Source: Comamonadaceae bacterium
GTDB taxonomy: Bacteria > Pseudomonadota > Gammaproteobacteria > Burkholderiales > Burkholderiaceae_C
Direction: 5' to 3'
DNA length: 34,302 bases
NCBI GenBank assembly: GCA_947452785.1
Contig: CANGDZ010000038.1
Span: 1 to 34,302, forward strand
Part shown: positions 1-34,302 of the stretch, one piece after another
How the letters are laid out: each line of letters begins with the position of its first letter
How positions within the stretch are numbered: position 1 is the first letter of the stretch
The notes under the pieces: model-generated
The model's input: only the letters and a program-made list of their open reading frames with translations
The model's database searches: none
Told to the model about the DNA's origin: nothing
Made by a program: the position numbers and the translations under genes

Positions 1-664
1 GGCGAACCTGGCAGATGACCGCGAAGTCCACAGGATCAGCGATGAAAGAGGCTTTAGCGAAGCCGTAATTTTCAAAGTCGATAAAGACATTGGACGACAC
101 AAAGCGCTCAGGCCATGTGATGCCCTCAAACGTCAGGCCCAGAGATTTACGCACGGCACTGCGCGCGCCGTCTGCCCCAATCAGCCAAGCCCCAGAAATG
201 GTTTGCTCACCGTGCGGTGTTTGGAGTTTGACCTGAACATGGTCGCTGGTTTGGCTCACCTGCTCGACACGTGAATTCCATAAAACCTCAACCCCCGGAC
301 ATCGCATCAAATGCCTCATGACGATTTCAGCCAGCACATGCTGACCCAAATGCAGGTTATAGGGGTAAGCTGTTTTCCCTTCCACAACAGACATATCCAA
401 CGCAGCCAGAATCTCGCCGTCGAAGGTACGCCATTGGTAGTCTTGTTTGATGACGCCGACAGATTTCATGTCCTGCAGCACCCCCAGCCGGTCAAGAGCT
501 TCAACTGTGGGCGGATGGTAGACCACGGCGCGAGGGTCACTGGCTATTTCGGCTTCAGCTTCAATGACCGTGACTGGAATACCATTTCTTGCCAGTTTGA
601 GGGCAACAACCAGGCCCACTGGGCCGCCACCAACAACAAGAACGCTATCTTTTCCTTGCTCCAC
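1..664 (-). CDS. FAD-dependent aromatic-ring monooxygenase, partial (C-terminus beyond the left edge)
   Basis: This is a flavoprotein hydroxylase of the UbiH/PHBH/MhpA type, which uses FAD and NAD(P)H to hydroxylate an aromatic or phenolic substrate. The reverse strand is open from a GTG at 662-664 to the window edge, about 221 residues. An AGGAG at 670-674 lies six bases before the GTG and decides the start; no suitable ATG is nearby. The N-terminus reads VLVVGGGPVGLVVALKLA, the dinucleotide-binding GxGxxG loop, followed by an acidic VIEAEAE strand end. Around residue 175 is the family's second FAD motif, GADGARSAVRKSLG. The substrate cannot be told because the C-terminal half is missing. 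A possible operator dyad lies about 90 bp upstream at 753-766. Family assignment is firm and the specific function is not. Confidence 0.85.
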   Translation of the reverse strand, partial: MEQGKDSVLVVGGGPVGLVVALKLARNGIPVTVIEAEAEIASDPRAVVYHPPTVEALDRLGVLQDMKSVGVIKQDYQWRTFDGEILAALDMSVVEGKTAYPYNLHLGQHVLAEIVMRHLMRCPGVEVLWNSRVEQVSQTSDHVQVKLQTPHGEQTISGAWLIGADGARSAVRKSLGLTFEGITWPERFVSSNVFIDFENYGFAKASFIADPVDFAVICQVR

Positions 665-752
665 TTTTGCTCCTAATATGTACTTTGCAGTCGATGAATA
701 ACCATCGCTTCCACATGCTGGTATCAATTCGAGGCGAGTATCACATAAAAAA

Positions 753-766
753 TTACGGTAACGTAA
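753..766. promoter_or_regulatory. TTACG-GTAA-CGTAA dyad, candidate regulator operator
   Basis: A perfect 5-bp inverted repeat with a 4-bp centre sits in an AT-rich stretch about 90 bp upstream of the monooxygenase start. The half-sites TTACG/CGTAA resemble operators of TetR- or MerR-type catabolic regulators such as LiuR. No regulator gene is in view, so the binding protein is unknown. Confidence 0.35.
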
Positions 767-1340
767 AAATAAAACACAGTTCCACTTTTCTGTTGAATTT
801 ATATAGTCCAGATTTTGTGCGGCTTTAAACCTAAGTATTAGAAGTTACATTGGGCCGATCTAGTCTGCAGGCTCCAATCACTTCTTATGCATTGACCTGA
901 GTGAAGAGGGTGTCCCGAATTTTGTTTAAATGGGCCGAGTATTAAATCGTTGGCGTCCTTGCTCCAAATTAGTTGATCACAGGGTGTGACCGCTTTGGCG
1001 CAGCCGACCCGATTTTCCAATGCGCCTTGAAGGACTGCAAACGCGACATTTGAGTCACTGAAGCCCAAAAGTCAAACAGCCGCTTCAGATCGAAATCAGC
1101 AATTCAACTTTGGCTGATGTATGTCCGATTAAAGCGTGAAGTCACCTAAGACAGTACTTCAAACAAACTCAGAAAACACGGGGGTGCTGGTTCAATGTTG
1201 ATGACTTCAAAGAGCTGCCGTGCTGGCAAAAGAGTCAACATTGAAATCAATCCTGACCGCCAACCCAGTAATTGTGCGGCTTGCAGGATGACAGACCGAA
1301 TAGAATTCCCACCGTGGGAATACTATTTGCTAAAAATAAG
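767..1340. other. Intergenic stretch without a convincing gene
   Basis: Only short open frames occur here (for example 838-1068 on the reverse strand), with no recognisable domain and no good ribosome binding site. The only structure I see is a 17-bp near-perfect palindrome at 1305-1321 (ATTCCCAC-C-GTGGGAAT), whose role is unknown. Before the island inserted, this was the sequence downstream of tRNA-His. Confidence 0.5.
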
Positions 1341-1370
1341 CAAAAAGCCCGGCTATACCGGGCTAAGTGC
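1341..1370 (-). terminator. Original chromosomal terminator of tRNA-His, now stranded left of the island
   Basis: Read leftwards, the stem AGCCCGG/CCGGGCT (1346-1352 with 1358-1364, 5-base loop) is followed by a run of five T. It lies 11 bases beyond the CCA end of the duplicated tRNA-His 3' half at 1381. It was therefore probably the native tRNA-His terminator before integration. Confidence 0.7.
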
Positions 1371-1380
1371 TTGATTCATA

Positions 1381-1429
1381 TGGGGTGGCTGATGGGGCTC
1401 GAACCCACGACAACAGGAATCACAATCCT
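1381..1429 (-). repeat. attL: 49-bp duplicate of the tRNA-His 3' half
   Basis: The 49 bases are identical to 12926-12974. They run from the encoded CCA through the T arm and variable loop to the 5' side of the anticodon loop. After 1429 the sequence leaves the tRNA and becomes AT-rich island DNA, so this copy cannot make a tRNA. It is the left attachment-site product of integration. Confidence 0.93.
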
Positions 1430-1557
1430 TACTTTTATATATTCCCTCGTGTTGATAGGTGTAGTATAATCGTTATAAATCAATAATTTACGGAATACCA
1501 ACTATCCACACAACCAGTTACCGTGTTGATTGAAATTGAGTCATATTCGCTGAATTA

Positions 1558-1625
1558 GCCTACAGATTGCCTACAGATTTATGAGCTTTTTACCAATGAA
1601 GCGAAATGAAATCTGCCTACAGATT
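1558..1625. repeat. Left arm-type repeats GCCTACAGATT (three copies)
   Basis: Two head-to-tail copies lie at 1558-1579 and a third at about 1615-1625, ending 11 bases before the integrase ATG. The same tandem pair occurs just inside the right end at 12850-12867. Position and orientation suit integrase arm-binding sites, and overlap with the int leader suggests autorepression. The role is inferred. Confidence 0.65.
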
Positions 1626-1636
1626 GGGGGTAATCC

Positions 1637-2977
1637 ATGAAACCGCAAGAAAACCGCGTAAACCTGACTGCTGGCCGGGTGGACGCCTTCGCCTGCCCAC
1701 CTGATAAATCCCAAGCGTTTCTATGGGACACAGACACCCCAACGCTGGCGCTACGCGCTACTCCAACAGGCCGCAAGACCTACATATTTGAAGCGCGGCT
1801 GAATGGCTCGACCATCCGGATCAATATTGGCACGCTGGCAGATTGGCCGATTAAACAGGCGCGGCTAAAGGCCCAAGGCTTGAAGATGCTGGTAGACGGA
1901 GGGACTGACCCGCGTGAGGTTGAACGTGACAGACAAGCAGCCTTCGTTGAAAAGAAGACCGCCGCCACTGCCAAGCTGGAAGCCGCCAAAGTTGCCGCCT
2001 TAACCGTGGGCGAAGTCTGGGCCGCTTATATTGAACAGCGCCGCCCGCATTGGGGTGACTTGCACTTACGCGACCATATCGACAAAGCCAAGGCCGGGGG
2101 CTTACCTTCTGGCCGCCGTGGTGGTGGCAAGCAATTAACCAAGCCGGGGCCGCTGGCTGCACTTATGCCGCTGGCACTGAAAGACCTTGACCAACCCACG
2201 ATTGAAGGATGGGCCGCCAAAGAAGGCTTAACCCGCCCAAGTTCTGCCCGCCTTGCGTGGCGATTGCTAACCGTGTTTCTGACGTGGTGCGCCGAACAAC
2301 CTCAATATGCCGCCCTGCTGCCGACAAAGAACCCGGCCAAGACAAAGAAGGCACGCGAGGCACTGGGCAAGGCTGGCACTAAATCGGACGTGTTGCAGCG
2401 CGAACAGTTGGCCGTATGGTTTGCCGCCGTCCAACAGATACCAAACCCGGTTATTGCCGCCTGCCTACAAATGATGCTGCTGACTGGCGCAAGGCCGGGT
2501 GAAGTGCTGGCGCTGAAATGGGAAGACATAAACACCCGTTGGAAGGGAATTCAAATCCGCGACAAGGTGGAAGGCACGCGCGAAATCCCGGCATCGCCCT
2601 ACATGCTGCACTTACTGGCCGCCCTGCCCCGCCGCAATGAATGGGTGTTTCCAAGCGCCACAAGTGCGACCGGCTGCCTGACCGAGCCCAACAACCCGCA
2701 CACCCGTGCCTGCAAAGCTGCCGGGCTGGACGGGCTTACCTTGCATGGCTTGCGCCGTTCTTTCTCAAGCTTGACCGAGTGGCTTGAAGTACCTGCCGGG
2801 GTAGTGGCACAGATACAAGGACACAAGCCAAGCGCGACGGCTGAAAAGCATTACAAGGTGCGACCGCTGGAACTGCTGCGCGTCCACCATGAAAAGATTG
2901 AAGTGTGGATTCTGGAGCATGCCGGTATCGAGTTTGACGCCAAGGCCACCCCGGGCAAGTTGCACGTAGTTGCATGA
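1637..2977 (+). CDS. int: Tyrosine-type site-specific integrase
   Basis: This 446-aa recombinase catalyses integration and excision at the tRNA-His site. The N-terminal ~95 residues match the arm-DNA-binding domain of P4-type integrases (TLALRATPTGRKTYIF...). A SAM-like core-binding region follows at about 120-230. The catalytic domain has the expected residues: Arg286 in LLTGARPGE, His370 and Arg373 in LHGLRRSF, His396 in IQGHKP, and the nucleophile Tyr406 in EKHY. The ATG at 1637 follows a GGGGG tract at a suitable distance. Length is normal for the family (about 400-450 aa). It lies next to attL and reads into the island. A second, broken copy of its C-terminus lies 0.8 kb downstream at about 3670-3786, so this gene or its 3' flank has been recombined. 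It appears intact. Confidence 0.95.
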   Translation: MKPQENRVNLTAGRVDAFACPPDKSQAFLWDTDTPTLALRATPTGRKTYIFEARLNGSTIRINIGTLADWPIKQARLKAQGLKMLVDGGTDPREVERDRQAAFVEKKTAATAKLEAAKVAALTVGEVWAAYIEQRRPHWGDLHLRDHIDKAKAGGLPSGRRGGGKQLTKPGPLAALMPLALKDLDQPTIEGWAAKEGLTRPSSARLAWRLLTVFLTWCAEQPQYAALLPTKNPAKTKKAREALGKAGTKSDVLQREQLAVWFAAVQQIPNPVIAACLQMMLLTGARPGEVLALKWEDINTRWKGIQIRDKVEGTREIPASPYMLHLLAALPRRNEWVFPSATSATGCLTEPNNPHTRACKAAGLDGLTLHGLRRSFSSLTEWLEVPAGVVAQIQGHKPSATAEKHYKVRPLELLRVHHEKIEVWILEHAGIEFDAKATPGKLHVVA

Positions 2978-2999
2978 CGGTACGATATAAGATACCATC

Positions 3000-3323
3000 A
3001 TGGAATTACGCATCTACACCGATACGCTGAACAGACAACCGTTGACGCAGTGGCTTGGAGAATTGAAAGACATTCGGGCACGGGCACAGATACGGGCAAG
3101 GCTAGCGCGTGTTGAGGCGGGTAACCTTGGAGACTGCAAGCCCCTGCGCGATGGTGTCCAAGAGTTGCGGATTGACTATGGGCCGGGTTACCGCGTGTAC
3201 CTGAGCAGGCAAGGCCCGGTCATGGTGTTGCTGCTTTGTGGAAGTGACAAAAGCGACCAAACTCGCGCCATCAATCAGGCCATTGATTATTTAAATGACT
3301 GGAAGCAAAGGGGGAAACCATGA
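3000..3323 (+). CDS. RelE/HigB-family toxin (addiction module killer protein)
   Basis: This 107-aa protein belongs to the RelE/ParE superfamily, in the branch often annotated as putative addiction module killer protein; most such toxins cleave ribosome-bound mRNA. Family features are the N-terminal IYTDTLNRQPLTQWLGELKD helix region, the core ARAQIRARLARVEAGNLGDCKPLRDGVQELRIDYGPGYRVY, and the C-terminal VLLLCGSDKSDQTRAINQA. The toxin precedes its antitoxin, the HigBA-like order, and the two reading frames overlap by ATGA. The ATG begins 22 bases after the integrase stop with no clear Shine-Dalgarno sequence. A short dyad (GGTA 2979-2982, TACC 2993-2996) around a TATAA-like stretch may be the promoter-operator. 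It probably stabilises the island. RNase activity is inferred from the family. Confidence 0.88.
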   Translation: MELRIYTDTLNRQPLTQWLGELKDIRARAQIRARLARVEAGNLGDCKPLRDGVQELRIDYGPGYRVYLSRQGPVMVLLLCGSDKSDQTRAINQAIDYLNDWKQRGKP

Positions 3324-3619
3324 ACGCACCGCGTGACGCGAACTATGACGACTACATGGGCGAAGCCCTGAAAGATCCCGCCGAGGCTGCTGCCTACATT
3401 GAGGCCGTGATGGAACTTGACGACCCAGCTTCGCTACTGGTGGCGCTGCGACACGTTGCCAAAGCCCACGGCATGGCAGAGGTGGCACGCCGCGCCGATG
3501 TGGGTGACAAGACGCTGTTCAAAGCCCTAAGTGCTGATGGCAACCCGACGCTTTCCACGGTTCATAAAGTATTGCACGCAGTCGGTTTGCGCCTGAGTGT
3601 TGTGCCTGAGCACGCATAA
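3320..3619 (+). CDS. HigA-type antitoxin (addiction module antidote protein)
   Basis: This 99-aa cognate antitoxin overlaps the toxin stop by four bases (ATGA), and a GGGGG ribosome binding site lies a few bases before the ATG. The C-terminal half is a helix-turn-helix: MAEVARRADVGDKTLFKALSADGNPTLSTVHKVLHAVG fits the XRE-like fold, with the recognition helix near DKTLFKAL. The N-terminal YDDYMGEALKDPAEAAAYIEAVME segment is typical of the antidote family (TIGR02684-like) and should contact the toxin. It is expected to neutralise the toxin and repress the shared promoter near 2979-2996. The pair sits between the intact integrase and the integrase-tail remnant, so the module probably arrived by recombination. 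Confidence 0.88.
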   Translation: MNAPRDANYDDYMGEALKDPAEAAAYIEAVMELDDPASLLVALRHVAKAHGMAEVARRADVGDKTLFKALSADGNPTLSTVHKVLHAVGLRLSVVPEHA

Positions 3620-3669
3620 CAGCTTTATTCCTGTCAAATCCGCGTTTAATTGCAGACGGCATCGAGGGG

Positions 3670-3786
3670 TTCCCCCTGAATGGTCTGCTGGCGATTCACA
3701 TCGAAAAGATTGAAGCGTGGATTTTGGAACAGACGGGTGTCAGATTCGATGCTACCCAGTCAGCAAGCCGCATGCAGTGGCCGCTT
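3670..3786 (+). pseudogene. Remnant of an integrase C-terminus
   Basis: The frame beginning at 3670 encodes FPLNGLLAIHIEKIEAWILE followed by QTGVRFDA. It aligns with the extreme C-terminus of the intact integrase (PLELLRVHHEKIEVWILE, then HAGIEFDA). At DNA level GAAAAGATTGAAG is shared at 2891-2903 and 3703-3715, and similarity continues with third-position changes. There is no catalytic part and no start, so it is a displaced tail of a related but non-identical integrase. It is in frame with the following gene, so the long open frame from 3724 is a fusion artefact. Confidence 0.78.
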
Positions 3787-3807
3787 AGATTACACAGGAG
3801 TCACGTC

Positions 3808-4428
3808 ATGAAAATTGAAAAGTTCTATCTCTGGTCTGACCTACCGGCGGACATAGCCGTAGCGCAAGGCATGAAACCAGATTCAGTATTCAATGATTTA
3901 GACGCGATTGAAGATAAGGATAGCGATGAGTGGTGGCTGGAGTCACAAAAGTTGGAATCCATTGCAAAAACCAAGTTAGCAGAAAAACTTTGGCTCGATA
4001 TTTACAATGGGGAACTGCCCGTACGGAAAGCGAACGGCGATCCATTAGGCGGGGATTCAAAAAAATTTCACGTCATGGGCTTGGACGCTCCACACTTAAC
4101 CCGTGATGAAGGAAATACATGGCTCAAAGTTAACCGCTACCAGCAGACATGGAACCCCACAAAGCAGCATTCAGCGAGTGTTGCCGCAAAACCATGGCTT
4201 GTTTCAGATCCGAAAGACCCTAACCCTAAGCAGCCTTGGTACACACCTGCTCGTTATTTTGCGCGTCAACTGATCAAAGACGATCCAACTCTACGGCAAA
4301 AGTCCTTGAAGCTGGCCGATAAGGTGTCCAAGTCACTCGACAACGTAGCCATCTACAAACGAGGTGGTGTCAAGCCTTTAGCTGCGGACACGATACTTAA
4401 AGCATTTGCAAACGTGAAGCTGGGTTAA
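3808..4428 (+). CDS. Conserved-looking hypothetical protein (206 aa)
   Basis: I do not recognise the family. The start at 3808 was chosen because AGGAG lies at 3796-3800, seven bases upstream; the open frame extends further left only through the integrase remnant. The protein (MKIEKFYLWSDLPADIAVAQ...) is mixed charge, has no membrane segment or signal peptide, and has no cysteine cluster. The N-terminal ~60 residues are acidic (DLDAIEDKDSDEWW). The C-terminal half is basic and helical, with YFARQLIKDDPTL and a closing KRGGVKPLAADTILKAF that could bind nucleic acid. It is followed at once by a hairpin at 4428-4456. Its place between integrase/TA and the replication genes suggests an island-regulation or DNA-binding role, but that is only position. 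Confidence 0.7.
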   Translation: MKIEKFYLWSDLPADIAVAQGMKPDSVFNDLDAIEDKDSDEWWLESQKLESIAKTKLAEKLWLDIYNGELPVRKANGDPLGGDSKKFHVMGLDAPHLTRDEGNTWLKVNRYQQTWNPTKQHSASVAAKPWLVSDPKDPNPKQPWYTPARYFARQLIKDDPTLRQKSLKLADKVSKSLDNVAIYKRGGVKPLAADTILKAFANVKLG

Positions 4429-4456
4429 AAACTTTCAAACTTTCAGCGAAAGTTTT
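4428..4456 (+). terminator. AT-rich hairpin after the 206-aa gene
   Basis: AAAACTTTC (4428-4436) and GAAAGTTTT (4448-4456) form a perfect 9-bp stem with an 11-base loop right at the stop codon. The stem ends in TTTT. It may be a weak intrinsic terminator separating the left module from the replication operon, or an operator dyad. Confidence 0.45.
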
Positions 4457-4544
4457 AACGTAAATCGTACTAGGAGCCAGCAGCAATGCGGGTTTAACCA
4501 AACTCTCGTAGTCGCTTGCAAGCTTTAAACGCACGCCAAAAATT

Positions 4545-4582
4545 GTGAACCTCAACAGCGCGAAATGCGCAGAAAGGTTCAC
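4545..4582 (+). promoter_or_regulatory. Nested dyad overlapping the ribosome binding site of the AlpA-like gene
   Basis: GTGAACCT (4545-4552) pairs with AGGTTCAC (4575-4582). Inside it, GCGC (4558-4561) pairs with GCGC (4567-4570). The second outer arm contains the GG of the GAAAGG ribosome binding site and ends two bases before the ATG at 4585. It could act as an RNA hairpin hiding the RBS, or as a DNA operator for the gene's own product. Confidence 0.5.
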
Positions 4583-4584
4583 CA

Positions 4585-4869
4585 ATGGAATCCAGTACCA
4601 ACCTAAGCATCCAAACGATGCGCGAGGCTGCCGCCCCGCAAAAGTTCACGGCGCAATACTTGCCGCTGGAACTAGTCAACAAACCCAACCTCACGACTGC
4701 GGAGTGTGCCTTTTACCTGAACCGCCGCCCACAGACTTTGCGGGGCTGGGCTTGCCTTGAGAATGGTCCGCTGCGCCCTGCGCGCATCGGTGGTCTTTTA
4801 GCCTGGAGCACTGCGACCGTTAAGGCGCTGGCCGGTATTGGATCCGGCGAGAAAGGGGCAACCAAATGA
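4585..4869 (+). CDS. AlpA/excisionase-like helix-turn-helix protein
   Basis: This is a 94-aa protein whose central part, LTTAECAFYLNRRPQTLRGWACLENGPLRPARIGGLLAWSTATVKALAG, has the layout of MerR-like/AlpA or excisionase winged HTH domains. It has a helix, the NRRPQTLRGWA recognition helix, then a wing with LRPARIGGLLAWS and a last helix. Such proteins either bend DNA as recombination directionality factors or activate the element's genes. The ATG is preceded by GAAAGG located in a dyad. Its stop overlaps the next start by ATGA, so it leads the replication operon. This suggests a switch controlling excision and/or replication. HTH assignment is good; the choice between excisionase and activator is open. 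Confidence 0.75.
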   Translation: MESSTNLSIQTMREAAAPQKFTAQYLPLELVNKPNLTTAECAFYLNRRPQTLRGWACLENGPLRPARIGGLLAWSTATVKALAGIGSGEKGATK

Positions 4870-5303
4870 AGCCCTCATATATTCCACGGTACGGTCAAGC
4901 TTGCTGCCCTAATTGCAAGTCAGAATTTGACCTTGCAGCAGCCAAGCCAACTTTTCTTGAAAAAGCGCCGCACAACGACGTTATCGTTTACATCATGTGC
5001 CCTGAATGTCATGCCGCATATCAAGCGGGCGATGGTTTAGCTCGCAAGTCGATGTCCGACAAGTGCTTTATCAACTTCAAGCTCAACGGTATAGATTCAG
5101 ACCGCGCTGTCTACCCGTGGGCGATCACAACAATGCTCACTATGGAAATCAACAACTTCGAACCAGTAGCGGCAATTGAAAACGGACATGGTATGTCCTG
5201 TGAGCTGTATTTCGGAATCTGCTCTGGTACGCATAACCTTGTTGTTTTGCCGGGTGGTGTGCGCATCGTTACTGTCAAGCTGACAACTTCGGAGGTCATA
5301 TGA
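4866..5303 (+). CDS. Hypothetical zinc-ribbon protein
   Basis: This is a 145-aa protein of unknown function. Two knuckles, CPNC at residues 14-17 and CPEC at 45-48, would form a four-cysteine zinc ribbon near the N-terminus. The rest has no recognised motif, membrane span or signal. It overlaps the AlpA-like gene (ATGA) and the primase gene (ATGA at 5300-5303), so it is translated as part of the replication operon. A GGAGG precedes the primase start within its own end. It may be an accessory to the primase or a regulator; that is inferred only from the coupling. Confidence 0.75.
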   Translation: MKPSYIPRYGQACCPNCKSEFDLAAAKPTFLEKAPHNDVIVYIMCPECHAAYQAGDGLARKSMSDKCFINFKLNGIDSDRAVYPWAITTMLTMEINNFEPVAAIENGHGMSCELYFGICSGTHNLVVLPGGVRIVTVKLTTSEVI

Positions 5304-6214
5304 CCCATCTTGATTTAGTTCAGAGCGGCCTTGCGCTGGTGCCCGTGCCCCACATGCAGAAAGGTCCTTCGACCGTAGGCTGGAACCTGCGAGAGAACGT
5401 CATCACTACGCCACAGGCGGCGCTGCGGCTGGCTGGGAAAAACATCGGACTTGCCCACGCGTTTTGCACACCGACGCCGACATGTGCCATCGACCTTGAC
5501 AACTACAAGGAATCAAAAAAGTGGCTGGCCCAAGAAGGCATCGACCTCGGTCTGCTGCTTCAAAGCCCCGATGCGGCGGTAATTTGGTCGGGCAAACAAA
5601 ACAGCCTCAAGCTGCTTTATCGGCTTCCAAAGGAAGTTGGTGCTCCAGTGTCAATTCAGCTGCATGGACCTGACGGGACGATGATGTTGGAGTTCCGCTG
5701 CGCAGCCAAGAACGGTACAACATTGCAAGACCTGCTGCCACCCAGCGTTCATCCGACGGGCAGCCAATACCAGTGGCTTGGCAGCGGATCGCCACTCAGC
5801 ATCCCCGACATACCCAGCAGTTTGCTAAAAATCTGGCTCAACATAAAGTCAGACAAGCGAACTTGTAAGCGGCCAACCCGGCAAAGCAGTGGCCCATGTA
5901 CGAAGTCGGCGACGTTGAGCCTGACCACGCCACGCCCTGAGACGCCAAGGGAGGTCGCTATCGTTAAGCAATTGCTCAGACATATCAGTGCTGACTGTGG
6001 GCGGGATACTTGGCGTGACATTGTGTGGGCGATTCTCAGCACAGGCTGGGCGTGCGCGGTTGATCTTGCCAAGGCATGGAGTGAGTCAGCTCCAACACGT
6101 TACGAAGACGCTGCATTCTGGACGCTGGTGCAGACATTCGACCCAGCGCACGTCGAAGGACCCTCTCTGGGCACCGTGTACTTCCACGCACGTAAAGGAG
6201 GCTGGATTGGCTAA
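5300..6214 (+). CDS. Primase-polymerase (AEP Prim-Pol with PriCT-like C-terminus)
   Basis: This 304-aa protein matches the bifunctional DNA primase/polymerase family of plasmids, phages and satellites, which makes primers to start element replication. The N-terminus LALVPVPHMQKGPSTVGWN is the usual prim-pol opening. Asp65 and Asp67 in CAIDLDNY are the metal-binding pair. LPPSVHPTGSQYQW (about 146-159) is the conserved nucleotide-binding segment containing His151. Residues ~215-304 form a PriCT-2-like helical domain (RDTWRDIVWAILSTGW ... FHARKGGW) that usually links the polymerase to a helicase. Here the helicase is a separate gene overlapping by eight bases, unlike the fused P4 alpha protein. 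The start follows GGAGG and overlaps the previous stop. Confident family call; activity not shown. Confidence 0.88.
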   Translation: MTHLDLVQSGLALVPVPHMQKGPSTVGWNLRENVITTPQAALRLAGKNIGLAHAFCTPTPTCAIDLDNYKESKKWLAQEGIDLGLLLQSPDAAVIWSGKQNSLKLLYRLPKEVGAPVSIQLHGPDGTMMLEFRCAAKNGTTLQDLLPPSVHPTGSQYQWLGSGSPLSIPDIPSSLLKIWLNIKSDKRTCKRPTRQSSGPCTKSATLSLTTPRPETPREVAIVKQLLRHISADCGRDTWRDIVWAILSTGWACAVDLAKAWSESAPTRYEDAAFWTLVQTFDPAHVEGPSLGTVYFHARKGGWIG

Positions 6215-7583
6215 CCCCACTTACCCCAATACGCCAACAACAGCCCTGCAACACTTGCAGGATCGGTTCGCAATCATCGACCTGTCAGGCGAAATCCGCG
6301 TGGTTGATAGGAATCAAATCGCCAGCGCCCTATCTGGAGCCCATAAAGGCGAAGTCTCGTTCTACAAAAAGGCTGATGCCGAACTACTGATGAAGCGCTC
6401 ACTTGAACGCTTGCCCGTGGCAAGTAAGCCAAATGATGTGATCAGGGATTTTTGGGTCTCACCCAATACCCTGCAATACGAAGCAACCGCATTCAGCCCG
6501 CTTAAAACACCGCCAACGACTCTGAACTTTTGGGTCGGACCTACCGTCCAGCCAGCTCCCGGCTGCTGGGTTCTGCTGCGGGATTACTTGCGGGACGTGA
6601 TCTGCGGCGGGAATAGTGACGCGTACGACTACCTTATTCAGTACATGGCCCACATGATCCAGAGGCCAGAAGAAAAGCCGGGCGTCATGATCGTTCTTCT
6701 GGGCGGGCAAGGCACTGGCAAGGGTGTTTACTTCAGCCTCCTTCGCGCTATTTGGCGTATAACAACGCTGCAAGTTTCTGATGTTGACCAAGTGATCGGC
6801 AAGTTCAATGCCGCCTTGGAGCGAAACTTCGTCGTCTGCATGGATGAGGCGCTCTTTTACGGCGACCGGCGTGCGATTGACAGGTTGAAATCTACTGTGA
6901 CCGAACAGTGCATCCAGATCGAGCAGAAGTACCAGCCATCAAGGAGCATTGACTCAGTGCATCGGTTTTTTGCATCTAGCAACCACGAGCATTTCGCAAA
7001 CGTCGAGCGTGATGACCGCCGCTTCTTGTTTCTGCGTTTATCGACAATCCGCCAGCAGGATACTAGTTACTTCAGCGGTGTGATTGCGGCGATCAATGAC
7101 CCCGGCACGCTAAATGCCTTGGCTTACTACCTCCAGCGCAAAGACATCAGCGGATTCAACGTCCGGGTCAAGCCCAAAACCGACGAGCAAATGACTCAAA
7201 AGTTACGGTCCCTTCAAGGGTTTGAACGTTTTTGGTACGAGGTCCTTACGTCGGCAGATTTGGCTGGTGGTAGTTGTGGTTCGGATACTTGGACGGCTGA
7301 CGTTTTTGTATCCACTAGCAGCTTGTTGAGCTCTTACCGGGACTTCGACAAGAACGCGCAACGTCACCACACCGTACAAGAAGCGCAAGTAGCTAACACT
7401 ATTCGCCGTATTTGCCCATCGGCAAAGCGAGGGCGTGAAACTGTTGGCCCCCAAAGCCTCCACGCGCAACAGCAGAGACGGGGTTTCCGCTTCCCTGCAA
7501 TCAAAATAGCACGGGACGAGTTCTCGACTTATCTCGGGTGTGACCTTGGCTGGGAAGGAGGCGAGCTAAATGACGATCAGTGA
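6207..7583 (+). CDS. SF3/D5-like replicative helicase (primase-helicase family)
   Basis: This 458-aa ATPase should unwind the element's origin and fork. Walker A is GGQGTGKG (residues 166-173). Walker B is VVCMDEA with Asp213-Glu214. The sensor region is FASSNHEHFANVERDDRRFLFL, with Asn259 and candidate arginine fingers Arg271/272. The pattern fits virus/plasmid helicases annotated as primase-helicase or VapE-like (DUF5906-type). The frame is open further upstream, but that part is out of frame inside the primase gene. The TTG at 6207 is chosen because AAGGAG (6195-6200) lies six bases before it and translation couples to the primase stop at 6212-6214. No ATG fits before the conserved part. 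The C-terminal ~120 residues are basic and may bind the repeats just downstream. Confidence 0.85.
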   Translation: MANPTYPNTPTTALQHLQDRFAIIDLSGEIRVVDRNQIASALSGAHKGEVSFYKKADAELLMKRSLERLPVASKPNDVIRDFWVSPNTLQYEATAFSPLKTPPTTLNFWVGPTVQPAPGCWVLLRDYLRDVICGGNSDAYDYLIQYMAHMIQRPEEKPGVMIVLLGGQGTGKGVYFSLLRAIWRITTLQVSDVDQVIGKFNAALERNFVVCMDEALFYGDRRAIDRLKSTVTEQCIQIEQKYQPSRSIDSVHRFFASSNHEHFANVERDDRRFLFLRLSTIRQQDTSYFSGVIAAINDPGTLNALAYYLQRKDISGFNVRVKPKTDEQMTQKLRSLQGFERFWYEVLTSADLAGGSCGSDTWTADVFVSTSSLLSSYRDFDKNAQRHHTVQEAQVANTIRRICPSAKRGRETVGPQSLHAQQQRRGFRFPAIKIARDEFSTYLGCDLGWEGGELNDDQ

Positions 7584-7845
7584 TTGCCGTCATCGGGCTT
7601 TAGCGTTGCCACCCTTGCCACCCCTGCCACGCCTTGCCACACCCCGTGGCTTCGATTTATTGAATGTGGGCGCGGGGTTACAGCCTGTTGCCACCTTTGC
7701 CACCTGTTTTGAAAAAGTATTTGAAATAGAAGAACTCAGAGAAAGTTTTTCTGTTTTGGGTGGCAAAGGCGGCAAGCCTGGCTACGCCGCGCATGGGGTC
7801 CTGCGCGCAATGCAAAAATCAGCCTCCCAAAGAGCCCCGCACTGA
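7570..7845 (+). CDS. Possible small protein overlying the iteron region
   Basis: This is a 91-aa frame starting inside the helicase end, with a very good AAGGAGG (7555-7561) eight bases before its ATG. The coding potential is doubtful. The N-terminal part (LPPLPPLPRLATP, VATFATCF) and the GGKGGK segment simply translate the 9-bp-period DNA repeats, and I know no family with this sequence. The GGAGG also encodes WEGGEL of the helicase. Either a short coupled protein is made, or the frame is an accident over a replication origin. Confidence 0.35.
   Translation: MTISDCRHRALALPPLPPLPRLATPRGFDLLNVGAGLQPVATFATCFEKVFEIEELRESFSVLGGKGGKPGYAAHGVLRAMQKSASQRAPH
7606..7775. repeat. Iteron-like TTGCCACC repeats; candidate replication origin
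   Basis: Octamers TTGCCACC or one-base variants begin at 7606, 7615, 7624 and 7633, then at 7688 and 7697. In opposite orientation, GGTGGCAA lies at 7759-7766 and GGCGGCAA at 7768-7775. Within each cluster the period is exactly nine bases. Between the second and third clusters (about 7708-7758) is an AT-rich stretch that could melt. It lies right after the helicase gene, the usual place for a satellite or plasmid origin. Origin function is inferred. Confidence 0.6.
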
Positions 7846-7874
7846 GTGCAGGAAGCAGTCTAAAAAGCAAGGTC

Positions 7875-8195
7875 ATGTCCACTATCAGCACCCTTGGCGG
7901 CCGCATCAAATGCAACCAGTGTCAAGCCAAGTCGAAGAGATCCCAACAACAGTGCCGTGGGCCTGCGGTCCGAGGCAAGATCCGCTGCCGCATGCATGGT
8001 GGCTCTGGGTCTGGCCCAAAGACTGAAGCTGGTCGGCAACGCTGTGCAGACGCCAAAACCATCCATGGCTTCGACACCCGTCAAGCGAGAACTGATCGGG
8101 CACTGGGTATGCGCAGGCTGCGCGAACTTGAAGACCTTGGTTACGCTATAGGAATGATGACTGGCCCTAGAACGCCGGGAAGAAAGCCTACCTAG
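7875..8195 (+). CDS. Small Cys/His-rich HGG-motif protein
   Basis: This 106-aa basic protein is of a type common in phages and islands: a Cys-rich start (Cys13, Cys16, Cys27, Cys38, His41) followed by HGGSGSGPKTEAGRQRC and a KTIHG element. The Cys/His spacing suggests one bound zinc, and the protein probably binds nucleic acid. I do not know an assigned function. The ATG has an AAGG a few bases upstream. It closes the replication block and precedes the cargo genes. The motif order (CxxC, SKRS, CRGPAVRGK, CRMHGG) is conserved in proteins I have seen in mobile elements, hence the moderate confidence. Confidence 0.75.
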   Translation: MSTISTLGGRIKCNQCQAKSKRSQQQCRGPAVRGKIRCRMHGGSGSGPKTEAGRQRCADAKTIHGFDTRQARTDRALGMRRLRELEDLGYAIGMMTGPRTPGRKPT

Positions 8196-8284
8196 TTTTA
8201 GAGTGTCGCCATACCCACGGGGGAACTGGTGCCTCTTCGAGCCAGAGGCCAAGGTGCGAAGCATGGGCCGTTAGTTCAGCACTT

Positions 8285-8302
8285 GCGTACAATCACGTAC
8301 GC
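8285..8302. promoter_or_regulatory. GCGTAC-N6-GTACGC dyad upstream of the acyltransferase gene
   Basis: A perfect 6-bp inverted repeat (8285-8290 and 8297-8302) overlaps a second dyad, ATCAC-N7-GTGAT (8292-8308). It lies about 150 bp before the acyltransferase start in a 253-bp gap and may be an operator for the cargo gene. No regulator is known. Confidence 0.35.
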
Positions 8303-8448
8303 TGTGATATGACATAGGGCGGCTTTTCACCGAAATAGCGGCGCGCCTTTGCCACAAAGTCGCTCCAAATTTGGACCGCTAATAATCTGAGTGACTACCG
8401 TTGCGCGTGCAAAATCTCAGCCAACCCATCATCCAGCACAGAACATTA

Positions 8449-9990
8449 ATGGACTTTTCAAAGAATATTCAGGCCATGCGAGGTTTGGCCGCCTTGATGA
8501 TTGTCGTTGGACATTGCCTTGCCATCAGTAATATTCAATTACCATTCTGGCTCGGTGGCAATCTCATTCATTACTTTGCCTACGCCGGTGTCGATATCTT
8601 TTTCGTCATCTCTGGCATTGTGGTTAGCGGCGTCGCGAAAAAAGAGGCGGATCATTCCACGAACTATTCGAGTGGTGTGACTTCATTTCATTTCATTACG
8701 AAGCGGATTTTCCGAATTTATCCAATTTATTGGATTGTTTTTTTTACTACATGCCTATTGGCACCCTATACCGGGCTAGCACTTAACGCTGCAACCAGCG
8801 GCAATGCCATTCAATCTCTTTTTCTTATCACTAACAATAACAGCATCGTTCCGCAAGCATGGACGCTCGTCTTCGAAATGTTTTTTTATGTCGTACTGTC
8901 GGTGATTATCTTTATTGGTAAAAACCGGCTTTATCACAGCATTGCGTACTGGATGGGGCTAACGCTGATAGCTTGTGTGGTGTGCAGAATTTTCGATATT
9001 GATGCATTCATTTTTACCGATGCATTAATCTTTGAATTTGGCTTCGGCTGTCTGGTTAGCTATCTTATCGCCAAAGAATTCCGACCAAAGCCACAGATTC
9101 TTCTGCTGATCGGTATGGCATTTTTTAACTTTGGCGCCTATCAAACGTCAATCCATGGATTACTATCTGCGCTACCAAGAATGCTCAGTTTTGGTGTTGG
9201 TAGCGCATTTTTTCTGTACGGGCTGCTTTGTTTGGAATTCAATGCGAAGAAGCGCTGTGCGAAACCCGCTGTTTATCTCGGTGAAATTTCTTATTCAATT
9301 TATTTATGGCACGAAATCGCGATCGGGCTTTTGCTGTATTTTTCGAGCGCTCTCGGGGACATTCGCACTGTCCACCCGTTACTATTCGTTGCCTTTGTCC
9401 TATGCGTTGTGATCGGCGTAAGCGCCATCAGTTATCAATTCATCGAACTGCCATTCATTCGTTTTGGGCATCGTTGTTTGGGTCATGTGGATCGTCAAAT
9501 AGAAGCGAACTGGAAGCTGGCATATTTGAAAATCGGCGCTTTTGCAGTGTTGATTTGCGCGATCCTGATTTTTGGAATGCGCGACCTGCTATCGCATCAT
9601 ATGGCCAGAAAATTTTTTGCCGGAGCAAATTTACCTTCACAAACTGGTCAAATATCAGGGGCAAAGCGCGTTGCTGTTCCCGGCAAGGACCAGATTGGAT
9701 TCGTGACATATGGACCTTACATTCCCTTGCCAATAGGAAGATATCAAGTTGCATTCACCTACCTAAGTTTGGCGCCGCAAAATACGGTAACCGGTAGGGC
9801 TGATATCGCAGACTCTGCTACTGGAAAGCTACTGTCTGAATTCCCATTATTTGGCACTGACGGGCACGAGAAAGAAATAGCAACGGCATTTGAGATCACG
9901 AACAATGATGGACACAGGATCGAATTCCGAAATTTTTGGAATGGGGTCTCAGAATTGCAGATAATTAGCGTCAAACTCTCAGCAAATTAA
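8449..9990 (+). CDS. Membrane acyltransferase 3 family protein with C-terminal extra domain (cargo)
   Basis: This is a 513-aa OafA/YrhL-like acyltransferase, a multi-pass inner-membrane enzyme that adds acyl (often acetyl) groups to surface sugars. Motifs are NIQAMRGLAALMIVVGHCL with Arg11 and His22, YAGVDIFFVISG, the RIFRIYPIYWIVF motif, QAWTLVFEMFFYV, and LGEISYSIYLWHE. About ten hydrophobic segments run to residue ~385. The last ~130 residues are soluble and beta-rich (GPYIPLPIGRYQVAFTY ... HRIEFRNFWNG), resembling a sugar-binding sandwich. I prefer the ATG at 8449 (MDFSKNIQ) over the in-frame TTG at 8401 because the family starts there; the RBS is weak. The DNA looks more AT-rich than the flanks, a sign of separate transfer. 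It may alter O-antigen or capsule and so phage sensitivity. Confidence 0.88.
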   Translation: MDFSKNIQAMRGLAALMIVVGHCLAISNIQLPFWLGGNLIHYFAYAGVDIFFVISGIVVSGVAKKEADHSTNYSSGVTSFHFITKRIFRIYPIYWIVFFTTCLLAPYTGLALNAATSGNAIQSLFLITNNNSIVPQAWTLVFEMFFYVVLSVIIFIGKNRLYHSIAYWMGLTLIACVVCRIFDIDAFIFTDALIFEFGFGCLVSYLIAKEFRPKPQILLLIGMAFFNFGAYQTSIHGLLSALPRMLSFGVGSAFFLYGLLCLEFNAKKRCAKPAVYLGEISYSIYLWHEIAIGLLLYFSSALGDIRTVHPLLFVAFVLCVVIGVSAISYQFIELPFIRFGHRCLGHVDRQIEANWKLAYLKIGAFAVLICAILIFGMRDLLSHHMARKFFAGANLPSQTGQISGAKRVAVPGKDQIGFVTYGPYIPLPIGRYQVAFTYLSLAPQNTVTGRADIADSATGKLLSEFPLFGTDGHEKEIATAFEITNNDGHRIEFRNFWNGVSELQIISVKLSAN

Positions 9991-10230
9991 TGCGCACCTG
10001 TGTTGCGACAACTGGGCATTGCCAGATTTGCCGGTGCTGGAAGTGGTTCTTAGAACGATCGCAGATGAGTCTGGAAGTGAAATCGTTTGAGCGAAATAGT
10101 ATGCGTAGCTAGACCGGAGTCCCATCTTGCACAAGTGGGGGCGGGGGTACGGAGGGGTCAGCAGATTGTCGACATTGCTACGGCAACAGAAGGAAGCTGA
10201 TATGTTTTTCACGCTCGGATTTTTATCTCC

Positions 10231-11001
10231 ATGACCCGCATCACCGGCCACACCCTGATCGCAACAACCTGTTGCTGCATGTTGTACGCCACTCCCCAAT
10301 ATGGGTCGATGAACTTCAGTGCTTGGCTGTACTGGACTGACGGTCACAAGGAGGGCTCTCTGATGCCGGGAGGCGGTGGGCTTCGCAAATGCAAATGCGG
10401 AGAGATTTACCTTCTGAGGGAATCCATCAGACTGGAGCTCGACGCCGAACCCAGTACACCCCAGACACAGCACCTCGAAGCCGCAGACCTTCCGCATGCT
10501 GTCACCTCCCCGAACAAGGCCGTAGAACTGGCTGCACGGCGTGAGTACTGGATGGAGCTGAACCACGACTACCGTGATTTGTACCGAGCCCACAGGGATG
10601 CGGAGGAAGTGACATCACAAGCCAAGTGGGAGTCAGACTGGCATGCTGCCAACCCAGACCAACGATCAGCGTTTAAAAGGGATGCAGATTGGCTCTTGCG
10701 CCGCAAACCTGTTGGACCGCCGGCAATAGTCGACAAGCCCTTTAGCGTGCCTCCCTATCAACCCACGCAGCTTCAGCTTGAAAACATGACCCGGTTGCTG
10801 GAACTACTGCTTGAGAGGGCTCACGAGCCGTATGGCCCCGACATGCTTGAGGTCGCAGAAATTTACCGTGAACTGGGTCGCTTTGATGAAGCCAAAGAAG
10901 CCCTCAGGCAGTGCCCAGAAGATGACCGAGGCAATCCAGAAAAAGTGATGGAGCAGATGATTGACAAGGCAGTCACCGCGCCTGTGCGGTATCGCATGTA
11001 G
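10231..11001 (+). CDS. Hypothetical protein with possible zinc-binding start and TPR-like C-terminus
   Basis: This 256-aa protein is not firmly recognised. The N-terminal ~65 residues (CCC, then FSAWLYWTDGHKEGSLMP and LRKCKCGEIYLL) look like a small Cys-containing domain in which a W-TDG-x-LMP stretch separates two cysteine groups. The middle is charged and helical. Near the C-terminus, LEVAEIYRELGRFDEAKEALRQ is a single clear TPR-like helix pair, suggesting protein-protein contacts. The RBS before 10231 is poor, so a later ATG such as 10309 is possible. It lies between the acyltransferase and two exported proteins and has no membrane segment. Likely a real island cargo gene; role unknown. 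Confidence 0.6.
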   Translation: MTRITGHTLIATTCCCMLYATPQYGSMNFSAWLYWTDGHKEGSLMPGGGGLRKCKCGEIYLLRESIRLELDAEPSTPQTQHLEAADLPHAVTSPNKAVELAARREYWMELNHDYRDLYRAHRDAEEVTSQAKWESDWHAANPDQRSAFKRDADWLLRRKPVGPPAIVDKPFSVPPYQPTQLQLENMTRLLELLLERAHEPYGPDMLEVAEIYRELGRFDEAKEALRQCPEDDRGNPEKVMEQMIDKAVTAPVRYRM

Positions 11002-11026
11002 GCTTAGAAAGCTGGCGAACGATTAA

Positions 11027-11680
11027 TTAGAAACAGTTGATATTATTTCCAATTACAGTGCAATTGGTCATGCGGCCAGCAGGATTTCTAATTGTGAAGT
11101 TTTGAATTTGAGGCGTTGCTGGCGGCATTGGAGCCATGCCGAGTGATTGGCGGGATGCATTTGCTAGGTTTTCAGAAGCATTGGAAGATGTCCCACCCAT
11201 GAGTGCAAAGCCAAATTTCATCAATGCTAAACTTTTCTGTATTTCTTTCTGTTTCTCAAACTCAGCAACTTTTGCATCGTATCTACGTTGCTCCTCCTGA
11301 TATCTGTTCTGGTCAGCTTCATAGGCTAATTGCCTTTGCGCTTGCTCTTGTTTTGCAATACTAATCTTGAGGCGGCAGTCGGAATACTGGGGTGTCCCAA
11401 CAGTGAAACCAAACTGATTGCACGTCTGGTGATCCGGTGTATCGTCACCCTGTGCAGATTTGACTGTTGCTTGTTGCTGTCTTGGTTGTTCTATGGCCGT
11501 CTCTTTAGCCAACGTAGCACGACGGTCAAGCTCAAGAACACACTCGCCATATGCTGGGGTACGCTTCTTGAATCCAATCTGAGAACATGTCGCTTCATAG
11601 TCCTCAAGTCCAACCGCTGATGCAGTAAAGACTAATGCCGCCAGACAAGAACCGACTACCGTGACAATTGAAGTACGCAT
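11027..11680 (-). CDS. Exported protein with two C-x14-C motifs and a coiled coil
   Basis: This 217-aa protein has an N-terminal signal peptide (MRTSIVTVVGSCLAALVFTASA). Two copies of a Cys motif follow, C32-C47 (CSQIGFKKRTPAYGEC) and C87-C102 (CNQFGFTVGTPQYSDC), each with two cysteines 15 residues apart around GF and T-x-x-Y. Residues ~105-150 are rich in Gln, Glu, Arg and Lys and probably coil. The C-terminus ends in two close cysteines (NCTVIGNNINCF). It overlaps the preceding lipoprotein gene by 25 bp on the same strand, and the two share the motif, so they are probably co-expressed and act together in the periplasm or at the outer membrane. AAGGA precedes the ATG. Function unknown. Confidence 0.75.
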   Translation of the reverse strand: MRTSIVTVVGSCLAALVFTASAVGLEDYEATCSQIGFKKRTPAYGECVLELDRRATLAKETAIEQPRQQQATVKSAQGDDTPDHQTCNQFGFTVGTPQYSDCRLKISIAKQEQAQRQLAYEADQNRYQEEQRRYDAKVAEFEKQKEIQKSLALMKFGFALMGGTSSNASENLANASRQSLGMAPMPPATPQIQNFTIRNPAGRMTNCTVIGNNINCF

Positions 11681-12180
11681 TTTCCGAATCCTTCCGTTGA
11701 AGGTTTGAAACCTAATTCAGTGCACTTCTTCTTTGCCACATCTAGAGAAAACCTCTCTCCGACTTCATTTTTCGACATTGGAGTAGGTTCAATTAATTCG
11801 TTATTAATTCTACTATCATATTGAACGATTGGAGGCTGCCCCACTGGCAATAAAACTGGCTGAACCACAGGCAATAAAGCTGGCGGCACAAATGCCTTTT
11901 GACATGTAAAAGAGTATTCAAAATACTCCCCGACTTTTTTAGTATAAGTAATTGTGGGTTCAATCAAGCCTCGCGCAGAGCAATAGCCATTTGCTGACTG
12001 GCGTACGTTACCGCCGGTGTTAGTAGAAAAATGGCTCCTAATTACGCCCCCCGAATCCCACCCTTCATTGACACCAGTTCCGAACCAAACCTCGCCAACA
12101 TTTGAAGTAGTTCCGCAGCCGCTAATTAGAAATAAAAAACCAGTAGCGAGTACTGATGACTTGATAATTTTCATTAACAT
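11656..12180 (-). CDS. Putative lipoprotein sharing the C-x14-C motif
   Basis: This 174-aa protein starts with a lipoprotein signal: a hydrophobic ATGFLFLIS stretch, then the lipobox LISGC with Cys22 as the lipidated residue. A proline-rich linker (PPALLPVVQPVLLPVGQPP) occupies about 117-135. The C-terminal 22 residues hold C153-C168 around ELGFKPSTEGF, the same motif found twice in the overlapping downstream gene. A second in-frame ATG six bases in (12174) could also serve as start; GAG lies a few bases upstream of either. The motif occurs in small lipoproteins of proteobacterial mobile elements. Envelope location is well supported and function is unknown. Confidence 0.75.
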   Translation of the reverse strand: MLMKIIKSSVLATGFLFLISGCGTTSNVGEVWFGTGVNEGWDSGGVIRSHFSTNTGGNVRQSANGYCSARGLIEPTITYTKKVGEYFEYSFTCQKAFVPPALLPVVQPVLLPVGQPPIVQYDSRINNELIEPTPMSKNEVGERFSLDVAKKKCTELGFKPSTEGFGKCVLQLSR

Positions 12181-12849
12181 ATTTTCTCAGTAAGATAAAA
12201 TTAATTTTGTTGAATTTATATTTAATATAAGCCTTTACTACCGCTGCAGGGTCAGTAATTACCACAGTCACATGCCCAGCAACACGAGCCGCCAATTTTA
12301 CTCTTGACGCCCCAACCATCAGTAGCCGAAAATGAACGGACACTATTTTTGACGCTGCTTATTCATTTACAAATGTTGAGTCGTTTCGATCTTTATCAAG
12401 ATGTAACTGGCAGTTGATTTTTTTAGCACATGGTCTGTGCAAAATCATACTCGTCTGGCGTCCAACGTTCCATCAATTTTTTCAAAATTTTTATGTAGCC
12501 CCCCGGGGTCAGAAAACGAAAAGCTATGGGGGGTGTTCGCTTGAGCAAAACACAGTGCGTAGGTCCAGCAGAACGATACGGCCCGATCTAGGGGGTGGGG
12601 ATGTGGGCGGGGTCTCGCTGGGTAGGTTTTTTATGCCCATCCCCTTGGGCAAATGAAGTCTCACGCGAAGTCCAACGTTAGACACGATTTCCCAGTAATC
12701 TCAAAAGTCTGTGACGAACAGTGATTGATACCAAAGCCGGTGGTGCTCTGACACATTGGCCGGGTAGAGGTACGGTGAGTTCTGAGCAGATCGAGCAGTG
12801 ACAACCGTTGTTAAGAACAAGTGGGCATCGGGCCGCATTTAAGCAAGTT
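12181..12849. other. Right-end island stretch without a convincing gene
   Basis: About 670 bp between the lipoprotein gene and the right-end repeats holds only weak open frames (for example 12414-12656 on the forward strand). These have no motif or ribosome binding site. AT-rich sequence at 12181-12240 probably carries the promoter of the leftward lipoprotein pair. G/C tracts occur near 12500-12610. It may contain attachment-site accessory sequence or decayed genes. Confidence 0.5.
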
Positions 12850-12867
12850 GCCTACAGATTGCCTACA
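12850..12867. repeat. Right arm-type repeat pair GCCTACAGATT-GCCTACA
   Basis: It is an 18-bp match in the same orientation to the tandem repeats at 1558-1575 inside the left end, about 60 bp from attR. This is the expected place for integrase or accessory-factor arm sites. Confidence 0.65.
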
Positions 12868-12879
12868 AGCACCCAAAAA

Positions 12880-12916
12880 GAAAAACGCCCTAGAAACCAA
12901 AAAAGTCGCTAGGGCG
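12880..12916 (-). terminator. Island-supplied terminator for tRNA-His
   Basis: Read leftwards, CGCCCTAG (from 12916) pairs with CTAGGGCG (to 12886) around a 15-base loop and is followed by TTTTT-C-TTTTT. It sits 10 bases past the CCA end of the intact tRNA-His. It differs in sequence from the stranded native terminator at 1341-1370 but does the same job. Confidence 0.75.
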
Positions 12917-12925
12917 CATGGATAC

Positions 12926-12974
12926 TGGGGTGGCTGATGGGGCTCGAACCCACGACAACAGGAATCACAATCCT
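12926..12974 (-). repeat. attR: 49-bp direct repeat within the intact tRNA-His
   Basis: Identical to 1381-1429. It covers the tRNA 3' half including the encoded CCA and the anticodon (GTG, 12966-12968). The junction leaves a complete tRNA gene, as usual for tRNA-targeting integrases. Confidence 0.93.
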
Positions 12975-13002
12975 GGACTCTACCAACTGAGCTACAGCCA
13001 CC
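12926..13002 (-). tRNA. tRNA-His (anticodon GTG)
   Basis: The 77-nt gene includes an encoded CCA. It has the extra G at -1 opposite C73 that marks tRNA-His, the acceptor pair GTGGCTG/CAGCCAC, the D-arm TAGCTCAGTTGGTAGA, the anticodon loop centred on GTG, and a T arm with GGTTCGAGCC. A TATAAT box lies 10 bases upstream at 13013-13018. It serves as the island's integration site, and its 3' half is now the copy carried by the element. Confidence 0.97.
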
Positions 13003-13012
13003 GTAGGGCTAA

Positions 13013-13018
13013 ATTATA
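13013..13018 (-). promoter_or_regulatory. -10 box of tRNA-His
   Basis: Read leftwards the sequence is a consensus TATAAT, 10 bases before the tRNA 5' end and between the ppiD stop and the tRNA. The -35 (around GAAAAT, inside the ppiD end) is poor. Read-through from ppiD may add to expression. Confidence 0.6.
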
Positions 13019-13028
13019 ACCCAGCCCA

Positions 13029-14969
13029 TCACGAATTTTCAGCCACGGCTTGGGTTTTGCCTGCAGCCTTGTTGGGCTTAGGAATCAAAATTTCCGCCTT
13101 CAGTTGTTGCTTCAGTTGCATCAAGTAGGCTTGCGCTTCAGCCGAAGCCCACAGCTGGGTAAATTGCTGTTGCGCTTGCTGCTCTTTTTCTTTGTTGTCG
13201 AGCTCACGGGCCAACACCTTGTTGACGCGAATCACCGCGTAGCCCTGCTCACCCAAGTCTACACCGGTCCAGGCAGGCAATATGGTGGCATTGACGCGCA
13301 AGGCCGCGTCGACGACCGCAGTGCTCAGGTTTTGCGACTGGTCGCGTGACACCGTGATGGCGTTGCCCAAATGGGCGCCCTCGGCATTGGTGCGCCAAGT
13401 GGTCAAACGCGCTTGTCCTTGCTCACGGGCCAAAGCGGCGGCACGCTCCTGCTCCAATTGCTTACGTACTTGATCTTTCACCTCGGCCAATGGACGTGTC
13501 GCCGCTGGGGTGTAGTTCACCACACGGCCAGACACCAAAGTATTGGGGGCAATTTCGATGGCTTCTGTGTTGCGGTGTTTCACCGTCGCATCTTCTGAGA
13601 ACAAGGTTTGCACAAACTTGCCATTGCTCAGGGGGCCTTTTCCGTTCGCCCCTGGCGCACGGCTGATCTGCGACGCCTTTTGCAGGGTTAACTTCAAGCG
13701 TTCAGCCACCGGCTTTAAGCTGTCGGCCTGTTCGTACACGCCATTGGTGAAGTTTTCTGCCAGCTCAGCGTATTTACGCTGGGCTTGTTGCTTCTTCAGA
13801 TCGGCCTCCAGTTGAGGGCGCATTTCTTCAAAGCTCTTGGTTTTGGGGGCCTTGATATCGGTAAGCATGATGATGTGGTAGCCAAACTCGGACTCGACGA
13901 CATCGCTGATTTCGGATTTTTTCAGTGCAAAAGCGACATCTTCAAAAGCCTTGACCATGGCTCCGCGGGGGAAGAAGTCAAGATCACCACCTTTGCTGGC
14001 AGAGCCGGCATCTTGCGAGTTTTGCTTAGCCAACTCTGCAAACGACGATGGTTTTTTGCGCACTGCGGCCAGCAAGGTTTCGGCCTTGGCTTTGGCTTTT
14101 TCTTTGTCCGCCGCGGGCGCATCCTTGGCCGCGTTGATCAAGATATGGCTGGCACGGCGCTCTTCCTGTGTCGCCGTTTTTTGCACATTTTGTTCGTAAT
14201 AGGTTTTCAGGTCGGCTTCATTCACGGTCACCGCTTGGCGCACCGCATCCAGGTCGAGCACCAGGTACTCCACATCGGCCGACTCTGCAGACTGAAAGCG
14301 CTTGCCATTGTTTTGATAGAAGGTCTTCACGTCGTCTTCAGAAACCTGCACTTTGCCCAAGAACTCATCAGGGGTGAAGCGTTGGATTTGAATATCACGA
14401 CGTTGAAAATACGCATTCAAAGCCGCATTGGTTTGCGCTGTGGAGGCCAAGGCGGAATTTTGCAAACCTTGCATGACCTGGCGGGTCGACAAGTCGTTGC
14501 GCACCTGGGCCTCGAACATATCAGGCGTCATGCCCTGGCTGGCGACCAATTGGCGATAGCGTTCCATGTCCAGCTTGCCATCGGCTGTGCGCAAAGAGGC
14601 GATGGTCGGGTTTTGTTGCAGCTCGCGCGCCAAACGGGCGTCACTGGCGGTCAAATGCAGCTTTTGAGTGGCCACCACCAGCACTTGTTCTCGCACCATG
14701 CGGTCCAAGGTGGCGTAACGCGCCTCAGGTGAATCCAACAACTTGACATCGATGTTGGGCATAGATACCCGAATTCGTTCGATCTCGCGTTTATGGGCGT
14801 TGTCCCATTCGGCTTGGGTGATTTTGTTGCCGTCCACCTGGGCCACAACTGCACCTTGGTCTTTGAAGCGGCTGTAACCGTCAATGCCAAACATCACAAA
14901 AGAAGGAATGATGAGCAGGAACAAAAGTCCCATCATCATCTTGGTGTTATTGCGAACAAAATCAAACAT
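13029..14969 (-). CDS. ppiD: PpiD-like periplasmic chaperone / peptidyl-prolyl isomerase
   Basis: This 646-aa SurA-N/parvulin protein is anchored in the inner membrane and helps nascent exported proteins fold. The N-terminus MFDFVRNNTKMMMGLLFLLIIPSFVMFGI is the typical PpiD membrane anchor, and it fixes the start at 14969 although the frame stays open 11 codons further. A SurA-N-like helical domain covers about residues 35-230. The parvulin domain lies at about 270-380 (RRASHILI ... SKGGDLDFFPRGAMVKAFEDVAFAL ... ESEFGYHIIML). A C-terminal helical region follows. Length is normal for the betaproteobacterial family. Gene order hupB - tRNA-Val - ppiD - tRNA-His is colinear and leftward, and hupB-ppiD adjacency is also known in enterobacteria. 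Confidence 0.92.
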   Translation of the reverse strand: MFDFVRNNTKMMMGLLFLLIIPSFVMFGIDGYSRFKDQGAVVAQVDGNKITQAEWDNAHKREIERIRVSMPNIDVKLLDSPEARYATLDRMVREQVLVVATQKLHLTASDARLARELQQNPTIASLRTADGKLDMERYRQLVASQGMTPDMFEAQVRNDLSTRQVMQGLQNSALASTAQTNAALNAYFQRRDIQIQRFTPDEFLGKVQVSEDDVKTFYQNNGKRFQSAESADVEYLVLDLDAVRQAVTVNEADLKTYYEQNVQKTATQEERRASHILINAAKDAPAADKEKAKAKAETLLAAVRKKPSSFAELAKQNSQDAGSASKGGDLDFFPRGAMVKAFEDVAFALKKSEISDVVESEFGYHIIMLTDIKAPKTKSFEEMRPQLEADLKKQQAQRKYAELAENFTNGVYEQADSLKPVAERLKLTLQKASQISRAPGANGKGPLSNGKFVQTLFSEDATVKHRNTEAIEIAPNTLVSGRVVNYTPAATRPLAEVKDQVRKQLEQERAAALAREQGQARLTTWRTNAEGAHLGNAITVSRDQSQNLSTAVVDAALRVNATILPAWTGVDLGEQGYAVIRVNKVLARELDNKEKEQQAQQQFTQLWASAEAQAYLMQLKQQLKAEILIPKPNKAAGKTQAVAENS

Positions 14970-15000
14970 GCGTGATCTCTCTGAGAGATAAACTCGTTGC

Positions 15001-15031
15001 AAAAAAAATGGCGAACACAGGGTTCGCCATT
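15001..15031 (-). terminator. Strong intrinsic terminator after tRNA-Val
   Basis: Read leftwards, a 10-bp stem AATGGCGAAC/GTTCGCCATT (15022-15031 with 15007-15016) with a 5-base loop is followed by eight T. It separates the hupB/tRNA-Val transcript from ppiD. Confidence 0.9.
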
Positions 15032-15038
15032 GTCGGGG

Positions 15039-15114
15039 TGGTGGGCGCTGACGGTCTCGAACCGCCGACCTACTCCGTGTAAAGGAGCCGCTCTACCAAC
15101 TGAGCTAAGCGCCC
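15039..15114 (-). tRNA. tRNA-Val (anticodon TAC)
   Basis: The 76-nt gene includes an encoded CCA. Its acceptor is GGGCGCT/AGCGCCC, its D arm is TAGCTCAGTTGGTAGA, its anticodon stem is CTCC/GGAG with loop TTTACAC (anticodon at 15079-15081), and its T arm is GGTTCGAGACC. It lies 15 bp after the hupB stop on the same strand and is probably co-transcribed with hupB and processed out. Confidence 0.97.
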
Positions 15115-15129
15115 CACCTGAAACTTGGG

Positions 15130-15402
15130 TCAGTTCAAAGCGTCTTTCAAAGCTTTGCCTGGACGGAACTTGGGAACTTTGGCAGACTTGATTTTAATCG
15201 CAGCGCCGGTACGGGGGTTGCGACCTGTGCGTGCTGCACGTTTGGTCACGGCGAAAGAGCCAAAACCCACCAATGACACGGTGCCGCCTTTTTTCAAAGT
15301 CGTGCGCACGCCACCAATGATGGCCTCCAATGCACGACCGGCCGCAGCTTTGGAAATATCCGCCTGTTTAGCGATGTGCTCGATCAATTCTGATTTATTC
15401 AC
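15130..15402 (-). CDS. hupB: DNA-binding protein HU-beta
   Basis: This 90-aa histone-like protein bends and compacts DNA as a dimer. The whole sequence is textbook [22 protein letters not shown] at the start, [12 protein letters not shown] in the core, and the DNA-clasping arm [28 protein letters not shown]. The start codon is GTG (15400-15402) with AGAGG six bases before it. A consensus-like promoter lies at 15524-15552, and a terminator-like hairpin sits in the leader at 15416-15444. HU can also serve as a host factor for site-specific recombination, but its closeness to the island is due only to tRNA-His being nearby. Confidence 0.97.
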
Positions 15403-15415
15403 AAAGAGCCTCTTT

Positions 15416-15444
15416 AAAAAAATACGAGGTCAGCGTACTGACCT
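15416..15444 (-). terminator. Terminator-like hairpin in the hupB leader
   Basis: Read leftwards, the stem AGGTCAG-TACG-CTGACCT (15427-15444) is followed after four bases by seven T (15416-15422). It lies between the strong promoter at 15524-15552 and the hupB GTG. It could attenuate hupB or end a separate ~100-nt RNA. Confidence 0.5.
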
Positions 15445-15523
15445 GATGTTGTTATTTGGAATGAGAGCACCACGCCGCACTGCCCAAAACCACGCGTCTC
15501 CGACAAAGTGATCTCCGATTTCG

Positions 15524-15552
15524 ATTAAATCCAGACTCTGGGAATCTGTCAA
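15524..15552 (-). promoter_or_regulatory. hupB: Sigma-70 promoter upstream of hupB
   Basis: TTGACA (15547-15552), a spacer of exactly 17 bases, then TTTAAT (15524-15529), read leftwards. The predicted start near 15517 gives a leader of about 115 nt before hupB. Confidence 0.7.
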
Positions 15553-15668
15553 TCATCGCGTAGCTGATGCGGCTTGATGCGGGTCGAATTCTAGACGCAA
15601 ACTCCAAGGCCTCCATGACGAAGCTGTTATTTTTTGAAAATTCTTGTTCCAACTCGCACCCTTTGCAT

Positions 15669-16754
15669 TCAAAGCGCAGCAGCAATGGCTTTGCCGACGT
15701 CCTGAGTGGAAGCCGTTCCTCCAATATCAGGGGTTCGCGGAGCGCCGCTTTGAGGATGCAGCACTTTCTCAATGGCCTCAAGAACCGCATCGTGCGCCTC
15801 TTTGTATCCTAAGAACTCCAGCATCATGGCACCACACCATATCTGGCCTATGGGGTTGGCAATTTGCTTGCCTGCAATATCAGGCGCTGAGCCGTGAACG
15901 GGCTCGAACAAGGACGGGAACAAGCGATCAGGATTGAGGTTGGCACTGGGCGCAATGCCAATGGTGCCCGTACAGGCGGGGCCCAGATCGCTCAAGATGT
16001 CGCCAAATAAATTGCTGGCCACCACCACGTCAAAGAAATCCGGCCGCTGCACAAAATGCGCAGTCAAGATGTCGATGTGAAACTTGTCCACGTTCACACC
16101 TGGATAATTTTTGGCCATCTCGACCACCCGCTCATCCCAGTAAGGCATGGTGATGGCAATGCCATTGGATTTGGTCGCACTGGTCAAATGCTTTTTGGGG
16201 CGTGTCTGCGCCAGCTCAAAAGCAAACTTCAGCACGCGGTCCACGCCGATGCGCGACATCACGGTTTCCTGCATCACGATCTCGCGCGCAGTACCCGGGT
16301 ACATGCGGCCACCAATGCTGGAGTACTCGCCCTCGGTGTTCTCGCGCACGATGTACATGTCGATCTCGCCGGGTTGGCGCGGGCTTCCGTCACGGCGAAC
16401 CACAGGGGCGATGATGCCGGGCATCAATCGCGCGGGGCGCAGGTTGATGTACTGGTCAAACTCACGGCGAAACAAGAGCAGCGAGCCCCACAAGGACACG
16501 TGGTCGGCAATTTTTTCGGGCCAGCCTACAGCGCCAAAGTAAATGGCATCGTGACCGTCAATCTGCTCTTTCCAGTCGTCGGGCAGCATCTTGCCGTGCT
16601 TTTCACAATAGTCCCAGCTCGAAAAGTCGAAGTGGTCAAAGTGCAAATCGATATTGAACTTTCGCGCTGCGGCTTCCATCACGCGCAAGCCTTCAGGCAT
16701 CACTTCTTTGCCAATACCGTCGCCAGGAATCACGGCTACGCGGTGCTTTGTCAT
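15669..16754 (-). CDS. Tartrate / D-malate dehydrogenase family enzyme
   Basis: This 361-aa protein belongs to the isocitrate/isopropylmalate dehydrogenase superfamily, in the tartrate dehydrogenase-decarboxylase (TtuC) or D-malate dehydrogenase (DmlA) branch. It performs NAD-linked oxidative decarboxylation of a 2-hydroxyacid. Features are the opening VAVIPGDGIGKEV, the substrate-binding YINLRPARLMPG, the catalytic IVRENTEGEYSSIGGR, and the metal-binding VVASNLFGDILSDLGPA. The closing FEPVHGSAPDIAGKQIANPIGQI is the cofactor loop. GGAAAG precedes the ATG. Length is usual (about 360). The gene is 47 bp downstream of the DMT transporter and may be co-transcribed with it. Sequence alone does not separate tartrate, D-malate or 3-isopropylmalate preference, though WDYCEKHGKMLPDDW favours the TtuC/DmlA group. 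Confidence 0.9.
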   Translation of the reverse strand: MTKHRVAVIPGDGIGKEVMPEGLRVMEAAARKFNIDLHFDHFDFSSWDYCEKHGKMLPDDWKEQIDGHDAIYFGAVGWPEKIADHVSLWGSLLLFRREFDQYINLRPARLMPGIIAPVVRRDGSPRQPGEIDMYIVRENTEGEYSSIGGRMYPGTAREIVMQETVMSRIGVDRVLKFAFELAQTRPKKHLTSATKSNGIAITMPYWDERVVEMAKNYPGVNVDKFHIDILTAHFVQRPDFFDVVVASNLFGDILSDLGPACTGTIGIAPSANLNPDRLFPSLFEPVHGSAPDIAGKQIANPIGQIWCGAMMLEFLGYKEAHDAVLEAIEKVLHPQSGAPRTPDIGGTASTQDVGKAIAAAL

Positions 16755-16801
16755 GGTCTGTCTTTCCGGAAAAAATTAGGTTTGAGCTTACCAGCTCAGA
16801 T

Positions 16802-17743
16802 TCAAATCTTGGTCGCACGCACGACTTGACTCACGCCCAACGCGGTCAAAGCGGTGCCTGCCAGGGTCATGGCGGTAATGGGTTCGTCAAACAAAACCCA
16901 GGCCATTAAAGCGGTGGTGGGCGGCACCATGTACATCAAACTCGTGACCGAAGCGGCCGCCCCGCGCTGAATCAACATGTAAAACAAAGAACTGCCCCCG
17001 AGCGTCAAACCCAAGACCGACCAGGCCAGGGCGCCGAACATCTCAGGCACCCAGTCCACTCTTTCGACTTCGAGCAGGGCCAGCGGTAAGGTCACGCAAG
17101 CGGCCGCCAGCAATTGCACCGTGTTGGCGCTGCGCACATCACAGGGCTGGACAAAGCGTTTTTGATACAGCGTGCCGGCCGTGATGCACAGCAAGGCCAT
17201 CACTGCGAAAGTGATATTTAAAAAATTAACATGATCCATCGTGCTGCCTTGGGTCAGCTTGCGCCAGACCACCATCAGCAAACCCGCCAAGCCCAGCATC
17301 AAGCCCAGCCATTGGCGCGGTGTGATGGCGCTGACGTGAACGCCCCCTTCAACAGGCGCAGACGATGCCTCCGACCGGGCGTGCATGGCAGACAACCAAA
17401 TGGCAGTCAGCACCGGTTGAATGCCCACAATCAGCGCGGACAAGCCCGAGCCCATGCCAGATTTGACGGCGGCCCAGACGCCGCCCAAATAACCCGCTTG
17501 AATCAAGATGCCGGTGACCGACAAATGCAAAAACTGCTGGCGATTTTGAGGCCAAGGCACTTTGGCCCACAGGATCCAGGGCACAAAGCAGGCCATGGAC
17601 AGCAGGTAGCGCATCAGCAAGAAAGTAAAGGGCGAGGAATGCGGCATGCCAAAACGCGCCACGATGAAGCCGGTACTCCAAATGAGCACAAACACCGCGG
17701 GCATGACGCGCACCCAAGCGCTGCGATCGTCGGAACTGCTCAT
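16802..17743 (-). CDS. DMT-family (EamA) membrane transporter
   Basis: This 313-aa inner-membrane protein has about ten hydrophobic segments in two EamA repeats. The first begins with AVFVLIWSTGFIVARFGMPHSSPFTFLLMRYLL and the second ends with PPTTALMAWVLFDEPITAMTLAGTALTALGV; both are typical of the drug/metabolite transporter superfamily. The start is taken as the ATG at 17741-17743, which overlaps the pgsA stop (ATGA). The longer open frame to 17860 is only the pgsA gene read in another frame. The substrate is unknown; family members export amino acids or metabolites. It is likely translated with pgsA. Confidence 0.88.
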   Translation of the reverse strand: MSSSDDRSAWVRVMPAVFVLIWSTGFIVARFGMPHSSPFTFLLMRYLLSMACFVPWILWAKVPWPQNRQQFLHLSVTGILIQAGYLGGVWAAVKSGMGSGLSALIVGIQPVLTAIWLSAMHARSEASSAPVEGGVHVSAITPRQWLGLMLGLAGLLMVVWRKLTQGSTMDHVNFLNITFAVMALLCITAGTLYQKRFVQPCDVRSANTVQLLAAACVTLPLALLEVERVDWVPEMFGALAWSVLGLTLGGSSLFYMLIQRGAAASVTSLMYMVPPTTALMAWVLFDEPITAMTLAGTALTALGVSQVVRATKI

Positions 17744-18306
17744 TTCACGCGAGCACGAATTTCCGGCAGGGCTTTTTGCATGTAATAGACCATTGACCAA
17801 ATGGTCAACACCGCCGCGGCCCAGATCAAGACTTCGCCCCATTGCCGGGTATCGATCCAATTGAACAGCATGCCATCAAACAACAAGAACGGAATTGCGA
17901 CCATTTGCACGGTGGTTTTGAGTTTTCCTGCCATATGGACCGCCACGCTCTTGCTGGCGCCCAACTGGGCCATCCATTCCCGTAAAGCCGAAATCGCGAT
18001 CTCGCGGCCAATGATGACCAGCGCCACCAGCACGTGCACACGGTGCATGTCCACCAACATCAAAAGGGCGGCACAGACTAAAAACTTGTCCGCCACCGGA
18101 TCTAAAAAGGCACCAAAGGCCGAAGTCTGGTTCAGTTTGCGGGCCAAATAGCCGTCCAGCCAGTCGGTGATGGCAAACACCACAAACATGCTGGTCGCCA
18201 CCAGGTTGCGGGTTTCTTGGGCAATCGGCAGGTAATACACGGCCACAATCAGGGGAATGGCGACAATGCGCGCCAAGGTCATGAGGGTGGGGATGGTGTA
18301 AAACAT
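17740..18306 (-). CDS. pgsA: CDP-diacylglycerol-glycerol-3-phosphate 3-phosphatidyltransferase
   Basis: This 188-aa inner-membrane enzyme makes phosphatidylglycerol phosphate, the committed step to phosphatidylglycerol and cardiolipin. It carries the CDP-alcohol phosphotransferase signature: DGYLAR, then GAFLD and PVADK in TDWLDGYLARKLNQTSAFGA followed by FLDPVADKF. About four to five membrane segments are seen, starting with IPTLMTLARIVAIPLIVAVYYL. Length is usual. It lies 42 bp downstream of uvrC on the same strand, a pairing often seen in proteobacteria, and it overlaps the DMT gene by four bases. Confidence 0.94.
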   Translation of the reverse strand: MFYTIPTLMTLARIVAIPLIVAVYYLPIAQETRNLVATSMFVVFAITDWLDGYLARKLNQTSAFGAFLDPVADKFLVCAALLMLVDMHRVHVLVALVIIGREIAISALREWMAQLGASKSVAVHMAGKLKTTVQMVAIPFLLFDGMLFNWIDTRQWGEVLIWAAAVLTIWSMVYYMQKALPEIRARVK

Positions 18307-18348
18307 GGGTTGCTCATTGTGGCACGGCCAAGAGGCCAGCTTGGCGGC

Positions 18349-20325
18349 TCAGTGCAAAGCGTTGTAAATACTTTCAGCCAAATCGCGCGAAATGCCTTCA
18401 ACCGACATCAAGTCTTCGACACTGGCGCTTTCCACACCCCGCACGCCACCAAAACGCTGCAGCAAGCGGGCGCGTTTTTTGGGGCCCACCCCGGCAATTT
18501 CTTCAATGCTGCTGCCGCCCATGCGCACCCGAGCCCGCTGAGCGCGCATGCCGGTGATGGCAAAGCGGTGCGCCTCATCGCGCACTTGGGCCACCAGCAT
18601 CAAGGCGGCAGAGTCTTTGCCCAAATAGACCTTTTCACGGCCATCGGCAAACACCAATTCTTCCAGGCCCACTTTGCGGCCCTCGCCTTTTTCAACGCCC
18701 ACAATCAAAGCCAAGTCCAGCCCCAGGGCTTGAAACACCTCACGCGCCATCGAGACTTGGCCTTTGCCGCCATCGATCAGCACCACGTCCGGCATGCGCG
18801 CGCTCGGTTCACCAGCACCTTCACCGACTCGGATAGCCTCGGCCAATTTGCCGTAACGCCGTTGCAGCACTTGGCGCATGGCCGCGTAATCGTCGCCCGG
18901 CGTGATGCCGTCAATCTTGTAGCGCCGGTACTCGCTGTTTTGCATTTTGTGGTTTTGAAACACTACGCAAGAACCCTGCGTGGCCTCGCCCGCCGTGTGC
19001 GAAATGTCAAAGCACTCCATGCGCAGGGCGTCAATATCGTCGGGTGCGAGATCGAGCGCCTCGACCAATGCGCGTGTGCGCGCTTGTTGCGAGCCCTCCT
19101 CGGCCAACAAACGGGCGAGTTGAATGGCTGCGTTCTTCTCGGCCATTTCCAACCAAACGCGGCGCTGCTCACGCGGGTTGTGCACCGCCGAGACCTTGAT
19201 GCCGCTTTGCAAAGACACCGCCTCGATCAAATGCTTGTTCACTGCTTCGCTGGTGATCAAGGCCGGGGGCACCGGCACACCCAGGTAATGCTGCGCAATG
19301 AAGGCCTCCAGCACCTGGATTTCCACGACTTTGGCGCGGTCCACTTCTTCGGCTTGCTCTCCCTCTTCTTGCAGCAAGGTTGCAATCGCATGGGCATCGT
19401 CCACATGCGATGGGAAATAAGGCCGATCCCCCAAATGCCGCCCACCGCGCACCATGGCCAGGTTCACGCAGGCCCGTCCTCCCTGCACCTTCACAGCCAG
19501 AATGTCGACATCGGTATCGGTCGCCGTGTCCACCGATTGCTGGTGCAGCACGCGCGACAAAGCCGTCATTTGATTGCGCGCTTCGGCGGCCTGTTCAAAC
19601 TCCAGCCGGTCGGCGTGCGCCATCATGCGCGCCTCCAACTCTTTGAGCACCACCTGGGTCTCGCCGCGCAAGAACTTCTCGGCATTGCGCACATCTTGGG
19701 CATAGTTCTCGGGCGTGATCATGTTCACGCAAGGCCCCGAGCAGCGTTTGATTTGGTACAACAGGCAAGGCCGCGAGCGATTGGCAAACACTGTGTCTTC
19801 ACAGGTGCGCAAGCGAAACACTTTTTGCAGCAACTGAATCGACTCTTTCACCGCCCAAGCGCTGGGGAAAGGCCCAAAGTAATGGTGTTTTTTTTCCACC
19901 GCCCCGCGGTAATACGCGATGCGCGAGAACAGCAAGGGCGAGACGCCGGTTTCGGCTTTGCTGGTTTTGGACAACGCCGCTGGCGATACCGTCCCGGTCA
20001 TCTTCAAATATGGGTAGCTTTTGTCGTCCCGAAACAAGATGTTGAACTTGGGGTTCAAAGTCTTGATCAGGTTGTTTTCCAGCAGCAGCGCCTCGGCTTC
20101 GGAGCGCACCACCGTGGTCTCCATGCGCACGATCTTGCTGACCATGTGGCCAATGCGCGTGCCGCCATGGTCTCTTTGGAAATAGCTGGAAACTCGCCGC
20201 TTGAGGTTCAGCGCCTTGCCCACGTAAAGCAATTGATCTTGCGCATCAAAATAGCGGTAAACCCCCGGCAAAGCCGGGAGCGCGGCCACCTGGGCCAGCA
20301 AAGATTCGTCGTGTACCGCTGTCAT
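18349..20325 (-). CDS. uvrC: Excinuclease ABC subunit C
   Basis: This 659-aa nuclease makes both incisions in nucleotide excision repair after UvrAB finds damage. The N-terminal GIY-YIG nuclease domain shows LPGVYRYFD and [18 protein letters not shown] (about residues 18-49). The UVR motif that binds UvrB lies near [19 protein letters not shown]. The RNase H-like second nuclease contains [20 protein letters not shown] and [10 protein letters not shown]. The C-terminus has tandem helix-hairpin-helix motifs ([18 protein letters not shown] ... [16 protein letters not shown]). The start at 20325 (MTAVHDES) is set by the family N-terminus; the open frame further upstream overlaps earP on the other strand. 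It is divergent from earP with only 60 bp between. Confidence 0.96.
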
Positions 20326-20385
20326 GGCGCGTATTGTCACCTTGAAACACGCCCTGGACCTGGGGCACTGCGACAATCCCCCACC

Positions 20386-21489
20386 ATGAACACGCGTCGC
20401 CACTGGGATCTTTTTTGCACCGTCATCGACAATCACGGCGACCTGGGCGTGTGCTGGCGGCTGGCCAGGCAACTGGCGCAGGCCGGGCAATCGGTGCGTC
20501 TGTGGGTGGACGACGCCTCGGCGCTGGCCTGGATGGCGCCGGACGCGCTGCGCAACAGCCTGCAGGACATCCAGGTTCTGCCCTGGGCCGAAGCCAGCGA
20601 GCCTGAGTTGCTGGCCCGCCTGCCTGCCGCAGACATTTGGATCGAAGCCTTTGGCTGCACTGTGCCCGAAGCCTTTGTGACCCACGCCGCCGCAACGCGT
20701 AAGCAACAACCGGCCTGGATCAACCTCGAATACCTGAGCGCCGAAAGCTGGGTGCCGCGCATGCACGGCCTGCCCTCACCGGTGATGAGCGGCCCGGCCA
20801 AAGGCTGGACCAAACACTTTTTCTACCCGGGCTTCACACCGGACACGGGGGGTCTGCTGCGCGAGGCCAACCTAATGTCTCGGCAACAAAGCTTTGACCG
20901 CGCAGCCTGGCGCCAACGACACGCTCCAGGCCCAGCCCCGGGAGCCCTGCTGATCAGCCTGTTTTGCTACGAACCCACCGTCCTGCCCCATTTGCTAACG
21001 CAACTGGCAGGCACGCCGCATCACCTGCTCGTCACCCCCGGCCGACCTTTGGCGGCTGTGCAACAGGTCTTGAGTCAACTGCCAGTGGAGACAATGAGTC
21101 CCCTATGGAGCGCCCTGCCCTATACCGATCAAGATGGCTTTGACGAGATGCTGTGGTCGTGCGATCTGAATTTTGTTCGTGGCGAAGATTCACTGGTGCG
21201 CGCCCTGTGGGCAGGCCAGCCCTTTGTCTGGCACATCTACCCGCAAGAAGACAACGCCCACCACGCCAAGCTCGAAGCCTTTCTGGATTGGCTAAAAGCG
21301 CCGCAGAGCCTGCGGGAGTTTCACCGGGTGTGGAATGGGATTGAAGATGCTGCCTTGCCTTCGCTCCATGAAGCCACGCTGAACGAGTGGGGTGATTGTG
21401 TGATGTCAGCGAGTCAGCGGTTGCTGGCTCAGGACGATTTACTCAGCCAGTTGATCACTCATAGTGCGACCACATACGCAGCACCTTGA
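20386..21489 (+). CDS. earP: EF-P arginine rhamnosyltransferase
   Basis: This 367-aa GT-B-fold glycosyltransferase transfers rhamnose from dTDP-rhamnose to Arg32 of EF-P, which is needed for the factor to rescue ribosomes stalled at polyproline. Diagnostic motifs are the N-terminal [17 protein letters not shown] with Asp15 and Asp19, matching the catalytic aspartates of known EarP, and the C-terminal [15 protein letters not shown] and [14 protein letters not shown] that bind the nucleotide. The ATG at 20386 begins [15 protein letters not shown]. Its partner efp lies 1.6 kb downstream with Arg at position 32. Its 3' end overlaps the convergent yoeB gene by 35 bp. Confidence 0.94.
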
Positions 21490-21718
21490 CCGTGTTTTGT
21501 TCTGACAAAACTTCATAAACCAAACGGTGCTGGATGTTAATTCGACGTGAATAGGCTCCAGATAAATCTCCCACCAACTTTTCATAAGGCGGAGGATTTT
21601 GGAAAGGATTGACTTGAATCAGAGCCAGAAGCTCCTGGGTTTTGGCTTTGAGCCCAGCCGATGACAGTTTGGGCGCATCTTTTTGGGCGTGCCTGCTAAA
21701 AACCAGTTGCCAGCTCAC
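21455..21718 (-). CDS. yoeB: YoeB-family ribosome-dependent mRNA interferase toxin
   Basis: This is an 87-aa toxin of the Txe/YoeB family, which cleaves mRNA at the ribosome. Family features are SWQLVFSRHAQKDAPKL at the start, LIQVNPFQNPPPYEKLVGDLSGAYSRRINIQHRLVYEV in the core, and the closing [11 protein letters not shown] with the near-invariant C-terminal SHY. The start is taken as GTG at 21716-21718, overlapping the antitoxin stop (GTGA), which gives the normal length; an in-frame ATG at 21739 would add seven residues. Its 3' end runs 35 bp into the end of earP on the other strand. Confidence 0.93.
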   Translation of the reverse strand: MSWQLVFSRHAQKDAPKLSSAGLKAKTQELLALIQVNPFQNPPPYEKLVGDLSGAYSRRINIQHRLVYEVLSEQNTVKVLRMWSHYE

Positions 21719-21957
21719 CAATCGAGCTCCTTGGTGCATGAATCAATGGGCTCGGCCATACCTTCCTTGATGGATTCGCGCATACCCGGTACCGCGAGCA
21801 AGTAAAGAGTTTCCTGGATGGCCTGCCAATCCTGCGCAGACAGCAGGACCGCGTCATGACGCTTGCCCGTGATGGCAATAGGCTGGTGTGACTCCGCCGC
21901 CTGATCCATCAGCCTGTAGAGATTAGCTCGGGCATCGCTCGCTGAAAGTGTTTGCAT
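21715..21957 (-). CDS. yefM: YefM/Phd-type antitoxin
   Basis: This 80-aa antitoxin pairs with the adjacent YoeB. The N-terminal MQTLSASDARANLYRLMDQAAESHQPIAITGKRHDAVLLS is the Phd/YefM fold that binds DNA and dimerises. The C-terminal part (YLLAVPGMRESIKEGMAEP) wraps and neutralises the toxin. It comes first in the operon, as usual for yefM-yoeB. The promoter upstream at 21977-22005 contains two GTAC palindromes 12 bp apart, so autorepression by the complex is likely. Confidence 0.93.
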   Translation of the reverse strand: MQTLSASDARANLYRLMDQAAESHQPIAITGKRHDAVLLSAQDWQAIQETLYLLAVPGMRESIKEGMAEPIDSCTKELDW

Positions 21958-21976
21958 CTTGAATTCCTTCCTGTTT

Positions 21977-22005
21977 ATCGTACGTAAAACAGTACGTTAT
22001 GTCAA
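21977..22005 (-). promoter_or_regulatory. yefM-yoeB promoter with double GTAC operator
   Basis: Read leftwards it is TTGACA (22000-22005), a 17-base spacer, then TACGAT (21977-21982). GTAC palindromes at 21980-21983 and 21992-21995 lie in or beside the spacer, 12 bp centre to centre. This is the spacing known for the E. coli YefM-YoeB operator, whose core is TGTACA. Confidence 0.7.
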
Positions 22006-22058
22006 CAAACTAAGGAAACAAACTAAGGACGCAACTCACGCTCCCAGATAATCAACCG

Positions 22059-22532
22059 ATGTCTATCCTCAGCACCCTCTTCCCCTTCGGCTGGCAGCAC
22101 TATCTGCTGGGCGGCTTGTGTATTGGCACTGGCGTGGCGCTGCTTTACTTATTTAACGGCTGGATCGGCGGCATGAGCACGGTGTTTTCCAGCTCGTGGT
22201 CGTACCTTTTTAAAAACCCGTTTTTCCAGCAAGATCGGTTTCTAAACTCTCGCCAATGGCGGGTAATTTATGCCTTGGGCGTGGTGCTGGGTGCAGGGGC
22301 CTGGCGTTTTGCGTTGGCCGGTGGTGAGGCGCAACACACCAATGTGCCAGTCTGGCAGTTACTGTTGGGTGGTTTTTTAGTGGGCTACGGCGCACGCCTG
22401 GGCAATGGCTGTACTTCGGGTCACGGTATTTGCGGGTTGGGTGCTTTGCAACTGCCGTCGCTGGGCGCGGTGCTGACCTTCATGGCGACTGCATTTTTGA
22501 CCGCCAACCTAATGGCTAGGGGCCTTGCATGA
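22059..22532 (+). CDS. YeeE/YedE-family membrane protein, first half
   Basis: This 157-aa integral membrane protein is of the YeeE/YedE (DUF395, TsuA-like) family, linked to uptake of thiosulfate or other sulfur compounds. It begins with a hydrophobic GWQHYLLGGLCIGTGVALLYLFNG segment and contains the signature GYGARLGNGCTSGHGICGLG, in which the cysteines relay the sulfur species. Four to five membrane segments are likely. In many proteobacteria the transporter is split into two small genes of this type, as in the PmpA/PmpB pair of BigR operons, and here the next gene overlaps by ATGA. No rhodanese or regulator gene accompanies them. Confidence 0.9.
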   Translation: MSILSTLFPFGWQHYLLGGLCIGTGVALLYLFNGWIGGMSTVFSSSWSYLFKNPFFQQDRFLNSRQWRVIYALGVVLGAGAWRFALAGGEAQHTNVPVWQLLLGGFLVGYGARLGNGCTSGHGICGLGALQLPSLGAVLTFMATAFLTANLMARGLA

Positions 22533-22969
22533 ACACACAAAACTTGAACCCGCACACCCTCACTCGACCCAAAGCGCTGATGACCTTGCTTGCCGGTGCG
22601 CTGTTTGGCTTTGGCCTGTCACTCGCCACCATGGTCCAGCCCGAAGTGGTCATCGGCTTTTTGCTGTTCAAGGACTGGGGCCTGATGCTGGTCATGGGTG
22701 GTGCTGCGGGCCTGGCGATGTTGGCCTACAAAGGCTTTCCACGTTGGCTGGCCCGCCCGCTGCTGGGCGGCCAGTTCTTGACTCAGCCCGCCCGCTGGAA
22801 CCGTCAGACCGTGATTGGTTCGGCGATTTTTGGCATCGGCTGGGGCCTCTCGGGAGTCTGCCCCGGCCCGGCAATAGCCGCTTTGGGTACGGGCAACACC
22901 GACATCCTGTGGGCTTTGAGCGGGATCGTGCTGGGCGGTCTGGTTCATGGTCTGACGACGCAGGATTAA
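22529..22969 (+). CDS. YeeE/YedE-family membrane protein, second half
   Basis: This 146-aa membrane partner overlaps the preceding gene by four bases. It contains hydrophobic segments such as LMTLLAGALFGFGLSLATMV, and near the C-terminus the paired signature GIGWGLSGVCPGPAIAALGTG with one cysteine in the pore motif. The two proteins together would form one sulfur-compound channel. The alternative frame over the same stretch is not coding. Confidence 0.9.
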   Translation: MNTQNLNPHTLTRPKALMTLLAGALFGFGLSLATMVQPEVVIGFLLFKDWGLMLVMGGAAGLAMLAYKGFPRWLARPLLGGQFLTQPARWNRQTVIGSAIFGIGWGLSGVCPGPAIAALGTGNTDILWALSGIVLGGLVHGLTTQD

Positions 22970-23064
22970 GCCGCCTGGTAAGCCCTGAGGGACAAACCGC
23001 CCTCACAGGTTAGAATAGTGGGCTTGGCTCAAGGCCACTTCTCTTCATTTCAGATTCAAATCCT

Positions 23065-23619
23065 ATGAAAACCGCTCAAGAAATCCGCGTCGGCAACGTC
23101 ATCATGCACGGCAAAGACCCTATGGTCGTGCTGCGCACCGAATACCAACGTGGCGGCCGTGGCTCGTCAACCGTGCGCATGAAGCTGAAAAGCCTGATCG
23201 CCAACTTCGGTACCGAAGTGGTGTTTCGCGCTGACGACAAAATGGACCAAGTCATTCTGGACAAGAAAGACTGCACCTACACCTATTTTGCTGACCCGAT
23301 GTATGTCTGTATGGACGCCGACTTCAACCAGTACGAAGTCGAAGCCACCAACATGGGCGACGCCCTGAACTACCTCGAAGACGGCATGGAACTCGAAGTC
23401 GTGTTCTACAACGAAAAAGCCATCTCGGTCGAATTGCCTACCAGCGTGGTGCGCGAGATCACTTGGACCGAGCCAGCTGTCAAAGGCGACACCTCAGGCA
23501 AAGTCTTGAAGCCCGCCAAAATCGCCACCGGTCTGGAAGTGCCTGTGCCTTTGTTTGTGGCCCAAGGCGACAAGATCGAAATCGACACCCGCACCGGCGA
23601 ATACCGCAAGCGCGTCTGA
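23065..23619 (+). CDS. efp: Translation elongation factor P (arginine type)
   Basis: This 184-aa three-domain factor helps ribosomes form peptide bonds at consecutive prolines. The N-terminal KOW-like domain ends in a loop carrying Arg32 ([11 protein letters not shown]), the residue rhamnosylated by EarP, rather than the lysine of the EpmA/GenX type. The OB domains follow, with [11 protein letters not shown] and the C-terminal [24 protein letters not shown]. It agrees with the presence of earP upstream. It is followed by a good terminator at 23641-23662. The dTDP-rhamnose synthesis genes would be elsewhere. Confidence 0.97.
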
Positions 23620-23640
23620 TCGTTTCACGATCTTGACAAG

Positions 23641-23662
23641 AGGCTCCTGAGGGAGCCTTTTT
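23641..23662 (+). terminator. Intrinsic terminator of efp
   Basis: Stem AGGCTCC/GGAGCCT (23641-23647 with 23652-23658), loop TGAG, then five T. Confidence 0.88.
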
Positions 23663-23727
23663 GTTTGATACTCACCTGTCATGCAAGGCGCAGTTTCACG
23701 CCGGCCAATTTGATCCACAATCAAAGC

Positions 23728-24597
23728 ATGCAATCCACCCAAGACATCAAAGACTCCCCCCTGGCCGACGCCTGGGCCGAGCTCCAAGCACATGCAGCGG
23801 CCGGCGAGCCACTGGAGCCCAATGCCTATCGCCTGGCTTTCGCCGATCCTGAATTTTTGCTGCGACGCGAGGCTCGGGGCATCCGCTTTCAGTTGGAAAT
23901 GCTCAAGCCCGATCTAGACCAAACCGCAGCAGGTGTCGAGCACACCATCGTGGTGTTTGGCAGCGCCCGTTTCCCCTCTTTGGAAAGAGCCCAAGCCGAA
24001 ATGGCCCTGGCGCTAGCCAGCCAAGACCCGCAAGCTTTGAAAAAGGCCCAACAAGGCCTGCGCGGCGCGGGGTACTACGAGCAAGCCCGCGCCTTTGCTC
24101 GCCATGCCTCTGAAGCCTGCAAAGCCATGCCCCCGGCAGAGCGTTTGTACATATGCACTGGTGGCGGCCCCGGCATCATGGAGGCCGCCAACCGCGGCGC
24201 GCATGACGTGGGCGCGCCTTCCGTCGCGTTGAACATTGCCCTGCCCCATGAGCAGGTGGCCAACCCTTACGTCACGCCGCATCTGAGTTTCAAGTTCCAT
24301 TACTTTGCGCTGCGCAAAATGCATTTCATGATGCGCGCCAAAGCCTTGCTGGCTTTTCCCGGCGGCTTTGGTACGCTGGACGAATTGTTTGAAATCCTGA
24401 CCCTGGTGCAAACACGCAAAGCCAAACCGGTTCCTATCTTGCTGTTCGGCACCGAGTACTGGACGCGGCTGGTAAATTTCCAGGCCCTGGTGGACGAGGG
24501 CACGATACAGCAAGAGGATTTGGAACTGTTCCACTACGTGAACGATGCCGAGCAAGCCTGGGCGGTGATTCGGGACTTCTATCAACTCGGCGGCTGA
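23728..24597 (+). CDS. LOG-family protein (cytokinin riboside monophosphate phosphoribohydrolase-like)
   Basis: This 289-aa protein is of the Rossmann-like LOG/lysine-decarboxylase-like family. Members hydrolyse nucleoside 5'-monophosphates to free the base. Signatures are VVFGSARFPS (about residues 74-83), CTGGGPGIMEAANRGA, and LLAFPGGFGTLDELFEILTLVQT with the PGGxGTxxE catalytic motif. The first ~70 residues form an extra N-terminal helical region, common to the longer bacterial group (TIGR00730 type II). The start at 23728 (MQSTQDIKDS) is preferred over frames further upstream, which cross the efp terminator. It ends 46 bp before the convergent MFS gene. Confidence 0.9.
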   Translation: MQSTQDIKDSPLADAWAELQAHAAAGEPLEPNAYRLAFADPEFLLRREARGIRFQLEMLKPDLDQTAAGVEHTIVVFGSARFPSLERAQAEMALALASQDPQALKKAQQGLRGAGYYEQARAFARHASEACKAMPPAERLYICTGGGPGIMEAANRGAHDVGAPSVALNIALPHEQVANPYVTPHLSFKFHYFALRKMHFMMRAKALLAFPGGFGTLDELFEILTLVQTRKAKPVPILLFGTEYWTRLVNFQALVDEGTIQQEDLELFHYVNDAEQAWAVIRDFYQLGG

Positions 24598-24643
24598 TCA
24601 CAAGGGCACAGGTTGATGGCCTAAGGCGTTGCGGGCGATGAGC

Positions 24644-25819
24644 TCAGTGAGCGCCGGGCTTGGGGCGCAGGTACCAGGCCGTACGCGAACCAGCACCCAC
24701 CACCAAGCCCACGACCCAAAAAACAGGACCAATGCCTGCCAGGGCGCCTGCCGCGCCAAAAAGCATGGGCATCAACACGCTGGAGGCGTTCACCGACATC
24801 AGGCGCAGCCCCACCGCTTCTCCCTGTCGGTGCACCGGTGTGATTTGGTGCAAGGTGCTCATGATCATGGGCTGCACCACGCCCAGGGTGAAGCCCAGCA
24901 TAATCGAGCAGACCCCCATGCTCCAGGGCGATTGGGTGAAGGGATAAATCAGAAAAATCAAGGCCGTGACCGCCATGGCCAAAGTCAAGATGCGGTATTC
25001 CTCCAAGTGTCGGACCACCAAGGGCAAGGCCACCCGAACCAAGGCGGCAGCCACCGCAAACGCTCCCAAAATAAAACCGATCACCGAAGCGCTGAGACCC
25101 CGCTCATGACCCAAGATGGGCACGACAAAGGTATGCACATCCCAGCAAGACGAGAGCATCCAGTTGACCAGCAGCAGGCGTTGCATCAGCGGCTCGCGCA
25201 GCAGGTCAAACGCGCCATGCCGGCCGGCATCAGGGTGCGGTATTTCCAGCGGCAACTCCTGCACCTTGCGAATGCACAGCCATGTCGCCAACGGTAGCAA
25301 GCACATCAAGGCAAAGGCTGCGCGAAACCCGGTGGTGTCGGCCGCCACGCTGCCCGCATGGTCAATGAACAAGCCCGCGGCCATGGGGCCCATGAAGTTA
25401 GATATCGCCGGCCCGATCGACAACCAACTGAAGGCCTCTTTCAACTGTGCAGGATCGCGCACTGAGCGACCCACATGGCGTTGCAAGGCAATCACGGCCA
25501 AGCCCGTGGCCCCTCCGGTCATCAAAGCGCTTACGCACAACATCGGGAAACTCGGCCACAACGCGGCCAAGCCGGCGCCGACAAAGGCAATCGCAATGCT
25601 GATTCGCATCGGTTTTTTCAGACCATGGCGATCAGTGTAGCGCCCTGACGGAATCGCCATAAAGACCTGCGTCAAGGCGAATAACGCCAGCAACACGCCG
25701 ACCGACCAGGCGCTATGGCCATCGCGCAGCGCCAAGAGTGGCGTGGCCATGCGCATGCCGGTCATGCACGCGTGCAAAAATATTTGCCCCGTGATCAGGC
25801 GCAGCAGATTGGACTTCAT
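24644..25819 (-). CDS. MFS transporter
   Basis: This 391-aa inner-membrane protein has about twelve hydrophobic segments. The loop between segments 2 and 3 carries the MFS signature (IPSGRYTDRHGLKKPMR). The N-terminus LITGQIFLHACMTGMRMATPLLALRDGHSAW is typical of multidrug-type permeases. The substrate is unknown. Its ATG overlaps the rmuC stop by ATGA, so it is the last gene of the leftward run. Confidence 0.92.
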   Translation of the reverse strand: MKSNLLRLITGQIFLHACMTGMRMATPLLALRDGHSAWSVGVLLALFALTQVFMAIPSGRYTDRHGLKKPMRISIAIAFVGAGLAALWPSFPMLCVSALMTGGATGLAVIALQRHVGRSVRDPAQLKEAFSWLSIGPAISNFMGPMAAGLFIDHAGSVAADTTGFRAAFALMCLLPLATWLCIRKVQELPLEIPHPDAGRHGAFDLLREPLMQRLLLVNWMLSSCWDVHTFVVPILGHERGLSASVIGFILGAFAVAAALVRVALPLVVRHLEEYRILTLAMAVTALIFLIYPFTQSPWSMGVCSIMLGFTLGVVQPMIMSTLHQITPVHRQGEAVGLRLMSVNASSVLMPMLFGAAGALAGIGPVFWVVGLVVGAGSRTAWYLRPKPGAH

Positions 25820-27216
25820 CCCTCGCGTTCGGAAGCGTCCAGCGCCGCATCCACCGCAGAGGTGGACAGCAAGGCCCCGGCTTGGGCTTCAGGCAGAGCG
25901 TCCACGGTGCGCAGCGCACGGTGCATCACGTTGCTGCGGGTTTGCGCCCTGTCCAGCGTGTTGAGAACGGTTTGGGTTTGCTCTTTGACTTTGGCCAGCA
26001 CATCGCCAAACTTGCCAAACTCGGTTTTGACCGCGCCCAACACTTGCCAAACTTCGCTGGAACGTTTTTCGAGGGCCAAGGTACGAAACCCCATTTGCAA
26101 GGAGTTGAGCATGGCCATCAAGGTGGTGGGGCCTGAGAGGGTGATGCGGTAATCGCGTTGCAAGGCCTCCATCAAACCAGGGCGCCGCAAGACCTCGGCA
26201 TACAAACCCTCGGTAGGCAAAAACATGACCGCAAAGTCGGTGGTGTACGGCGGCTCCAAGTATTTTTCAGCAATGGATTTGGCCTCCAGCCGCACCCGCG
26301 CCTCCAAAGCTTTGCTGCACAAATCGGCCTGCACCGCATCGGCGCGGCTTTGCGCGTCGAGCAAACGCTCGTAGTCTTCGTTGGGAAACTTCGCATCGAT
26401 CGGCAACCACACGGGTTGTCCGTCGTCAGAGCGACCGGGCAAACGGATGGCGAAATCCACCCGATTCTTACTGCCCGGAACCGTGGGGTGTTGGGCCACG
26501 TATTGGTCGGGCGCGAGCACTTGCTCCAGCAAGGACGCCAATTGCGCCTCGCCAAACATGCCGCGGGTTTTGACGTTGGTCAGCAAGTGCTTGAGATCAC
26601 CCACACCCTGCGCCAGGGTGTTCATCTCACCCAAGCCTTTGTGCACTTGCTCCAAGCGGTCTGCCACTTGTTTGAAGCTCTCGCCCAAGCGCGCTTGCAA
26701 GGTGGCTTGCAATTTTTCATCCACCGTCTGGCGCATTTCGTCGAGCTTGCTGGTGTTGCTTTGCTGCAGTTGGGCCAGCTGGGTTTCCAGGGTGCCGCGC
26801 ATCTCAGTTAAGCGGCGCGCGTTGGACTCGGACAGCATCTGCACCTGATGGGTCAGCGTGTCAGACAGTGTTTTTTGGAGCAAGCCGAGTTGCTGGGCGA
26901 AGGCGTCCATTTGACTGTTTTGCGTGCGCGTGGCCTCGGCGCTTTGCTGCACCAGGGTTTGCTGAAACGTCGCCAAGGTTTGCATGATCTCTTGTCGTCC
27001 ACCACGCGCCGACTCTTGGATCTCGGTGCGCAGTTCACGCTCCAGCCGCTCGCTGCTGCTGGCAATGGCTTGCTGCAATTGCTGCGTTTGTTGCTGGGCT
27101 TGTTGAATTTGCTCCGCGCTGTGGTCACCCTTTTGGCGTGTGAGCCACAAAACAAACAGCAGCACCAAATTGAGGCCGCCCAAAACCAACAGCAACCCAA
27201 TCGTCCATTCGGCCAT
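25816..27216 (-). CDS. rmuC: DNA recombination protein RmuC
   Basis: This 466-aa protein has an N-terminal membrane anchor (IGLLLVLGGLNLVLLFVLWL), a long coiled coil to about residue 190 rich in Gln, Glu and Leu, and the RmuC nuclease-like core. Core motifs are TRGMFGEAQLASLLEQVL, SKNRVDFAIRLPGR, LPIDAKFPNEDYERLL, and TTDFAVMFLPTEGLYAEVL. RmuC limits recombination at inverted repeats and also acts in anti-phage or anti-inversion roles in some hosts. Its ATG shares one base with the preceding stop (TGATG). Confidence 0.94.
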   Translation of the reverse strand: MAEWTIGLLLVLGGLNLVLLFVLWLTRQKGDHSAEQIQQAQQQTQQLQQAIASSSERLERELRTEIQESARGGRQEIMQTLATFQQTLVQQSAEATRTQNSQMDAFAQQLGLLQKTLSDTLTHQVQMLSESNARRLTEMRGTLETQLAQLQQSNTSKLDEMRQTVDEKLQATLQARLGESFKQVADRLEQVHKGLGEMNTLAQGVGDLKHLLTNVKTRGMFGEAQLASLLEQVLAPDQYVAQHPTVPGSKNRVDFAIRLPGRSDDGQPVWLPIDAKFPNEDYERLLDAQSRADAVQADLCSKALEARVRLEAKSIAEKYLEPPYTTDFAVMFLPTEGLYAEVLRRPGLMEALQRDYRITLSGPTTLMAMLNSLQMGFRTLALEKRSSEVWQVLGAVKTEFGKFGDVLAKVKEQTQTVLNTLDRAQTRSNVMHRALRTVDALPEAQAGALLSTSAVDAALDASEREG

Positions 27217-28196
27217 CAGCGGCTGCCGGCTAAGGTGTTGAGCGGCGTCAGCGCTTTGCCTTGCGTGAGGTAGGCGATCAGGTTGTCCGCCGCCAACTGG
27301 GCCATGGCCTTGCGGGTCTTGAACGTGGCACTGGCGATGTGCGGGGTCAACACCACATTGGGCACGGTGAGCAAGGCAGGATTCAAAGCGGGCTCGCCTT
27401 CAAAAACATCCAGACCCGCCCCGGCAATGCGTCGATCCTTCAAGGCTTGAGCCAAGGCAGCGTCATCCACAATGCCGCCACGTGCAATATTCACCAGGGT
27501 CGCGGTCGGCTTCATCAGGGCCAGTTCGGCCGCGCCAATGGTGTGGTGTGACTCGGCGCTGTAGGGCACAACCAACATCACGTGATCTGCCGTTTGCAGC
27601 AGCTCATGTTTGGACACATAGCGGGCACCGCATTGCGCCTCCAACTCAGGGCTCAAATGCGAGCGGTTGTGGTAGATCACCTGCATGCCAAAGCCGTGCG
27701 CGGCGCGGCGCGCAATGCCTTGGCCAATGCGGCCCATGCCGATGATGCCCAGCGTGGAACCATGCACTTCGGCGCCCGCGAACATGTCATAGCGCCAGTT
27801 CTTCCACAAGCCGGCCCGCAAATAGTGCTCGCTTTCGGTGATGCGCCGGGCGGTGGCCATGAGCAAGGCAAAGCCAAAGTCGGCGGTGGTTTCGGTCAGC
27901 ACGTCAGGCGTGTTGGTAGCCTGCACCCCGGCGGCGGTCATGGCGTGTACATCAAAGTTGTTGTAGCCCACAGCCATATTGGCCACCACTTTCAAGTCAG
28001 GGCAAGCGGCCAGCAAAGCCGCATCAATGCGCTCGGTGCCAGTGGTGATGGCGCCCGCCTGACCTTGCAACTTGGCGGCCAATTCGGCAGGCGAAAACAG
28101 GGCATCGGCTTGGTTATCCACCACGACAAAATGTGGGCGCAGGCTGTCCAAGACTTCTTCAAAAACGGGGCGACCTACAAAAACGGAGGGCTTCAT
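27216..28196 (-). CDS. D-2-hydroxyacid dehydrogenase (glyoxylate/hydroxypyruvate reductase-like)
   Basis: This 326-aa cytoplasmic NAD(P)H-dependent enzyme reduces 2-oxoacids such as glyoxylate or hydroxypyruvate. The nucleotide fold shows LGIIGMGRIGQGIARRA. The catalytic trio is seen as Arg in NIARGGIVDDAAL, Glu in GLDVFEGEPALNP, and His in VVLTPHIASATFKTR. Length and motifs match the GyaR/GhrB group. It is 21 bp downstream of the antiporter gene and overlaps rmuC by one base. The exact substrate is not determined. Confidence 0.92.
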   Translation of the reverse strand: MKPSVFVGRPVFEEVLDSLRPHFVVVDNQADALFSPAELAAKLQGQAGAITTGTERIDAALLAACPDLKVVANMAVGYNNFDVHAMTAAGVQATNTPDVLTETTADFGFALLMATARRITESEHYLRAGLWKNWRYDMFAGAEVHGSTLGIIGMGRIGQGIARRAAHGFGMQVIYHNRSHLSPELEAQCGARYVSKHELLQTADHVMLVVPYSAESHHTIGAAELALMKPTATLVNIARGGIVDDAALAQALKDRRIAGAGLDVFEGEPALNPALLTVPNVVLTPHIASATFKTRKAMAQLAADNLIAYLTQGKALTPLNTLAGSR

Positions 28197-28217
28197 CGCA
28201 ATTCTCTTTCCAATTAA

Positions 28218-29549
28218 TCAGTCGACCATTTGCAGTTGGCGTGCCCACCAAGGGGTCAGGGCCGGCAGCAGGGTCAAGGTCCAAATCACCACCCAGGCGG
28301 TCAAAGACATGAGCTGTGTCATTTCAGGGAACTGTGCCACGGTGATCACGGCCAACACAACAGGGATCACCCCGGTTTCACGCACAGCGCACAGGAACAA
28401 CTTTTCTTTGAAACTCACCCCAGTGAGCGCCAACGACAGCATCACCGCCAGTGGCCTGGCCAGCAAAATAAACACCATCGAAATCGCCAAGCCCAAGCCC
28501 ATGGTGTTCGACAAATCCGACAATGAAACGAACGGCCCGACCATCATGAAAATCGTGGGCTTGGCCACACTCTCGATCTTGGACTCCATGTTGTGCAACA
28601 GGGTTTTGAACTCGGGCGAGCCGTGGTTGAAGTTACCCAACAGACCCACCACGAAGGCAGCCAAAAAACCATTGCCGTGCATGGCCTGTGCCAGAACAAA
28701 GGTCATCAAGGGAACGACCAAGACAACGGCAAAGTCATAACTGTGTTCGGCTTGCTCATTGGCAAAACGCTGCGCTTTGTAGCGCTCAAATACCGCGACG
28801 CCCAGCCAGCCGATCACCCCCGCCAGTGTGCCGAAGAAAAATTGCTGGCCCAGCATGAGCACATTGTCCGCACTCAGTAAACCCTCGGCCAGCTCCGTCA
28901 GACTGCCCAACTGGGCGCCTGACAGCACCAACGCCACCAAGGCTGAGGCAAAGATCGCCCCTACCGCGTCGTTCAACGCGCTTTCAGCCACCGCCAGGTC
29001 AGCGACGCGTTTGTATTCGGGCTTGAAAATCAACTGTTTCAAAGTCGGAATCAAAGCGGCAGGATCGGTAGACCCCAAAATGGCCGCCAGCAATGCCGCC
29101 GTTTTGCCGTCCAACCCCAAGGCCATCAAAAGTGGGAACATGACAATGAAGGTGAGCAAATACCCCAGCACCGCGATCATCAAGGTGGGGTAGGCAATTT
29201 TCAAAAAGTCTTTGCGCTCGATCTCGTCGCCGCCTGACTTCAAGATGATGGCGGCCAAGGCCGTGCACACCACCACCGACAAGGTCAACTCCACAGACAA
29301 AGGCGCCAAGGCATCGTGCAACACAATGCCGACTAGCAATTGCAGGGTGAAGCTGGGGAATACCGTACCCTCGGCCGCCTTGCTGCTGGCCCAGCCAAAC
29401 ACCAAAAATAAACTCAAGCACCACAACGAAGTAGCGATGGCCGACTCAGACCCACCTGCATGCGCCAAGTGCTGCAACAGCGCAGGAGAGAAGGCGTTGA
29501 CCAGTGCTGCCAGCCCCAGCAGGAATCCAATTTTCAAATAGTTCGTCAT
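28218..29549 (-). CDS. Cation:proton antiporter (CPA-type, NhaP/KefB-like)
   Basis: This 443-aa membrane protein has about twelve to thirteen hydrophobic segments. Conserved antiporter features are GSTDPAALIPTLKQ, then VAESALNDAVGAIFASALVAL with the ND pair that carries ions in the CPA1/CPA2 family. There is no C-terminal TrkA-N or USP domain. It should exchange Na+ or K+ for H+. Its ATG overlaps the pncB stop by TGATG. The substrate ion is not certain. Confidence 0.9.
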   Translation of the reverse strand: MTNYLKIGFLLGLAALVNAFSPALLQHLAHAGGSESAIATSLWCLSLFLVFGWASSKAAEGTVFPSFTLQLLVGIVLHDALAPLSVELTLSVVVCTALAAIILKSGGDEIERKDFLKIAYPTLMIAVLGYLLTFIVMFPLLMALGLDGKTAALLAAILGSTDPAALIPTLKQLIFKPEYKRVADLAVAESALNDAVGAIFASALVALVLSGAQLGSLTELAEGLLSADNVLMLGQQFFFGTLAGVIGWLGVAVFERYKAQRFANEQAEHSYDFAVVLVVPLMTFVLAQAMHGNGFLAAFVVGLLGNFNHGSPEFKTLLHNMESKIESVAKPTIFMMVGPFVSLSDLSNTMGLGLAISMVFILLARPLAVMLSLALTGVSFKEKLFLCAVRETGVIPVVLAVITVAQFPEMTQLMSLTAWVVIWTLTLLPALTPWWARQLQMVD

Positions 29550-30733
29550 CAGGCGGGCTGTTCGATCTCAAACACCTGGCGCAAATAGGCCAGGTACTTC
29601 TCGTCATCGCACATGCCCTTGCCAGGCGAGTCTGACAACTTGGCCACGGGCTGGCCATTGCAGCGGGTCATTTTGATGACGATTTGGAGCGGCTCGTAAC
29701 CCACATCGTTGGTCAGGTTGGTGCCAATGCCAAAGGCCAATTGGCAACGGCCGTTGAATTGACGGAACAATTCAATCGTGCGCGGCACGGTCAATCCGTC
29801 ACTGAAGATCAGCGTTTTGGTGCGAGGGTCGACGCGGTTACTGCTGTAGTGCGCAATCATGCGTTCGCCCCAGGCAAACGGGTCGCCACTGTCATGGCGC
29901 GCGCCATCAAACAACTTGCAAAAATACAAATCAAAGTCGCGCAGAAAGGCGTTAAAACCGTAGACGTCACTCAGCGCAATCCCCAAGTCACCACGGTACT
30001 CACGCGCCCAAGATTCAAACGCAAACACCTGGCTGTCGCGCAGACGCGGCCCCAGCGCTTGAGCCGCTTGCAGGTACTCGTGCGCCATGGTGCCCAACGG
30101 CGTCAGGCCGAGCAAGTAGGCGAAATACACATTGCTGGTGCCGGCCAATTGGCCAGTGGGGCCGGTGCCCAATCGGCCCGCCAAAACCCGCAAAATTTCT
30201 TCGTGCCAGGCGCGTGAAAAGCGACGGCGGGTGCCATAGTCGGCAATTTTGAGCGCCTCCAGGCCTTCAACCTGCAGCTGTGCAATTTTGGTGTCCAGGC
30301 GCTGGCGCCCACCCAGCAAATCAGGCACCTTTTGCGTGTTGCGAAAGTAGACCTCATTGACGATGGCCAGCACCGGAATTTCAAACAAGATGGTGTGCAG
30401 CCAAGGCCCTTGGATGATGATCTCCAACTCACCCGAGGGCTGCGGCGTGATTTGGACGCACTTTTCGTTGAGCTTGAAGATTCCCAAAAAATCCACAAAA
30501 TCGCTCTTGATAAAGCGCAGGGAGCGCAGGTACTGCAGCTCCGATTCTTTGAACCGCAGGCTGCACAACGATTTGATTTCGTCGCGAATTTCCTCGGCAT
30601 AGGGTGCCAAATTGACACTGGGGTTGCGGCACCTGAAACGGTATTCGACTTGCGCACCCGGAAATTGATGCAAGACCACCTGCATCATGGTGAACTTGTA
30701 GAGGTCGGTGTCCAGCAAACTGGTGATGATCAT
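29549..30733 (-). CDS. pncB: Nicotinate phosphoribosyltransferase
   Basis: This 394-aa enzyme of NAD salvage turns nicotinate and PRPP into nicotinate mononucleotide. Hallmarks are the start [20 protein letters not shown], the [10 protein letters not shown] segment, [16 protein letters not shown], and [17 protein letters not shown] followed by [12 protein letters not shown] for phosphoribosyl binding. Length is typical of bacterial PncB. It is followed directly by the antiporter with a one-base overlap. Confidence 0.95.
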
Positions 30734-30820
30734 GGGCTGTAGAGTGGGCAGTTTGATCGAGTGTAAGGCAAGACCCCGCCCCTGATCCCAAGGGTTTTCA
30801 GCCAGTGACGCAGGTGCGGA

Positions 30821-31558
30821 TCATTCCACCCAATGCGTGAAACTGGCGGCGTCCACCCGGGTGGTTTGAAAGGTGTTGACCAGCGCCGACTCATCGGCGT
30901 AGCCCAAGGACATGCCGCACACCAGCATGTCGTTCTGACCCGCGCCGATGTGCGGCAGAATGATTTTGGAAAAATTGTTCCAAGCCGCCTGCGGGCAGGT
31001 GTGCAAGCCGCGCGCCCTCGCCGCCAACATGATGCTTTGCAAAAACATGCCAAAGTCGAGCAAGCTGCCCCGGCCCATGACGCGGTCGATGGTGAACATC
31101 AAGCCCACCGGGGCGTCAAAAAACTTAAAGTTGCGTTGGTGCTGGGCGTGCATTTTGTCTTTGTCGCCCTTGCCTATGCCCAGAACGCCATACAACCCAA
31201 AACCACATTCGCGGCGGCGGTCAATGTAGGGGCTGACCCATTGGGTGGGGTAGTAATCGTAGGACTCGGCGTAATCGGAAGCCAGCGCCGGGTTGGCGGA
31301 CAGCGCGTCATGCGCCGCACACACTTGGCTCACCAGCGCATCACGGGACTGGCCTTGCAGCACATACACATTCCAGGGCTGGGTGTTGGTGCCACTGGGG
31401 GCGCGAGCGGCAACGTGCAAAAGGTCTTCGAGTACAGCGCGCTCCACGGCGCGAGGCAAGTAAGCCCGGGCGGAGAAACGGCTTTCGATCGCCGCATCCA
31501 CGCTGGCCGGATCGGTAATGCGGGTACTGACTTGGGGAGTTTTCAGAGCTGTATTCAT
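30821..31558 (-). CDS. Nitroreductase family protein
   Basis: This 245-aa FMN-dependent NAD(P)H oxidoreductase is of the NfsB/NfnB type. It has the N-terminal FMN-binding IESRFSARAYLPRAVERAVLEDLLHVAARAPSGTNTQPWNVYVL and the later GSLLDFGMFLQSIMLAARARGLHTCPQAAW. Substrates may be nitroaromatics or quinones. Its start overlaps the thioesterase stop by four bases. An 87-bp gap separates it from pncB. Confidence 0.92.
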   Translation of the reverse strand: MNTALKTPQVSTRITDPASVDAAIESRFSARAYLPRAVERAVLEDLLHVAARAPSGTNTQPWNVYVLQGQSRDALVSQVCAAHDALSANPALASDYAESYDYYPTQWVSPYIDRRRECGFGLYGVLGIGKGDKDKMHAQHQRNFKFFDAPVGLMFTIDRVMGRGSLLDFGMFLQSIMLAARARGLHTCPQAAWNNFSKIILPHIGAGQNDMLVCGMSLGYADESALVNTFQTTRVDAASFTHWVE

Positions 31559-32028
31559 GGCGTTGTGACTTGGAGTGTGGCTAAAACGGTTTGAAATTCG
31601 CCCGACAAGGGCACGGGGCGGCGACTGTGGCGGTCCACATATACATGCACAAAGTGACCGCGCGCGGCCGTCATGGGCTCGCCTTGGGCAAACAAGCCCA
31701 CCTCGTAGCGCACGCTGGACGTGCCTTGGTGTGCCACGCGAATGCCCGCCTCAATGGTCTGCGGAAAAGCCAGCGGCGCAAAGTAATTGCACTGGGTCTC
31801 GACCACCAGGCCAATGGAGGCGCCGTTGTGGATGTCCAGCACCCCTTGCTCAATCAGGTAGGCATTGACGGCGGTGTCAAACCAGCTGTAGTACACGACG
31901 TTGTTCACGTGACCGTAGGCATCGTTGTCCATCCACCGGGTGGTGATGGTGCGAAACACCGGATACGCCGAACGCGGCAAAGCTTGGGGTTTAGGTAGGG
32001 GTTGAATGGGGGGCATGGGCGCAGTCAT
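31555..32028 (-). CDS. Acyl-CoA thioesterase (hotdog fold, YbgC/4HBT-like)
   Basis: This 157-aa hotdog-fold enzyme contains the signature RWMDNDAYGHVNNVVYYSWFDTAVNAYL with the catalytic Asp of the 4-hydroxybenzoyl-CoA thioesterase group. YFAPLAFPQTIEAGIRV and FVHVYVDRHSRRPVPL follow. It hydrolyses acyl-CoA or aroyl-CoA. The start at 32028 (MTAPMPPIQ) overlaps the stop of the upstream deacetylase gene (ATGA); the longer open frame lies inside that gene. Confidence 0.9.
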   Translation of the reverse strand: MTAPMPPIQPLPKPQALPRSAYPVFRTITTRWMDNDAYGHVNNVVYYSWFDTAVNAYLIEQGVLDIHNGASIGLVVETQCNYFAPLAFPQTIEAGIRVAHQGTSSVRYEVGLFAQGEPMTAARGHFVHVYVDRHSRRPVPLSGEFQTVLATLQVTTP

Positions 32029-32954
32029 GGGGTCTGATTTTGCCAGCGTTGCCAATAGGTCTGGGCCACGGCCCAGGTATTGACCTGAACTTGCACCGTG
32101 GTCTCGATGTCGTGGCCATAGCCGCCGGCCATGCAAATGACCAAGGGAATGCGCCGCTGCCAGGCCCAATCCATCACCGCCCGGTCGCGCGCCATCAGGC
32201 CGTCATAGCTGAGTTTCAGACGACCCAAGCGGTCGCCTTCATGGGGATCGGCACCCGCTAAATAGATGATCAACTCCGCATCAAAGCGGTGCTCCAGCGT
32301 TTCCAGCGCCAGGTGCAAGGCCTGCAAATAGGGCTCGTCGCTGGTGCCGTCGGGCAAATCCACATCCCAGTCGCCCTGCACCTTGCGAAAAGGAAAGTTC
32401 TTTTCGCCATGCAAAGACAGGGTGAACACGCTGGGGTCTTGGGCAAAAATTTGTGCTGTGCCGTTGCCCTGGTGCACATCCAAATCGATCACCGCCACAG
32501 GCATCACGCGTTTGGTTTGCCGAAAGCGCTCGGCCTGCATCAAGCGGGCGGTCACGGCGGCGTCGTTGAAAACGCAAAACCCTCCCCCCTGCTCGCTGCT
32601 CGCGTGGTGGGTGCCGCCGGCCAAATTGCCGGCCAGGCCTTCGCTCAGCGCCACACGGGCCGCAGCGATGGTGGCTCCCGCTGAGCGCCTGGAGCGTTCC
32701 ACCATGCCTTCGCTCCAAGGAAAGCCAATCTCGCGTTGCATCTGCGGCGGCAAACTGCCGCCCCGCACCGCCTGGATATAGGCAGGCGCATGGGCCAAGG
32801 CCAATTCACCGTCACTGGCCGCAGGTGCTTGTTGCATGCGCAAGGTGGGCAACTCTTGCCCTAAGCGCTCACGCAAGCGGCTGTACTTGCGCATGGGAAA
32901 ACGATGCCCCTCAGGCAGCGGCAACACGAAATGATCGGCGTAAAAAGCTTGCAT
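32025..32954 (-). CDS. Histone-deacetylase-like amidohydrolase
   Basis: This 309-aa zinc hydrolase belongs to the AcuC/HDAC superfamily, resembling the class IV (HDAC11-like) bacterial group. Active-site features are the His116-His117 pair in GGTHHASSEQGG, FCVFNDAAV, zinc ligands Asp159 and His161 in VIDLDVHQGNG, Asp236 in LAGADPHEGD, and the Tyr in CMAGGYGHD. It would remove acetyl groups from proteins or small amides such as polyamines. It is the first gene of a long leftward operon and is divergent from the phasin gene. Confidence 0.92.
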   Translation of the reverse strand: MQAFYADHFVLPLPEGHRFPMRKYSRLRERLGQELPTLRMQQAPAASDGELALAHAPAYIQAVRGGSLPPQMQREIGFPWSEGMVERSRRSAGATIAAARVALSEGLAGNLAGGTHHASSEQGGGFCVFNDAAVTARLMQAERFRQTKRVMPVAVIDLDVHQGNGTAQIFAQDPSVFTLSLHGEKNFPFRKVQGDWDVDLPDGTSDEPYLQALHLALETLEHRFDAELIIYLAGADPHEGDRLGRLKLSYDGLMARDRAVMDWAWQRRIPLVICMAGGYGHDIETTVQVQVNTWAVAQTYWQRWQNQTP

Positions 32955-32991
32955 ATGTCATTTTGGAACATTTTAGAAAACCACCTCTAAA

Positions 32992-33008
32992 TTGCTGCAT
33001 CGCAGCAA
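32992..33008. promoter_or_regulatory. TTGCTGC-ATC-GCAGCAA palindrome, candidate PhaR operator 1
   Basis: A perfect 7-bp inverted repeat with a three-base centre contains CTGC-N3-GCAG. Such TGC-rich sites are bound by PhaR, the repressor of phasin genes. It lies between the divergent deacetylase gene and the phasin promoter. Confidence 0.6.
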
Positions 33009-33015
33009 AAAAGTC

Positions 33016-33043
33016 TTGTTTTCTGTTTCAGAGTCCGTAAAAT
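33016..33043 (+). promoter_or_regulatory. Sigma-70-like promoter of the phasin gene
   Basis: TTGTTT (33016-33021), a 16-base spacer, then TAAAAT (33038-33043), with operator candidates on each side. Confidence 0.55.
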
Positions 33044-33051
33044 TAAAACCA

Positions 33052-33064
33052 TGCTGCACTGCAA
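33052..33064. promoter_or_regulatory. TGCTGCACTGCAA, candidate PhaR operator 2
   Basis: This TGC-rich element just downstream of the likely transcription start resembles half of operator 1. A repressor bound here would block the phasin promoter. Confidence 0.5.
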
Positions 33065-33135
33065 CATCAGGTAATGACCCAGGCCTGTCTCAGAGCGGAT
33101 GTTGAAAACCTTTTTTTAATTTATTGGAGATTCTC

Positions 33136-33678
33136 ATGATGACTGCTGAACAACTGATGGCCTCACACAAAGCCAACCTCGAAACTCTGTTTGGTTTGAC
33201 CAGCAAAGCCTTTGAAGGCGTTGAAAAATTGGTGGAATTGAACCTGACCGCCGCCAAAGCCGCTTTGAGCGAGTCCGCAGAAAACGCCCAGGCGACCTTG
33301 AGCGTGAAAGATGCTCAAGAACTGATGTCCTTGCAAGCCGGCCTGTTCCAGCCTTTGGCCGAAAAAACAGCCGCGTATAGCCGTCACCTGTACGAAATTT
33401 CCACAGGCACCAGCAGTGATTTCGCCAAGGCTTTTGAAGCCCAAGCCACTGGCGCCCAAAAGAAATTTGCCAGCTTGATTGACAGCACCCTGGCCAATGC
33501 GCCTGCCGGTTCCGAGTCGGCTGTTGCCGTGATGAAAAACGCCGTGTCGGCCGCCAGCACTGCTTTCGAGTCCGTGCAAAAAGCCGTCAAGCAAGCCACT
33601 GACATGGCCGAAGCCAACTTCAATTCTGTGACCAGCCAAGCCACGGCCGCTGTGAAAGCACCGGCTAAAAAGCGTTAA
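33136..33678 (+). CDS. phaP: Phasin family protein
   Basis: This 180-aa protein coats polyhydroxyalkanoate granules. It is almost wholly helical and alanine-rich, with the start [37 protein letters not shown] and the later [27 protein letters not shown], as in the betaproteobacterial PhaP group. It ends in a Lys/Pro/Ala tail (VKAPAKKR). GGAG at 33126-33129 precedes the ATG at 33136; a second ATG follows at once. Upstream lie a promoter and TGC-rich sites that suggest PhaR control, so expression should follow PHA synthesis. Confidence 0.93.
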
Positions 33679-33736
33679 TTTACAAGTTGTCTCCTCGGGT
33701 CCTTTAGAAATCACACGCTGATTCAGGGATTCGTTA

Positions 33737-33765
33737 GGGCTGATCGAAAGATCAGCCCTTTTTTT
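33737..33765 (+). terminator. Strong intrinsic terminator of the phasin gene
   Basis: Stem GGGCTGATC/GATCAGCCC with a GAAA tetraloop, followed by seven T. Confidence 0.95.
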
Positions 33766-33804
33766 ATGTCCGCTTGGCAACAGGCATAGCCTGAGAGAGA
33801 GGCC

Positions 33805-34302
33805 TCAGCGGCCGTTTTCAAATTGCAACAGCAACTCACGCAAACGCGGAATCAGCTTTTGCATTGCCGCATGCCCGGCTTCAATGGAGCGGCGACGCGC
33901 CGTGAAGTCCGCGCTCTTCACCCCGGTGAGTGCGGGCCGGACCACCAAATTGGCGTCTTTGAGACCATAGTGGTTAAGGCTTTTGCCCATGATGGTGAAG
34001 GTCTGCATCAGAATTTGAAACGTATCGCCGGCCAGGTTGCCCTCAGGGTCACTCGAAATGTCCACAGCAATGACGAAATTGGCCCCCATTTCGCGCACCT
34101 GATGGACCGGCACCGGAGCCACCAAACCGCCATCGACATATTCGCGGCTACCCAAGCGGACCGGTTGAAAAACGCCGGGCACCGCGCTCGACGCCCGAAC
34201 AGCCGTGCCGGTACTGCCACGGCGAAACAGCATGGGTTCACCGCTTTGCAAGTCGGTGGCCACAATGCCCAGAGGCAGCTTCATCTGCTCTATAGACAAG
34301 CC
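33805..34302 (-). CDS. Patatin-like phospholipase, partial (N-terminus beyond the right edge)
   Basis: The frame is open to the window edge, so the start and the GxSxG nucleophile lie outside. The visible ~165 residues match the C-terminal part of RssA/NTE-type patatins: LPLGIVATDLQSGEP, then VRASSAVPGVFQPVRLG and the catalytic Asp in EYVDGGLVAPVPV (DGG motif), followed by VIAVDIS. These proteins hydrolyse phospholipids at the membrane. It converges with the phasin gene and shares the terminator region between them. Confidence 0.9.
   Translation of the reverse strand, partial: GLSIEQMKLPLGIVATDLQSGEPMLFRRGSTGTAVRASSAVPGVFQPVRLGSREYVDGGLVAPVPVHQVREMGANFVIAVDISSDPEGNLAGDTFQILMQTFTIMGKSLNHYGLKDANLVVRPALTGVKSADFTARRRSIEAGHAAMQKLIPRLRELLLQFENGR

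Follow-up and report, generated by a model that had tools for sequence, protein, structure and literature searches.

A PICI-like candidate phage satellite in a tRNA-His gene of a betaproteobacterium

The window analysed here, the whole stretch of 34,302 nucleotides, contains an island of 11,545 bp (~11.5 kb, positions 1381-12974) inserted in the tRNA-His gene of a betaproteobacterium. It is bounded by a perfect 49-bp direct repeat (1381-1429 and 12926-12974; 49/49 identical, 11,545 bases apart). Because the tRNA-His gene placed by ARAGORN and Rfam (~12926-13001, minus strand) covers the right copy, the repeat corresponds to the 3' part of that gene. The features are as follows.

1381..1429, no strand: attL, displaced 3' part of tRNA-His (49 bp; 100% identity to 12926-12974; the empty site of related genome G449 runs into an intact tRNA past these bases)
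1553..1626, plus: putative left integrase arm-type sites, a doubled GCCTACAGATT-type motif at 1553-1575 and a single copy at 1610-1626 (D5/D12 repeats)
1637..2977, plus: tyrosine integrase with arm-binding domain (Phage_integrase PF00589, 5e-14; Arm-DNA-bind_3 PF13356, 4e-11)
3000..3323, plus: HigB/RelE-type toxin (TIGR02683, 1e-32)
3320..3619, plus: HigA-type antitoxin (TIGR02684, 2e-21; PF21716, 7e-20)
3685..3752, plus: remnant of a second integrase 3' end (71% identity over 68 nt to 2873-2940)
3808..4428, plus: protein without assigned function (ORF listed from 3724, ATG at 3808)
4585..4869, plus: predicted AlpA/Xis-type winged-helix regulator or excisionase (alignment of 11; structure model and Foldseek; phrog_597, 3e-4)
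4866..5303, plus: Zn-ribbon protein of the replication cassette (Pfam match below cut-off; 62-63% identity in the related element L160; dN/dS 0.24)
5300..6214, plus: Prim-Pol primase with PriCT_2 (PF09250, 2e-14; PF08707, 3e-6; 83% in L160; dN/dS 0.15)
6207..7583, plus: SF3 helicase, DUF5906/VapE-like (PF19263, 1e-18; 89% in L160; dN/dS 0.15)
7606..7766, no strand: iteron cluster, probable replication origin (5 TTGCCACC in 161 bases; cluster conserved in L160)
7875..8195, plus: HGGxSTG protein, putatively a small-terminase-like DNA-binding protein (NF041373, 1e-10; phage relatives; dN/dS 0.18)
8401..9990, plus: cargo, O-acetyltransferase (PF01757, 1e-28; phrog_3333 O-acetyltransferase, 7e-49; phrog_6705 O-antigen acetylase, 3e-11)
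10231..11001, plus: cargo, protein with a weak TPR match (TPR_8, 5e-4, below cut-off)
11027..11680, minus: cargo, predicted exported protein with two C-x14-C motifs (sequence; signal peptide by eye; no family over cut-off)
11656..12180, minus: cargo, predicted lipoprotein-like exported protein with one C-x14-C motif (sequence; lipobox by eye; no family)
12670..12836, no strand: conserved noncoding right-end block (168-bp), candidate cis site for packaging or replication (83% identity to L160 15892-16058)
12845..12867, plus: putative right integrase arm-type sites, doubled (D12 repeat; same in genome G421 and in contig C14 of the same MAG)
12926..13001, minus: intact tRNA-His, whose attR copy is 12926-12974 (ARAGORN, Rfam, repeat identity)

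The repeat, the integrase and the tRNA-His site bear out the site-specific element proposed in the preliminary description. The comparison of related genomes that it had suggested located a tRNA-His without the element in G449, where the same left flank (327/338 identical) is followed by an intact tRNA-His, and related integrases at tRNA-His in three other genomes. Identity to G449 was 97% in the left flank versus 77% in ppiD on the right, and the trailer inside the right end adjoining tRNA-His (12881-12925) was also present, without arm sites, in two further genomes (G440 and G406); the insertion site therefore has a recombinant history. The MAG carries two tRNA-His/ppiD loci, so that the host species is uncertain. 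Contig C14 has an attR-like end that aligned to the right end of the island (103/111 identical), with 2 differences, counted by eye, in the last 78 bases, the part holding the arm sites. Simple inheritance of this end with the chromosome was rejected, given only 80% identity on the ppiD side, as was a prophage at the same tRNA-His, since the 56.9 kb of C14 look, by eye, catabolic and not phage. The doubled arm-type motif was found at both ends of the G421 element, and we infer that these sites serve the integrase. The integrase remnant at 3685-3752 may be a sign of a past exchange of an int-higBA cassette. A search of IMG/VR for the attP junction found no match to one exact pattern, a weak test.

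We then looked into the replication genes. The Prim-Pol, PriCT_2 and DUF5906 helicase matches were all over Pfam cut-offs; the helicase probably starts at a TTG (6207) that overlaps the primase stop, with AAAGGAGG upstream at 6194-6201. The window holds seven TTGCCACC sites (2.8 expected there), five of which fell within the 161 bases 7606-7766; the largest cluster in 161 bases across 2,000 order-2 Markov simulations of the island was 2. A small ORF at 7570-7845 was rejected as a gene (differences by codon position 16/12/20, 15 gap columns). Its dS was saturated (3.8), with dN/dS 0.21 over 76 codons, and the frame is open in both the island and L160; we provisionally take the stretch as origin DNA rather than a gene. 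The structure model of the Zn-ribbon protein (pLDDT 44) was not used. These Pfam matches, the clustered iterons and the conservation of the Zn-ribbon protein in L160 support the replication block, from AlpA-like protein to iterons, that had been described earlier. Furthermore, dN/dS values of 0.10 to 0.24 across the integrase (0.10 versus the G421 copy), cassette and HGGxSTG genes indicate purifying selection.

The AlpA-like protein matched no Pfam family at E<=0.001 (its only match, an irrelevant one, was at 0.031, and PF05930 was not reached), and two of four relatives scanned matched HTH_17, weakly. Its model (mean pLDDT 74) was closest in Foldseek to the Xis of phage Pukovnik, BldC and the RdfS excisionase, with probability 1.0 but a best E of 0.012 and none <=0.001.

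Among the Pfam matches of 18 proteins, 16 of them island ORFs, there was no terminase, capsid, portal, relaxase, conjugation or transposase family, in agreement with the earlier claim that the element has no transfer machine of its own. Pfam and PHROGs found no capsid genes, the cfPICI hallmark, in the window; the sole structural name in PHROGs was a tail-fibre match of the protein at 3724-4428 at chance level (E 0.097), and this protein (3808-4428) matched no family above cut-off in Pfam, PHROGs and further family profiles. PADLOC gave no defence match for ten proteins, and a search of the MAG for one portal family, PF04860, gave none. The related claim that packaging genes are missing stood in part: no terminase family was found in the island, but the HGGxSTG domain (NF041373) is shared with phage proteins that carry a small-terminase annotation or are encoded ahead of the large terminase. 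The same domain is also present in a Pelagibacter phage with no terminase seen nearby and at the end of a catabolic-gene contig of the same MAG. As to cargo, the O-acetyltransferase belongs by its PHROGs matches to a phage-carried family, and the translations of the exported pair hold three C-x14-C motifs in total.

Next, we compared the island with related elements. L160, in the Comamonadaceae MAG Jr-16oct17-137, was the sole other element found with the full Zn-ribbon/Prim-Pol/helicase/iteron/HGG cassette (83% DNA identity), and it has the same right-end block. This cassette is 83% alike although the ppiD genes of the two MAGs are only 68-71% alike. L160 differs in its integrase (28% identical over 191 aa), in an AlpA that matches PF05930 (6e-11), in its tRNA-Ser site and in its cargo (CsgG/GNA1162/DUF4810). 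Its right-end block adjoins a different tRNA, and the differences show no codon bias. A structured RNA was rejected, since the block folded no more stably than shuffled sequences (z-scores 0.02 to 1.44) and had no Rfam match. Of 299 family genomes, only the island's own yielded the block, and the same was true of the Zn-ribbon protein. With cassette and right-end block shared and integrase, AlpA, tRNA and cargo exchanged, the cassette and its distal cis site thus appear to form a mobile core under purifying selection, around which integrase and cargo are swapped. Since only the cassette and the block were found common to both elements, the site would be read by a cassette protein, a host factor or a helper.

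Other parts of the island recur separately. The same integrase family sits at tRNA-His in three genomes of the genus, G421 (4.3 kb), G752 (6.6 kb) and G409 (split over contigs); two have other replication genes, and in the third, on a broken contig, none were found. IMG/VR contigs L129 and L130 resemble the island in having a related integrase (49%) followed by a gene of AlpA type but differ in carrying capsid and portal genes (L130 also a prohead protease) and a G752-like replication protein; they are fragments of either capsid-forming satellites or phages. Related integrase-AlpA pairs are also found in contigs with phage late genes, so the pair alone is no proof of a satellite. For the helicase, neither the window protein alone nor a two-sequence alignment found close relatives in IMG/VR; a broader alignment reached 80 distant loci. 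Two further DUF5906 elements lie between direct repeats of tRNA genes. The one in Marinobacterium occupies tRNA-Pro, measures 9.0 kb and encodes a small terminase of the Terminase_2 family; the other, in a relative of the same order, occupies tRNA-Asn, measures 8.7 kb and has a gene for the major capsid protein, the sole structural family seen in it.

These findings make it fairly probable, in our judgement, that the island belongs to the Gram-negative PICI type of phage satellite. Its gene order equals the int-AlpA-primase/DUF5906-ori-late zone scheme given in the sections of PMC10111431 and PMC6092414 used here; PICMIs share three of the genes but sit at fis. The preliminary description had found no element type that it could name, a view that this published order does not support, while its satellite-like label agrees with the PICI order, the site-specific insertion, the replication cassette and the lack of any structural or conjugation family among the scanned proteins. 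A helper phage would switch on the AlpA/Xis-type protein. This protein and the integrase would then recombine the two 49-bp repeats and so release the island as a circle, which Prim-Pol and the SF3 helicase would replicate from the iterons. Finally, the helper would package the DNA, with the HGGxSTG protein and the right-end block perhaps directing this step. Among the cargo, the O-acetyltransferase and the exported proteins probably alter the cell surface and thereby exclude other phages.

An integrative plasmid that replicates itself after excision, has no tie to phages and spreads by chance transduction, transformation or rare mobilisation seems unlikely to us. Eleven plasmid records, all typed non-mobilizable, have a related helicase; the three with the best E-values are circular and 7.6-9.8 kb in size, which shows that a helicase of this kind can accompany a free replicon. 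Moreover, none of the genes in the window is proven to be helper-specific. Yet one of the three, pMP1, has a gene annotated phage tail protein, and the AlpA-type regulator behind int, the small-terminase or capsid gene in two sister DUF5906 elements and the phage-type O-acetyltransferase of the cargo argue against it. We give still less credence to the view of the island as an integrative mobilizable element, with the right-end block acting as an unrecognised oriT for a conjugative helper. Island size, tRNA site, toxin-antitoxin and a conserved noncoding block at one end are all compatible with it, but no relaxase is among the Pfam matches of the 18 proteins, the block gave no better fold than its shuffled versions, and satellite models are built from int, AlpA and the DUF5906 primase. 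Equally improbable is a decayed prophage or fixed genomic island that is no longer mobile: the ~750 bases without a convincing gene at 12181-12925, the int remnant and the failure to find a free circle (exact attP junction, IMG/VR) fit it, but the att repeats are perfect, purifying selection acts on int and the replication genes, all of which have open frames, G449 offers an unoccupied counterpart, and the cassette is shared with an element in another tRNA at a higher identity than the ppiD genes of the two MAGs show.

Returning to the PICI-like satellite, we advance a further proposal only tentatively: an undescribed Burkholderiales family whose inherited core would be the cassette (Zn-ribbon, split Prim-Pol and SF3 helicase, iterons, HGGxSTG) and the 168-bp far-end cis site, not the integrase, with integrase-AlpA-HigBA modules and surface-altering cargo swapped around it. 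The new betaproteobacterial family suggested earlier is possible, but it rests on two elements with the full cassette. The boldest reading of the sequences is that the HGGxSTG protein and a pac/cos-like block make up a new packaging pair. As cassette and distal noncoding site travel together while int, tRNA and cargo change, the block is a concrete candidate for a packaging or replication site, and the recurring Int-AlpA pair and repeated tRNA-His use in one genus offer a route to more members and helpers.

P4-like satellites have a tyrosine integrase with arm-binding domain, an AlpA/Vis-type protein and primase-helicase replication, together with P4 alpha, psu, sid and delta. The island shares the integrase and the replication type and has a predicted AlpA/Xis-type protein, but its Pfam matches include no Psu, Sid or Delta family and its primase is a Prim-Pol, not P4 alpha. 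The tmRNA islands I23/I44/I55 of Pseudomonas, as far as PMC12595487 was drawn on, resemble it in tyrosine integrase, AlpA, RNA-gene site and lack of own transfer genes, and one of them, the int and AlpA island I55, acts as a satellite that a jumbo phage transduces; they differ in being larger, with AlpA at the far end and a YqaJ/RadC core instead of Prim-Pol/DUF5906. PICMIs of the Vibrionaceae average 6.7 kb, sit at fis, which is called a hallmark, and are modelled as int, alpA and a DUF3987/DUF5906 primase (PMC10803314); the island has int (PF00589), an AlpA-type protein short of the alpA profile and a DUF5906 primase, but lies at tRNA-His and is 11.5 kb long. It is most like the Gram-negative PICIs of the EcCICFT073 type, within the sections of PMC6092414 and PMC10111431 considered. 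Like them it has an integrase with a specific attachment site (int, 49-bp repeat, arm-type sites) and a candidate AlpA-type regulator at one end (for AlpA or MerR, an AlpA/Xis-type fold and position, below PF05930), replication genes of the primase/DUF5906 zone followed by a predicted origin (the iterons), a late/cargo zone, core genes in one direction, small size and no own structural family found. It is unlike them in its tRNA-His site in a betaproteobacterium, in a primase and helicase that are two overlapping genes, in HigBA adjoining int and in an HGGxSTG protein where some PICIs carry terS. PICIs are further characterised by attachment sites that prophages never use and by induction, packaging and interference that depend on a helper. 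In the part of the literature used here, PICI-like satellites have been tested in Gram-positive cocci, E. coli, Pasteurella and Vibrio; the island would add to these a lineage of Burkholderiales, represented here by MAGs.

The island's metagenome-assembled genome (G000), that of a betaproteobacterium, comprises 120 contigs (3.50 Mb, 98% complete, 4% contaminated), of which the window is one entire contig, C38. A perfect 49-bp direct repeat at 1381-1429 and 12926-12974, corresponding to the 3' part of tRNA-His (12926-13001), delimits a span of 11,545 bp with a G+C content of 51% (right flank, 57%; short left flank, 49%). Its features, from left to right, are as follows.

Left half: arm-type integrase sites, integrase, HigBA-type pair, unknown protein, small winged-helix protein (4585..4869, + strand).
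Middle: Zn-ribbon protein, Prim-Pol, SF3 helicase, iterons, HGGxSTG protein.
Right half: O-acetyltransferase, weak TPR protein, two exported proteins (opposite strand).
Right end: roughly 750 bp in which no convincing gene is seen, arm-type sites, tRNA-His.

The 3' end of the integrase gene is duplicated at 71% identity (2873-2940 and 3685-3752), with the copies flanking the HigBA pair, and is likely the scar of an int-higBA exchange.

An unoccupied counterpart of the site was found in G449, a genome of the same genus, where 327 of 338 bases identical to window 1042-1380 lead directly into an intact tRNA-His; this left-flank comparison is limited to 339 bp because the G449 contig begins there. 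The ppiD side of the two loci is 77% alike, and the left flank has therefore probably been exchanged between species. The noncoding DNA of the left flank (window ~906-1180) is a dispersed intergenic repeat, parts of which match several places in G000, G449, G761, G767, and other genomes of the genus. G000 itself holds two tRNA-His/ppiD loci that are 81% alike (contig C14, 153-927, versus window 12926-13700). The bin is therefore probably a mixture of two related species or strains, and to which species of the genus the island belongs is uncertain. On C14, the tRNA-His retains an attR-like right end whose arm sites are those of the island. C14 also carries 149 bp that match window 10011-10159 at 85%; the contig yielded no homologue of the window integrase. 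A hairpin trailer at 12881-12925, inside the island's right end beside tRNA-His, also adjoins tRNA-His in G440 and G406, which are without the arm motif; it could be left over from earlier insertions or be a trait of the host in this clade.

Across the genus, matches to the integrase at E ≤ 1e-60 were present in 6 of 90 genomes (its own, G421, G409, G752, G434, and G769), with relatives located at tRNA-His in its own genome, G421, G752, and G409 (in the last, attL/int and tRNA-His are on separate contigs) and at tRNA-Asn in G434. The minimal relative is the G421 element (L075, 5050-9385), which spans only 4.3 kb, lies in tRNA-His, adjoins dnaB, and carries an integrase gene (83% identity), genes for an AlpA-type and an exported-looking protein, and a replication-initiator-like protein 53% identical to its G752 counterpart. 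The G752 element (L100, 8351-14919; 6.6 kb, tRNA-His, 3-contig genome) and the G434 element (L101, 6019-17828; 11.8 kb, tRNA-Asn, 49-bp repeat copies 11,761 bp apart) each have an AlpA-type gene, a replication-initiator-like protein (57% identity between them), and a DUF5681 protein. The G752 integrase gene is broken by a stop; by eye, a HigBA-like pair also adjoins int there. A 710-aa protein of the G434 element resembles proteins of Pseudomonas phage PAE2 (42%) and EBPR podovirus 1 (32%). The 6-kb contig of G409 encodes a KfrA-type protein, and no replication gene was found on it. Accordingly, we take the integrase and the AlpA-type gene as one module and replication as another.

Of the related integrases in IMG/VR (34 loci), 20 are followed by an AlpA-type gene no more than 5 kb downstream; several of the loci are truncated. 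Two of these loci, L130 (9 kb; 793-8666) and L129 (16.5 kb), encode Int, an AlpA-type gene, a replication protein, an HK97-type capsid, and a portal, with a prohead protease in addition in L130, and are capsid-carrying satellites or phage fragments; L140 encodes a protease and a portal, and L126 encodes a tape-measure protein. Related integrases thus also serve capsid-carrying elements and perhaps phages.

A scan of 84,980 named genomes returned 22 loci, one of which, L160 in the MAG Comamonadaceae Jr-16oct17-137, carries the same cassette, from the Zn-ribbon protein to the HGGxSTG protein. The cassette DNA (window 4833-8188) is 83% identical between the two elements, and the proteins are 63% (Zn-ribbon), 83% (primase), 89% (helicase), and 77% (HGGxSTG) identical, with dN/dS values of 0.24, 0.15, 0.15, and 0.18, respectively. 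The ppiD genes of the two MAGs are 68 to 71% alike, and the greater similarity of the cassette speaks for its horizontal movement. The L160 integrase is only 28% identical to that of the window over 191 aa, and its AlpA is above the PF05930 cutoff. The right end of L160 lies at tRNA-Ser(CGA), a boundary that is less sure because the att repeat is short, with an exact match of 17 nt and 80% identity over 30. A noncoding block of 168 bp at the right end (window 12670-12836) is 83% common to both elements, while the DNA flanking it is little alike; the differences within it show no codon bias, and no RNA fold stands out. The L160 cargo is another set of exported proteins (GNA1162-like, DUF4810, CsgG, and OMP). 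Exported-looking or lipoprotein genes, different in each element, occupy the right part of the window element (11027-12180), L160 (12052-15107), and L075 (8638-9219), and possibly represent surface-exclusion cargo.

Within the cassette, Prim-Pol and helicase are separate genes in different frames. A TTG start for the helicase, overlapping the primase stop, is possible in both known copies and is preceded by AAAGGAGG (6194-6201) in the window and by AAAGGGGG in L160. On the 3' side of the helicase, TTGCCACC occurs five times (four direct, one inverted) within 161 bases, and L160 has an iteron cluster of the same kind. The helicase sequence matched a chain of known structure, PDB 6k9c, that bears the name Primase (E = 4e-9); we take this to be the NrS-1 phage enzyme.

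Other helicase relatives were also flanked by tRNA-gene direct repeats: in Marinobacterium (tRNA-Pro, 8,973 bp), Sphingopyxis (tRNA-Thr, 10,641 bp), Novosphingobium (tRNA-Gly, 11,055 bp, without an identified integrase), and a relative from the same order, G090 (tRNA-Asn, 8,685 bp). DUF5906 was above the cutoff in the Marinobacterium, Sphingopyxis, and G090 elements. A family scan of 66 proteins from seven elements (these four, the window, L160, and L029) yielded one Terminase_2 small terminase (Marinobacterium) and one major capsid protein (G090); neither a portal nor a large terminase was among the families listed (25 of 35 Pfam and 25 of 68 PHROGs). The small terminase accompanies the primase-helicase in the 9.0-kb Marinobacterium sediminicola element (L161, 5435-14455). 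The three best plasmid matches to the helicase were small circular plasmids, Vibrio vulnificus pMP1, a Roseomonas plasmid, and Methylobacterium nodulans pMNOD07 (L025 to L027); pMP1 further encodes a protein annotated as a phage tail protein.

Judging from the families named, the island would be excised by its integrase and the AlpA/Xis-type protein, would replicate from the iterons, and would be packaged by a helper. The weakest step of this proposal is the HGGxSTG protein as a putative packaging factor. It matched 21 phage records, the best being a Pelagibacter phage protein with the name DNA binding (E = 7e-5), beside whose gene a terminase was not seen; a small-terminase annotation appeared on at least five phage records among the matches listed. 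A second HGGxSTG gene in the same MAG sits at one end of a contig whose genes are catabolic. The O-acetyltransferase suggests a surface change and phage exclusion.

Finally, we compared the island with published satellites. Gram-negative PICIs are described as divided into integration (int, AlpA), dynamic, replication (primase, SSB, DUF5906, with the origin lying downstream of pri), and late zones; they may hold late genes, most commonly the major capsid gene, and AlpA is treated as a marker of satellites rather than prophages (PMC10111431). PICI packaging is attributed to a TerS homologue or helper cos/pac sites in an account that also gives a list of PICI features (PMC6092414). The PICMI model consists of int, AlpA, and DUF3987/DUF5906, with fis as the hallmark; that source counts 135 PICMI-like hits among complete genomes, with 67 of the hits in Vibrionaceae, and reports no complete PICMI outside Vibrio genomes (PMC10803314). 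The island agrees with Gram-negative PICIs in gene order and in the absence of structural families, whereas its AlpA-type protein falls short of the AlpA profile but has support from its fold (Pukovnik Xis, Foldseek probability 1.0, E = 0.012), and unlike a PICMI, it is not at fis. For these reasons, and without claiming full PICI membership, we call the island PICI-like.
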